Positions 1 to 64,000 of a stretch of DNA of 64,000 nt are shown here, piece after piece; the stretch's first letter is position 1; every line of letters starts with the position of its first letter. The position numbers and the translations under genes were made by a program. The DNA is from Macrocystis pyrifera (Eukaryota > Sar > Phaeophyceae > Laminariales > Laminariaceae), in the NCBI GenBank assembly GCA_031763025.1, contig JASSKH010000029.1, forward strand, positions 5,540,362-5,604,361. The letters are read 5' to 3'. Below the pieces are notes generated by a model. It was not told where the DNA came from and did not search any database. It saw nothing but the letters and a program-made list of their open reading frames with translations.

Positions 1-3000
1 AACAGTGACAACCGTAGCGTTGTGAGACCTCGTAGACGCTATTTTTGAAAACGCAAGGAATTCAATACATGGGTGCATGCAAGATCATCGCAAAACTGAT
101 AGTAAAATGTGGCTGTGGGCCGCAATCGGGAGCTGAGGCACACGCACACAAGGTTATGCATCGAAACAGAAATCGCTTGGGAATAATGGTTCGTTTGCGA
201 GTGTGTTATCGGCGAAACTTTCTTACTGGGTGAGGTTTGCATTTTCAAACAGACGTTTAACCTCTTAGTGGGTACAGCTGTGCTACGCCTGAACTACCAG
301 ATGCCCAAGTATCTACTTATAGAAAGGAAAAGAACCGTGGAACGAAATCCTTCGAAAGCAATGACTTCGACACCTGCATGGTAATACATTTGCCATATGG
401 TTTGTGGTATTTGTCTCTCGTATGTACATGAATATTTCTATAAGTGTGTGCATGTTTGGCCGACTCACTGTCTTTCTCGCGAAAGGAGTCAGCACACATT
501 TACCTGCACGTTATTACTCTACCGTCGCATTTCCGCAGGGACGGGTTGGTAAATCCTGCACTCGTGCGGTACGAAAGTCACTGGGATCGTGCGCATCACT
601 AACGTCTACTGTACCGCCCGTTATGTATGTGTCTGATTTGCTGCACGCTCAAAACGAGGAGCCTCACTGGTCAATCATGGAGCGCGCACGATGGAAGTTA
701 AGAACCACCCAGACTGGCAACTACTTGTAACACCACACGACGTGATACATAACTGCCTGTAAACCAACTCACGGTATGACGGGTGCCTGTGGAAGATGAT
801 GTGTTGCAGAATGATCAAGAGTGGTGTGGTACTCTGTGTTGAATTTTCAACCCTCCAACAGGCGTTATTTGGTTGTCGGATAAAAGGCGACACTCGGAAC
901 GGAATAATATTTTGGAACATCGTGTTGTGGATTTACCCCGCCGGATGCGGCAAGTCTTTGGCAACAGCAGTGAAGATAGATGGCTTCTAATCGATAGGCG
1001 ATCAGACCATAGATAGTATGACAGTATTCGTCAGAAATTGAACCATGGCTCTCGGGGTGTCTTCGACAAAATTGCGTTCGAATGCGGTTGAGAATACCGG
1101 GTACCACATGATCGAGACGAAGGCATGACCCACAAAGTGTTCAACACAAGTGGATCTCTTCTAGAATTCAAAATTGGTTGGCTGAATTACATTTGGCGTC
1201 GACGGTTGTGCTTGTTGTTGGCATAAAACAAAGTCGTACAGTCCACGGTGTTCATCAAACTTCCTCGCCTATGAGTGCGACACTCTACCAAGGTCAGTGT
1301 ATTCAACCATGAGTATATTCGTGTCCATCAGGATATTCGTGTTCATCAATATGTATTTGCAGTACGAGACATTGACAAAATCACCTCAAAATATAGACTA
1401 TCCACATATATACCAAGTCAGTCACGGTTGTGCCTGTTATTCGCTGTTATTCAAACATTGAGAAACCAATTGAATGGCACAAACTCACATGCCGTTGAGC
1501 GCTTTTTCGCCCATCGATGTATATAGGTGAGCTCGCTTGTTACCGAATGCATAGGCCTTCTCGCGGAACATACAGCAGGCTATTAGTTAGGGGGGAGGCT
1601 AACTAAGTTATGTGTTAGATAAATCATTTTTTCACTGAATTACGCACGCAGCTACTGAAAACTATACACCTTCTCTGTCCTACGGCTAACTAGACGTGAT
1701 TTTGGAAATTCCCCATTGCTATTCAGCGGTTCATCAAGTCGCCGAGAAAACACATTGAATTTGCGAAAGACCTATATATACCTTGGAAGGTGGGGAGCAC
1801 ACTGGCACTGCCATTCCTAGGGTTGTTGCACAATCAGTCGTCATCTTCAGCAAAACGTTGATACAGATAGAACATGATGCCTGGGGTAGGGAGAACTACG
1901 CTCGCATCATGTTCGTGCTGAATAACACCACCTTTTCAAAGATCAATGAGGTAGGTCAACATGATTTTTTTCCGTCTAGTGCAGACGGTGGCGACTATCG
2001 AAAGTTGACTTGTTGCCAATGATGTACGGATGATCCCTACATTAAAATCGTTTCGTGGAACTGATTTTCAACTTTTAACTATATGAAGGCCCTATTGTTT
2101 AACGGTATAAGGTTCAGAAACCACGGAAACGAATGGGTACGTGATGTTCCCGTCAACCCCATTATACCACTGCTCTTCCTGCTACAGATAGATTTGCTGA
2201 TACTCCTGTTCAAAACGTGTTGTCCCACAGGGATCCAGTTCGGTTTGGAATAATTTCGTTGTTGCTGTAGTTTCTCTCGCACCCGCGTGCATCTGTCCGA
2301 TACGTGCGATAGCCCAAACACCTGCGGCACACGTGTACCCAAATGATCGGATTTTTGTAGTTCTACGCATGCCCAGTGCGGTAACTCCGATACGTGCGAC
2401 GGTAGTCTGTTATGTAGAGAATCTGCGTGCCGACCTGATGAAAGCAACTTCTTCCTTATGGCAGGTGCGGCGCCATGGAGCCATACATCCATACAGCAAT
2501 AGAACCTCCAGGTTTAATACCGCAAAAGTAAGACTCTGGGGCAAATTGTTACAACTCGGTGGTGTGCTGGAGCCACTGGCGGTAGCACACCATCTTACAG
2601 CTGCAGCGGGCATTTCCCGGAGTTTCCCACACCTTTGCGACAACTAAGTCAGTGCATCCTAGTTTTTTTACAGCACTCCTGTCGATGTGTGTGTTCGAAA
2701 ACCTCGACACGTGCGATAAGTCGATTTATTATCGTACGCATGTACTACTACGAAAGGTATGAGGTGTTATCACCCTGGACGTATGCTACTACTATTAGAT
2801 TGTTTGCCAAGCTTCTAACTGCCGGGTGCCGCTTGACAATTGTGTGCCCATGCTACAAGTGGGCCAACGCCCCTCCATCGAAATATAACTAACAGCTAAA
2901 ACGATGTTGGCTCTGTTTTGTTTTTTTGTTATCATTATATGGCTTGCCATCCGACAGCATGAGCTCACCGTTAATCAATCAAAAAGCTTCTAAAAGGTCG

Positions 3001-4890
3001 TACATCTGAAACTGTGTACGGTTTCCTATGACGTTTTTTAACAGTCCAGCTAAAAGAAATCGGGACATTTTTGCTTAGAGATTGGTATCACGTAAAAAAA
3101 AAAAAAGTGGGGTATATTACAAAAGCTAACCTCCCTAAAACTCATGAGCGTGTGATGAAAGATGATATTACCCAGCCATGTCCATATCGCAGACATTTTT
3201 CGTTAAACTGCTGCGATACGTGATATTTGCAGCGTATACGGTATATTAAGTTGTAGATCACAGATTTTATGGATGCATTGTATCACTTGATATCTGCCAT
3301 ACTGTAGATTCGGCGACTTCGTGCGATATTATATATCATCGCCTAATATACGAAGTATACGCTTAAGAGCACTGCGCGGCATCGTCAGTACTTGCTCGTG
3401 GTTTGGAAATTTGTGCCACACTGGCCAAGCACCGGCTCGGTACGTGCTCCTCCGTGCCCGCCTCGTACACAATACCCATGAATGATGATCAGAAGTGCAT
3501 TCCCCGCGAGGTTATGTAGGTTGCGTGTTGGCGTGTTCAATGCACAAACATGCAGACAGTAGTAGCTCCTGCGATATACGCACCACAAAGTCGTGCACCG
3601 CCGGTACAGGTATCACCCGGCACCGCGTATATCGTGTTTTTTGTACCGTGTATATATGCTGTTGACCGCTTTACGATCCCTCCGATGCATGTCATAGTTC
3701 GCCGGACGATATTACTCCTCCCCCGAATGCAACCAACCGAAATACGGAATACCACCCGGGACTGAACTTGACACGAACAGAGAGATAAGAAATCAGGAAA
3801 AGCTACGGCAGTAACAACAAATTAAACGGCAGAAAGTGATGATGCCAGGGACAATAACCTCATGGAAGAGAACTGAATACCGCTGGCAAGGATGAGCGAG
3901 ACTCCCAAACCATGAGGACCGTGCTCTATCCAGTAACAGAGACAAACACTCCCCATTATCTGATACCCACTTCTCGCCTCCTTAGTTACGAGAAGCACAA
4001 GTACATACCGTATCTACTCCGATATCTACTGCCGCTACAACACTAACTCCCAAACCTTTACACAACCAACCGGGGTGATCTCCGATATACCAGAGCTAGG
4101 TGTTGGTGAAGGTGTAGGACAAACATATGTTCGGCTTTCGAGTCTTTGAGAGTTGGACGTTTCTCGGTGATGGTGTCCCCTGCCAAGGAAGCCGGGATAG
4201 CTACGTATACGCCTTGTCGCCATCCAAACGATAAAAACCTAAACTTGAAAGACAAGAAAAAATATATCACAAACCACCGGGTTTAGGCCGATTCGTCAAC
4301 CAATAACACCTGGTATTGTACAGGCCGACATATCATTGTATAGTAGCACTGTTATTGCCCTCGATAAAATGCTTTCGAGCGCTGCTCCCAGTTTGCTTCA
4401 CCAGTACATACGGCATTTTAGCAGGCGCGTCTTTCACGAGATTAAAGGCCTGCGCGGATCATCAAAAGTGCTACTGCAGAAGCGGGGAGATACGATACGG
4501 TGTTCGGATTTGCGGTCGGAAAGGGGCATTCATTGTCGGTGGTCCTTGCATACATTTTTCGAACAAGTTTTAATTTTATTCATCCTACGGTAAAAATTGC
4601 ACTTCACCAGGTCTGAGACAAACGTTTGCAAACTATACCTCTGTGTAGAATGCTTGTTGTGGGACTACAGCAGTAGCAGCGCATATTGGTGTTGCTTGTC
4701 GGGCGCCTCATGTGCATAGGCAGACATATCACTACATAGATCGTAGCACAACAGTAGTATATCTGTGTAGCGAATATCGCGTCATCGTTTGTCAGATCTT
4801 GCTGAAACCACCTTCGAGTATAGATAGAGATGGAATATGTTGCGACCAAAAATTCTTTACTCTGGTCAACAAAAAACTACCGTTATAAGT
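1..4890. other. gene-poor stretch, no supported gene
   Basis: Only short overlapping open frames on both strands are present. None has a recognisable domain, signal peptide or consistent splice structure. The stretch holds a 13-A run at 3094-3106 and palindromic AT-rich sequence around 3200-3360. Very diverged repeats are likely, but I could not assign a family. Confidence 0.6.
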
Positions 4891-4899
4891 ACTAAGTAG

Positions 4900-6090
4900 A
4901 TATCGCATCGTATAGGGGGTATAATGTTATCTTTCGCGATGTAGGTAGCGTGAAATCCTTGGGGCGTCGCAAGGCGAAACGGGAGTAACAGTAATATAAA
5001 CACAGGCTGTTCTTGGTGGAAACGTGAGCCATGTATGATGCGTTAGCGTATCGCTCGAAGGAAAGAGTCATAATAAATACCTGGTAGTAGTAAGCAAGAA
5101 CCAATTACTCACTACTCTTCCTCTGGTTATTCCTACACTCAAACATGCACGCGGTCCCATGGTTTGACTACTAGTATAATACTGTTATTACCACTATTGC
5201 GTAGATGTAGCACAAGTGGAAGGAGCATGCACTACACCAAGTACTATCTGCTAAACTACTGAGTACTACGACTACAAACTACTAACAGAGCATCACCAAC
5301 CACTCAATGTGTCATACACAAGATACAACTTCATGGATAAAAGAAAAGTAAAACAACCCGCGGTACAAAGGGTTGGGGTATGACTACATTGCTGCTGTTG
5401 CACTATACACCAATGTCAGTAATACGTACGGTAGATGCAGTATACGGGTACAAAAAACATGAATAAATGCGTTTTTACACAACTACCCACTACGACTACT
5501 ACTGCTACTATACCTATTATACTAACTTTCATACAACGGCAACGTGGCACGCAGGCGGTACCATGGGCTGAGGGCACGACTCCGATTTGTAACATACACC
5601 CCTTAAATACCACCACTACGCAGATATGTGCCCTGTATGAAAGTTGAAAGCACACCCCTTAAATACCACTACTTCGCAGATATATGCCCTGTATTAATTT
5701 TGAAAGCAGAATGCACGCTGCAAAAATCTATACTACTACGACTACTCATATTAATAGTAATATGGTTTTGAAGATTTACATACTGTGTATAATTTCGGTT
5801 GAAGTCGGCTACTGCTTTCAGCCACGTAGAAGCAGCATGCAGTCGGCAACAACAGCGGACTCCACAACTAACACGACTGTTGATGTTACTTACAGCACAG
5901 GCACTGCTACTGCTATTGGACAGGCATTAGTTAATAGAAGCAGCATGCGCTCGATACCATGAGTTACTAATAATATAAATACTACAACTAACTTAATATA
6001 TACTACAAATTCTTTATAAGTCTATGTCGGCATGTCAAAGACTGCGTCGAAAATACAGGAAGGACAAACGACCACAAACATCACTTGATA
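4900..6090 (+). repeat. dispersed repeat family copy 1 (related to 60.43-61.37 kb)
   Basis: The start (around 4936-5060) matches 60438-60580 over a shared GGGGCGTCGCA core and a GTGAGCC segment. The middle (5800-5960) matches 61060-61235, sharing TTGGACAGGCATT and AGCAGCATGC. The end (6020-6070) matches 61310-61360. The segment is rich in TAC/ACT triplets. It is a dispersed repeat of unknown class with no coding capacity I can recognise. A partial third copy lies at about 13.44-13.83 kb. Confidence 0.6.
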
Positions 6091-7200
6091 CATGTATACA
6101 TGTTTTTGTGCATTTTTCGTACTTTCGCCAATTTTTCTCTTCGTACAAAGCACTTTTCGGCATAACACCAAACGCTCGGACACGGGAAGCCTGGCCGGTC
6201 ACATTGGTCGAGGTCTCGGCGAAATACGTGCACTCTGGAGCGCGTGGCGAGCGCTATTTGTTTTTTCCGGCGGGAGTGGAGAAGACGATTTTCCTGGTTT
6301 CAATACGAGAGGCCTTATTCTGTACGTACGTGTCGGTACGTGCTGTCTGTTTTCTCCCCTACTTGGCTCTCATGAGCTGCGAGCACACAGCTCACACACA
6401 TACCAGGTACACAGCAGACAACATGCACTGATGCCATCGTTCCAACGCTGCCGCCCACACGCCGAGCGTGTTCGACACGCCCAAATGCGCAGTATTGCTG
6501 TGGTTGGTTGTGTGTTGTCGAGGCCTGCCGTCCACATTCCACCGCCTGCAATATATTTTTATCCGTATGTACCCAGGCTGACGTATATCCCTGTACATTT
6601 GTATGTGTTGTTGTACGGAGCACGGACCACCGCCTAGAGAACAGCAGCAGTGCACAGAGCGTGCTTACCTCTAGCTTCCTACAGCACTACAGCCCTGCTG
6701 CCCAGCAACGGCACAGCAGTGGACACACCTTGCGCGTACGGATGATGGTACTGCGGCTATTGAAACTGGCATATCGGAGATTACGATCGATCACGTGTCC
6801 ACGCCACGACCACACCAGCGTCACCTCTCTCCGTGCATTATTCATTTTCAGATTCTTGCTGTGTGTTATCCAACATTGCCAATGTTCCAACAGCAGCGGC
6901 AGGCAGGGTACTATGTGCATGTGGAAGATCCGCGTTGTACGCTCGGAGCTAGTAGTGTTCGTTGCTGTTGCCATCGGCATTGGCCTATGCAGGCGCACCT
7001 TCCGCAATATGTAATCGGCGTTTTTTGCGCGGTACCGATTATCCCTTTATCCACACATATTCGTCGACTCCAGTACAACGGAAACAAATCGTTCGTGCTA
7101 CTGTAAAACAAATAGTCAGTTCAGCAGCGTTCGTAAAAAAACATATACTTACGGCATTAGTTCTCATTGCTGTGAGTCCTACACTGCTGACCGATAGATT
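6090..7200. other. unassigned stretch with several overlapping ORFs
   Basis: Open frames of 100-180 codons overlap each other in several frames on both strands, for example 6092-6637 and 6508-7014 on the plus strand. Their translations are Cys/His/Arg-rich without domain pattern. I see no splice or signal-peptide logic supporting any of them and treat them as chance ORFs in GC-balanced DNA. Confidence 0.45.
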
Positions 7201-7203
7201 CCA

Positions 7204-7308
7204 TTACGGGGGACCATAGTAAATAGGACCTATCAATGTTACTAAAAATGGGTAACTGTATAGGTTTTTATGTATTACATGGGGGTATATTAACTATGGA
7301 CCCCCGTA
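7204..7308. mobile_element. MITE copy 1 (TTACGGGGG terminal inverted repeats)
   Basis: About 105 bp. The left end reads TTACGGGGGACCATAG and the right end CTATGGACCCCCGTA, so the ends are inverted repeats. It shares an internal AGGACC and a TAGGTTTTTATGT stretch with the copies at 8445 and 61990. It is the most diverged copy. An extra internal GGGGG/CCCCC palindrome lies near 7280-7308. It is a non-autonomous DNA transposon with no coding content. Confidence 0.7.
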
Positions 7309-7598
7309 CATAGGAGAAGTACACGTACGTTCCTCACACGTGGCATTTTACAGCAGTACTGCTGGATGTGCAGTAGTACCTGTATAAACTACTCTACCGC
7401 TCTGCTGTAGGAGATCGTGTAATGTGTTGTACATCGCGTAAAAAGCACGACGTGCCAGTTGTACGAGCACTGCTCGAGCGTGGATGCCTTACTGCGCTCG
7501 ATGAAAAAAAACGTTTCCGAGGTTCGACTCGCACCATGCACGCTATTTTTTTGTTCTATTTTCACTTTTGACTTTTTCTGTATCAGTATACTACAACA

Positions 7599-7995
7599 GT
7601 ACATTCATCCACCTTGCTTTTCTGAGCGTATAATATGATATAATCCAAGTTGTGTGTGTTTTCCAATTCTGACTTTTCTTGTGCCAGTATTTTCGTGTGC
7701 GCGAAGACGGAAAATAAATAATTTACTCTAATTCCAGTACGAAATAATTAAATTGAAGTTAAGGTCAATTTATTTAGCTGTTTTGGTCAGATAGCATTTC
7801 CGAGTCGAAAAAAAAAATAAATTACGAAAGGTTCCTCGAAGATTTTATAACGCTCGGTCTCATGCGGGTCAATCCATGCAAAAACCGTTTCGAAAACATG
7901 CCAGCAACAACTAAAAAGTGTCGACATCATTCATCCACTGCCACCTTGCTTTTCTGAACGTATATGATATAATACAAGTTACGTGTGTGTTTACT
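7599..7995 (+). repeat. pair of ~60-bp direct repeats
   Basis: The segment around 7600-7660 (CCACCTTGCTTTTCTGAGCG, then ATGATATAAT and GTGTGTGTTT) recurs at 7935-7995 with a few changes. The DNA between them is A/T-rich and holds no gene. Function unknown. Confidence 0.55.
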
Positions 7996-8119
7996 CTACC
8001 CAAGGTAAAGAGTTTGGGCGCGCTTACTTGTGGCGTGCGTTCATACCTAAACATTTCACAGCTGCTCCCAATACTTGGAAGTAAGGCAAAACATGTTTTT
8101 AGAAAGTACTACTGCTATT

Positions 8120-8900
8120 AGTATAGGTACTTCGTACACTCGCAGTATTTCGGGAGTATTGCACGCACGATATACTGCGAATACTCGCACTATTTAAGGT
8201 TCTGTACTACTTCGGACACTACCGCGTATACTTTCGGGCTCGCACTAATGCGGGGTTCGCTACTACTGCTCCTGTCGTGGATACTCCCTGTTGTGCTTCA
8301 AGTGTCTCTGGGTTCTGTACTGCGGGTACTATCTACGAGCATACTAGTCTACACGTATTTCGTCCGATGTAGTGTTCGTACTGCTTCTGCGAAACTCGGT
8401 ACACGCAGTACCGAAATACCCTCGATATGCCCAGTATACTTCTATTACGGGGGTCCATAGTTAACAGGACCTGTGGTGTACATAAAAACCTATATATTTT
8501 CCTTTTTTTACTAACAAAATTTTGTCCCGTTAACTATGGACCCCCGTAATAGTACGAAGTATACTCTTCAACGGGCTGTGCACCGTGTCGACAATTCTTG
8601 GGTCGAGCGTTTGGCACAAAATACTCTCAGATAGTCCCACACGAGTGGGCGTTGTAGAAAAACTACTTTCGCTGAAGAAAACACGAGCACTTAAAGCAGT
8701 CTGGCAGTATTTCGAGGTATGTATTCGCGAGGAATATATATGTATGTACTGCGAGTAGTCTCAGTATCTCGACGAGGTTCTCTGTACTGCGTATATTCCC
8801 TGTACTAGGAGTATTTCGGGTTTCGATACTATTAATATTGCGGGTACATACTTGGCTGTACTCTCGCTGTCGGTACTGCGCATACTTTCATTACTCTTAG
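8120..8900. repeat. degenerate short repeats around TACTGCG/CGCAGTA
   Basis: Many imperfect copies of a short motif in both orientations (TACTGCGAGTA, CGCAGTATTTCGG, GTACTGCGGGTACT) are scattered through this stretch, giving local hairpin potential. MITE copy 2 is inserted in the middle. No coding feature is supported. Confidence 0.5.
8445..8549. mobile_element. MITE copy 2, intact ends with TA target duplication
   Basis: A 105-bp element. It begins TTACGGGGGTCCATAGTTAA and ends with the inverted complement GTTAACTATGGACCCCCGTAA. It is flanked by TA on both sides (8443-8444 and 8550-8551), the target duplication typical of Tc1/mariner-type transposons. The interior is A/T-rich. The terminal repeats are almost perfect over about 21 bp, so this is the reference copy. 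There is no ORF; mobilisation would need a transposase from elsewhere. Confidence 0.85.
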
Positions 8901-8989
8901 TATTTCAACCTTTTCAAAATTCACAATATTTTGGCCGCCAGCACTCTAATACTCTCAGTGCTCAGACTACGATTTGTTGTTGAGCATTT

Positions 8990-9530
8990 TATCTGTGAAA
9001 GCTTGATGTTACCCTGAGCACCAAGAACCCCACATTCTTTTGTTTCCGGTAAATAGCCCGCCACCCTCGAACACTCTCTCTGTGCACCTATGCTTTCAAC
9101 CTTAGCAGAAGAAGTAGCAGTAGCAGCAGGAGATACACAGTAGCAACAGCAGTATACACCTGTCGACCGTCGTATCTGTTGCACCAAACCCTTGGACGGG
9201 TGGTGTACACCCGACACGGAGTACGTCTTTGACCACAAAACTGCCTCCTTCCTTCCGCCAATGATATGCCTGGAATAGATTGGCACCAAGCATTTACAGT
9301 TACTTATTAATAGTAGGTGTTGGTGTCATACCTGGCCATAATTGTCGAGTCGCACGCTCATACCAGCGGGTGATCGCAACGGGCAAGATCCACAGAGCGA
9401 GCCACATATTTCTTCCCGTCTCGCCGTACTGCTCCCTGTCTCGGTGCGGCACCGCGTACAGCCCACACTGCCCGACTGCAGATACGAAGAGCTTTGTGCA
9501 CTTCCAAAAACGAAGTGTTTTCGCTAATAA
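8990..9530 (+). repeat. dispersed repeat, inverted copy at 62.6-62.95 kb
   Basis: Sequence around 9060-9215 (GCCACCCTCGAACACTCTCT, GGACGGGTGGTGTAC) is present as its reverse complement at 62785-62940. The stretch around 9315-9410 (GTCATACCTGGC, GATCGCAACGGGCAAGA) relates to 9990-10160 and, inverted, to 62600-62745. No protein domain was recognised in the overlapping open frames, including 9280-9888. Confidence 0.55.
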
Positions 9531-9980
9531 TCTCTGCGTTGAAAAATCAAATCACGATAGTTTTGAAATACCCCGCCTGTTTCCTGTTTGTTTTCATTTT
9601 ATCAGCCTTGGCAGCAGCAACACGTCCGGGAGCAGCACCAGACCAAGACTGCCAGTGTTGAGAGTCGCATATGTTTCACCTAGTCCCTTTATTTACACCA
9701 CACACTTTACGCCGAGCACCTACGTGACCAGAAACCTCACATCGAGCATGTATGTTACCATCAACTGCCTCCCTCGGTTCTCTTCCTGGGGCAAATTGAA
9801 ACCAGATATCTACTGCATGCAGTATTGGCTCGGCAAAAAGAAAGTGCGCGAAAAAAACATTTTTCTCACGTTTTGGAGAACGCGATGAAAATTGGGTGAC
9901 GAAAAAAATCTCAAGGGTGAGCACTACACTATATCCTAGATAGGAGACTATGCTAAAGGTTGTTTGGGGATGGCGCCCCA
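9530..9980. other. unassigned intergenic stretch
   Basis: No supported gene or repeat. The tail of a 202-codon open frame (9280-9888) runs through it, but that frame starts inside a dispersed repeat and has no recognisable domain. Confidence 0.4.
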
Positions 9981-9989
9981 AAACGTATA

Positions 9990-10165
9990 TTATCAGGATG
10001 GCCCAGACTGGGTGTTTCTTGTTGGCGGGCCCATACTGCTCTATGTAGGTATCATACCTAGCGTGTTTTCTAGTCGCACTCTCTCAGCAGCAGGTATGCG
10101 GCAAAAGCCACAGAGCCAGGCTCATTGTGCCACCAGTCTCCCTCTACTCCCGCTGTCTAGGTGAG
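9990..10165 (+). repeat. second partial copy of the 8.99-9.53 kb repeat
   Basis: It shares the GTATCATACCTAGC, AGTCGCACTCTCTCAGCAGC and CCACAGAGCCAGGCTC blocks with 9320-9410 and with the inverted copy at about 62.6-62.75 kb. Non-coding. Confidence 0.5.
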
Positions 10166-10177
10166 CATCTCCCATAT

Positions 10178-10345
10178 TAGTAGTAATAGTGGTAGCATAG
10201 TAGTAGTAGCAGTAGCAGTATTTATTGTAGTAGTAGACGAAGTGTAGTAGTCGCAGTAGTATTATCATTATAACCATGAATTGGAGCAGTGGTAGTAGTA
10301 TTGTTGGTGGTAGTAGGTATAGTAGTGCTGCTGTCGTTGCCGCGA
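10178..10345 (+). repeat. TAG/GTA-type degenerate microsatellite
   Basis: Runs of TAG/AGT triplets with interruptions (AGTAGTAGCAGTAGCAGTA, GTGGTAGTAG). It is a simple-sequence tract with no coding evidence. Confidence 0.8.
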
Positions 10346-11070
10346 GTCTGCTACTATTTCCACGAGCACAATACGATGTACAGTGCTTTTGACAGTCATT
10401 AATTAAACGTAGAGCGAAATATTTCCATCACAAGTATGTGCACATAATCGATATTTTCGTCGTGATGCCCTCAATCGTATGTAGACCGGTTGCGGCTTTT
10501 TGATATTGATAGTAATTTTAGAGTTCTACTGCTGTTGCCACGAGTGAGCTGCTGTTACCGTGAGCAGTGAGCATGTTTTGGACAGTCCACTTTTTCAGGA
10601 CTAATACGCTCACGTGACGTTTCATCGTTCCCCAACTGTCCATATACCTGTACATGGATAAATACAGAGAAGATGCTGCAACCATGTTACTACACAAGGT
10701 TCCTCTGCGGGAGGTGCCTAGAGGAGAGGCACAAGAGCGAAAAAATACTCGTATAAAATCCTTCACACCTGGTTAGAAGCAATACGTGCATCCACCCATC
10801 ATTTTCACGTGAAGAACACACACATATTTTTGAGGAGTAATATACTCTTTGCGGAATTAGTGTTAGTGCGGGATCATTACTACCAAAATATGAAATAGGG
10901 TATCGGCAAGTGGACATATTGATCTAGATGACTCGCGGCGAAAATAATCAATGTGTGCGGCGTAAACGTATGTACGAAAAGTTGCGTGAGGTCGAGGTTG
11001 CGATAGAATACGTTGTGACCGGCTGAGTAAGTTTCAGCACATACATACTGATACCAACATATACTATATA
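10345..11070. other. unassigned intergenic stretch
   Basis: Only short open frames are present. No repeat family or gene was recognised. Confidence 0.45.
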
Positions 11071-11077
11071 GTACCAA

Positions 11078-11611
11078 ATGACAGTTTTTTCCGGAATAGT
11101 TCACTTTTCTCGTTTGGCCGCGGGTCTCTTGTCGTGCTTCCTGCTGCGGGGCCCACAGGGGGGAGGCGTGCACAGCACGGTGCAAGCGTTGGCTCCGGCC
11201 GGGTTCCATGGCACATGCTCTAGGTGGTCAAGGTCACGTAACCCGGCAAGAAACTCAGGGCATGTGGTCCCACTTCCGAAAAGCCATCAAGGGGCTTGGA
11301 AACCTACCCGGATCTTCGAATTTTTATCTGCAAAGATTTTGTTCTTCTCGCGTCTTGCCGCAACTGCAACAGCACGCAGCAGTGTTGCTGCTCGAGCTTG
11401 TGCTGCTCGAGCTGCAGCAGTAGAACTACAGCATAAACAGGCGTACGAGTGCTGCTCGAGTCGAATGTCGCTGGGTGCTGCTGCTCTGCTGCTGAGTGCT
11501 CGTGTGCCCGTGGCTGCTTGGCCACGTCGTGCTTGTGTTCGTCTCGTGTTCGTTGCGCTCGAGCAATCGAGTGATCGTGGTCCCGTGCCTTCTTGTTTAG
11601 GTGCAATATAG
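11078..11611 (+). CDS. doubtful 177-codon ORF, not recognised
   Basis: An open frame starts with a hydrophobic N-terminal stretch (FSGIVHFSRLAAGLLSCFLL) that could pass for a signal anchor. It then runs into the GCTGCTCGAG repeat zone, where the translation turns Ala/Arg-rich. The second half is clearly a product of repeat DNA. There is no domain, no conserved copy in the window and no splice-site logic. I list it because its first 100 codons lie outside the repeat, but it is probably not a gene. Confidence 0.12.
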   Translation: MTVFSGIVHFSRLAAGLLSCFLLRGPQGGGVHSTVQALAPAGFHGTCSRWSRSRNPARNSGHVVPLPKSHQGAWKPTRIFEFLSAKILFFSRLAATATARSSVAARACAARAAAVELQHKQAYECCSSRMSLGAAALLLSARVPVAAWPRRACVRLVFVALEQSSDRGPVPSCLGAI

Positions 11612-11800
11612 GCTGGGAAACCTACTCATGATGCTCGTGCGCTCGAGTGCTGCTCGAGCAGTTCGCTGCAGTACAAGAACAGCAACAACAGGCGTACGAG
11701 TGCTCTTCGAATCGAGTGTTGCTCGAGTGCTGCTGAGTGTTGAAGCTGCTGCTGCTGAGCGCTCGTGTGCTCGTGCTTGGCCACAAGACGTGATAAAAAG
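11360..11800 (+). repeat. GCTGCTCGAG-rich repeat with ~250-bp periodicity
   Basis: Multiple GCTGCTCGAG and GTGCTCGTG motifs occur. Two larger direct copies start at the shared ACAGGCGTACGAGTGCT at about 11437 and 11688 and both end near TGCTTGGCCAC. This is a short-period minisatellite inside a larger duplication. Open frames here read as Ala/Ser/Arg-rich low complexity in several frames. Confidence 0.7.
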
Positions 11801-12109
11801 GCTGAGCCACCATATACGTACATACCTGGTGGCAAATTTTGTAACTAGGTGCGATTCATCATTTGTCGGGTTTTTTCACCCTAGTATTGTGTTGCGTGTA
11901 ATAGCCGAGTGTTCATTGCCCTTTGTACAATGTGCCGATGCCACACGGTTTCCTTATTATTCTTCCAGTACTCCTGTTGTTGCTGCCGCTATAGCTGCTG
12001 CCCACAATCACGGTATAGCTGCTACTGTTTTCACTGTCGCTGGAACAGGTTGCTTTTCTTGCTGCTGCCATACAGACCCCATCCCGGCTAAACATGCTGT
12101 AACCAAGTA

Positions 12110-12860
12110 CCTTGTAGGAAGTTTCCAGGTTTTACAGATCCTCCAGATCATACAGAAATACCGCAGATCACACAGGTCCTGCAGATAATGCAGACCCACC
12201 AATGAAAATGTGCAGATCCCGCAGATCATACATACCCTATCCCGGTGTACAGACCATACAGATCACACAGATTCCACTCACGTAAATCATACGGATCCTG
12301 CAGATTGTACACATCTTGCAGATCAATGACACCCACCGATAAACATGTGCAGATCATGCAGGTCGTGCAGACGCTATCTCGCTCTAGATGTACAGATCAA
12401 AGGCAGGTCGGACAGATCCCATCCCTGTCGATATGTACTGATTATACCGATCACACAGATTCGACTCAGGTACACATCCATGAAAATTGTAACTACACTG
12501 ATGCCCTTCAGGTTAAACATGCGCATGTCAATGAGATCAACCAGATCCCACCTGGCACACAAGGGCAAAAAGTACGGAACGTACATGTCTCCCCTGGCAA
12601 ACTAGTTGGAGTGTGTAGATAGCTAATAGATCCTTCAGATCATGCAGACAGATCCTCCACATCATGTACACATGGCATTCAGATCACTGCAGATCGTACA
12701 GATCCTTCAGGTCATGCAGACCCACCCACGCAAAAAGCTATTCATCAGTTAATCGCGCTACGTGTATGTTTAGTTGACATGTGTAGTTCATGCAGATAGT
12801 GCAGACTTCACCCGGCAAAGATGTTCAGACCATCAAGGATCACACATATATCGATGAATC
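12110..12860 (+). repeat. degenerate CAGATC(N)3-4 tandem array
   Basis: Dozens of imperfect units of about 9-10 bp built on CAGATC followed by CAT/CTGCA/ATACA. Examples are TGCAGATCATGCAGGTCGTG and CCGCAGATCATAC. A higher-order motif recurs several times (CCACC, ATAAACATG, then GCAGATC), suggesting a longer secondary period. Non-coding tandem repeat; the short open frames in it are shadows. Confidence 0.8.
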
Positions 12861-13139
12861 ATATAGATCCCACCCAGGCGATAAATACCTGGATGATACA
12901 AATCCCATCAATTTTCTTCTTAGTGCTACGCTTAAAATTTCCTTTGAGCAATAATACAGTAGTCTATGCCTCTTATACGTCAAGACATGCGAGAGAGCAT
13001 CGCAGACTAGAGTACTACTCTTCGCTTTTAGCAATATTACAATACTACCGTGCTGTAACCCATGACTCATTTTACTCCGAGATCATTTTTACTCAAACCA
13101 GAGGTGCATGGGTTTTACCTGCGTTTCCCTATTCAACTT

Positions 13140-13520
13140 GCGACACCCCCCGGATTTCATACCACCCACATCTCGAAGGGGAACCTTGTATATATATTTC
13201 TTTCACAAAAATAGATGTTTTTCCATGTCACCAACACGGCTCGGCGAGTCGGAAACCGATCCCTTGTTTTTTAGAGCCAACTCGGCGACGTTCGATGCCC
13301 GGAGCACCACCACGGTCCTTCGCCGGGATCCAGGCATGCATCGTGATGTACCCACGACCCCCTTGCTTACCCCGCAGATGAAAGTACGAGAAAGAACCCT
13401 CGGCCGCCGGAGAGCAGCCTGTGTCTAGAAATAAACGGTGTATATTATACGTATGCATACAAGATTTCCCTCCGGAAGGTGGGTACCACGAAATCCCGGA
13501 GGCATCGAAAGGCGAAATAA
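13140..13520. repeat. two inverted copies of the TATACAAGG..CCCGG boundary motif
   Basis: The left arm (about 13139-13205) is the reverse complement of the motif ACAAGGTTCCCCTTCG, GTGGGTGG, GAAATCC, GGGGGG. The right arm (about 13440-13515) carries it forward: ATACAAGATTTCCCTCCGGA, GGTGGGTACCACGAAATCCC, GGAGGC. The same motif sits at the ends or flanks of the large elements at 29.6, 52.8, 56.9 and 60.4 kb and at 4.93 kb. The 230 bp between the arms has no recognisable gene. It may be the relic of an element with this motif at both ends. Confidence 0.5.
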
Positions 13521-13839
13521 TAGTTACAAGTAACACCCGTGTAGCTGTTCTTACATTTTATGCTACTAAGCATTAATAGTACTGCAAACCAAACGTCCAT
13601 GCAATATACAGATAACCCCATGGTTAGCAGAGGGATGAAATAACCACGCGGTGTATGATGGGTTGGGGCATGGCTACTTTGCAGATACTATTAATACACA
13701 CTACCACCAGTAATACGTACATGCAATACAGATAAACGTTGTATGGATAAGTACTACACTACTACACCTGCTACTACTCTTACTAGTAGTTGATGATAAT
13801 GAGGCGCGACCTCCGCAATACCTGCAGTAGTCATATCTG

Positions 13840-14830
13840 CTATGCATCATGCTGGGTGAATACGTAATATTCTGTTTTGTGCTGAACCAACACGAACGAA
13901 CATCTACGTACGCCGCCGTCGGTGAATCTCAATATCGTAAAAGTTTCTGGCCTCTTCTGCAATTGATATAGGAAACCCACCGCAGTACGCACACACCTGT
14001 AGCAAATACTGATCGGGGTATCCTGGTTTACACCTGGAAATCGGCAAAATAATTTGGAGACGAAAAATCTGCACGCTGTGACCATATAACTTGTATTTGT
14101 ATCGTATCTGTCAGGGATTCAAGAATCGGCATGAACACTGGTTGTGCTGGATGTCGACGGGAAGAAAGAACAAACACACACACTTGATATGGTTTTTTTC
14201 CAACCGTGTTTTCTTGTTGGAGAATTCAGCCTAAGTTGCAGGCGAAAAATATGCATGTGAAATGTGTTGTCCAACAGAAAGAGCTTCGTTTTCGCAACAG
14301 GTGCCGCCATTACTTGATTGTACTGATGTACGACATCTACAGCAGCAACAGTATTTATCCAGCAACAAAACGGCAGCAGCAGTAGCAGTACGACGTACGA
14401 GGCCATGGTCAGCGTGGTTGTACGCTCCGCTTGTCAATCTAACCCTTGAATCCGTGCACACGTACTCGATTTTGTCCTGTGTTCGTACCGAACTCGAAAT
14501 TCGGCATATGGAGACGAAAAATCTCCACCCGACATGCCCTGTCCAAGAGAGAGAACTTCTCGTAGCAGGTAGCAGGTGCCACCGCTACTACTGATGTACG
14601 ACATCTACAGCAGAGCTCCTCCAGCAGCACGCAGCCGCAGTAGTGGCAGTAGGACACACGAGGCCAGAATCAGCGTCGCTTTACGCTCGGCTTGTATGTG
14701 AAGTCTTCGTACACGTGTTTCCTGGTTCCGCACTCATAATTTGAAGACGAAAAATATACTACCAGACGTGTGTCGAACGGAGCTTCTAGCAGTGCCACCA
14801 CCGCCACTGCTGGACAATAACCACAGCAGA
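13840..14830 (+). repeat. ~260-bp diverged direct repeats
   Basis: The block GGAGACGAAAAATCT (or close variants) occurs near 14055, 14240, 14510 and 14750. It is followed each time by a CAGGTGCC(G/A)CC segment and a GATGTACGACATCTACAGCAG segment (14325 and 14593). Periodicity is about 265 bp. This looks like an old tandem duplication; no coding frame is conserved across units. Confidence 0.6.
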
Positions 14831-16600
14831 TCTTCTCCTTCTGGTCCGTCCCCTCATCAGTAGGAAGGTGTGCCTGACAATACCACCTGCAGCATGTCTC
14901 GGGGACATGGCCCGACCTCTGGCTGCTGTGGACAGGCACAGTGTGCTTACGTGTACTCGTAGAGCTGGGTTTTGTTAAGTAGAAGTCAAAAACAAAAAAC
15001 CGTTTTAATATTTTACGGTTGTTGGTTCTGTGTTTTTTCAACGTGGCCCAGCGCAAACATGTGCCTACACACGTTGCCGCATCTTGCTCGATCAACTGTG
15101 AACGATTTACCACCGCACCAGCACGAGAAGGTTTCGTTTGTGTGTGTGCGTGCATGAGCTCGCCGGACTGGAACTGGTGCCGTGTGCTTTGAGCGCGATG
15201 GTCAAACATGGCCCAAAAACATGTTCAATCACACACACCCACACACAAATACCGAGAAACTCAAAGCAAAGCACACTACCCTCGTGTCCGAGCCTTTAAG
15301 AAGAGGCTTTTTTCCCTTGGAAAACCAAGAAATAAAAGGATCGTTGACTTGAAATCCCGGAGGTATTGCACGTTGACATTTGGGGGAGCAGCACCATCGT
15401 CAGCCATCCCTATTCACTCTGAGTACCGATGTATATACTGCTGTGTGACCGGACGAGGTTTGACGACGTGTGTCGTATTATGAAATTGGGATGATGTTGT
15501 CTCTTGGTGAACACTAAAGACACACACTATACGAACACCGCTGTTGTACTGCTGCTAATGCTGTTGTTGTATTGCACACCATGCGTGGCTGCTTGCTTGC
15601 TTTCGAAAAGTGGAGAATGTGTGAGTTCGTACGAATCGTCGTCTTGCCCCTGCGCAGCATCCATTTATATGCACGTTTCTCGAGATTAAGTATTTGTCCG
15701 TTCCTACTTCCCAGGTCGACAGGAATCACGGCCGACACATAGTACACACAAAATGCACTGTCGGTAGCCGCCACAAAAGAAAGAGCTTGATGAACGACTG
15801 TCTGGGCCGTGGCTGCTTCTTTAGAGAGATCGAGGGACGGTATGATCAGACACAATGCAGCAGCAGACAAAAATATTTTCTCTCGTGCGGTCTCCATTTT
15901 CCAGCTTGGATTTTGAAGGTCTACCCGTAGTTATATGCCAAAATTCTCGAATCGCAGGCCCAGGGCACGGGCCTCGGACCTCGGCCGGGGTCGCATATTA
16001 GCCGTGGTGTACACGCGAGCCTCCTGTGTGCCAAGCAGCCGAGAGTTCGTGGAAGACCTGAGGCCGGACGAGAAGAGATTAGTGATCCGCAAAGAAGTCA
16101 ATTTGCTCCAAAGGAGTAGAGAGAAGCCCTATACGATACCAGGCTCTATTTGCATGCTCCTGCGCTTAGGACGGCAGCCCGAAATTTTTGAAGTGCCACA
16201 TGACAGGGGTCACCGGGCGAGATCGGGGCACGCGGGCACATTAGCTGAATAAACAAACGGAGCGGTCCACCTTGCGTCATAACAGAGCCTCGAAGCTTGC
16301 AGAGGAATCGGAATTCGCGTGCTTCGTCGAAACCAATCCGTGTTTCATAAAAAAACAAAATGTTATGTACGGGTTCCGCACTCTAGTGGTAGCAACGTTA
16401 ATACTCAGGATAGTTTCTACCTGCAAAAGATTTTTGCCAGGTATGTACGTACAACAGTAACCAAGCACCAGGTGCGTGGGCTTGCGTGAGTGGGTGAGTA
16501 GGCACCCTCGATATTATACGGTACTAGTGCCTTTAGTCAACGTGTATAAATATGGACAGCTGTAAGTGGTTCCCCGTGAGTGGTCTGTCCCCTATTTGAA
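14830..16600. other. unassigned stretch with two unrecognised ORFs
   Basis: Two non-overlapping open frames are slightly above background. One is 15514-15897 on the minus strand (127 codons, with a hydrophobic Ala/Leu/Val-rich start after METAREKI). The other is 15935-16252 on the plus strand (105 codons, charged, containing LRPDEKRLVIRKEV). Neither shows a known domain or a second copy in the window. They may be exon fragments or chance ORFs. Confidence 0.3.
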
Positions 16601-19216
16601 TGACATCGAGTAGGCCACCCGGGCGAGTGGTTTAATCCCTAAAATAAATTATTTCACTTGGTGTACCTTGAACGGGTCTGTTAAGAAACGATACGGACAA
16701 GCACGAACTTCGGACGAAATATTGTGCCCAGGCGTGGTTGTGTTTTCTGAACGACTATGGTCGGACGAGACACATTTTCTCCGCTCTCGCTACGTCAGCC
16801 TCCTCCCCTGCATTTTACAGTCGGTATAATACAAGGTACAGGACACGCGGCAAAGGGCATTGTGAACAGCATTTGTGGCGGATGAAATAGCGGGCAAACA
16901 GTGTCGAATCAGACGGTACAAACGAATGTTCACCCAAACTACCCGGCTAAAGAATATTTGGCTCGCCTCATACGATGGAAGCATGTGTGTGCCGAGAAGC
17001 TGATTGCTGGAAACAGTACGGAACATGCCGTTACCCTCAACAATTCGTATATGCGAATGGTATATCGCAATTGTTTTTCAAAGTAATAGCAGCCCCGTGT
17101 ACACTTTCCGGCAACTTGGTGTTGTTACTGTCAGGGTGAAAGTCTTTTGAAGCACCAATTTAGATGGTCGAGAGGACGAACGTCATACGACGTCCCTGAC
17201 AGAGTATTTCATCGGGTACGTGTATATATAATGTTCTTGGAGGATCTGCACGCCCGTGATATCTGCAGTGTCAGCCCTGGTGATTGTTGTCAGTGGACAA
17301 TTTTTTGTACTAAATAAAGTGTTCGTGCAGGGCAGTACGACATATGGGCATACGTACGTGGACTATTGCTGCGGTGGTGTTCGAACCTCACTGAACAACC
17401 TCCTCACACTTTTTTTTGTCAAATCGTTAACAATTAGAAACGCATGGTGTGCAAAGGTGCGAATATAACATCTGCTCATCGGCAGGTTGCAGGTCGCATC
17501 TGCAGATCAGAAACATTCATGGGCACGAATCCATATATTCTAGTTGGATGAATAGCGTCTTAAACTCCATGATAATCGATCATGGTTGATAGACACTGTG
17601 TATGGTATGGAAATTGTATTTACCACAACTCTGAACCTAGCACTGATCTCGCCCTTACAACCCATTGTCTATGGCTACCACTGTTTGTTTGACACAGTGT
17701 GGGTCAACCATGTAAACAAATATGTGGTTCCAGGTAGGCTCTGGCGGCCCTTTTATATTTTTTGTCGTGGTTGTGCCGTGGCTGACGATGCAACATTGCC
17801 GATCGGTATTTATGTATTTTCCAAACGTCTATTGATGAAACACCTTACTACATATTAGAGACACGTCGTCGGGCACGGTCAGGTCGATCCCGCACTCGGT
17901 GTTAATCCGGTTTGTTATTATCTTGTGCCCAACCGAATACCGCCTTCTTGGCACAAAAGAAAATGAACACAAACTACCACGCCACCCTGGGCCATTCAGC
18001 AACATATCATTCTGCACGAACACCAACCGCTAGTGAGTATGATTGTAGGACGGGCATATTACATAGATTGGCATTGTGTCATCAAAGTAGTTTCTGGTTT
18101 GAATATTTGTCATGCGCGCTGTATCACCTCTTTGGGTGCTTTCTCTGAACTTACAGGTAGCTTGACACGGGTTAAACGTGCCGCACTAGTGTGAACGCAA
18201 ATATTTCGCACGAGTGGTTTACGTATGATATGAATGCGGTATACACCAGCTAGTCGACGAAAGGCGATACGCGAGGTATATGGTGTATAGAGGGACGTGT
18301 GATTACCCCTTGTGCGACAGCAGCAGTGGTTTGTAGAACACATATCCTGTACGTATATCGCAATGCAGAGGAAGGCGCACCCGGTTTCCCCGCAAAACAC
18401 AGCAACCGCCCGCTAGGTCTGTCATATTCAAAGTTCAATGTACGCAGAGTATCGTGCTTGTGGCCGGCTGCATACTTCTCTTACACGAAAAACTACGAAA
18501 AAACCGGATAGTTCGGACGCATTGCAAATGAAGCCACCCGGAGGTCGAAACGTTTTTGAACAATGTTACACCATACAGTGACGCGCTCTATGCGACACCA
18601 CACCTGCTCCAAAAATGTTTATACACTGTGAATCTTCCTGGTGTAGATGCATAGCCTTTACAACGTGTGCTTCAAGTTGGTACTGCCGCCTACTGTCCTC
18701 TTGTTTTTTAGCATGTTAAAGGGGTTTTACATGAACACACGGGTAATATTCCGTAGGCAATTATTTGCAGCGATGCTCGGGTCGGTTTAGATACCGCTGC
18801 CACTGCGTTGGACGATATATCTTTGATGATGATTGACAAAACAATCGATCATCGTGGGCTAACGGGAGTAAAGGTCTGCAAGAGGGCCTGGACTCGTGTG
18901 CCACGATAGAAGTAGCGCGAGAGGTGACAAGGACATGCGTGTCGAATTGAATATTGCATAAAACCCCGGCCGTTAACACTCACTCAAGTGCCTACGAACG
19001 TGACATGACCCAGGTCTGTTTTGTTTTTTTTGTCGATCTAGGCAGTCCCGAGCAGGACAGTGCTTACTAACCACACGTCACACTTCGTACGCCGTCACAG
19101 ATTTTGCGTACAACTCAAAGCTATAGTGCAGGTAACTCGTGAATCTCACTCCGATAAACATCGCATCAGATATATTGTGTGGAACACGGTGGACCATACA
19201 AAACATCCGTTCGATT

Positions 19217-19378
19217 CGTCGTGTTTTTCTTCATCTTATGCGTCTTCTTCAGCTTCTTCTTTTTCTTGATCATTTTTTTCGTCTTCTAGTTCTGCTTTCT
19301 TCTCCTTTTAACTTTGTTTCTTCTCCCTCTTGGTCTTCTTGCTCTACTTTTCCGACGCTTTTTATTTAAATATTGCAG
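19217..19378 (+). promoter_or_regulatory. pyrimidine tract ending in AG, 39 nt before start codon (copy A)
   Basis: A CTTCTT-rich tract leads to TATTGCAG at 19371-19378, exactly 39 nt before the ATG. Copies B and C show the same tract and the same 39-nt spacing. It could be the 3' end of a 5'-UTR intron or a core-promoter pyrimidine tract. Confidence 0.5.
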
Positions 19379-19417
19379 CACTCTGGTGCTTCTGGAAATA
19401 TATAAGGAGCATACAAC

Positions 19418-22400
19418 ATGGTACGATTTGCCCCCGTCATTGTGGCTTTAGTGACTCTTGGGGTCCCAGCTGGTTCCCCGCTGCCGTCTTAGAAGAGTGA
19501 GTGAGTACTGCTGTCCATGCCTCAATGGGAATGCAGGCGGCTATCGAGCTGTCGTCGAGCCGTTAAGAATATTTTCCCCGCGACGTTTGGGCATTTTAAT
19601 GTAGCCACCAGACGCCAATGATATGTTCCTTGTTTTAGTTGCCGCAGCCGCATGTGTCTGAACGTTGAAGGCCAACTAGGTCATGGCTTGGTCGTGGCAA
19701 GCCTGTTCCGTGAATGGCGATGCCCACTACCTGGTTCGAAGAGGCTGATTGTGTCTGATTTCAGAATAACAGGGAAAGATTTAAGATACGACCATGTCGG
19801 ACTAACCGGATGTGATAGTTTTTACCCTCGGCACGTGTCATTTCTGACCTGACTTTTCCCGACACTGTCATTCCGTACTCGATCGAGCCTGCTGCTCTGC
19901 AAACAACAGCATTCACAAAAATAACACTAAAAACATTGTGATGGATGCCGACGTCTCCGTCGTGGTAGTAGCAGGTATCGGTTTGACGTCACACCTGCTA
20001 AAGATGCCTATCTCGTTGTCGTCTCCCCATCGTACCGTCTATATTGCACTAGCCGAAGAGGAAGCCGAGCAGGGCCTGCGTGGGAGGCGCACCATCTCGT
20101 ACAGCAGAGTGTGAGTCGGCATCGGCATGTTCAGGTGCTGTTGCTCATTCATGGCGTCTCAGGCAATACACTGTCGGCGTGCATGAGCGACACGGCAAGG
20201 CGAAGCAGATGATTTCGGGAAAAATCTCGAAACCTATATGGGCACGCTTACGACGTACTCTACAGCGGCGGATCACATGTTGTGCTCCCCACGCCCTCAT
20301 TGTGTAGTAACATCTTCTATAATGTAAAAATACTTGCCTCTCACCCCTGCTAAGCATTTGTATCACATCTCTTGACGGAGTATCCTTGGTTTTGTGTTTC
20401 CGTAACGAGCAAAGCTTTTGTCAAAGCGCAACAAGCGTACGCACATGCTGTTGCTCTTTACGACGTACGGGAGTGCCCCCATGTATGACAGTGAGAGTAC
20501 AGACTTTCAGCGGCTCGAACGGGTGCGTGAGGAAATTATTGAAAGTGAATTTTCAATAACACCTAGCACCTTTTAAACACGCCCTGCGCGCACAGACTTC
20601 TTGCTTGAAACTTCCAAAAGAAACCCAAACAACGCGCAATCGAGCACCGCTCTCTAGGTGGTGTGCGAGAGTAGCCTATCCGCTCACAAGGTCTATCGTC
20701 GACAGGCATCAACCAGGGTGTAGCTCGTATGGTGTGTATTTGTTGTTGTGTCAGGCGTGCGCAAAATACCATCGAGCATAAACATACTTTTGAAGACCTG
20801 CGCACAGTTTTAGTGATCAGAAGCACGTAGGGAAACTTTCACGCTCGTGTCGTGATGTGACCTATTACGGTAAACTCGTGAACACCCCGGTATTTCAAGA
20901 GTTTGTTATTTTTGGCAAGGCGCGGTGGCTTGTTTCTCACATGGTCGAATTTCAGGGAGGTCACCTTGTGTTTGCTTAATTCAACGCAGTGCCTGTGAAG
21001 CCGTCATTAAATACGTTTGTTTTAGTCCATGCGCGTTTCTCCGATATATACTAAGCATTTTATTTACGTAGCCAAAGCACGCCCTACGGCTACAACAATT
21101 CCTCGCTCCGGCTGACTGGCTTCATCCGTACCAAATGTAGGGGGTACTCGTAGCCGCGTTCAAGGCTTGGCCTCGGTTGACTACGGCCGAACATTGAGTG
21201 CTAGGCTCTATTGGTGGAGAGGCAAGCTTAACGAATGTGTGGGTCAACGTCCCTGCTCTCACGCTGTGCTTGGTTCGTGTACGTGACCAGTCGACCTAAG
21301 GATTCGATGGACCACTAGATTCAAAACATCGTAGGAACGGACTGCTGTATGCATTGGTGACAGTCGTAACCAACCCCAATTAGTAATCTCCTTGTGCTGC
21401 GCAGAATGTCTACTGCGGCTCATACAAGTGCTCCTACGGTTACACTCTGATCGACAACGCCGACGACGCCAAGTGTAAGTGGGGCAACTGCAAAAAATCT
21501 CAGTGCTGCGAGAAGGTCTGCTCGATCAACAACTGCCCTAAATACTACGAACTAGTCGACGACGCTGACACTACCACTACAAGTGCACCAAAGTTCAGTT
21601 CTGCGATAAGGCTGAGACGTTCTCGAGCTCACAGTGACAACACAGGATTGGGTCTTATCTTACAAGGGTTGAGATGTTTCCGTTTGCTTGTGGCATTTGA
21701 CAGTAATACGCTTGCTTATTTCTTTCCAAAGGCCGTCAATGACCATATCCACGGCCAGCGCAGTAAACATAAGTTGTCCTTATATTGTGGTTTCAAACTT
21801 GACAAAGGACAGCTCAAATTCCACGTGCTGCTTCGCCTAACCGTTGGAACGTCAACTGCAGACACGGTGTACTGCGACTCCTTCAAGTGATCCTACGGTT
21901 GTGCTCTGATCGACAACGCGAACCACGAGGAATAAAGCACGGTGAATGCGAGAAGTCCCAGTGCTGCGACAAAGTGTGCTCCAGCGACGACTGCCGTAAA
22001 CACTAAGAGCTTGTCGACGACGCTGACGCTACCGTGTTCAAGGACTACTAATGCACAAAGGATCATTTCTGCGAGAAGGGTGAGAACTATGAATATTGAA
22101 CAACCCACGGAGGGTGTTGCATATGTTTCAAGTGTTGTGCGGCCAGGTACCAACCTGGTACATTAGTCTGTCGTACTGCTCCTGGTTTCCAGCATGAAGC
22201 GTCCGTGAATTCGTATCGTCAACGCATATGCAGTTAATGCAGTTAATCATCGCAATGCCGGTTCAGACTTAGCATACAGGAGCTCATATCCCGTGTATTT
22301 TTTTAAATAACCGTTTGCATTGCATGACTGCAGACACGGTCTACTGTCATTCCTTCAGGTGCTCGTCTGGTAACGCTCTGGTCGACAACGCCGACCACCA

Positions 22401-23102
22401 GGAGTGCAATCACGGTAAATGCGAGAAATCCCAGTGCTGCCACAAGGTGTGCTCCAGCTATGCCTGCAAAATACTATGAGCTGGTGGACGACGCTGACAC
22501 TACCGTGCGCAAGGACTACAAGTGCACCAAAAGTCAGTTTCTGCGAGAGGGGTGAGACGCGTCCCCAATACACCCGACTGGAATCCAGCGGTAATGTGTG
22601 GTAGCGGTCCTACGAATACCTTGTCTGGCGACGTTCTGGCTCTCAGCAGAATTCCTATCATATATAATTAGGCGGAAACTGTCCGAGCCCGGGGAGAGAC
22701 GTTTTTTCACGTATTGTAACGGCTGGCATTTTTCCCTTTTATGCTGTGACTACCCGTTTTGAATTTGACCTCAGACACGGTCTATTGTGATGCCGGAAAC
22801 ACTGCAGCCTGAAGAAGGACTCTGACGAGATCAAATGCAACCACTCTGGGTGCACCACCGACAAATGTTGAAAGTATCCCTGTGAGTTGTGTTTGCCGTT
22901 GACGTTCTTCAGTTCATTTTAGGGGACGGAACACACGGCCGGTCCTATTGGGTAGTTGTAAGAGAAATCACGTTTCTCGAAAAAAAAGGGAATGCGCTCA
23001 GTGTATCTCTCGTAAAATTCAAGGACGACACCGAACGGTTGATGATGGTTGCCTACTTGACAGCCCTGTTACTCTAAGGCATTAGCCTGTCGACAGATGT
23101 AG
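19418..23102 (+). pseudogene. Cys-module secreted protein gene, copy A (decayed)
   Basis: It has the same exon order as copy C. Exon 1 is 19418-19496, exon 2 20053-20108, module 1 21405-21611, module 2 21862-22079, module 3 22334-22551, half-module 22775-22881 and terminal exon 23086-23102. Defects are visible. There is an in-frame TAG at codon 25 of exon 1. Module 1 has a deletion and its GT donor reads CT. Module 2 has in-frame stops (TGA, TAA and TAA) and loses key Cys codons. Module 3 has indels. The half-module has a deletion and a TGA. Only three full modules are present against seven in copy C. The identical 79-nt and 56-nt lengths of exons 1 and 2 across copies support the gene model. 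Confidence 0.8.
20053..20108 (+). pseudogene. exon 2 of copy A
   Basis: It is 56 nt, preceded by TTGCACTAG and followed by GTGTGA. It encodes an acidic to basic linker (EQGLRGRR) nearly identical to copy C. Phase 1 in, phase 0 out. Confidence 0.65.
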
Positions 23103-23109
23103 TTGTACG

Positions 23110-26100
23110 CACGACGGCGTCTCCATGCTCCGACCACACACGGTAGAAAATCGCAAATTTCCCTGAACAAAAAATCACAATACGTTTTATACACGGAACA
23201 CAAGATCATCATCGACACGGTACAAATGCGGGCGTTGTATCGTGAATAGAGTTTGATCTGATGGTGCATGCCACACTAGGCAGATGGTAGTTCGTTTACA
23301 ACCGATGGAGGTACTCTATAGTCAGGGTTAAGTTGCAACCCGGCAGGCATGCTCTTTCGAGCAGAAGGGTCGGCTCCCAGACGAGTTTTCGTCGTGAGAC
23401 AGATTCAACTGAGAGTCGCCAAGGCTCTCTGTCGACGCTTCGAGTAGTACGTTGGTAATGCCGTCTTGCATACAGTTACCGAGACACGAACTTGTTCCAA
23501 CTCAGGCCTACCTGCAAACTACCCCATGCCCCACCGTTTTCACGACAGGATGTGACCACATAGTGCTGGGAACTTCTCCAGACGGAAACGACAAAACCAT
23601 TCCCAAGGCAACAGGCTGTGTCGAGTACCGTCCAGGGACACCTCCGATGTTCCGACTTAGGACACCAAGCACGGTCTGTAGGTTTGGACGATACTTGTTG
23701 TCTATCGTTGATGGAAACAATACACTTAAACAATATTTGTTTGCGCACTCTACTTCCTTACGGAGGAGGGAGTCATTTAGACGACTACATCCTTCCAGTG
23801 GCGACTTACCCATGGGCTGTTTGACTGACGGCTGTCTACCGGTCGAGTCCTTGTCTACATTAGTACGTTTGAAAGTTTGTGAGAGAAACACGTGTCCCTC
23901 TTGGTATGTGTTTAGATGTTTGCTGGAAACAAATCTCTTTGTTCGTGATTTGGTATCAAGATACTTGCTCTTCGTCGGTGATGTATGTGCGCAGCTTTTG
24001 CGCGGACTCTTCCATAATCTCGGTCGGCATAACGATATATGTAATACCACCACTAGGCATGTGTCTGAATCTGGTTCAGGTCCATCAGGTGCTCGTGGGG
24101 CCCCACTCAGAATTAATAGGTTGACGTTCCTTCTGCGGGGGGTACGGTTTGGTATGGCGATCTTGAGGCAAGACAAGTTCGTAGTTCCTGATCGATGGAT
24201 TCTCTGGTACGATTGTCTACAAGTTCCGTCTGGGTTGTTGAGCTTGGGTGCAATAGACCGACGGAACTCAACTGTACGGGGTATAGAATTGATATGTCAC
24301 CTTTTGGCGATCCTATATCTGTCGAGTGTGGTATATCTGCCATGTGCGGGCGGTTTCGAATCGTGCGAGCCTGGAGGCGTCGGTGCACCACAAGAATGCA
24401 GGCTCTTCTCCGTTTAAACAAAACCCAACGTCGATCCATTAGGTCATCGTCCAGGCCGAGTCATCAAACTGTGATGAACACTACATCAGGCATGGCAACC
24501 GTCCACCCTGCTCACGCAGTCACAGATCAAGTGAAATGCCTGCACGCATATGACACTACCTTCATTATGTCAAGAAAACACACCTGTAACGATCGAACGC
24601 ATGTATGCACATACATTTGAACGGCACGCAGATAGTGTCGAATGCCTTGAGCGGTCGTTGCACTCAGTGTACTCCACCCACTTTTTCAGTTTGGACGGTT
24701 ACCTAGACCGTCGACGAGAACAGGTCCTTTCTACATCCTATGCGATTTGCATATACCGGGGAGAAAAACGTACTAGGTATTAGTCTTAATCGTGATTGTT
24801 GCGGTGTTCGCTGGAGAGTAGAAATTATTACGTATCTGTTGTAGCTGCTCGTAGGTACGCTAAACTAACGCGCACGCCTAACAGTACAGCATCACAATGG
24901 ATAAGTAGATGACGAACGTTCCGGGACTTTGGTGGTCGTTAAGTTCAGAAATTGATAGATTTCGCTGCATTGCTGTCGGGTCTAGGCAGGGTCGTATTGA
25001 ATATCCAGTGATCGAGGGCGGTCGTGCGCGCACACACCTCGCACCCTCGTTTTACTTTCATATCTTCTGGAAGTGTCCGTTTTGTCATTCTACGACGCGA
25101 GTAGCCATTAAATGTGTACCAGGTACATGACCAATCTCTGACACGAGCAACGCCATCCACAGCCTGGGTACGTAACCACTACCTGCGCAGGCCTGAGTTC
25201 CCCGTGTATGAGGATGCTCCAACGAACATACGATACACGTGCGTAGGCTCACGCGCCGCTATTTAGCTGCATTTCCATCCACTGTTTGCTTTCGACAAAT
25301 AGCCGCGCAAGGTCGACATGCAAGCCTTTACCGGCGCTACGGCGTTCGCTCTATGTTATCCTCTTTAAACCCGCCGATGTTGTGATTTACGTCGTACAAT
25401 TGAATTGGCAAAATCGTGTTTTTGATAAAATAGCACGAGAACTGTCCCCTCCCAGCCGCCGTCAATCTCGTTGTAGGTTTCACAAGGGACAGGGATATGT
25501 GGTGTCACGTTTGCTGCGATCAACGTTTGCTCCGGGCTGCGCCCATACCCCAAGCAACCACGCACCCGAGACGACGACGTCTGACACCCGCAACGTGGCT
25601 CGTACTGCACACGAAGCATCAATCGCTCATGGTATCTGTGTCCACGATCAACGTACGCGATGATGGTGTGTAGGACCGCATTCAGGAACTCACTTTCGAG
25701 TGGCAACAACAGCAATTGATGCATCCAACCACGCAGTGAGACCGAAACGTGTATCGTGCAAAATTGTGGTGGAATGTGCGCAGGTCGTTCTAAAGATCTG
25801 GTAACAGGAATTGAGCTGGCGAAGCGTATCGAACAAAAATGCACGAACATAAAGAACAGCATTTGCTAATCCATTCCGCGTGGTGTAGCAATTGGTTTGT
25901 CAGCCGAAAAAAAGACGAACATGCTGTCCTGTGGTGTAAGCGTTTGAAAATCTGAGATATTTTCATGTTGTCATAACGCCAACAAGAGACTAAAGCTTTT
26001 CCATGACAGGAATTTCTTCGTAGATAACTTCACACCGCTGTCATGCCCATATGTACAGCTGGCGTATGTCAACTGTTAATGAAATAATTGAGGTGTGTAG

Positions 26101-26340
26101 ATGGCTTTCACGGGCAACACGCCGCCAGTGTTCCCCTGAGCTGCGTTTCAGGTATATCGTATGGGTTTTTCCAGAGCAGTGAGCATATCGCATAACTGGT
26201 GTGCACACGACATTGGACCAGCAACTAGTATGAATACCCTGCGTAAATTCTTCATGTGAACCACCGATGTGGTGTACACACGCTGCTTCTAGGGGTCGTT
26301 CACTAAGCACATGGCCCTATGCAACTTCTAAAGGTATATA
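23110..26340 (+). repeat. copy A, downstream part (matches 47.85-51.95 kb)
   Basis: Collinear with copy C downstream sequence. Examples are ACGGCGTCTCC at 23118 versus 47857, CAGGATGTGACC at about 23548 versus 48322, and 25310-25400 versus 50080-50170 and 51040-51120. The last block exists twice in copy C (50.03 and 50.99 kb) and once here. No spliced gene could be traced; the longest frame is listed separately. Confidence 0.55.
23452..24417 (+). CDS. 321-codon ORF of doubtful coding status
   Basis: The longest uninterrupted frame in the window outside low-complexity DNA. It is rich in Arg, Leu and Cys and shows no signal peptide or domain I recognise. A 222-codon frame (23508-24176) runs antisense through the same region, so stops are scarce on both strands. 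The homologous DNA in copy C (48.22-49.2 kb) has the frame broken after about 85 codons. Weak similarity between the two translations is seen only near the TGCD start. This argues against constraint. It may be a relic exon or chance. Confidence 0.2.
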   Translation: MVMPSCIQLPRHELVPTQAYLQTTPCPTVFTTGCDHIVLGTSPDGNDKTIPKATGCVEYRPGTPPMFRLRTPSTVCRFGRYLLSIVDGNNTLKQYLFAHSTSLRRRESFRRLHPSSGDLPMGCLTDGCLPVESLSTLVRLKVCERNTCPSWYVFRCLLETNLFVRDLVSRYLLFVGDVCAQLLRGLFHNLGRHNDICNTTTRHVSESGSGPSGARGAPLRINRLTFLLRGVRFGMAILRQDKFVVPDRWILWYDCLQVPSGLLSLGAIDRRNSTVRGIELICHLLAILYLSSVVYLPCAGGFESCEPGGVGAPQECRLFSV

Positions 26341-26653
26341 TAGATACAACTATAATTACGATTTTTGAGGTCGTTGTCACTTGCTAGCTCTTGGCAGACA
26401 GACCGACTGATAGACAGCTCTTCGCAAACAGCCCTTCTTTGAAACACCCGAACAGCCAGCCAAACAACCTTTCTTCCTTCTTTGAAACAGCCGAACAGCC
26501 AGCCAAACAACCTTTCTTCCTTCTTTGAAACAGCCGAACAGCCAAACAACCTTTCCTCTTTCTACTTCCGCAAACTGCCAACCAATAGACAGCTCTTCGC
26601 ACGGCGCCTGAAAGAGGCGTCTCGCCTTCGACGAACGGCATAGATAGGTGCAG

Positions 26654-27017
26654 CTGTCGGCGGTCAAGCTGCTGCTGTCGGTGGCGAACCTGGTGGTGCT
26701 GCAACCCCTGCCTCTCCCTTCTCCACGCCCCCTAAGCTCACCTCCCCCTCGTCGAGAGGCGCGTGGTCCTCGCCCTCTGGCAAGAGAGCGGCAACGACAA
26801 AGACCGACCTGGTGCCGGCTGTTGTTTGCGACCAGTGCACGGACCAGCACTTGGTCAAGAACTCCGCGCCTGGTGGCAAAAACGTGGCCTTCGCCACCTG
26901 CAAGGATCTCACGTGCGTGGTGGCGTGATCGTCCTGGCAGGGCAACCGACTGCGAGTTCTATGCTCGCCCGATCAAGGAAGGGACTGTCTCGTACTCCCT
27001 CGAGACTGCTGACAGTG
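26654..27017 (+). pseudogene. element copy 1, exon A: Cys-rich N-terminal part
   Basis: A likely acceptor is GGTGCAG at 26647-26653. The exon encodes a Gly/Ala then Ser/Thr/Pro-rich linker followed by a Cys-rich segment (VVCDQCTDQH, then FATC) that suggests a zinc-binding fold. It ends at GACAGTG with donor GTGAGT (phase 1). In this copy the frame is lost after the second Cys cluster: about 12 nt around 26912-26945 differ by indels from the intact version in copy 2, where the segment continues to ARPIKEGTVSYSLETADSG. The true start codon is not visible; it may lie in an upstream exon. Confidence 0.5.
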
Positions 27018-27187
27018 GTGAGTGTCTTATGTCTATTGTGCATGCTGTATGTTGCCAGTACGTTTTTTTGGGGGTTTCAATTGCCTTTTTGCATACCAAA
27101 CTTAGGTCAAAGCGTTTATTAATTTTTTTACTCATCCATGCTCGTTCTTTCCCCGTCGTGCGTTGCGTCGGCTCCTCTTACACACAG

Positions 27188-27279
27188 TGCACGCGAACGC
27201 GCACATGCACAACTGTTTGCGGGACGTGAACGAAGGAACGGAGGATTCAGCTGTCGCCGTTACCGCTGCACCGAACGAC
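27188..27279 (+). pseudogene. element copy 1, exon B (92 nt)
   Basis: The acceptor is CTTACACACAG and the donor GTGAGT. Phase 1 in and phase 0 out, matching exon A's donor and exon C's acceptor. It encodes 31 residues including HMHNCLRDVNEGTEDSAVAV. The same 92-nt exon with the same boundaries is present in copies 2 (56024-56115) and 3 (59563-59654), which supports it being a real exon. Role unknown. Confidence 0.6.
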
Positions 27280-27329
27280 GTGAGTGCTGCTGCTACTGTG
27301 GTGCATTTTCGGTGCATGCACACGACTTC

Positions 27330-27664
27330 TGTGTGTACATGTTTGGGTGACCCCACATGCTCATTTTGCTCGTTTTCGGCTGCCGCTGCTGCTGCTGCTG
27401 CTGTCAACGCCACGCCATGAGTGCTGCTGCTGCTGTGCACCTGCTTCTCCTGTGCACTCGCTGCTGCTGTAGTGCTGCTGCGTTGTTGCCGCGCTGTGCA
27501 CCTGCTGCTCCTGTGCACTTGCTGCTGCTGTATGTAGTGCTGCTGCGTTGTTGCCGTGCATCATGCTGGAAGCGTACATATTTTCGGATCGTCAATTCCG
27601 TAGGTTTTGCGATGGCGGCACACCAGGGTACATGCTTTTTTTCTTCCTTATTTTCATATCGTTA

Positions 27665-27708
<44 letters not shown>

Positions 27709-28830
27709 ACGCTGTGGCGATTCGTTGCAGCTTCTGCTGCTGCTAGTGCTGTAGCTGCTTCTGCTGCTGCTGCTGCTAATGTGCTGCCGCAATATCCACT
27801 GAATGTTCGTATGTACTCGGATTACTGTTTTTCTTGGTCTTTTTTGTACCCAAATGGTTCCTTTTGATACGTGAAAAAATACTTTTGTCGTTTTGCTCCT
27901 GCATTTTGCGTACGTACTGCATTTTCTCGTTTTTGGCTTGGTTATTTTCGTATATATCGTTGCTATGCTGCTGCTGTGGTGCTGCTGCGTTGTTGCCGTA
28001 CATCATGCTGCACTTGTGTGTGTACATATTTCGGTATCGTCAATGAAATTCCGTAGGTTTTGCGATTGCGGCATACCAGGGTACATACTTTTTTTCTTCC
28101 TTATTTTCATATCGTTGCTATGCCGCTGCTGCCAACGCGGATTATTGTTTTTATTGGCCATTTTTGCACCCAAATGGTTTTTTGATATGTAAAAAAAATA
28201 TTTTGGTCGTTTTGCTCCTGCATTTTGCGTACATACTACTTTTTCTCGTATTTCGTATTGTTGCTATGCTGCTGCTGCGTTGTTGCCGTACAGCATGCGG
28301 AGGTGGGTCTATAGTGAGGTACCACAAATACTTTTCGGACGGCCTCGGGGTACATACTTTTTTTCTCCCTTCTTTTCATATCGATGCTATGCTGCTGCTG
28401 CCAACGCTGTGGCGATCCGTTGCTGCTTCTGCTGCTGCTGCTGCTCTGCTTTCAGTGCTGCCGCAATATTCACTGGATGTTTGTATGTACTCGGATAATT
28501 GTGTTTCGTGGTCGTTTTGTGGCGCTGCTGCGTTGTTGCCGTACATCATGCTGGACATGATTTGTGAGTCTATTCTTACACTTAAACTTGTGCGTGTGTA
28601 CATATTTCTCTATCGTCAATGATTTTTTTTGTGGTGCTGTTGCGTTGTTGCCGTACATCATGCTGGACGTGATTTGTGTGTGTACTGTACTACACTTGTG
28701 TGTGTACATATTTCTGTATCGTCAAGGAAATTACGTACTTGCTGCTTCTGCTTCTGCTGCTGCTGCTGCCGTCGTATAGCAAGCGATTACATACTGCTGT
28801 TGTGCCGCTGTAGAGTAGTACAAATAATGA
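27330..28830 (+). repeat. intronic satellite with CTG runs, element copy 1
   Basis: A tandem series of several-hundred-bp units. Each has a (CTG)n run, the block TTGTTGCCGTACATCATGCTG (near 27550, 27988, 28534, 28649), a TGTGTGTACATATTTC block, a CATACCAGGGTACATAC block and a TTTGCTCCTGCATTTTGCG block. The longest pure run is at about 27668-27706 (13 TGC). Units differ by deletions of sub-blocks. Leu/Ala/Cys-rich open frames here are artefacts of triplet runs. Confidence 0.75.
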
Positions 28831-28919
28831 ACTCTGCCCCCCCCCACCCCTTTCCCCCTCCCCCGCCATCCCTGCACGCCACTCCCGCCCCGCGCACCCT
28901 ATATGTTTACTTCGACCAG

Positions 28920-29405
28920 GTCCGTGGCAAGTGCTACAACTGCCGCCTGACGGACTCCACCATCAAAGACGCAGACATCATCATCAAGCGCAAAAAGACT
29001 CCCTTCCATTGCGCCTGCTCCACGGCTTCGCGGAATTCCGAAGCAGTACGCCAAGCAGATTGTCGTCATCCAGGACGAACGAAAGGAAACAAATTATTTC
29101 CCACATTTCCCAAAATCACGATTATTTCTTCCTACACATATCCAACGGGTTCAACTGCGAACATATCCACTTTCTGGGCCTCCCGCCTCGTTACTACAGC
29201 ATTCTGGGACACTATTTACATATCATGTCTCATCCAAACTCCTATGCTGACTACATCGAAATCGCGGCCACCCAGCAACTATACAATAATTCCATAACCG
29301 TTGTGGTTGCCGGCACTACTGCTTTCTCTCCTGTCCCAAACCAACAGCCTGTATGTTGTATATCATCCACATGCCAAGCACTACTCCACTCTCTCCCCAC
29401 ACTGA
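28920..29405 (+). pseudogene. element copy 1, exon C: CxxC/HxxC finger and OTU-like C-terminus
   Basis: It enters in phase 0 after TTCGACCAG, behind a long C-rich tract. The first ~35 codons give KCYNC...FHCAC, a C-x2-C-x(n)-H-x2-C pattern reminiscent of PARP-type fingers. Further on, in a frame offset by +2, comes IMSHPNSYADYIEIAATQQL then ITVVV. After a small deletion follows LYVVYHPHAKHYSTLSPH and a stop. The IEIxAxxxLY...IxVV...HYS pattern resembles the second half of OTU-family cysteine proteases, the final His being the presumed catalytic one. The catalytic Cys loop could not be placed. The frame offset means this copy cannot encode one continuous protein as read. Confidence 0.5.
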
Positions 29406-29628
29406 TGAAAGATGTTATTCTTATTATTAGACGAATGTCATTCTTACTCTTGCGTCACCCGATCCTACGTTTCACATTGCATTCATAAATAAACGCGATT
29501 ATTACATCCTTCACCGTTTCTTACACAAATACATTTATTAATAGTTTGGTTGGCTTTGGGCTATGTCGCCAATCAATTGCAGTTATATGTACACGAAACG
29601 ACGGAATACCCACTCCGAAGGAAAGCCT

Positions 29629-29650
29629 TGTATATATATATATATATATC
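29629..29650. repeat. (TA)n microsatellite at element 3' end
   Basis: A pure TA run immediately after CCTTG. A similar run flanks copy 2 at 52786-52806. Confidence 0.85.
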
Positions 29651-29654
29651 CTGC

Positions 29655-31180
29655 ATTCATTGTATATCTAAACCACTGTTATGGTGTAAACACGTTGTGT
29701 CTACAGCTTGTTTTACTACGCACATGTGAGTACTTGACATGGTGCCATGCAACTTTCCACCAGTTTTATCGGCGGTACAGCCATCGTTTTTTATTATTTT
29801 CACTGGTGGATGGTGCTTGAGGCGAACGAGCGATATTTGACGAGCACTTTATGCTGGCTTGGTTGCCCAACCTTAACATTTCATCTGTCAGCAGGGGCAT
29901 TCCAACGGCAAGCAATTCAAATTGGGGGAATCCATCAGCCATACATTTACGGGTCTGTGCGGCGTTCTTTCCAGGGGACTCGGTTGATTGGTCGGAAAAC
30001 GAAGCGAGTTTTCTAGTCAATATAGAACGCCAACCACGATGTATCCACGCAATTAGCGCTCTTAATATCTGCTGGTGGTGCGAATTCCACGTAAGGGTAT
30101 CTAAAAGTGTGTCACGTGATACCTTGTGCAACAGCAGCGAATCACTTTGAGTGCCAATGCTGCCTGTAGAATGAGCAACAATTTGCCGTTTTCGTGCACT
30201 TCGCGACGATTCAAGGATCGTCACTTAAAAATGTTTTTTCTTGACTCCCAAGGTCACCGGTTGTGTAACGCTTGAGCAAGAGGGGCTGGACCGAGTACTG
30301 CTAAATCCCCCTCTCCGTACTTTACAAGGGCTACACTCTTCGACGAACTTACGTTGAAAGGCGCACGTATTAAGAGCAAGTGGAACCACTCAATCAGCTC
30401 CCGATCTTGTCGACCGTCTGAATGGCGTTGAAAAGCATGTTGATCGGACCATCGAGCAAACGGAGATGTGCATAATGCATACGTAGGCGTCGTACACCGT
30501 GATAAGCACGAATTAATAAATGTTGAAGGTGACGACGTATCGCGCAGCTATCCCAGCTTCTAATCCGCCGGTAAAAACCTTTCCTTCCATGAAACCAGTT
30601 TCGTATATGTTTGCCAGTTTATATTTTCGACGGTTGTTTTTGTCTATCGTGTTGTCTGCCGTCTAACCGGAAGGAGGGGTGTCAGGATCAAATACAGTTG
30701 CCCAAAGGCATTACCTCGTACACATATAGCTTCCATTGAACACAACCTCAATCGACGCTGTGAATGCTTTCCCTGACACCGACCATGAGTCATTCCCTTC
30801 TACAGGGGAAAGCCATTGTCCAAAGATAGTACTCATCCGGTGTTGTAGTGCCCCTGGAGCTCCTTGTAGCCCGAATTCCTCTAAACTTGTCGTTAGTAAA
30901 CATTCCATCCTTAGTCGGTTAAGAGTATCTAGCATTCCGTTGCCGTGAGCCTAAGGCTACCGAAGAAAACCTTGACTGGCACGTACCTACCTGCCTTGTA
31001 TGGCCCCGTTCCTTTCCGTGGTTTGCGAATCAATAGTTGAGGCCGGCGGTATTGACATGTGAGCATTGGTCACAGCAGACAAACACCACAAACTGTGCGA
31101 TGACAAGACTGATGACTTAATGACAACGGTAACAGGTGCACATCGGACTTGTTTCTGTATTCGTGCTCCTTAGTTTGTCA
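29655..31180. other. continuation of locus copy A, no supported gene
   Basis: 29660-29830 matches 52530-52750 in locus copy C (ACCACTGTTATGGTG, GGTGCCATGCAA, TTTCACTGGTGGATGGT). A 152-codon minus-strand frame (30224-29766) is open here but has no domain I recognise. The rest holds only short frames. Confidence 0.45.
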
Positions 31181-31181
31181 T

Positions 31182-31504
31182 CTCCGGTGGCTTGGTAGAG
31201 GTCTGCGTGATTATCAAGATTCATCTCGTGGGTTCGAGTCTCACCGAGTGCATGCTCGTAGGAACGTTTTTCTTGCATATACAAATAAATAACGGAAAGT
31301 GCGAGAGCGTGAGTTACCTACTTCTGATGAAAATCGACGAGCAGTGGGGTTGCTGCACCCCCTTAGCGACAATAAATAATAGCACGTACCAGAGGGGAGA
31401 GCGGACGACACCTGTGACCACGGCTTGTCCACAAGATCGTTGTAGATAAAACCTTCAACTAGTTAGACTGGAAGTAAAAGTGATGATTGAAAAAAAAAAA
31501 AAAA
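31182..31504 (+). mobile_element. tRNA-like SINE copy 1
   Basis: About 320 bp. The head carries a pol III A-box-like TGGCTTGGTAGAGG and a B box GGTTCGAGTCTC at normal tRNA-like spacing. The T-arm pairs (GTGGG/CTCAC) and the ends of the head pair as CTCCGGTG/CACCGAG. A ~230-bp body follows and then a run of 15 A. The second copy at 51952 is collinear throughout. It is a retroposed element with no coding capacity, mobilised by a LINE not seen here. I could not identify clear target-site duplications. Confidence 0.75.
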
Positions 31505-33838
31505 GCATTGTCGAGACGAACACTAGATATCTCGAAACCATGTTTCGTTCTCGTGTGGTAGGCGTTTTAACTTTTGTCAGTGTGACAAAACTATATATAA
31601 CAACCAATTAGACTGAACACAGGGCAGGTGGGTGTCCTTTTTCGATGTTTTGTGCCATTCTGAACAGACACTCCCCGATTACACCGTGCCGGCGCCAGGG
31701 ATTGAGATGTGATCTGCTCTGGCCGCGGATACTGATTCACCGGTGCTGCAGTGCCATCCAGCCGCTGCGTGAATGTCGCGTCACAGTTAACGCGCTTGTC
31801 GTGGACGATGGTTTCAACATTTTGCCAGCACAGACATAGCAGAAGACCTGTAATCGAACGTATCGTGATTATTCCCCCCCGGCCACCGAAAGGCCGACAG
31901 TGACGTCAAAAGGCGGCTGCATCGTGATCAATTGTATTCATCGACTGAAACTATCATCACGGTATAAATGAGCCTAATGCAATTGCATCTCTTCAGTATT
32001 TTTCAGTCTTTCATTTGTGGCAACATATGGCATGTCGCCTTCGTGTTGATGAAGTCACTGTACGCGTTGGCGGCAGATATTGGATACGTCCAGCGGCAAA
32101 TCGCTTTTATTCTAGATGATGACACACATCTGAAAATTACGTTGACGCAGTATGTTGCCTCAATGCAGTGAGGCTGTGGCACAAACTGTGCCAATCGTAA
32201 TAAGCACATACGTTGCTATTTAAGGAAGAAGTATTGGGTTCGGATGTTTGTAGTTGGGTTTGTGTTTTCTCGTTCTCAAGCTTTTCCCTCGTGTCGGCTG
32301 TTCTGTATTTGCGCCTGTCTGTCTGTGTCTTTCTCTGAATGCCACCGTGGAACACGACTACACTGTGAACCTCGAAAAAAGCGAGGAACGCGAAACCGGA
32401 TTTCGTTACTGAGTGCTGGAGACCCAAACCAAAAACAAGGGAGACGTGTTCCTGGGCTTGGGGGTTCTTTATTTGCATGAAAAATAAATGAAGCGGATGT
32501 ACTGTAGTCATGCTGCCGTGCTTGACAACAAAATAGCCATTGCATGTTGTTGTGCTACCTCGGGCAAAACGAATTGTCTACGTTGTCTCCTTCAGTTTGA
32601 AACAAAAACCATAGTGAGAATGCGTCTTTTCGAGGGGGAGCTGGATAAATGTCCTTATCCTCCTCCCTTTCTTTCGATGAAACATCAACACACTTGATGC
32701 AGCAAAATGAGTTTCATCCCGAACTCAATACCAATATCTCACGACACATAGCCTGTATTATATGTACTTAGCAAAGCAAAAAACACGCCTTCCAATCTAC
32801 GTGCGATTTGTATGTGTTGGCTCGTTTTAGTTAAACGATTCGTGAGGAAACAATACTGACGAAATCTAACTTCCTACAAAACATTGTGACTACTCCCAGT
32901 TTTATTTTTGCTGGTTGGTCAGAACACAATTTCTCCGCGCTGGGGAAGTCACCCCTCTCCGCTCCTCATTGCGTTCAGTACTACATAAATATGTAACACG
33001 CGACAGTAGGTATTACGATCGACATTTACGGTGGACAAAAATCGTGGGCAACATGGTTGAATCATCCATTGCATATGAATGTTGCTCTGAACCCGTGAAA
33101 AGTTATTTTCGCTCACACGATGGACGTGTGCGTGCAGATACGCTAGAAACTAGAAACAGTATGGAATATGCGGTTACCCCTGACTAAATGGTATATGTAA
33201 ATGGAACGTGTCATTTTTGTGCAGGGGTAATCGCACACCCTGGTACACGGCCGGACAAATTCGTGTTATTACTGTCAGGGTAAACGTTTTGTTAATGGAC
33301 AGATAGTCATGACGACGATAAACTTCATATAACCTCCCTGGAAGAGCATATGGTCGCACCACGCGTATGCATACTGGTTTTCGAAAGTGGGGCACCCGTA
33401 CTAACTGCTGAGTCAGCTTCGGTGGTTGTTGGTGGCCGGTTACTTTTACTACTGAGGTGTTTTGTTCAAGGCATTGATAAATGTGAGCATGCGTATTTGG
33501 GCTAGTGTGTAGGTGGTGTTCAAGCCTCACCAAACACTTTCTTTTGCATACTTTTTCACTTTGTTGATTACTTGTCAGACATGATGCACTGCGAATATTT
33601 CAGCTCGGGTAGGTGTCGCAGAACGCACCTGTAGACTCGAACTATTTACGGCATGAACCTATTGATTGTTGAATGAATCTCGATACTCGGTGAGGATAGC
33701 TACAGTAACTACATGATTATCAACCATGATTGATTGATACTATTTACCGTACGGCTGCTGCATTAACCAAACCCAAAAACTCGCTCTAACTTCGACCTAT
33801 CAAACAGTTGGTTTAGGCTGGAACGTGTTCGTGTTAAT

Positions 33839-34560
33839 ATGTGTGGGTCAATCACCCATTTTTATACGGAGTTTCAGGTAGGCATTACGGTATCCGATTG
33901 TAGTTTATCGCGCTGTTGCGCCGTGGCGACCGACTCAATTACGCTGGTTCGTATCGTTGAATTTTCCGACCGTTTACTGGTAGACACGGTATTACATGTG
34001 GGAGACACCTCGTCGGGCACGACAACGTCCATCCTGAGCTGGGCTTTAGTCTGGTTCGTTTTTACCGTTCGTTGTACCGAATACCGCCTGCTGGGGAATT
34101 ATAAAGAAGAGCACATACTATTACGCCACCTTCAGCCTTCCGCAACACATCATCTAGCACGAGCATCAACCACCGGTGTATTTGATCAATGCACCAAGGG
34201 CATATTAAATTCCAGGTAGCTTTGCTCTGTGTCAAGTAATGTCCAGTTCGAAACTTCGTCGTGCGCTTTGTATCACCTCTCACGGTGCCCCCTCTTCGCT
34301 AGCATGTAGCTAGAACCCACATTGAACGTACCGCAGTACAGCTTACTAACACATTGCGTACGATACCAGTGGTTTACGCAACAGACAAAAACATTGCACA
34401 CCAGCTGATTGCTGGCAAAGGGCGATGTGCGAGGTACACCGTGTATAGATAGACGTGTCATGACCCGTTTTGCCCGAGGAGCAGTGGGTTGAAAGGACAT
34501 ACCCCCTGCACATGTATCACAACGCAGAGGTAAGAACATCCGATTTCTCTGGTATATAGA
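33839..34560. other. conserved block of unknown role (copy B)
   Basis: Conserved in A (17.68-18.42 kb) and C (40.45-41.22 kb), including GAATACCGCC(T/G), a CACGCCACC block and a segment with open frames on the minus strand in all three copies. No homologous protein was recognised. It could be regulatory DNA or exons of an unidentified gene. Confidence 0.35.
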
Positions 34561-35696
34561 GCAATCGCCCGCAAGGCCTGGGATTTTGAACTAAAATGCA
34601 CGCGGTGTGTATCGCGCTTGCTGCTCGTTGGGAAGCTCTTTCCGACGAACTACTTTTGAATCGGATGGTTCAGACGTGTTGCAGCCGAACCCGCCCGGAA
34701 GTTACACTCTTTGTTCAACAACGTGACACCCTTCAGTGACACGTTCTCTGCAGTATCACAACTGCATACAAAATATATCGATACGATTGGAATATCCCTT
34801 TTAGACACAGAACGTTGTGTACGTGTGCTTCAGGTTTGTACTGCCGCCTATCAGTACCTGGTATTTTGTGTTTCCGATCAATTGGATAAGGTGCACGTGC
34901 ATACAAGATATATACCCTCCTTAGATTTATACTTGAGGTGATGCTTATGTCGGTTTGGCTACCGCTGACATTGGTTTGGACAATGAAGCCTTACTATATC
35001 ACTTGTTCCTCTGAAATGCTCGAACAAACTATCACCCGTCGAGGTCTATTGACGTAAAGATCTGCAGGACGGCCTGGACTTCGTGTCCGGCGAAAACGGC
35101 CACTCAAGGGATAGTATGGACATATATGTGCTATTGAGCCTTGCTGAGAATCCCGGGATTTCGAAAATAATAATGGGTATAGTTTACAATCTGTGATCCC
35201 GGATCTTTATGGACGTTTTCGAGTACAAAATCGCTCAGCGAGGTCTGCACGTTGGAGTCATGGTCTGCAATTGAGACATTTCTTGGTTCGATGCAAAGGC
35301 GGCGCAGCCGCGTTTAGGCCAAGTTTGCCTCGTCTTGGCAGTTTTTTGGTTGAAGGGTCAGGCTGTGGTAAGGGTTCGGGTTAGGGGTTGTGTTGGGTCC
35401 TCGCCCGTACCTTGATCCCAACAAGAAATATTTTACATGAACAGGCTACCACCTAACGCTCCGGGCTCACAGATTGTAAGAGGACATCAAATCAATTGCA
35501 ATGTTATGGTGTTATGACCCAGGCGATATTACGCAAGGTGAAAATCTCGAGCCAGGTAGTGCCTACCACTCGAGCATGGGACATGAAACGGATTCATTTT
35601 AGTTTCGTGCACCTCACAGAGTTATAATACATGTAACTTGAGAGTCTCACTAAAAAACAAATAATTAGACGCGACACAGGGCGAATCATTGCATCC

Positions 35697-35820
35697 GTTT
35701 CTGTTTGATGTGTTATTCCTCGTCGTTCCCTTTTGTTTTTGTTTGTGTTCTTCTTGCTCTTCTTGCTATTGTTATTCTCCTTCGTCTCCTTCCGACAAGT
35801 TTTTCCATCATGAAAACCAG
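35697..35820 (+). promoter_or_regulatory. pyrimidine tract ending in AG, 39 nt before start codon (copy B)
   Basis: A TTCTTCTTGCTC-rich tract is followed by GAAAACCAG ending at 35820; the ATG is at 35860. Spacing is identical to copies A and C. Confidence 0.5.
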
Positions 35821-35859
35821 CCCCCATGTACGGCTTCCAATTTATATGGCACGTACAAG

Positions 35860-38000
35860 ATGGTACGGTTTGCTCCCCTCCTTGTGGCGTTGGTGACTGT
35901 CGGGGTTTCGGCTGGTTTCCCTCCCACGATATCGAATGGTGAGCGTAAGCATTCTCGCCCATGACACATGGGGGTGTAGGGGGCTTCCGAGTTACCGTCA
36001 AGCCCTTCAATACGTGTTATAGACAAAGTTTGCGCGTTCTCGAGGTGGCCGCTAGAGGCTACTGACATGCTTCCTGTTTTTTGTTGCACCGGCCTCTCAC
36101 TAGTTTAATGTTAAATATGTCATGGCCAAGTTGAGGCAAGCCTGGTAGGTAAACGTTGATGCTCACTAGCTCCGTTTCACTGGCCCACTCTATATATATC
36201 ATTTCAGAGTAAGGGTGAGAGCTCTAAGCTATGACCATGTAACAATATGCCCCTCGCCACATGCCATTATCAACAAGACTTTTTCTGACGCCTTCGGTCT
36301 TTACTCTATCGGGCATGCTGCCCTACAAGAAGGAAGAGCCTCCAAATCTTCAAACACTTACTTCAAGCTTTGTCATGGACTCTGGCATTTCCGTCGTGGA
36401 AGTGGCTGTTGTCGGTTCGACGTTACATTTGCTGATGATGTCCATCGCGTTATCCTCTTGCCATCGTACTATGTATACCTCACCAGCCGAAGGCGACGCC
36501 GAGCAGGGGCTCCGTGAGATGCGTCCCACTTTGAACAGCAAGGTATGAGCCTGTATGAGCTTTTCCAGGTGCTGTTGCTTACACATCTCGACTCGAGCGA
36601 TACACCGTGAACGTGCTTGATCGATAATGCAATACGATGCAGATGTTTTTTAATACCCAGAAACCCGTGTGTGCAAGTTTTCCATGTTAACACACAGCCG
36701 CGGATCCGAAGTGGTGTTCCCCATGCCCTCGCATTGTTTAGTCACATATGTTCTAATGTAGTCCACCGCTCCCGATCGCTGCTACGATATTGTTGTGAGT
36801 TAGGGGATCCCTCTAGATAGGGGATCCCTTTTGCCTTAGGGGATACCCTCTCACCTAAGGGGATCCTCTCTCGCTTTAGGCGATCCTCACTTGACTTTGG
36901 GGATCCCCTAAAGTGAGTGGGGATCTCCTACAGCAAGAGGAGGTCCCCTAGGTTGAGAGGGGCTCCCTTAAGGCAAATGGGGATCCCGTAGGGCCAACGG
37001 GACGCCCTAACTAGATGGATTCCATGATTAGGCAGCAGACACCCGTGTCAAATCTGTTGAAGGGATAGTCTAACGTTTGTCAAGAGGGTCGTGGTTTGGC
37101 GTTTTCATAAATAGGACCACTGTCGTCAAGGCGAGGCAACAGTGTGAAATTGTTCGTGTACTCTATAAGACGTACCGATGTTCTTTATGCCTGCCAGTGA
37201 TACTTCAGCCGCAGCGCGGCTCGAGCGCATGTTTGAGGCAATGGCAAAACAAAACCAGCAGTTTCTCAAACACCAAGCGCCTGTTTAAAACTGTTCTGCG
37301 GCTATTTATAACATCTCCGAAACCCCTAACAGCCACCAACATGCTGTGTCATCGAGGACCACCCATGACGGAGACTGTGCGACTGTGGTCGACATATTGC
37401 TCTTCGGCAGCAACCAACTGCAGTATTGTGTATACCGTGTGTTGTAGTTGCAGTGTCAGGCGAGCTCAAAGCACTACACAACATATACTGCATTTCGGAG
37501 ACGTGCGTACAGTGCTAATGATCAGAAGCACGCAGAAAGACACAGCGGCTCCTGTTATGAGCTTTCCGACGCTCATGGCTTCGTTCAAGGGCTGACCTTA
37601 GTTGACCACTGCAAAGCTGCAGTGGTGTGCTCTTTGAAGGTAAAGGAGAGCCTAACGCCCCCACTCTCGCGCGGGTGGTTTGGTTTAGGCTTGATCAGTC
37701 CACCATGGATTTAATGGCCCACCAGACTCAAGAAGTCGCAGAAATGTGCTACCATATACATTCGGGACGGTCGCCAACCACTTTCGATTGGTACCATTTT
37801 TCACACCGCGTGGAGTGTTTACGCTCTGATCGACAACGCCGACGACTTCAAGTGCAAGTGGAGCAACTGCAAATAGATTCGGTGATGCGAAAAGTCTGCT
37901 CTAGCTACAACTGACCTGAATACTACGAGCTTATAGAAGACGCTGACACTACCGTTTTGCAAGGACTACAAGTGCACCAAAGATCAATGCCGCAAGAAGG
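35860..38000 (+). pseudogene. Cys-module secreted protein gene, copy B (truncated)
   Basis: Exon 1 (35860-35938, 79 nt) encodes an intact signal peptide (MVRFAPLLVALVTVGVSAG) with donor GTGAGC. Exon 2 (36487-36542, 56 nt) is intact with donor GTATGAG. Only one Cys module remains (about 37814-38000). It lacks its 5' third and acceptor, has in-frame TAG and TGA codons, a TGC-to-TGA change and indels. Its 3' flank matches the sequence after module 3 of copy A rather than after module 1, so modules 2 and 3 were probably lost by recombination between modules. A 213-bp fold-back repeat sits in the intron before the module. Exons 1 and 2 could still be transcribed, but no full product is possible. 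Confidence 0.75.
36797..37011. repeat. 213-bp inverted repeat (fold-back) built on GGGGATCC
   Basis: The two arms meet at the palindrome GGGGATCCCC (36899-36908) and stay complementary for about 105 bp each, with scattered mismatches. Matched pairs include TTTTGCCTTAGGGG with its partner near 36968-36980, CCCTCTCACCTA with TAGGTTGAGAGG, and CTCACTTGACTTT with AAAGTGAG. Each arm is itself made of ~25-bp units holding GGGGATCC. Present only in copy B. Likely a fold-back mobile element or a cruciform-forming repeat. Confidence 0.8.
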
Positions 38001-41000
38001 GTGAGGCACATCCCGAACATACCCGACTTGAATCCAGCGTGAATGTAAGGTACAGTCCTATTATTAGCTTGTTTTTCGAGTTGCTGGTTCTCGGCAGAGT
38101 ATCGATGGTATAGGACATTTTTTGAACGGGCGCTTCACGACCATAGCACCCCATCGGCAGGGCGTCACGGGTATTCTAATTTCGGCGAGGATACTGATAA
38201 CACGGGAGTTGTAGTGGTATCTAGCACCTGAGTAAAAGTCGCGTCACAGCAAATACCCATGCTGTTCACGATATAAACGACGCTTTGCTTGCACAAAAGC
38301 ACTTCAGAAGACTTATGACTAAACGTATCGTGAATATTCCCCTGGCCATCAAAGACCTGACAGTGACGACAGCTGCATCGGTGTCCATCATCGTTTGAAA
38401 CTCTTAATATCATCACAACATAAAATGTGCTATATCTTGAATGTTTCCCCGTCTTCCATTTATGGTAGCATATCCCATGTCGCGTTCGTGTCCGGCATAA
38501 TCATTACAAGGGTTTGCGGTAGGTATGGGATACGTGAAGCGACAAACCGGTCATTTTCCACATGATACCATACACCTAAACGCTATATTGTGGGTTTCGT
38601 TTACCTTTCTGACATGACGCTGTGGTAATAACTGTGCTAATCGTAACCACGTACATAGGATATACGTTGCTGTTTGGGGAAGAAGTACGCGGTTGGATAT
38701 CGTGTAGTTGTTGCGTGTTTTCTTGCCCTCAAACATCCCGGAATTTGTTAATGCACGCATCGTGTCTTGGTTTCTGTATGTATGACTGGCTTTCTGCCTG
38801 TCCGTCTGAGATATAATCTGTGACGGTGAAAAGAGGCTGCATTGCGCACCCTGCAAATACCTAGTGCGACCAAAAAGGCGTTTATTTGTGGATACAGGTG
38901 ACCAAGGACAGGAACAGGACAGATGCGCGCCAACGCTCGGGGCTTGTTGCGTCGGAAGACGTTTTGAGTCCGCCTCAGCGCGCAGTAGCCAGCCATGCTG
39001 CTGTGCTATACAAGCGAATAGACATTGTATGCCAATGTGCTACTTGGGGCATACCGAAAAGTCTACACTGTGCCCGTTTGTTTGAAACGAAGGTAATACT
39101 CGGATTGCACCTTGACGAGGGGGCGCTGACGAAATGTCCCCGCACTTTCTCAGTCGTTTCGATGGGTCAATAATACCCTTGGTACAAACATTTCGATATA
39201 TTTATGTGAGTTTTGTCACGAATTCAATACTAATATGTCACCTCACATTGCCTGCATTCTACATATTTTTTCAAGTTGAAAAAAAAAATGGAAGCTGTGT
39301 GATACATATATGTGGTTTGTTTCATTATAGAATTTTGGCATTGAATATTACACGATATTGGTACTACAAAGACAGTTGTTCAATATTTGGGCGAACCTGT
39401 TCACCGACATACCTCGGCGTACCATGAAGGTGTTTGTGGATAAACGATACTCCAAAACCAAGTTTCCTCCGAAATAAAATTGGCTACTCGCAGTTTTGTT
39501 TTTGAGGGGACCATGGTTGGTCGCGACACCAGTTTGCAGCTCTGGCTATGTCCCCCTCCTCTTCTGTTGGCTGCGGTCAGTATTGTATCTTATGTGTGAC
39601 ACGTAACAGTTGTTTATATCGCGATCGGCGTTAGTGGTGGACGAAATCGATATGTAGCGGTGGACGAAATCGCGGGCAAAATGGTTGAAACAGCCGGCAG
39701 ATACGAATGTTTCCCCAAACTGTCCGGCTACAAACTCAGTTTGCTCAACGCACACGATGGAAGTGTGTGTAGGCAGATAGGCCGCCTTCTGGAAACCGTA
39801 TGGAACATGCGGTCACCTATTACAATTCGTATATGAAACAACTACATCGCCCTTTTGTTAAACAGTATTCACACTGACTTGTACATATTCGGGCACTTCC
39901 GTGGTGTTCCTATCAGGGCGAAGTATTTTGAAGCGCCAAAACGGCCGGCCTAGACTAAAGACCATATTCGTCCTCCATGACAGATAAAGGGATCGCTCTA
40001 TGTGTATTACTACTCTTTTCGTGGGCTGGCACGCTTGTACTGACTGCGGGGCAGCCTTGGTGATTGTTGGTGACCGGGGAAATTTCACTACTGAAGTTCT
40101 TCATGCAGGGCGGCAGTATTACTTATAGGTATACGTACATTGACCGTGTTCGAACTTCACGAAACACGTTGTTGCGCATGTTTGTCAAATGGTTAAGTAT
40201 TCGTCAGGTATCATACAAACAGTAGGTGAGACGCATACCATCTGTTCAGGTAGGTGTTGCAGAACACACCTGTAAACCCGAAATAGTTGAAGGCGCGAAT
40301 CCATCGATAGTTGAATAAATCGCGACATTCGCTAAATGTAGCTAACTATTTGAGAGTCGAATATGGTTGATAGACACGTGTATGGAATGGATCTCGTGTT
40401 TAATACCTAACCCTAACCTCAACCTAACAATCATTCGTCTAAGGCTAGATCTGTTCGTGTCACAGAGTGTGGTTCAACCATGTTATTTAACACGTTGTTC
40501 CGGGAAGGCTCTACCGTATTCAAAAACATATATTTAAGAACCGAAGCGCCGTGGCGGACGATTCAATTTTTGCTGCCATATGTCGATGGAATTTCGGAAC
40601 GTCTATTACTGAGGCGCCCTAGCATATGTTGGAGACACCTTGATCAAGGACATGTACGGTAAGCTGTATCCTTAGCTGGGCATTAGTCCGGTTTGTTGTT
40701 CCATTTTACCCTACAGAATAACGCCTGCTGTAGAATTAAAAAAAACACAGATTACCACGCCACCCTGGGTCATTCAGCGGCACATCGTCCAACACAAGCA
40801 CCAACCACCGGTGAGCTTAATAAGTGTAGCAAGGACGTATTGCAAAGCTTGAAACGGTGTCAATTAGTTTGCTGTTTGAAACTTCGTCAAGGGGTTCTTA
40901 TCACCTCTCAGAGTGTCTCCTATTAGCCTACAGCTAGCGATACACACCTGTAACTTGCCGCACTAGTGTGTAAGCGAAAATTGCGCACGATACCCGTGGT

Positions 41001-42042
41001 TAACGTATGAGACGAATGCGGGATGGGATACACTAGCCAGTCCCTGATGAATGGAGATGCGGGAGGAATACGGCCTATAGATAGACATGTGCTTAAGTGG
41101 GTTGCGAAACGAGCAGTGGTTTGGTATAACAACATTCCCTGTACGTGTATAGCTATGCAGAGGAAGGCACACCCGGTTGTTACGCTAGACCTAGACTACC
41201 CGCTACGCCGGGGATTTTGAAGTTGAATTCGCGCAGTGTAAAGACTTGATGCTGGTTGTTTGGCACTCTTGGACGTAGTATTTCGGAATCGGATAGTTTG
41301 AACATACTCCAGCTGAACCCATCCGCGAGTTGCACACGTTGCTCCGCAATCCCACACCACCCAGTTACACGTCCTGTGATGTATCACACCTGCATCACAA
41401 TTAATGTCGATACAATTCGAGTCGTCATTTCAGATGAAAATCGGTGTGTACGTCTGCTTCAGGTTGATACTGCCGTCTACTGTCCTATTGTCTCCTGTAG
41501 CAATAGAATGAGGTGTACATACACACAGGCATATTTTAAATGAGATGCTCTTTAAGAGTGATTCTTCTGTAAGTTAAAACAGCCGCTACCACTGCTGGTT
41601 TGGACGGTCTAGCTTTAAAATATATCGCGTGTTCCTCCTAAATGCTCGACGTAACTAAAAACCGTCATGGGCTATGGACATAAAGGTCCAAAAGACGGCC
41701 TGGATCTCGTGTCCAGCGAAAGAGGCCGGGCGATAGATACCATAGACGTACGTGTGGAATATATCTTTGATTGAAACGTCGGCCGTTCAATGTATACATA
41801 TATTAATCTCCTAGTAATGTGATATGAACCAGGTTTGTCCGATATTATCTCACCATGGCATTTACGAGCCAGACAGTGCCTACCAACCACACATCGCACT
41901 TGTGACGCCTTCACAACAGCTGGATACCACTCTCCGATATCGTATATGTGACTCCGGAACCTCACTCTGAAAAACATGTCGACAACACGGATATATTCGG
42001 TGCTACACAGTGAGCCAAACGTAGCATATTGTTCTGCTGGTC

Positions 42043-42188
42043 ATGTCTTTCTTCTTCTTGTTTTCCTGCTCCTTATTCTTCTTCGCCTCCTTCTCTTCTT
42101 CGTTCTATTTTCCTTCAGGTTATTTTATCTTGGGTCTTCGTCTTCTTGGACTCCTTCGTCCCACGATTTATTTATCATTATACTTCAG
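42043..42188 (+). promoter_or_regulatory. pyrimidine tract ending in AG, 39 nt before start codon (copy C)
   Basis: A CTTCTTCTTG-rich tract is followed by TATACTTCAG ending at 42188; the ATG is at 42228, exactly 39 nt on. The frame is open upstream of this ATG in copies B and C, so an upstream start at 41976 is formally possible. I prefer 42228 because it begins a signal peptide and gives the conserved 79-nt exon. Confidence 0.5.
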
Positions 42189-42227
42189 CACCCTAGTAGC
42201 GCTACCAATACATACCGTGGGTACAAC

Positions 42228-42306
42228 ATGGTACGGTCTGCCTCCCTCTTTGTGGCTTTGGTGACTCTCGGGGTTACAGCTGGTTCCCTTGTTCCACCTT
42301 CGAAGG
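42228..42306 (+). CDS. copy C exon 1: signal peptide
   Basis: It encodes a classical secretion signal, MVRSASLFVALVTLGVTAGS, with a plausible cleavage after the small residues. The donor is GTGAGT, phase 1. It is 79 nt in all three paralogues. Confidence 0.8.
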
Positions 42307-45300
42307 GTGAGTTGACGCAGTCCTGCCCATGACTAATGGAGGGTGGACAGGGCTTGCGAGCTATCGTCAAGCAGTTAAACGTTTGTTTTATCGACATTTT
42401 GTCTTATCAAGGTAGCCACCAGACGCCCATGACATGTTCTTGATTTGCGTTGTTGCAGCCGCGCGTGTGTTCCTAATTTAATGCAGAATAGGTCATGGTC
42501 CAGTCGAGGCAAAATCTGCTCCGTGAATGTTGATGCCCACTGTCTCATTTTCACTGCTCCACCATACGTCATTGCAGAATAGCATCGAGAGTTCTGAGCT
42601 ATTATCATATCGAACCAACCGGAGATGATATTTGTAACAGTTTGGCTTCGGCATACGACATCACTGAGCTCACGGCTCCCGACATAGTCAGTTTATACTC
42701 CACCTAGCATACTGCTCTACAGGCAACAGTAGCTATCATGTTTTTGCACACATATTACATAATTTTCTTAGCACGCTGACGTCTCCGTCGCGGTAGCGGC
42801 AGCTGTTGTTTTAACCTCACCTTTGCTAAATGAGCTATATTGTTGTCTTCTTGCCATCGTACCGTCTATCTATCACCAGCCGAAGGGGAAGCCGAGCAGG
42901 GCCTACGTGGGAGGCGCACTACTTCCTACAGCAAGGTATGAGGCTATATGGGTCTTCACAGAAGATTTTGCTCTTATAGAGTGACCCGGGCAAGACACCG
43001 TCGATGTGCATGAGTGGCACTGCAAGACCATGTAGATAGTGTATTTTTCACCTCAAGAACAACCTGGTCAATATCTTCACGTTTCTTTTCGGCCTGCGGA
43101 TCAGACGTTGTGCCCCGCATGCCCGCATTGTTAAACAATATAATTTCTATGATGTAGGGTTACTTGCGCCATATCCCCGTTAGACTTTGGAATTCGATGT
43201 GTGGATGGGATATTCTTAGGCGTGACAAAAAATCATCGTAGTGTGGCGTTTTCGTAACGACGAAAACTGCGATCAAGGAGGAACAAACGTGAGCACTTGT
43301 TGTAGTACTCTTCACGACGTACGGGAGCTCTACTTTGCCTGTCAGTACATCTACAGCCTCTTCCATGGCTCGAACGCAAGCATGAGGTAATGACTTGAAG
43401 TGCAGTTTCACGAACACTAAGCGCCTGTTAGAAACATACTGCGACCACGGCCAAGTCGCCCGAAACTCAACCAGCAACCCAAAAGAAACAAAAAACAAGG
43501 CAGTCGAGGACTACCCTTGATGCGATCTGTGAGAGTAGCACCTAGGCTCCTCACGTCGGTCCCGTGCAGAGAACAACTGTAGTTTTTTGCTCTTGCCGTG
43601 CGTAGTATTTTGTTGTGTCGGGCGTGCGCAAAGCACCATACGACAGATACTGTGATTTCAGAGACCAACGAAAAGGTTTAGAGGTCACAAGCACGTAACG
43701 ACATGCGCGTAAGGGGGCATGAGAGCTCGTCCTACGATGCAACCCACGTGGTCACACCGGTAGTAAATTTGATTCGTTTTCGATGGCAAGGGGTAATGCC
43801 TCGCTTCTCACACGGTCGGAGGTCAGGAAAATCACCTTGTGTTCGCTTATTCGGCCGCAGTGAGTGTGGAATTGTCACTATATATGATTTATTTAGTCTA
43901 CCTACTGTTTTATATTTCAAAAATATATTGTCTTCGCGTAGGTGAAATACGCACTGGGACTACAGACCTTTCCTGCTAGGGTTAGTTGTCGTCATCCGTA
44001 CCCAGCGTTGATTTCCTCATAGTCAGGGGATGCCCTTGGTTGACCACCGCAGCATAATTATTGGTGTGCTTTTTTTCAGGGGTATGTACCATTAGTGGAT
44101 GATGCGACAAATATCACCGTTTTCACGCTGGTATGTTTTATGTACTTGACCAGTCAACCTAAAGATTCAATGGTGAACCAAACTCGAGATATTATAAAAA
44201 AAGAGAACTACTGCATGCACTGGGAACAGGCGCCAACCAGTCGCGATTGGTAATCTCTTCACCCCACGCAGGATATCTACTGCGACTCCTACAAGTGTTT
44301 CTTACGGTTACACTCTGATCGACAACGCCGATGACGTCAAGTGTATGTGGGGCAAGTGCACAGAATCTCAGTGCTGCGAAAAGGTCTGCTCCAGCTACGA
44401 CTGCCCCAAGCACTACGAGCTAGTCCGCGACGCTGACACTACCGTGTGCAAGGACTACAAGTGCACCAAAGATCAGTGCTGTAAGAAGGGTGAGACGTAT
44501 ACGAGTTCAAAGCGTCTAAACATGGTTTGGTATATTACGTATATGCTCTCGTAGTTATCACCATTCGGGTGCTACTTGACTGCAAAACACTGGATGATAT
44601 CGAAGCAACAACTCAATATATTGAAATACAAGGCCTGCACGGTGAATACGAGTCGTCCTTACTTGGCGAGTTCAAACGTGACATGCACCGCTTACGTTCT
44701 ACGTGTTGCTGAATGCACCCTATGGAATATCCACCGCAGACAAGCTTTACTGCGACTCCTTCAAGTGCTCTTACGGTTATGCTCTGATCGACAACGCGGA
44801 CCAAGAGGAATGTAAGAACAGAAAATGCGAGAAGTCCCAGTGCTGCGACAAGGTGTGCTCCGGCTTCGACTGTCCTAAACACTACGAGCTAGTCGACGAC
44901 GCTGACACTACCGTGTGCAAGGACGACAAGTGCACTAAAGACCAGTGCTGCGAGAAGGGTGAGACGTACAGAAAAGCAGGGTACCCAAGCAGGGGTTGGA
45001 CTAATCCCTCCATCACTATTTGATATTCGCATGCCTTACTAGATGATTGTAGTCAACTTGACTATGCCTAACCAACGGCCGAGAATGTTTATATTGAAGG
45101 CCTTCGGAGTGAACACAGGCTGTCCTCCGTTTGAGGGTTAAATTTGCCATACAACAGCTCATATTCCACGTTTCGCTTCATGTAACCTTTCGAATGCCAA
45201 CTCCAGACTCGGTATACTGCGACTCCTTCAAGTGCTCGTCCGGGTACGCTCTGATCGACAACGCGGACGACGTGGAATGTGAGCACTGCATATGTGACAA

Positions 45301-47850
45301 ATCCACGTGCTGCGACAGGGTGTGCTCTAGCTTCGAATGCCCTAAACACTACGAGCTAGTCGACGACGCCGACACTACCGTGTGCAAGGACAACAAGTGC
45401 ACCAAAGACAAGTGCTGCGAGAAGGGTGAGGAATTTGAAAAAAGGATCACCCCCACACGGTCTATAATTTGTTTTACGTGTTCTGCTGGCGTGGACTAGG
45501 CTGATGCTTCTTGTCTGTCGTACTAGTTGTAAAACTCTGACCAACCACCGTGAATTCCCATCGTCAACGCCTATGCAGTTAAATAGGTTCATGATCGAAG
45601 TGTTGTTTGAGGCGTAACATAGGGTGGCTCATACCTCGGGTGTTGTTCGGTGCAACCGTTTTAATGTCAACTGCAGAGACTGTCTACTGCGACTCCTTCA
45701 GGTGCTCGTCTGGGTACGCTCTGATCGACAACGCGGACAACGTGGAATGTAAGCACGGCAAATGTGACAAATCCACGTGCTGCGACAGGGTGTGCTCTAG
45801 CTTCGAATGCCCTAAACACTACGAGCTAGTCGACGACGCCGACACTACCGTGTGCAAGGACAACAAGTGCACCAAAGACAAGTGCTGCGAGAAGGGTGAG
45901 GAATTTGAAAAAAGGATCACCCCCCACACGGTCTATAATTTGTTTTACGTGTTCTGCTGGCGTGGACCAGGCTGATGCTTCTTGTCTGTCGTACTAGTTA
46001 TAAAACTCTGACCAACCACCGTGAATTCCCATCGTCAACGCCTACGCAGTAAAATAGGTTCATGATCGAAGTGTTGTTTGAGGCGTAACATACGGTGGCT
46101 CATACCTCGGGTGTTGTTCGGTGCAACCGTTTTAATGTCAACCGCAGAGACTGTCTACTGCGATCCTTCAAGTGCTCGTCCGGGTACGCTCTGATCGACA
46201 ACGCGGACGACGTGGAATGTAAGCACGGCAAATGTGACAAATCCACGTGCTGCGACAGGGTGTGCTCTAGCTTCGAATGCCCTAGACACTACGAGCTAGT
46301 CGACGACGCCGACACTACCGTGTGCAAGGACAACAAGTGCACCAAAGACAAGTGCTGCGAGAAGGGTGAGGAATTTGAAAAAAGGATCACGCACACACGG
46401 TCTATAATTTGTTTTACGTGTTCTGCTGGCGTGGAGTAGGCTGATGCTTCTTGTCTGTCGTACTAGTTATAAAACTCTGACCAACCACCGTGAATTCCCA
46501 TCGTCAACGCCTATGCAGTTAAATAGGTTTATGATCGAAGTGTTGTTTGAGGCGTGACATAGGGTGGCTCATACCTCGGGTGTTGTTCGGTGCAACCGTT
46601 TTAATGTCAACTGCAGAGAATGTCTACTGCGACTCCTTCAAGTGCTCGCCTGGGTACGCTCTGATCGACAACGCGGACGACGTGGAGTGTAAGCACGGCA
46701 AATGTGACAAATCCACGTGCTGCGACAGGGTGTGCTCCAGCTTCGAATGCCCTAAACACTACGAGCTAGTCGACGACGCCGACACTACCGTGTGCAAGGA
46801 CAACAAGTGCACCAAAGACAAGTGCTGCGAGAAGGGTGAGGAATTTGCAAAAAGGATCACCCACACACGGTCTATAATTTGTTTTGCGTATTCCGCATGC
46901 GTGGAGTAGGCTGATGCTTCTTGTCTGTCGTACTAGTTATAAAACTCTGACCAACCACCGTGAATTCCCATCGTCAACGCCTATGCAGTTAAATAGGTTT
47001 ATGATCGAAGTGTTGTTTCAGGCGTAACATAGGGTGGCTAATACCTCGGGTCAACTGTTTTTACGTCAACTGCAGACACTGTCTACTGCGACTCCTTCAA
47101 GTGCTCGTCCGGGTACACGCTGATCGACAACGCGGACAACGTGGAGTGTAAGCACGGCAAATGTGACAAATCCACGTGCTGCGACAGGGTGTGCTCTAGC
47201 TTCGAATGCCCTAAACACTACGAGCTAGTCGACGACGCTGACACTACCGTGTGCAAGGACCACAAGTGCACCAAAGACCAGTGCTGCGAGAAGGGTGAGA
47301 CGCTTCCCGGACAGAACCGACACGGGTCCGACATTGACATAAAGAATCATTTGCTATAAATACATTGTTTGGTGCTTAACTGGCGTTTGGTAGAGTGTCC
47401 ATGTAATAGGGCCTTTATTATAGGCTTACGCCAGGGGATGATCACGTTCGATGTGTTCTATCAACGAATATATTCCCTTCCCCGCTGTGACTACTCATCT
47501 TCAATTTGATATCAGACACGATCTACTGCGACTCTTACTACTGCCCGAAGCACTACAGCCTGAAGAAGGACTGCGACAAGATCAAATGCCACCACTCCGG
47601 GTGCACCACCGACAAATGCTGCAAGTACCACTGTGAGTTGTGTCCTGATCAAAGTATTCAAGTTCGTGGTAGTCTCGGAACACACTGTCAGTCCTCTGGT
47701 GTATTAATGGAAGGAAGCAATGTGCTCGTCACAGTATGTATTGTTCGTCGTGTTTCTCTCGCTAAATCAAATGTCGATAGCGAACGGTTCATGATGTTTT
47801 TTACTGTACAGGACTGTTACCTTAACGATTCAGCCCGTGAACAGATGTAG
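42228..47850 (+). CDS. secreted cysteine-rich tandem-module protein, copy C (11 exons)
   Basis: Exons are 42228-42306, 42880-42935, 44272-44489, 44740-44958, 45207-45425, 45677-45895, 46148-46365, 46617-46835, 47076-47294, 47516-47632 and 47834-47850. The lengths sum to 1800 nt, which would be about 599 residues. The order is signal peptide, short charged linker, seven 73-residue modules of 12 Cys, one half-module, and a five-residue tail. Each half-repeat follows C-x4-C-x14-C-x4-C-x4-CC, typical of disulfide-rich extracellular proteins. Similar CC-ending repeats occur in secreted proteins of various protists and algae (family knowledge; no search was run). Introns are GT-AG and module exons are phase 1-1. 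As read, module 1 has +1 nt and module 5 -1 nt, so the frame is broken between them. Either these are sequence errors, or it is a pseudogene, or module 5 is skipped. Function unknown; likely cell wall or extracellular. Confidence 0.75.
42880..42935 (+). CDS. copy C exon 2: charged linker (56 nt)
   Basis: The acceptor TCACCAG and donor GTATGAG are conserved in A and B. The peptide includes EGEAEQGLRGRR. Phase 1 in and phase 0 out, which matches the phase-0 entry of the first Cys module. Confidence 0.75.
44272..44489 (+). CDS. copy C Cys module 1 (carries +1 nt)
   Basis: It enters in phase 0 (GAT ATC TAC TGC), unlike the other modules. It is 218 nt instead of the expected 217: AAGTGTTTCTTAC replaces AAGTGCTC(C/T)TAC of the paralogous modules, shifting the frame after the second Cys. 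From there to the donor GTGAGA the corrected frame is fully open with all remaining Cys. Confidence 0.65.
44740..44958 (+). CDS. copy C Cys module 2
   Basis: It is 219 nt, phase 1-1, 12 Cys, acceptor CACCGCAG and donor GTGAGA. It is more diverged than modules 3-7 (DQEEC, CKNRKC, GFDC). Confidence 0.8.
45207..45425 (+). CDS. copy C Cys module 3
   Basis: It is 219 nt, phase 1-1. The acceptor is ACTCCAG and the donor GTGAGG. It has an unusual extra Cys (EHCIC instead of KHGKC), giving 13 Cys in this module. Confidence 0.8.
45677..45895 (+). CDS. copy C Cys module 4
   Basis: It is 219 nt, phase 1-1, acceptor AACTGCAG. Exon and following intron are nearly identical to those of modules 5 and 6. 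Confidence 0.8.
46148..46365 (+). CDS. copy C Cys module 5 (one base short)
   Basis: It is 218 nt: TGCGATCCTTC replaces TGCGACTCCTTC, a single-base loss shortly after the first Cys. All else matches modules 4 and 6. Because the exon is phase 1-1, skipping it would leave the frame intact. Confidence 0.7.
46617..46835 (+). CDS. copy C Cys module 6
   Basis: It is 219 nt, phase 1-1, 12 Cys, acceptor AACTGCAG and donor GTGAGG. Confidence 0.8.
47076..47294 (+). CDS. copy C Cys module 7
   Basis: It is 219 nt, phase 1-1. The C-terminal part (CKDHKCTKDQCCEKG) and the following intron are of the module 2 / copy A type rather than the module 3-6 type, marking the edge of the recent duplications. Confidence 0.8.
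47516..47632 (+). CDS. copy C half-module exon
   Basis: It is 117 nt, phase 1-1, one half-repeat with spacing C-x4-C-x14-C-x4-C-x4-CC plus one extra Cys (KKDCDK). The acceptor is GATATCAG and the donor GTGAGT after KCCKYH. The homologous exon in copy A uses the same donor. Confidence 0.75.
47834..47850 (+). CDS. copy C terminal micro-exon
   Basis: It is 17 nt after GATTCAG. Joined to the preceding T it gives Ser-Arg-Glu-Gln-Met-stop. Copy A has ATTAG, then CCTGTCGACAGATGTAG, at 23086-23102 (Ser-Cys-Arg-Gln-Met-stop). An upstream CAG at 47809-47811 would instead create an immediate stop. Confidence 0.5.
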
Positions 47851-50800
47851 GTTTGCTCCTCACGGCGTCTCCGTTCATTTCACCACGCCTGGGCTGCAGA
47901 AAACGACCACTGACGGTAGGTTCGATTGATATAGTCCGAAATAAACTGTTTCAAAGTGGTAAATTCGCCGAACGCTGTTCAGAGCATCATCACCACCGTC
48001 GGAATGCCGGCGTTGTGCCCGATAGTATTCCCGAATTTGTGTATAATCCCACCAGGCTGATGGCTGGACATTTTTAATCACTGAGGGCACTCTACAGGCA
48101 GGGTTATTTCGCAAGCCGGATTGCATACAACATCAAGGAGAAATTCAATTCCGAGACGAATATTCCCCGTGGGACAGATGTAATTTATTTCCCCAACGCT
48201 CGCAGTCGACGCCTGTAGTAGTAATGGAGTCATGTTGTCCTGAAAATGAGTACCAATACAGGAGGTCGGCCCAACTAAGTGTAGACCTGCTACCTGCGAC
48301 ACGAACCGCTGCTTCTTCCACAGGATGTGACTGCATATTGCAACGAACATCTCAAGACGAAGAGGACAACGTTTTTCCCAAGAGTAACATGCTTGGCCGC
48401 GCGGTGTACAAAGTCGCCCCAGATGTTCGACATTCGGGCACCAGGCACACTTTATGGGTTTCAAGAGCACCCGTCGCTCCCCGCTGATCGAAGACATACC
48501 CTTGAACAATCTTCGATTGCGCACAACGTTTCCGCAAGGAGATGCGGAGTCCTTACGACTACTGTAGCTGTCTCGGTGCCACGTCTCACGTATGCAACTC
48601 GACTGAAAGTTCAGGGGACAATCTCTGTATTGGTGCATTTTGAATGTTGTGGGGAAAACAGGAGTCCCTCCTCCATTGGCAAGTGTCGAAATGTTCACTC
48701 AAGATAATCTCCTAGTTTGTCCGTTGGAATGGAGACGTATCAACAGCTTTTCTCTTTATCGGTGCTGTACGTGCTTAACTGTTTATTTGGCTTTGCTATT
48801 CTTCCGGTCGGAATAATGATCTTGACGCCACGCTCACTGGGTATGATCTCGAGTCTGATCCGGAATCACCACGTGCCCCGTATGGATCAAGGATTCCTAG
48901 TGTATGTTGGTATTACCTTCACCGACAGTACGGTTGGATTTGTCGATCTTTAGACAAGACAATTTCGTAGATGATGATCGAGGGAATCGCTGGTGTGATT
49001 GTTTACAAGTTAGTTCCTGAGATGTGAGCTTGGGTACACTAGATCGACGCATTTCGACTGGACGGTGTATGGAATTTGTATTTTCGCTGTTGTTGATCCT
49101 TTATCAATCGAGTGTGGTCTCCCTATAGTGTAAGCGGTGTTGAATCATGCGAGCTTGGAGGTTTCGGTAATTCTGGAGAACGCAAGTCCTCTTGCGTGTA
49201 AACAACACCCAACGTCGGGAATATAATCGATTTATAACATCATCGTACGGGTCGTCTCGTTTGACCGAGATTATCACTACACCAGGCGTGGCAAACATCC
49301 GCCCTGTTTATTGCAGTCAATATTCAAGTAGATCTATAGGAAGCATTGGACCCTGTCTTCTTCATGAATCACAGGTGTCACGATGGAACGCATGCACGTA
49401 CATACATTCGAAATGCACGCGGATAGTGTTGAACGACCACAACAGTCTTTTGAATTCCGAGGTTTGCGCCAATTTGTTTAGGTTCGGCCGTTTTCTTAGA
49501 CAGTTAATGACAAAGGTCCTGGGTGTATCCTAAACGATTCCTTGTTATGGGGACAAACATATGCTGTCGATATAAGTGCTTGATAATTATTTTTTGCTGG
49601 TGAGTATACTTTGGTATGTCTCTGTTCGTTGTTTTGGATGTGTTGCTGGGAATAGTCATGGGCACGCCTTATAGTTGAATCGGTACGATGGCTAACTAGA
49701 TGCTGCGCATTCCGGGAATATGAAGCTTGGTCCGGAATTTGAATAGGTTTGCTGCATAGTCCTCGGGTTAGCGCGGGGTCGTCATGTATACCAGGTGACC
49801 GAAGGCGGTTGTCCAAGCGTGCATGCCTCGCTCTTCGCTTACTTGCATATCTCCTGGTCTTTCTTGTTTTGTCAATGCGTCCCACGAGCGGCTACTACCT
49901 GTCTACAAGACCACCGGTTATGCAAGATAAACGCCAGGTACAACCCGGCTCTTTATCCACTACCTGTGTTAGCGTGTATTACCTCCTTTTTGAGGATGCG
50001 ATCACGTGTGCCGGCTCACGCCCGTCGGTTTAGCTGCATCGCTGTATTTTTTTACTCCACCGATGGCCGCACCACGCCGTCCTGCAGGCTCTCGCCGGGA
50101 CTACGGTGGTCACTGTATATCAGCCCCGCTCGCATACGGCAAAGTTGATATTTCATTTGCATACATCAAACGATAAAGCTTTTCTTTCGGCGCGATGGCA
50201 AGAAGCCGATGCCCTCATGCTGCCGTCAGTCGCGTCGTTGACATGGCCAGGATATTTACGGTCACAAACTGGCTTGCTGCGACCATGGTCTCGGTCGACC
50301 CCAGTCATATCTCAAGCCACGTAGCGCCCCAAGACGCTGGGTGTCCCACACAACGTCGCTCGTAGTGCCCACGAAGAGAGGATTGCTCAGAGAGGCCGCG
50401 TCCACGATCAATGTTCTAATAGAAGGCTGCGTAGAACCCCAAGAAGGGAATCACTGTCAATGGGCAACAACAGCGATTTATGCATCCAACCGAGCACTGG
50501 TACATATACTTCGTATACTTGCATGTCCCCTGATATTGACCGTTTTGTCATTTTGACTCATGAGCGGTTCCTAACTGAGTACACCGACGGCTTCTTGAAT
50601 TGAAAACCGTCAGCCACAGCACGGATGTTTAAGCACTACCTACGCAGGCCTGTATTACGGCCTTTAAAGAATCTCCAACGAGGCGTTCTACGATAGAACT
50701 TCACCCTATATCTTTCTGAGGCCCCTCACATGAAGAGCTCCATACCGCACCCGAAAACTAACTTCAGAAAAAATCAAAGTGCATTCCGACGAATAATCTA

Positions 50801-51950
50801 ATGGCCCAAGTATACAAAAACACCATTTTTTAAAAGAAGATTGGCATTCCAGCGATTTTAGGTTAAGGATCCCCGTTATGCAGAAACCACCTGAGTCGAA
50901 ATGTGCTACCTCTATCGTAAAACGCGTGCAACACGATACAAAAATGTAATATTCAGGTGTGTCGGCTCACACCCTACGGTTTAGCTGCATCGCCATCACT
51001 TGTTTACGTCAGTAAATAACTGCATGAACCTATGGTGGAAACCTTTGCCGGCATTGCGGTGGTCACTCTATGTCAGTCCCGCTCGTACCCGGCGATGTTG
51101 CGATTTAATTGGTACACATCTAACGACAAAGTCATTCTACTGGAAAGATGGCCCGAAGCCGAAGGCCTCACGCTGCAGTCAGTTTCGTCGTTGATTTGGC
51201 CAGGGGCAGGGATATATAGGGTTAAAAAAACTCAATTGCTGCGTCCATCGTCTCCACCGTGCTCGGGCCATATCTCGAGCGGCAACGCGCCCGAGATGAA
51301 TGGAGTCCACAACCACGTGGCTCGTATTGCCCACGAAACAATGATCGCTAGGGTGGCTTCGCTCACGAATCAATCTTGCAATATTATGCCTTGAAAAACC
51401 GCCAGAACTAAATCACTGTCGGGAGGGTAACAACAGCGATCGATGCATGTAACGAAGCACTAGTATATACTAAACCGAACGAGTTAGCTTACATATGAGT
51501 AGTTGAACATCTGCAGCTCGTTTTACATTATTTTCCGGAAACCTGAGTTGAGCTGATAACCTGCATCAAACTGAAGGACACAAATACCAAGAAGTGCAAT
51601 AACCAAACCATTCCGCGCACTGTTGCCATTCGTTTGTTAGGTGCGAAACCAGAGACCATGTTATCCTGTAGTGTAAGCGTTTGCAAATATGTGATATTTG
51701 CGTGTTCACGTAACGTTGCTGTGACACTAATGCATTTCCAAGACCATTAACTGTTGTTTTTTATATTTAGGGCTGTTGACAAACGCGTACGTACACCCGG
51801 CGCACGTCAAGCATCACAAAAATTACATCATGTTTCTCAGACAGCTCTCACCGGCAACACGGCCCGAGGTTTCCGCTCAACCGCGTTTCGGGTGTACCGA
51901 ATGGGCTTGCCAGCGAATTAGCCATAACGCACAAGGGGTGTGCATACCGG
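47850..51950. other. copy C downstream part, no supported gene
   Basis: It aligns with 23.1-26.3 kb. Open frames such as 48698-48078 (minus, 206 codons) and 48327-48707 (plus) overlap each other and are not preserved in copy A. A block at 50.03-50.55 kb (GGTTTAGCTGCATCGC start) is repeated at 50.99-51.47 kb, so the stretch contains a diverged ~960-bp duplication. Confidence 0.5.
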
Positions 51951-51951
51951 C

Positions 51952-52269
51952 GTCCCCGGTGGCTTGGTAGGTGGTCCGCGTGCCTGTCAAGATCAATTTC
52001 GTGGGTTCAAGTCTCACCGAGTGCATGCTCATAGGGGCTTTTTCTTAAATAAAAAATTGATAAGCGGAAATCGCGGAAGCGTGAGTTGGGTACATTCGAT
52101 GAAAATCGACGAGCAGTGGGAATGCTGAACCCTATGCGCGACAAAAAATAAAGGCACGTACCGGGGGGGAGAAGGGATGACACCTGTGACCACGGCTTGT
52201 CCAGAGGATCGTCGAGGGTAAAACCTCCTACGAGTGGGCTGGAAAGTAAAAGTGATGAAAAAAAAAAAA
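51952..52269 (+). mobile_element. tRNA-like SINE copy 2
   Basis: Collinear with the copy at 31182. It has the GGTGGCTTGGTAGG head, B box GGTTCAAGTCTC (one change), a body with GATGAAAATCGACGAGCAGTG and ACACCTGTGACCACGGCTTG, and a run of 12 A. About 80-85% similar by eye. Target duplications were not recognised. Confidence 0.75.
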
Positions 52270-52329
52270 GTAAAAAATACCACATCATACGTGCAGCCGG
52301 TGTAGATATCCTGCATATAGATTTGATTA

Positions 52330-52595
52330 ATAAACTACTGTAATGATATTCACCGGTTGCTTTTACGAGACGTTCACTATTCGCATGGTTTCGTGTATGC
52401 GATGAACAACGTGTTTGAATCCTCCATTCATTGTAGACCTAAACTATTGTTAACATATACACGCGATGCTTCTGCGGGTTGTTCACTATGATCATGATAT
52501 AGTGTATGCGATAAATGAGGTGTGTATATCCTCCATTAATTTCATGTCTAAACCACTGTTATGGTGCACACACGGGGTTTGCCAATCTTGTTTAC
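52330..52595 (+). repeat. two ~125-bp direct repeats
   Basis: Each unit contains GTTCACTAT, then a TGTATGCGAT(G/A)A segment, CCTCCATT and CTAAAC(C/T)A(C/T)TGTTA. A related single unit lies at about 26275-26320 and 29660-29690, at the element insertion site in copy A. Confidence 0.6.
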
Positions 52596-52784
52596 TCTGC
52601 CCAGGGTATTTCACATCTGCATGACTAGAACCCCGACACGACACTACTTGACGTGGTGGCATGCAAGCCACTATCCGTTGTATCCATGTTACAATCATTG
52701 ATTCCTATCTTCCTCACTGGTGGAGGGTGGTTGTGCTGAACAAGAGCTGGAACAGAGCTCCAGGTTGGAGTGGTTGGATTACAT

Positions 52785-52806
52785 GTATATATATATATAT
52801 ATATAT
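52785..52806. repeat. (AT)n microsatellite at element copy 2 end
   Basis: A pure AT run directly before TACAAGG. Confidence 0.85.
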
Positions 52807-52856
52807 ACAAGGCTTTCCTTCGGAGTGGGTATTCCGTCGTTTCTTGTACAAATACA

Positions 52857-53050
52857 TTTAGTTTGGTTGGCTTTGGGCTATGACGCCAATTGCAGTTTTG
52901 GTTGGCTTTGGGCTTTGACGCCAATTGCAGTTATATTGCAATTGGGGTAATAGCCCAAAGCCAACCAAACTAAATGTTATGACGCCAATGGCAGTTATAT
53001 TGCCAGTTATATTGCAATTGGGGCAATACCCAAAGCCAACCAAACTAAAT
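52857..53050. repeat. inverted and direct repeats of TTTGGTTGGCTTTGGGCT
   Basis: Two forward copies (52860 and 52897) and two inverted copies (about 52950 and 53030, the second one base shorter) of TTTGGTTGGCTTTGGGCT occur within 190 bp, together with GACGCCAATTGCAGTTATAT units. Element copies 1 and 3 have a single copy. A strong hairpin is expected. Confidence 0.75.
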
Positions 53051-53177
53051 GTATTTGTATAAGAAACGGTGAATGATGTAATAATCACGTTTATTTGTGA
53101 ATGTAATGTGAAACGTAAGATCGGGTGACGCGAGAGTAAGAATGGCATTCGTCTAATAATAAGGATAACGTATTTCA

Positions 53178-53673
53178 TCAGTGCGGGGAGAGAGTGGAGT
53201 AGTGCATGGCATGTGGATGATATACAACATACAGGCTGTTGTTTCAAGGAAGGTTCGGGACAGAGGGGAAAGCAGCAGTGCCGGCAACGACAACGGTTAT
53301 GGAAATGTTGTATAGTTGCTGGGCGGCCGCGATTTCGATTTAGCCAGCATAGGAGTTTGGATGAGACATGGTATGTAAATAGTCTTCCAGGCTGCTGTAG
53401 TAACGAGGCGGGAGGCCCAGAATGTGGGTATGTCTGCTGTTGAACCCGTTGGGTATGTGTAGGGAGAAATAGTCGTGATTTTGGGAAATGTGGGAACAAT
53501 TTGTTGCCTCTCATTCGTCCTGGATGGAGACAATCTGCTTGGCGTCCTGCTTCGGAATTCCGCGAAGCCCTGGAGCAGGCGAAATGGAAGGGAGTCTTCT
53601 TGCGCTTGATGATGATGTCTCCGTCTTTGATGGTGGAGTCCGTCAGGCGGCAGTTGTAGCACTTGCCACCGAC
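53178..53673 (-). pseudogene. element copy 2, exon C
   Basis: The finger part (KCYNC...FHFAC) is clean. Downstream, one base is missing relative to copies 1 and 3 at CCCACATTTCC, and a TAA or TGA interrupts the OTU-like part (MAKSKSRPP frame loss, PEPSLKQQ region). It ends with YVVYHPHAMHYSTLSPH and a stop. Not translatable as one protein. Confidence 0.5.
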
Positions 53674-53738
53674 CTGGTCGAAGTAAACAGGGTGCGCGGG
53701 GCGGGAGTGGCGTGCAGGAAATGGCGGGGGAGGGGGAA

Positions 53739-53765
53739 GGGGGGGGGGGGGGGGGGGGGGGGGGG
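53739..53765 (-). repeat. 27-base G run (C run on coding strand)
   Basis: It lies just upstream of the exon C acceptor of element copy 2, where it forms the pyrimidine tract. Copy 3 has 15 and copy 1 about 9 at the equivalent place. Confidence 0.85.
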
Positions 53766-53769
53766 CAGA

Positions 53770-54849
53770 GTTCATTATTTGTACTGCTCTACAGCGGCAC
53801 AACAGCAGTACGTAATCGCTTGCTATACGACGGCAGCAGCAGCAGCAGAAGCAGCAAGTACATGCGTAAAACGGAGCAGGAAAACGGCCAAAACATTTTT
53901 ATAACGTACCAAAACGACCATTTGGGTGCAAAAACGACCAAGAAAAACAGTAATCCGAATACATAAGAACAATCAGTGGATATTGAGCCAGCATTAGGAG
54001 TATCAGCCGCAGCAGCAGCTGCAGCTGCAACGGCTTCGAGCAGTGATTGCGGCAGCATTAGAAACATTAGCAGCAGCAGAGGCAGCAATGGATCGCCGCA
54101 GCGTTGGCAGCAGTAGCGGCATAGCAAATATATGATAAAAAAAGAAGAAACAAAGTATGTACCCTGGTATGCCGCGACCGCAAAAACTACGGAACTTGTA
54201 CACACAAATGACCAGCATGATGTACAACGCAGCAGCAGCACCACAGCAGCGTAGCAGCTATAAGGAAAGAACGAAGCCCAAAACGAGAAAAAGCAGTACG
54301 TACGCAAAATGCAGCAGCAAAATGACCAAAATATTTTTTCCAGGTACCCAAACAACCATTTAGGTACAAAAACGATCAAGAAAAACAATAATCCGAGTAC
54401 AGGCGAACATCCAGTGAATATTGCGGCAGCATTATTATTAGCATTAGCAGCAGCAGCAGCAGCAGCAGCAGCAACGGATCGCCGCAACGTTGGCTGCAGC
54501 AGCAGCAGCATAGCAACGATATGAAAAGGGGGAAGAAAAAAACTACGTACCCTGGTCGGCCGCAATCGCAAAACGTACGGTAATTATTGACGATACAGAA
54601 ATATGTACACACACACGAGTGTAATACACACACGAATCACGTCCAGCATGATGTACGGCAACAACGCAGCAACACTACAAAAAAAATCGTTGACGATACA
54701 GAAATATGTACACACTCACAAGTGCACACAAATCATGTCCAGCATGATATGTACGGGAACAACGCAGCAGCGCCACAAAACGACAAAACGACCAAGAAAC
54801 ACAATTATCCGAGTACATACGAACATTCAGTGAATATTGCGGCACCACT

Positions 54850-54889
<40 letters not shown>

Positions 54890-55653
54890 GCAACGGATCG
54901 CCACAGCGTTGGCAGCAGCAGCAGCAGCATAGCAACGATATGAATAGAAGGAAGAAAAAAAGTATATACCCCGAGTCCGTCCGAAAAGTATTTTTGATAC
55001 CTCACTATAGATAGACCCACCCCCGCATGCTGTACGGCAACAACGCAGCAGCAGCAGCACAGCAACAATACGAAAAGAACCAAGCTAAAATACGAGAAAA
55101 AGTAGTTCGTACGCAAAATGCAGGAGCAAAACGACCAAAATATTTTTTTTACGTATAAAATAAATCATTTGGGTACAAAAACGGCCAACAAAAACAATAA
55201 TCCGCGTTGGCAGCAGCAACATAGCAACGATATGAAAATATGGAAGAAGAAAACTATGTACCCTGGTATGCCGCGATCGCAAAACCTACGGAAATTCAGT
55301 GACGATACAGAAATATGTACACACACAAGTGCAGCATAATGCACAACAACAACGCAGCAGCACCACAGCAGCAGCAAGCAGCAGCATAGCAACGATAGGA
55401 AAAAAAATCAAGCCAAAAACGAGAAAAAGCAGTACGTATGCAAAATGCAGGAGCAAAACGGCAAAAATATTTTTCACGTATCAAAAGAACCATTTGGGTA
55501 CAAAAACGGCCAATAAAATCAATAATCCGAGTACATACGAACATTCAGTGGATATTGCGGCAGCATTAGCAGCAGAAGCAGCTACAGCATTAGCAGCAGC
55601 AGAAGCTGCAATGAATCGCCGCAGCGTTGGCAGCAGCAGCGTTGGCAGCAGCC

Positions 55654-55686
<33 letters not shown>

Positions 55687-55960
55687 CAACGATATGAAAA
55701 TATGGAAGAAAAAAAGCATGATGTACCCTATTAATAGTATGCCGCCATCGCGAAACCTACGGAATTTTATTGACGATCCGAAAATATGTACACTTCCAGC
55801 ATGCCGCACGGCAACAACGCAGCAGCACTACAGCAGCAGCAAGTGCACAGCAGCAGCAAGTGCACAGGAGCAGCAGGTGCACAGCAGCAGCACTCATGGC
55901 GTGGCGCTGACAGCAGCAGCAGCAGCAGCCGAAACGAGCAAAGGGGGTACGTAGGGTCAC
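53770..55960 (-). repeat. intronic satellite with CAG/CTG runs, element copy 2
   Basis: The same unit family as in copy 1, with at least six units in varying states of deletion. The blocks CAGCATGATGTACGGCAACA, TACCCTGGTATGCCG and GCAAAATGCAGGAGCAAAACG repeat. Long Leu/Ala/Cys frames on the minus strand (for example 54571-53789) are triplet-run artefacts. Confidence 0.75.
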
Positions 55961-56023
55961 CAAAACATGTACACATAGAAATCGTGCGCACCGAAAATGC
56001 ACCACAGTAGCAGCAGCACTCAC

Positions 56024-56115
56024 ATCGTTCGGTGCAGCGGTGACGGCGACAGCTGAATCCTTCGTTCCTTCGTTCACGTCCCGCTAACAGTTGTGCATGT
56101 GCGCGTTCGCGTGCA
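56024..56115 (-). pseudogene. element copy 2, exon B
   Basis: It is 92 nt with the same splice sites as copy 1 but has an in-frame TAG after HNC (Leu codon to stop). Confidence 0.6.
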
Positions 56116-56283
56116 CTGTGTAAGAGGAGCCGACGCAACGCACGAAGGGGAAAGAACGAGCATGGATGAGTCCAAAAAAAAATCAACGCTTTGAGGTAGG
56201 TTTGTATGCAAAAAGGCAATTGAAAACCTCAAAAAAACGTACTGGCAACAGACAGCATTCAACAATAGACCCAAGGCACTCAC

Positions 56284-56666
56284 CACTGTCAGCAGTCTCG
56301 AGGGAGTACGAGACAGTCCCTTCCTTGATCGGGCGAGCACATAACTCGCAGTTGGTTGCCCAATACAGGATGATCCCGCCACCATCGCACATGAGATCCT
56401 CGCAGGTGGCGAAGGCCACGTTTTTGCCACCAGGCGCGGAGTTCTTGGGCAAGTAAGTAAGTAAGTGCTGGTCCGTGCACCGGTCGCAAACAACAGTCGG
56501 CACCAGGTCGGTCTTTGTCGTTGCCGCTCTCTTGCCAGAGGGCGAGGACCACGCGCTTCTCGACGAGGGGGAGGTGAGCTTAGGGGGCGTGGAGAAGGGA
56601 GAGGCGGGGGTTGCAGCACCAGCAGGTTCGCCACCGACAGCAGCAAGCAGCTTTGGCCGCCTACAG
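56284..56666 (-). pseudogene. element copy 2, exon A
   Basis: This carries the best-preserved version of the Cys-rich segment. VVCDRCTDQH, FATCEDLMCDGGG, NCELCARPIKEG and SYSLETADSG are in one frame up to donor GTGAGT. A 12-nt insertion (AAGTAAGTAAGT type) after the first Cys pair duplicates a triplet-like AAGT motif relative to copies 1 and 3. Confidence 0.55.
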
Positions 56667-57118
56667 CTGCATCTAGATGCCGTTCGTCGAAGGCGAGACG
56701 CCTCTTCTAGGCGTTGTGCGAAGAGATGTCTATTGGTTGCAGTTTGCGAAGAAAGAAGAAAGGTTGTTTGGCTGTTTGGCTGTTAGGCTGTTTCAAAGAA
56801 GAAGGGCTGTTTGCGAAGAGCTGTCTATCGGTCGGTCTGTCTGCCAAGAGCTAGCAAGTGACAACGACCTCAAAAATCGTAATTATAGTTGTATCTACAA
56901 GGCTTTCCTTCGGAGTGGGTATTCCGTCGTTTCGTGTACATATAACTGCAATTAATTGGCGACATAGCCCAAAGCCAACCAAACTAAACGTATTTGTGTA
57001 AGAAACGATGAAGGATGTAATGATAGCGTTATTTATGAATGTAATGTGAAACGTAAGATCGGGTGACGCAAGAGTAAGAATGACATTCGTCTAATAATAA
57101 TAAGAATCACATATTTCA

Positions 57119-57614
57119 TCAGTGTGGGGAGAGAGTGGAGCAGTGCTTGGCATGTGGATGATATACAACATACAGGCTGTTGTTTAAAGGAAGGTTTGGG
57201 ACAGGAGAGAAAGCCGCAGTGCCGGCAACGACAACGGTTATGGAAATGTTGTATAGTTGCTGGGCGGCCGCGATTTCGATGTAGCCAGCATAGGAGTTTG
57301 GATGAGACATGATATATACATGTAAATAGTCTTCCAGGATGCCGTAGTAACGAGGCGGGAGGCCCGGAATGTGTCGCTGTTGAACCCGTTGGATATGTGT
57401 AGGAAGAAATAATCGTGATTTTGGGAAATGTGGGAAACAATTTGTTTCCTTTCGTTCGTCCTAGATGGCGACAATCTGCTTGGTGTATTGCTGCGGGATT
57501 CCGCGAAGCCCTGGAGCAGGCGAAATGGAAGGGAGTCTTTTTGCGCTTGATGATGATGTCTCCGTCTTTGATGGTGGAGTAAGTCAGGCGGCAGTTGTAG
57601 CACTTGCCAAGGAC
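57119..57614 (-). pseudogene. element copy 3, exon C: finger and OTU-like domain
   Basis: It enters in phase 0 at GTCCTTGGCAAGTGC. The finger frame (KCYNCRLT...FHFAC) and the OTU-like frame (HISQNHDYFFLH to STLSPH) are offset by the same +2 as in copy 1. The final stretch is open to the stop at 57119-57121. The presumed catalytic-His motif reads KHCSTL here (HYS in copies 1 and 2). A segment near 57370 is deleted relative to copy 1. Confidence 0.5.
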
Positions 57615-57683
57615 CTGGTCGAAGTAAACGTATAGGGTGCGCGGGGCGGGAGTGGCGTGCAGGGAATGGCGGGGGAGGGGGAA

Positions 57684-57698
57684 GGGGGGGGGGGGGGG
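57684..57698 (-). repeat. 15-base G run at exon C acceptor, copy 3
   Basis: The equivalent of the 27-base run in copy 2; it forms the pyrimidine tract on the coding strand. Confidence 0.85.
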
Positions 57699-57739
57699 CA
57701 GAGTTCATTATTTGTACTACTCTACAGCGGCACAACAGC

Positions 57740-58079
57740 AGCACGTAATCGCTTGCTATACGACGGCAGCAGCAGCAGCAGAAGCACCAAGTACGTAAAT
57801 TTCATTGACGATACAGAAATGTAGACACACAAGTGTAGTACAGTAGTACACACACAAATCACGTCCAGCATGATGTACGGCAACAACGCAGCAGCACCAC
57901 AAAAAAATCATTGACGACACAGAAATATGTACACACGCACAAGTTTAAGTGTAATAGACACACAAATCATGTCCAGCATGATGTACGGCAACAACGCAGC
58001 AGCGCCACAAAACGACCACGAAACACAATTATCCGAGTACATACAAACATTCAGTGAATATTGCGGCAGCACTAAAAGC

Positions 58080-58120
<41 letters not shown>

Positions 58121-59424
58121 GGATCGCCACAGCGTTGGCAGCAGCAGCAGAGCAACGACATGAAAAGAAGGGAGAAAAAAAGTATGTACCCCGAGGCCGT
58201 CCGAAAAGTATTTTGGTACCTCACTATAGACCCACCTCCGCATGCTGTACGGCAACAACGCAGCAGCAGCATAGCAACAATACGAAATACGAGAAAAGCA
58301 GTATGTACGCAAAATGCAGGAGCAAAACGACCAAAATATTTTTTTTTTGTATCAAAAAAACCATTTGGGTAGAAAAATGGCCAATAAAAACAATAATCCG
58401 CGTTGGCAGCAGCAGCATAGCAACGATATGAAAATAAGGAAGAAAAAAAGTATGTACCTGCTCAGGTCGTTACTCTACAGCCAGTGGTTCATCCGTTATC
58501 GTGGATATTGACTCTTGTACTAAAAGTGGCCGCAGATCTCCGTAGATCTGATGATAGTTGAGGCGGGGAATTACCAGCCTCCATCACCAAGTAATTGCTG
58601 ATGACTGTCATGTGAGATGACTTGCGTCATGCTTCATGATCACTTCTGCTCGGCTGACCGTGCCGAGCCTCACCTATACCTGGCGTGTCCTCCACGCTAC
58701 ACCTTACCGAAAGAGAAGCTTGCTGCAGACCCAGGTCGAACCTGAGATACACCCATCTCACATATGCCGCAATCGCAAAACCAACGGAATTTCATTGACA
58801 ATACCGAAATATGTACACACACAAGTGCAGCATGATGTACGGCAACAACGCAGCAGCACCACAGCAGCAGCATAGCAACGATATATATGAAAATAACCAA
58901 GCCAAAAACGAGAAATTGCAGTACGTACGCAAAATGCAGGAGCAAAACGGCATTTTTTTTTTTTTTTTCACGTATCAAAAGGAACCATTTGAGTACAAAA
59001 ACGACCAAGAAAGACAGTAATCCGAGTACATACGTACGAACATTCAGTGGATATTGCGGCAGCATTAGCAGCAGCAGCAGCAGAAGCAGCCACAGCATTA
59101 GCAGCAACAGAAGCTGCAACGAATCGCCGCAGCGTTGGCAGCAGCAGCAGCAGCAGCAGCATAGTAACGATATGAAAGTAAGGAAGGAAAAAAGCATGTA
59201 CCCTGGTATGTCGCCATCGCAAAACCTACGGATTTGACGATCCGAAAATATGCACGCTTGCAGCATGATGCAAGCGGAACAACGCAGCAGCACTACATAC
59301 AGCAGCAGCAATTGCACAGGAGCAGCAAGTGCACAGCACGGCAACAACGCAGCAGCACTACAGCAGCAGCAAGTACACAGGAGAAGCAGGTGCACAGCAG
59401 CAGCAGCACTCACGGCGTGGCGCT

Positions 59425-59459
<35 letters not shown>

Positions 59460-59500
59460 GAAAACGAGCAAAAAATGAGTACATGGGGTCACCAAAAAAA
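57740..59500 (-). repeat. intronic satellite with CAG/CTG runs, element copy 3
   Basis: Units as in copies 1 and 2. Pure runs occur at about 58086-58117 and 59428-59457. Interrupted by the insertion at 58459-58763. Confidence 0.75.
58459..58763. mobile_element. ~305-bp insertion inside the satellite intron of copy 3
   Basis: Copies 1 and 2 read TATGTACCCTGGTATGCCGC across this point; here the sequence is split after TATGTACC and resumes at ATGCCGC. The insert has near-terminal inverted CTCAGGTCG / CGAACCTGAG. On the minus strand it has a B-box-like GGTTCGACCT, so it could be a MITE or a truncated SINE. No ORF. Confidence 0.55.
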
Positions 59501-59562
59501 CATGTACACACAGAAATCGTGTGCATGCACCGAAAATGCACCACAGTAGCAGCAGCACTCAC

Positions 59563-59654
59563 GTCGTTCGGTGCAGCGGTGACGACGACAGCTGAATCCT
59601 CCGTTCCTTCGTTCACGTCCCGCAGACAGTTGTGCATGTGCGCGTTCGCGTGCA
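59563..59654 (-). pseudogene. element copy 3, exon B
   Basis: It is 92 nt and the frame is intact (HMHNCLRDVNEGTEDSAVVV), with acceptor CTTACACACAG and donor GTGAGT. Confidence 0.6.
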
Positions 59655-59783
59655 CTGTGTGTAAGAGGAGCCGACGAAATAAATAAACGCTTTGACGTAG
59701 GATTGTATGCAAAAAGGCAATTGAAAACCCCAAAAAAACATACTGGCAACATACAGCATGCACAATAGACGTAAGACACTCAC

Positions 59784-60152
59784 CACTGTCAGCAGTCTCG
59801 AGGGAGTACGAGACAGTCCCTTCCTTGATCGGGCGAGCACAGAACTCGCAGTCGGTTGCCCTGTCAGGATGATCCCGCCACCACGCACATGAGATCCTTG
59901 CTGGTGGCGAAGGCCACGTTTTTTGCCACCAGGCGCGGAGTTCTTGACCAAGTAAGTGCTGGTCCGTGCACTGGTCGCAAACAACAGCCGGTACCAGGTC
60001 GGTCTTTGTCGTTGCCGCTCTCTTGCCAGAGGGCGAGGACCACGCGCCTCTCGACGAGGGGGAGGTGAGCTTAGGGGGCGTGGAGAAGGGAGAGGCGGGG
60101 GTTGCAGCACCAGCAGGTTCGCCACCGACGGCAGCAGCTTGGCCGCCGACAG
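59784..60152 (-). pseudogene. element copy 3, exon A
   Basis: It has the same acceptor (GGTGCAG) and donor (GTGAGT) as copy 1. The Cys-rich segment reads VVCDQCTDQH, but the sequence after FAT is frame-disrupted by an extra T in the TTTTTT run (about 59918-59923) and by the loss of one base near the GGTGGCGGG segment. Confidence 0.5.
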
Positions 60153-60429
60153 CTGCACCTATCTATGCCGTTCGTCGAAAGCGAGACGCCTCTTTTTTTA
60201 GGCGCTGTGCGAAGAGCTGTCTATTGGTTGGCAGTTTGCGGAGGAAGAAAGAAGAAAAGGTTGTTTGGCTGTTTGGCGAAGAAGAAAGAAGAAAGGTTGT
60301 TTGGCTGTTCGGCTATTTCAAAGAAGAAGGGCTGTTTGCGAAGAGCTGTCTATCAGTCGGTCTGTCTGCCAAGAGCTAGCAAGTGACAACGACCTCAAAA
60401 ATCGTAATTATAGTTGTATTTATTTACAT

Positions 60430-61380
60430 GGTTCCCCTTCGGCCTGTAGGTAACATGAAATCCCGGGGGCGTCGCATGGCAAAAAGGGAGTCACAAGTAA
60501 CACACGTATTTGTAGTTGTTCTTGGCGGAACCGTGAGCCGTGGGCTAGCGTACTGCTCGAAGGAAAAAGTAATCTCATTGACAGCAGTCAGCAGGAATAG
60601 AACATCAATGTTTTTAAGTCAATTAATACATTGCATAAATTAGTACATTACATTAACGCGGTGCCATAGGTTGGTTACTATACTGTTAGTACACACCACG
60701 ACTACGCGGATGTATTACAGTAGAAGTAGCATGCACTCTTCGAAACACTAACTGATACACTGCTAATACTACGACAATCAACTAATTACCACACTACTCC
60801 TGCTCGAACACCACCAATCGCTCGTTCATTACAGGCAAGCTCGTGGTAAACATAGCGGTCAACTTAGCACGAGGTAGTATGAATTGGGGTATACACTACT
60901 ATATTGCTGCACTATAATACACCACTGCCAGTAATACGCAGACTCAGTACAGGTAGAAGCAGCATGAATCATACTATTAATACACTATTAACACTACCAA
61001 ATAGTAATACTACACCACGACTACTGTTGTATTTGAGGATATATACAGGCTACGATACGATTGAGGGCATTTCCTGCCATCGGCCAGGAAGAAGAACAGC
61101 ATGCAGAGCAATGGCGGACACCACAGTGACTACAACTATTGCCACTATTATTATTTTTTCATAGTAATATAGTACAGGTAGTAATACTGCGATTGGACAG
61201 GCATTGATAGAGAAGCAGCATGCACTTGGCACCATGGGATACTTCTAATATTAATACTGCAACTACAACTACTCTATACTATACTAACTATAGTACTTCA
61301 GAATTACGTATGTGTGTGTCAAAAACGGCGTCTACGATACAGAAAGGCCAAATAACTAAAACTTTACAACTGTAATATTA
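60430..61380 (+). repeat. dispersed repeat family copy 2 (related to 4.90-6.09 kb)
   Basis: It begins with the TTCCCCTTCGGCC / GAAATCCCGGGGGCGTCGCA boundary motif and is collinear with 4.93-6.07 kb through TTGGACAGGCATTG and AGCAGCATGC to the final ATACAG segment. Non-coding. Confidence 0.6.
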
Positions 61381-61765
61381 TCAAGAGCAGGAAACAGCTC
61401 CTCTGTATTATGTCCAGGTATACGTATGGTTGGGGGACCATGAGAAAGTTATCTGCATCATTTTGTCCTGAACAAAATCGAATTTATGGTCGAACAAGTA
61501 CTCACGGCAACATCACAGACGACTCGTGGCAGCAGCTGTATAACTCTACACCAGTAACATCACCATTAACATCAATAGCAGGTAGGCAGCAACAGGTCTA
61601 CATACGAATGAGGGCATCATGAAAAAAGACCTGCACTTGTCCTGAAATGTTTTGCTCCACGCTTAAACTATTTGGTGCCAAAAGCAGTCCATGTACTCAT
61701 AGTTACAGCAGCAGACTCGTGGCAATGGCAACGCAGGACTACGTACTATGAATGCTACAACAACT

Positions 61766-61951
<186 letters not shown>

Positions 61952-61989
61952 ATACCGCTACAACTACTTACTACTTACTACTGCTGCTA

Positions 61990-62092
61990 TTACGAGGTCC
62001 ATAGTTAATAGGACCTATGGTACACATAAAAACCTATATATTTCCTTTTTTTGCTAAGAATATGTGGTGCTATTAACTATGGTCCCCCGTAA
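61990..62092. mobile_element. MITE copy 3 with TA target duplication
   Basis: It is 103 bp, begins TTACGAGGTCCATAGTTAAT, ends TTAACTATGGTCCCCCGTAA and is flanked by TA (61988-61989, 62093-62094). The interior shares CATAAAAACCTATATATTT with copy 2, to which it is closest. Confidence 0.85.
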
Positions 62093-62149
62093 TACAACTG
62101 TTACTACTACTTCTACCACAACAATGCCAGGTGCACACCGAGACAGGGG

Positions 62150-62945
62150 GGGTAGCGGAAGAGTTGTGGCAGAAGCCTGGCTCTATGGCTGTTGGCCCGG
62201 TTCAATTTCCTGCTGCTGAGAGAATGCGACTGATACCTACTGTCGTACACATGCGGCAGCGAAAACTTGCTACCATTTCCCCCCAGGTAGACGGACAAGG
62301 GGAGTCAGTTCTTTGGGCACGTACATGCTCGGTGTGACGTCAAAGGGCTAGGTGAAACATATATGGCGCTCGACAGGTTTTTGCTGCTGTATCTACTATT
62401 AATAGTACCTGCCGTACTGCTGCTGCGTGAGGTTGATAGAAACCAAAACTGGACAAGTGGGCAGTTACAAAGCTGTTGATATTTTCAACGTAGCGATAGT
62501 TCAGCGGAGAAATGCTTCGTCACCGAGAGAGCGAACACAGCTCGCTGAATCATACAGGAATTAGAAACAAGTTCAAATATATTATCCAGCCAGGCAGTCG
62601 GGCAGTGAGGGCCATGCCCGGTGTCACAGGCAGTACAGCGAGAAAAGAAGCGATATAGGCCAGGCTCTGTGTCTCTTACCCGATGCCATTACCAGCTGTG
62701 CTGTTGAGAGCGTGCGACTTGACAATTGGTTAGGTATGACACCCACATAAACGGATAATTGTGGTTACGATCGTGCTTGGTGTTAAGAGGACACCACCCG
62801 TCAAAAGGCTTGGTGCAACAGCTACGACAGTCAACATATGTGTATTGCTGTTGCTACCGTATGTCTGCTGCTGCGGCTACTTCTTCTGCAGAGGTTGAAA
62901 ATGTATGTACAGCAGAGAGAGTGTGCGGGTGGCGGGCAATTTGAG
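62150..62945 (-). repeat. inverted copy of the 8.99-10.16 kb repeat
   Basis: On the minus strand it reproduces the blocks at 9060-9215 and 9320-9410. The blocks at 62190-62270 and 62620-62720 each contain the CTGAGAGAATGCGACT / TTGAGAGCGTGCGACTTG motif, so the repeat is itself duplicated here, as it is at 9.3 and 10.05 kb. Confidence 0.55.
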
Positions 62946-63380
62946 AAAAAAAAACTAAAAAACAAAAGTGGGAATTCCATGTCCTCTACTCACCTCGGCG
63001 AGGCAAAAACCAAGCTCTTGTTTGCAGTCGGTCCTAACGAGGGTAAAACAAAAAAAAAAAAAAAAAAATTAAACGAACAGACTTTCGTTTTTCGTAAAAA
63101 ACATCAGGTTGAGTTCTAATGAGAAAACAGCAAAAGAAAAAAAAACGAATCTAGAAGAAGAAGCCGAGTAGAATTTTTGCGCGGTGCAATTTTTCAGAAG
63201 GACTCAACACGCCACCGCACGTGATTCCGGGCGATAGCGCTGCAAAGCGACGGTCGAAAGACAAAACTCGCACACGTGAGGGACCCTCCACAGCAAGCGG
63301 TTCTCGTGGTCCAACACGCTCCCTCTAGAGTTCTCTAGAACTTGTGTATCGGCCATCGCTGTTCGATGGCAAACGTTTGA
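62946..63380. other. A-rich stretch, no gene
   Basis: Several A runs, the longest 19 A at 63050-63068, then unremarkable sequence. No feature recognised. Confidence 0.6.
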
Positions 63381-63383
63381 ATC

Positions 63384-63631
63384 TTGAGTGGGACTCATGG
63401 CGAAAAATATACCGCCAGAGTATATTCAACTCGACGGAGATCTGCTGCACGCCCCACTGGTGCGGCTACTGTCAGTGCCATGTCATTCAAGTGCTGCTGT
63501 CGGCCAGTTACTGTCTCCCCGGCACCAACGCCAAAAATGTCAGCATGGCCGCCGGCAAGGGGCTGCAACGGGCGCAAGCAGAAGCCGACGACCCACCAAC
63601 AGAAGCCCCTCCCGCACTGCGCCTAAGATAG
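63384..63631 (+). CDS. doubtful Cys-containing ORF segment
   Basis: All three plus-strand frames are open for 60 or more codons here, and higher GC content than the surroundings suggests an exon. One frame gives CTPHWCGYCQCHV, another ends in Pro/Thr/Lys-rich sequence. I cannot decide which, if any, is translated, and see no family. Confidence 0.15.
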
Positions 63632-63805
63632 GTGTGATAAACCGTACGGTCACTGGGAGTCAACGTGCTTTTAAAAGCTACGCGGCATCATCTGGCGTCA
63701 CCAACGGTTGTCACAATCGTTTAAGCGTGACCGTTTCCCTTCTCCTCGTGTGAACCTTCGCCATCGCTGCCGCCACAACGACCGTGACGACAACGACGAC
63801 GATGA

Positions 63806-64000
63806 TCACCGCAGGAGCCAGGCGAGCAACGCAACTGGGGACGGCAACTGACGCGGCCCAGTTGTGTAGCGCTTGCAGCAGTAGGGACACACCTTGCCAC
63901 TGATACAGGAGGCAAGGCTAGCGCGAAGAGGAAACTCTGCGCTGTAGCAGTAAGTAAAACGTCTGTCGTACCGAGTGTCCTTGTAAATGATGGGAGCAAC
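63806..64000 (-). CDS. possible partial exon running off the window edge
   Basis: On the minus strand the frame is open from the window end to a TGA at 63806-63808. It reads IIYKDTRYDRRFTYCYSAEF and then CISGKVCPYCCKRY. The Cys-rich pattern is suggestive of an extracellular domain. A second frame further on gives a very hydrophobic Val/Ile run followed by basic residues (near 63760-63810), which could be a membrane segment of a spliced continuation, but that run also derives from GTC triplets. Low confidence; sequence beyond 64 kb is needed. Confidence 0.2.
   Translation of the reverse strand, partial: VAPIIYKDTRYDRRFTYCYSAEFPLRASLASCISGKVCPYCCKRYTTGPRQLPSPVALLAWLLR

Follow-up and report, generated by a model that had tools for sequence, protein, structure and literature searches.

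A seven-module member of a tandemly arrayed family of probably secreted cysteine-rich repeat proteins in the kelp Macrocystis pyrifera

How does a kelp gene come to hold seven cysteine-rich modules, one to an exon, and does such a gene still make a protein? Both questions are raised by a plus-strand gene that runs from position 42228 to a stop codon at 48325 within a 64,000-nt stretch of the Macrocystis pyrifera genome (hereafter, the window). Our main reading, to which we assign a probability of about 0.8, is that this gene belongs to a large, tandemly arrayed kelp family of probably secreted cysteine-rich repeat proteins, that it grew by copying of exon-plus-intron units, and that it carries two single-nucleotide defects as assembled.

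Exon layout of the seven-module gene

The gene opens with a signal-peptide-like exon and a second exon of 56 nt, continues with seven module exons and a half-module exon of 117 nt, and closes with a last exon that completes the stop codon. We infer every exon border from the sequence and from paralogs. The features of the gene and of two sister loci inside the window are as follows.

42228..42306, plus strand: exon 1 of 79 nt, with the start codon and a hydrophobic stretch resembling a signal peptide, phase 1 at its end; aligned in loci A, B and C and in 16 paralogs
42880..42935, plus strand: exon 2 of 56 nt, from phase 1 to phase 0, short stretch with GRR; kept in loci A, B and C and in 16 paralogs
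44272..44489, plus strand: module exon M1, 218 nt against 217 in paralogs (one nucleotide extra), broken frame
44740..44958, plus strand: module exon M2, 219 nt, phase 1-1
45207..45425, plus strand: module exon M3, 219 nt, opens a run of near-identical units
45677..45895, plus strand: module exon M4, 219 nt
46148..46365, plus strand: module exon M5, 218 nt (one nucleotide short), broken frame
46617..46835, plus strand: module exon M6, 219 nt
47076..47294, plus strand: module exon M7, 219 nt, resembles M3-M6, while the next intron differs from theirs
47516..47632, plus strand: tail exon T, 117 nt, single 6-Cys repeat, last base is the T of the split stop codon
48324..48325, plus strand: start of the last exon, GA completing the split TGA, acceptor ...ACAG at 48320-48323; the exon runs on as 3' UTR
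19418..22881, plus strand: locus A, decayed sister gene with three module exons and a tail, stops and frameshifts
35860..38002, plus strand: locus B, decayed sister gene, reduced to exon 1, exon 2 and a partial module

Loci A and B were absent from the original prediction for this region. That prediction described a secreted exon-per-module protein, and all seven module exons are indeed there, each with AG/GT borders. Judged from the hydrophobic N-terminus, the family proteins are probably secreted; the signal-peptide-like exon 1 reaches a hydropathy peak of 2.44 over 11 residues. At the other end of the gene, the acceptor ACAG/GA is common to all eight aligned loci, lies at 48323 in the window gene and gives a TGA stop that the last intron interrupts; the 17-nt last exon proposed earlier at 47834-47850 is therefore unsupported. 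The acceptor block after T has 13 of 30 identical columns, where the mean is 6.0; higher scores (17 and 15) fall to two further blocks downstream, for which we have no explanation. The acceptor at 48323 was preferred to last-exon candidates at 47812-47850 and 47834-47850, and two more candidate exons, picked by eye at 43942-43980 and 44080-44130, were dropped for want of conservation in loci A and B.

As assembled, M1 is one nucleotide too long and M5 one nucleotide too short relative to the paralogs. Seven complete 12-Cys modules in exons of 217-219 nt had been claimed; the actual lengths are 218 nt for M1 and M5 and 219 nt for the other five, and only those five modules are complete, M1 and M5 being frame-broken. 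The exon sum of 1800 nt, formerly taken as support for the whole model, is reproduced exactly (79+56+218+3x219+218+2x219+117+17), but it comes out so because the extra nucleotide in M1 and the missing one in M5 cancel, and the earlier model contains 15 internal stops in a total of 16. It thus lends the model no support. The copy as assembled cannot make the full protein, and the case is a warning that two cancelling indels can make exon-length arithmetic right by accident.

Paralogs and growth of the module array

These proteins are built from 6-Cys repeats, C-x4-C-x14-C-x4-C-x4-CC, each about 35 residues long, and a pair of repeats forms the 12-Cys module. This spacing occurs 15 times in the six frames of the window and never in 50 single-base shuffles. 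All 12 cysteines are invariant in a 41-module alignment, which is partly a result of row selection: the alignment joins three modules from the window to 38 of 52 diverse modules (117 paired, 104 distinct), the 14 left out being broken (4) or in overlapping register within one exon (10), and the HMM step required a Cys at the first place and the 35-residue spacing. An AlphaFold2 model of M7 has a mean pLDDT of 87.9 and a pTM of 0.61.

A search of the kelp's own genome gave at least 169 module matches, and 150 among the matches listed fall into 82 clusters on 7 contigs; module and tail searches together place the matches listed in at least 107 clusters on at least 11 contigs. One cluster of 19 matches (C210, 4.395-4.406 Mb) mixes two queries, with some modules counted twice. 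Sixteen close paralogs (L009-L024) all keep the exon plan, phases and splice borders. They hold four modules (5 genes), two (8 genes) or one (3 genes), against seven in the window gene; 11 are open from the start of exon 1 through T and five are disrupted. Following the signal-peptide-like exon and the short GRR exon, M1 is a phase 0-1 first module of 217 nt, and the others measure 219 nt, with some exceptions; in the 13 paralogs with at least two modules, every module after the first is a phase 1-1 exon of 219 nt. In each of six gene comparisons, identity is higher for exons 1, 2 and M1 (69.6-95.9%) than for either upstream intron (61.7-79.9%). Among divergent members, 99 runs of at least two repeats show a donor GT at +7 in 81 cases and an acceptor at 9 or 11 in 76; in divergent loci, 22 of 57 runs lack an acceptor at both of the expected positions and 16 lack a donor. 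These run counts leave out L028, which overlaps L027, while the 297 half-repeats include that overlap.

Growth by phase 1-1 exon duplication, with M3-M6 in near-identical units of about 470 bp, had been predicted as well, and here the original prediction is supported: the plan is that of all 16 close paralogs, and the interior modules of intact paralogs are phase 1-1. Units M3-M6 lie about 470 bp apart, their exons being 94.5-98.2% and their introns 92.1-97.6% identical over all six pairs, and Tandem Repeats Finder agrees with a period of 470 at 45193-47299. Phylogenetic analysis of 42 distinct module exons places M3-M7 of the window gene in a clade of their own (support 100/99) and groups its M1 with M1 of locus A and of L009-L013 (95/83). 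The near-identical units and the private clade together show that M3-M7 arose inside this gene by exon-plus-intron copying. Unequal crossing-over between the near-identical units would be a likely route of module gain.

The open paralogs are under purifying selection. Their dN/dS is 0.11-0.18 in three pairs of 4-module genes and 0.11-0.27 in nine pairs of 2-module genes, a tenth such pair having no amino-acid change; among the three pairs of 1-module genes, two give about 0.36 from very few changes and one is identical. Values within the window gene are higher (0.22-0.45, ten pairs), which would fit relaxed constraint. Whole-gene values lie well below 1, with no sign of diversifying selection at the whole-gene level.

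Origin of the two frame defects

The defects mean either that this copy was recently lost or that sequence errors persist in the assembly. That the copy is a functional seven-module gene, with both indels being sequencing errors, falls just short of an even chance. The frames are open outside the two indels, the other five modules are complete, and, in the portion of the assembly paper available, Racon is the only polishing named for this PacBio-based assembly (PMC10498591). Recent paralog pairs differ by 4-8 single-base indels over 4.2-5.6 kb; for L019/L020 the figure rises to 20 over 4.7 kb. Against such errors, a homopolymer run is involved in just one of the two indels, and indels are rare among the four near-identical units: the M3, M4 and M5 introns show 0-1 gap columns, therefore there is no indel excess at this spot. 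The five disrupted genes among the close paralogs also speak against errors.

A recent pseudogene, younger than its two decayed neighbours, comes similarly close to even odds. Two frame defects are present, decay is plain in sister loci A and B, and dN/dS among the gene's own modules exceeds that among open paralogs; on the other side, the remaining exons are free of in-frame stops, and those same modules still stand at 0.22-0.45.

Candidate relatives and possible roles

Turning from this copy to the family, we find that no Pfam family reaches its cutoff for the kelp modules. The nearest lead by sequence is PcF, a phytotoxic protein of oomycetes: against the PDB, the 41-module profile places its entry 2bic first (E 0.0043), as does a 16-row subset (E 0.0063), whereas 2bic is absent for two column-shuffled profiles with cysteines kept. 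Conversely, PF09461 finds eight matches at E<=10 in the whole genome, the best at 20.0 and 19.6 bits, below the 25-bit cutoff; the second is a family exon at L039, and the first lies in the same chromosome part. The L039 exon matches PF09461 in three stretches (16.1 bits, E 0.015). In the alignment PcF shares C-x4-C-x14-C and CC-x3-C with the kelp repeat, and it is also a stramenopile protein. It is tempting to suppose that the two families descend from one stramenopile disulfide domain, but we consider this unlikely. None of the 41 modules lists PcF at E<=1, and PcF is a single domain of 52 residues, without a Cys at the fourth place in the alignment. E-values of this order are weak in Cys-rich sequence, because unrelated families reach them too: SNU71_N outranks PcF for L039 (E 0.0024), and one shuffled profile gave an unrelated match at E 0.068.

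CPL1-like (PF21671) matches are weak, with hits at E<=1 in seven of the 41 modules (lowest 0.012) and one half-repeat at E 0.004, all below the 27.4-bit cutoff (best 17.7 bits). A single-module PDB search gave complement control proteins at best (E 0.099), taken as chance. NCBIfam and PHROGs gave nothing convincing for the family, and no relatives were found in phages, in three viral-contig scans or in a single scan that covered genomes of bacteria and archaea. Elsewhere in the window, ten long open reading frames yielded one weak Pfam match (E 0.036, below cutoff), and Rfam at gathering threshold and a tRNA search found nothing. A literature search found no description of a kelp Cys-module family, which is not proof that none has been published.

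Among other repeat families of brown algae, the EsV-1-7 repeat ends in C-x2-H, unlike the kelp repeat with its final CC. The EsV-1-7 family (IMMEDIATE UPRIGHT) is likewise an expanded Cys-rich repeat family, and its proteins are hypothesised to be zinc-finger transcription factors.

A study by Zambounis et al. in 2012 reportedly dealt with brown algal ROCO genes that hold one LRR per exon. In these LRR-ROC-COR genes, growth by one repeat per exon already has a known precedent in brown algae; for them, one paper describes tandem exon duplication, proposes candidate immune receptors and reports repeat exons of 72 bp in phase 2, encoding LRRs of GTPases under diversifying selection (PMC11378527). 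The kelp family is alike in its lineage, its one repeat per exon, its single common phase and its tandem exon duplication, and differs in its 219-nt phase 1-1 exons, its cysteine richness, its probable secretion and its low dN/dS. As has been proposed for exon-shuffled LRR receptors of brown algae, the modules could serve as a variable repertoire for recognition; the shared mode of growth (PMC11378527) and a module number that varies between gene copies count in favour. We regard this as very unlikely: low whole-gene dN/dS contrasts with the diversifying selection reported for ROCO repeats, and the gene models show neither a kinase nor a transmembrane segment nor any other part for signalling.

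Our best single guess, held somewhat below even, is a matrix, mucilage or surface protein. The signal peptide would be removed, perhaps with cleavage at GRR, and the disulfide-bonded beads would act outside the cell. A distinctly unlikely idea goes further: an undescribed family of exon-modular 6-Cys proteins, present in about 100 clusters of matches, would share fold and origin with PcF, and kelps would have strung an old stramenopile disulfide domain, one exon at a time, into secreted chains that differ in length from one gene copy to another and perhaps from one individual to another. Overall, an ecologically important alga carries a repeat family without a Pfam model above cutoff, and in the window gene module gain is caught in the act, with seven modules reached by copying of 470-bp units against one to four in its sisters. 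If the resemblance to PcF were homology, the kelp proteins would be linked to a family known from oomycetes.

Exon plan and spread of the module family

The gene C (window 42228-48325) contains seven module exons (M1 to M7), each with AG/GT borders, preceded by exons 1 and 2 and followed by a tail exon encoding a half-module. The cysteine spacing of the modules was matched 15 times across the six frames of the window and not once in any of 50 single-base shuffles, and is far beyond chance. Each 12-Cys module is composed of two 6-Cys repeats (spacing 4-14-4-4-0) with three residues between them; in our alignment of 41 modules, identity between the halves of one module averaged 41% (24-71%). A segment several kb long is present in the window as three tandem copies, about 65% identical in alignments of up to 5.4 kb, carrying the sister loci A and B as well as C; two of the copies are decayed:

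window 16770-26208, tandem segment copy
window 32924-38732, tandem segment copy
window 39646-51947, tandem segment copy

The window, at G000:C210:5540362-5604361, has a G+C content of 47%, and 50.37% is reported for the whole Macrocystis pyrifera genome (PMC10498591). The window also holds opposite-orientation copies of a repetitive element, probably transposon derived (26337-29644 and 52789-60426; main blocks 82-92% identical), and a CTA trinucleotide microsatellite of about 80 units (61755-61993).

The assembly searched comprised 537,376,219 bases in 223 contigs, and the published giant kelp genome is given as 537 Mb in 223 contigs (Table 1 of PMC10498591). One module found at least 169 matches in it, and the tail found 103. 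The 150 module matches listed formed 82 clusters on 7 contigs, and the listed module and tail matches combined formed 107 clusters on 11 contigs; here a cluster joins matches with gaps of up to 4 kb and may include decayed copies, and clusters are not gene counts. Among the matches listed, contig C196 carries 6-Cys arrays of 13, 10 and 9 matches, with a spacing of roughly 732 or 742 bp, which exceed the window array in length:

G000:C196:10004456-10015689, 6-Cys array
G000:C196:10084577-10094931, 6-Cys array
G000:C196:10129411-10136835, 6-Cys array

A further locus (L027/L028, C210 4.394-4.410 Mb, minus strand) carries an array of 14 twelve-Cys modules spaced 0.4-1.7 kb apart.

The full exon plan was recovered in 16 of the 18 fetched regions with close matches (L009-L024), while neither exon 1 nor exon 2 was found in the L025 and L026 regions. 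In these paralogs, exon 1 measures 79 nt, exon 2 56 nt, the first module 217 nt (phase 0-1), further modules 219 nt (phase 1-1) and the tail 117 nt; exceptions are L013 (tail of 116 nt), L019 (exon 1 of 80 nt), L020 (first module of 218 nt) and L017, whose first-module acceptor reads AC. Five genes have four modules, eight have two and three have one. Eleven of the 16 keep an open reading frame that begins at the start codon and runs through the tail (L009, L011, L012, L014, L015, L016, L018, L021, L022, L023 and L024).

A survey of splice borders covered the window together with 37 loci (L009-L046, L028 excepted) and gave 99 runs of at least two repeats. An acceptor lay 9 or 11 nt 5' of the first Cys codon in 76 of them, compared with 0 to 10 runs having AG at each of six control distances, and a donor 7 nt past the last Cys in 81; when restricted to divergent loci, the counts were 35 and 41 of 57. 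Runs of 3, 4 and 5 half-repeats numbered 7, 2 and 1 of 155.

Reading frame and end of gene C

As assembled, C is broken. The 1800-nt coding sum of the original prediction was rebuilt exactly (11 exons, the last at 47834-47850), but its translation has 15 internal stops. These arise because M1 and M5 are both 218 nt long in place of 217 nt for M1 and 219 nt for M5; the two differences cancel, so that the total is kept while the frame between M1 and M5 is lost. On paper, hypothetical skipping of exon 2, M1 and M5 leaves the frame open through the tail.

The defects may be sequence errors of the assembly, which Canu built from PacBio Sequel II reads, Racon being the only polishing named in the accessible part of the genome report (PMC10498591). 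They may equally reflect real loss of this gene copy, since both the polishing and the indel counts in eight paralog pairs fit either reading. Four pairs more than 98.6% identical had 4, 8, 6 and 4 single-base indels in 5619, 4682, 4205 and 4209 aligned bases, and three more distant pairs had 16, 8 and 17. The eighth pair, L019/L020 (C210 4.18-4.21 Mb, 99% identical), had 20 in 4671 aligned bases with frameshifts in both members, and its region is possibly a patch of poor consensus.

The predicted gene end at 47850 proved too short, because an ACAG|GA acceptor occurs 3' of the tail in each of the eight loci aligned (C, A and six paralogs), so that the final intron (window 47633-48323) interrupts a T|GA stop codon. 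Of the 30 columns in the acceptor block, 13 are identical (mean 6.0). Two other blocks downstream of the tail score higher (17 and 15 of 30), one inside the last intron and one past the split stop.

Protein, selection and possible relatives

The exon 1 product includes a hydrophobic segment, whose hydropathy peaks at about 2.4-2.5 in three genes. Exon 2 (window 42880-42935, with counterparts in the paralogs) adds a short segment in which GRR directly precedes the first module; all 11 open paralogs keep it. Judging by its sequence, GRR could be a pro-protein processing site, and the protein would have an extracellular role. In the best of five AlphaFold2 models of M7, built on the 41 modules (mean pLDDT 87.9, pTM 0.61; range of the five 65.5 to 87.9), each half is predicted to repeat one short helix and strand pattern.

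The family overall is under purifying selection by pairwise dN/dS, which was 0.11-0.18 in three pairs of four-module genes, 0.11-0.27 in nine of ten pairs of two-module genes (the tenth lacked amino-acid change) and about 0.36 (0.008/0.022) in two pairs of one-module genes, a third being identical. Values were 0.14-0.36 for exons 1, 2 and M1 between module-number classes (four comparisons), 0.08-0.25 for C against L011 (four comparisons) and 0.22-0.45 for ten module pairs inside C. L011 was compared with other genes six times, and each time exons 1, 2 and M1 (69.6-95.9% identical) exceeded both upstream introns (61.7-79.9%).

Searches of Pfam and NCBIfam gave no match above cutoff, and the best PHROGs match, in a search with no listed cutoff, had an E of only 0.27. 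The 41-module profile placed the oomycete phytotoxic protein PcF (PDB 2bic) at the top with E 0.0043 (0.0063 with a 16-row subset); 2bic was absent from the matches of two column-shuffled profiles that kept the cysteines, one of which matched an unrelated protein at E 0.068. With the L039 exon, an unrelated family outranked PcF (E 0.0024 vs 0.015). A whole-genome search with the PcF family PF09461 yielded eight matches with E of 10 or less, all below cutoff. Second among them is an exon of the kelp 6-Cys family (C210:840847), and the first (C210:994800) sits, by position only, between two family clusters. One of 14 control genomes also gave a below-cutoff match. PcF is reported, in the accessible part of the source, as confined to Phytophthora and close kin (PMC5700374). 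We regard the resemblance to PcF as a lead, not as membership.

Growth by one exon per module

As predicted, modules 3-6 lie in near-identical exon and intron units, forming a tandem array of period 470. Identity between M3-M6 pairs is 94.5-98.2% for exons and 92.1-97.6% for introns; the M7 exon groups with them (94.1-95.9%) and the intron after it differs (55.8-66.5%), as do those after M1 and M2 (60-68% identity to any other). Of 49 module exons, 42 were distinct; in a tree built from these, M3-M7 of C formed a private clade (support 100/99), and M1 of C grouped with the first modules of L009-L013 and locus A (95/83). The identities and this clade indicate that the copied unit is an exon with its following intron, duplicated within C after its split from the sister genes; unequal crossing-over would account for the gain.

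Overall, the kelp family is real and well formed, and grows one exon per module. Exon-per-repeat growth is already known in the brown algal lineage, as far as the accessible part of that report goes (PMC11378527); compared with the system described there, the kind of evolution is alike, whereas the protein of the kelp family is different.
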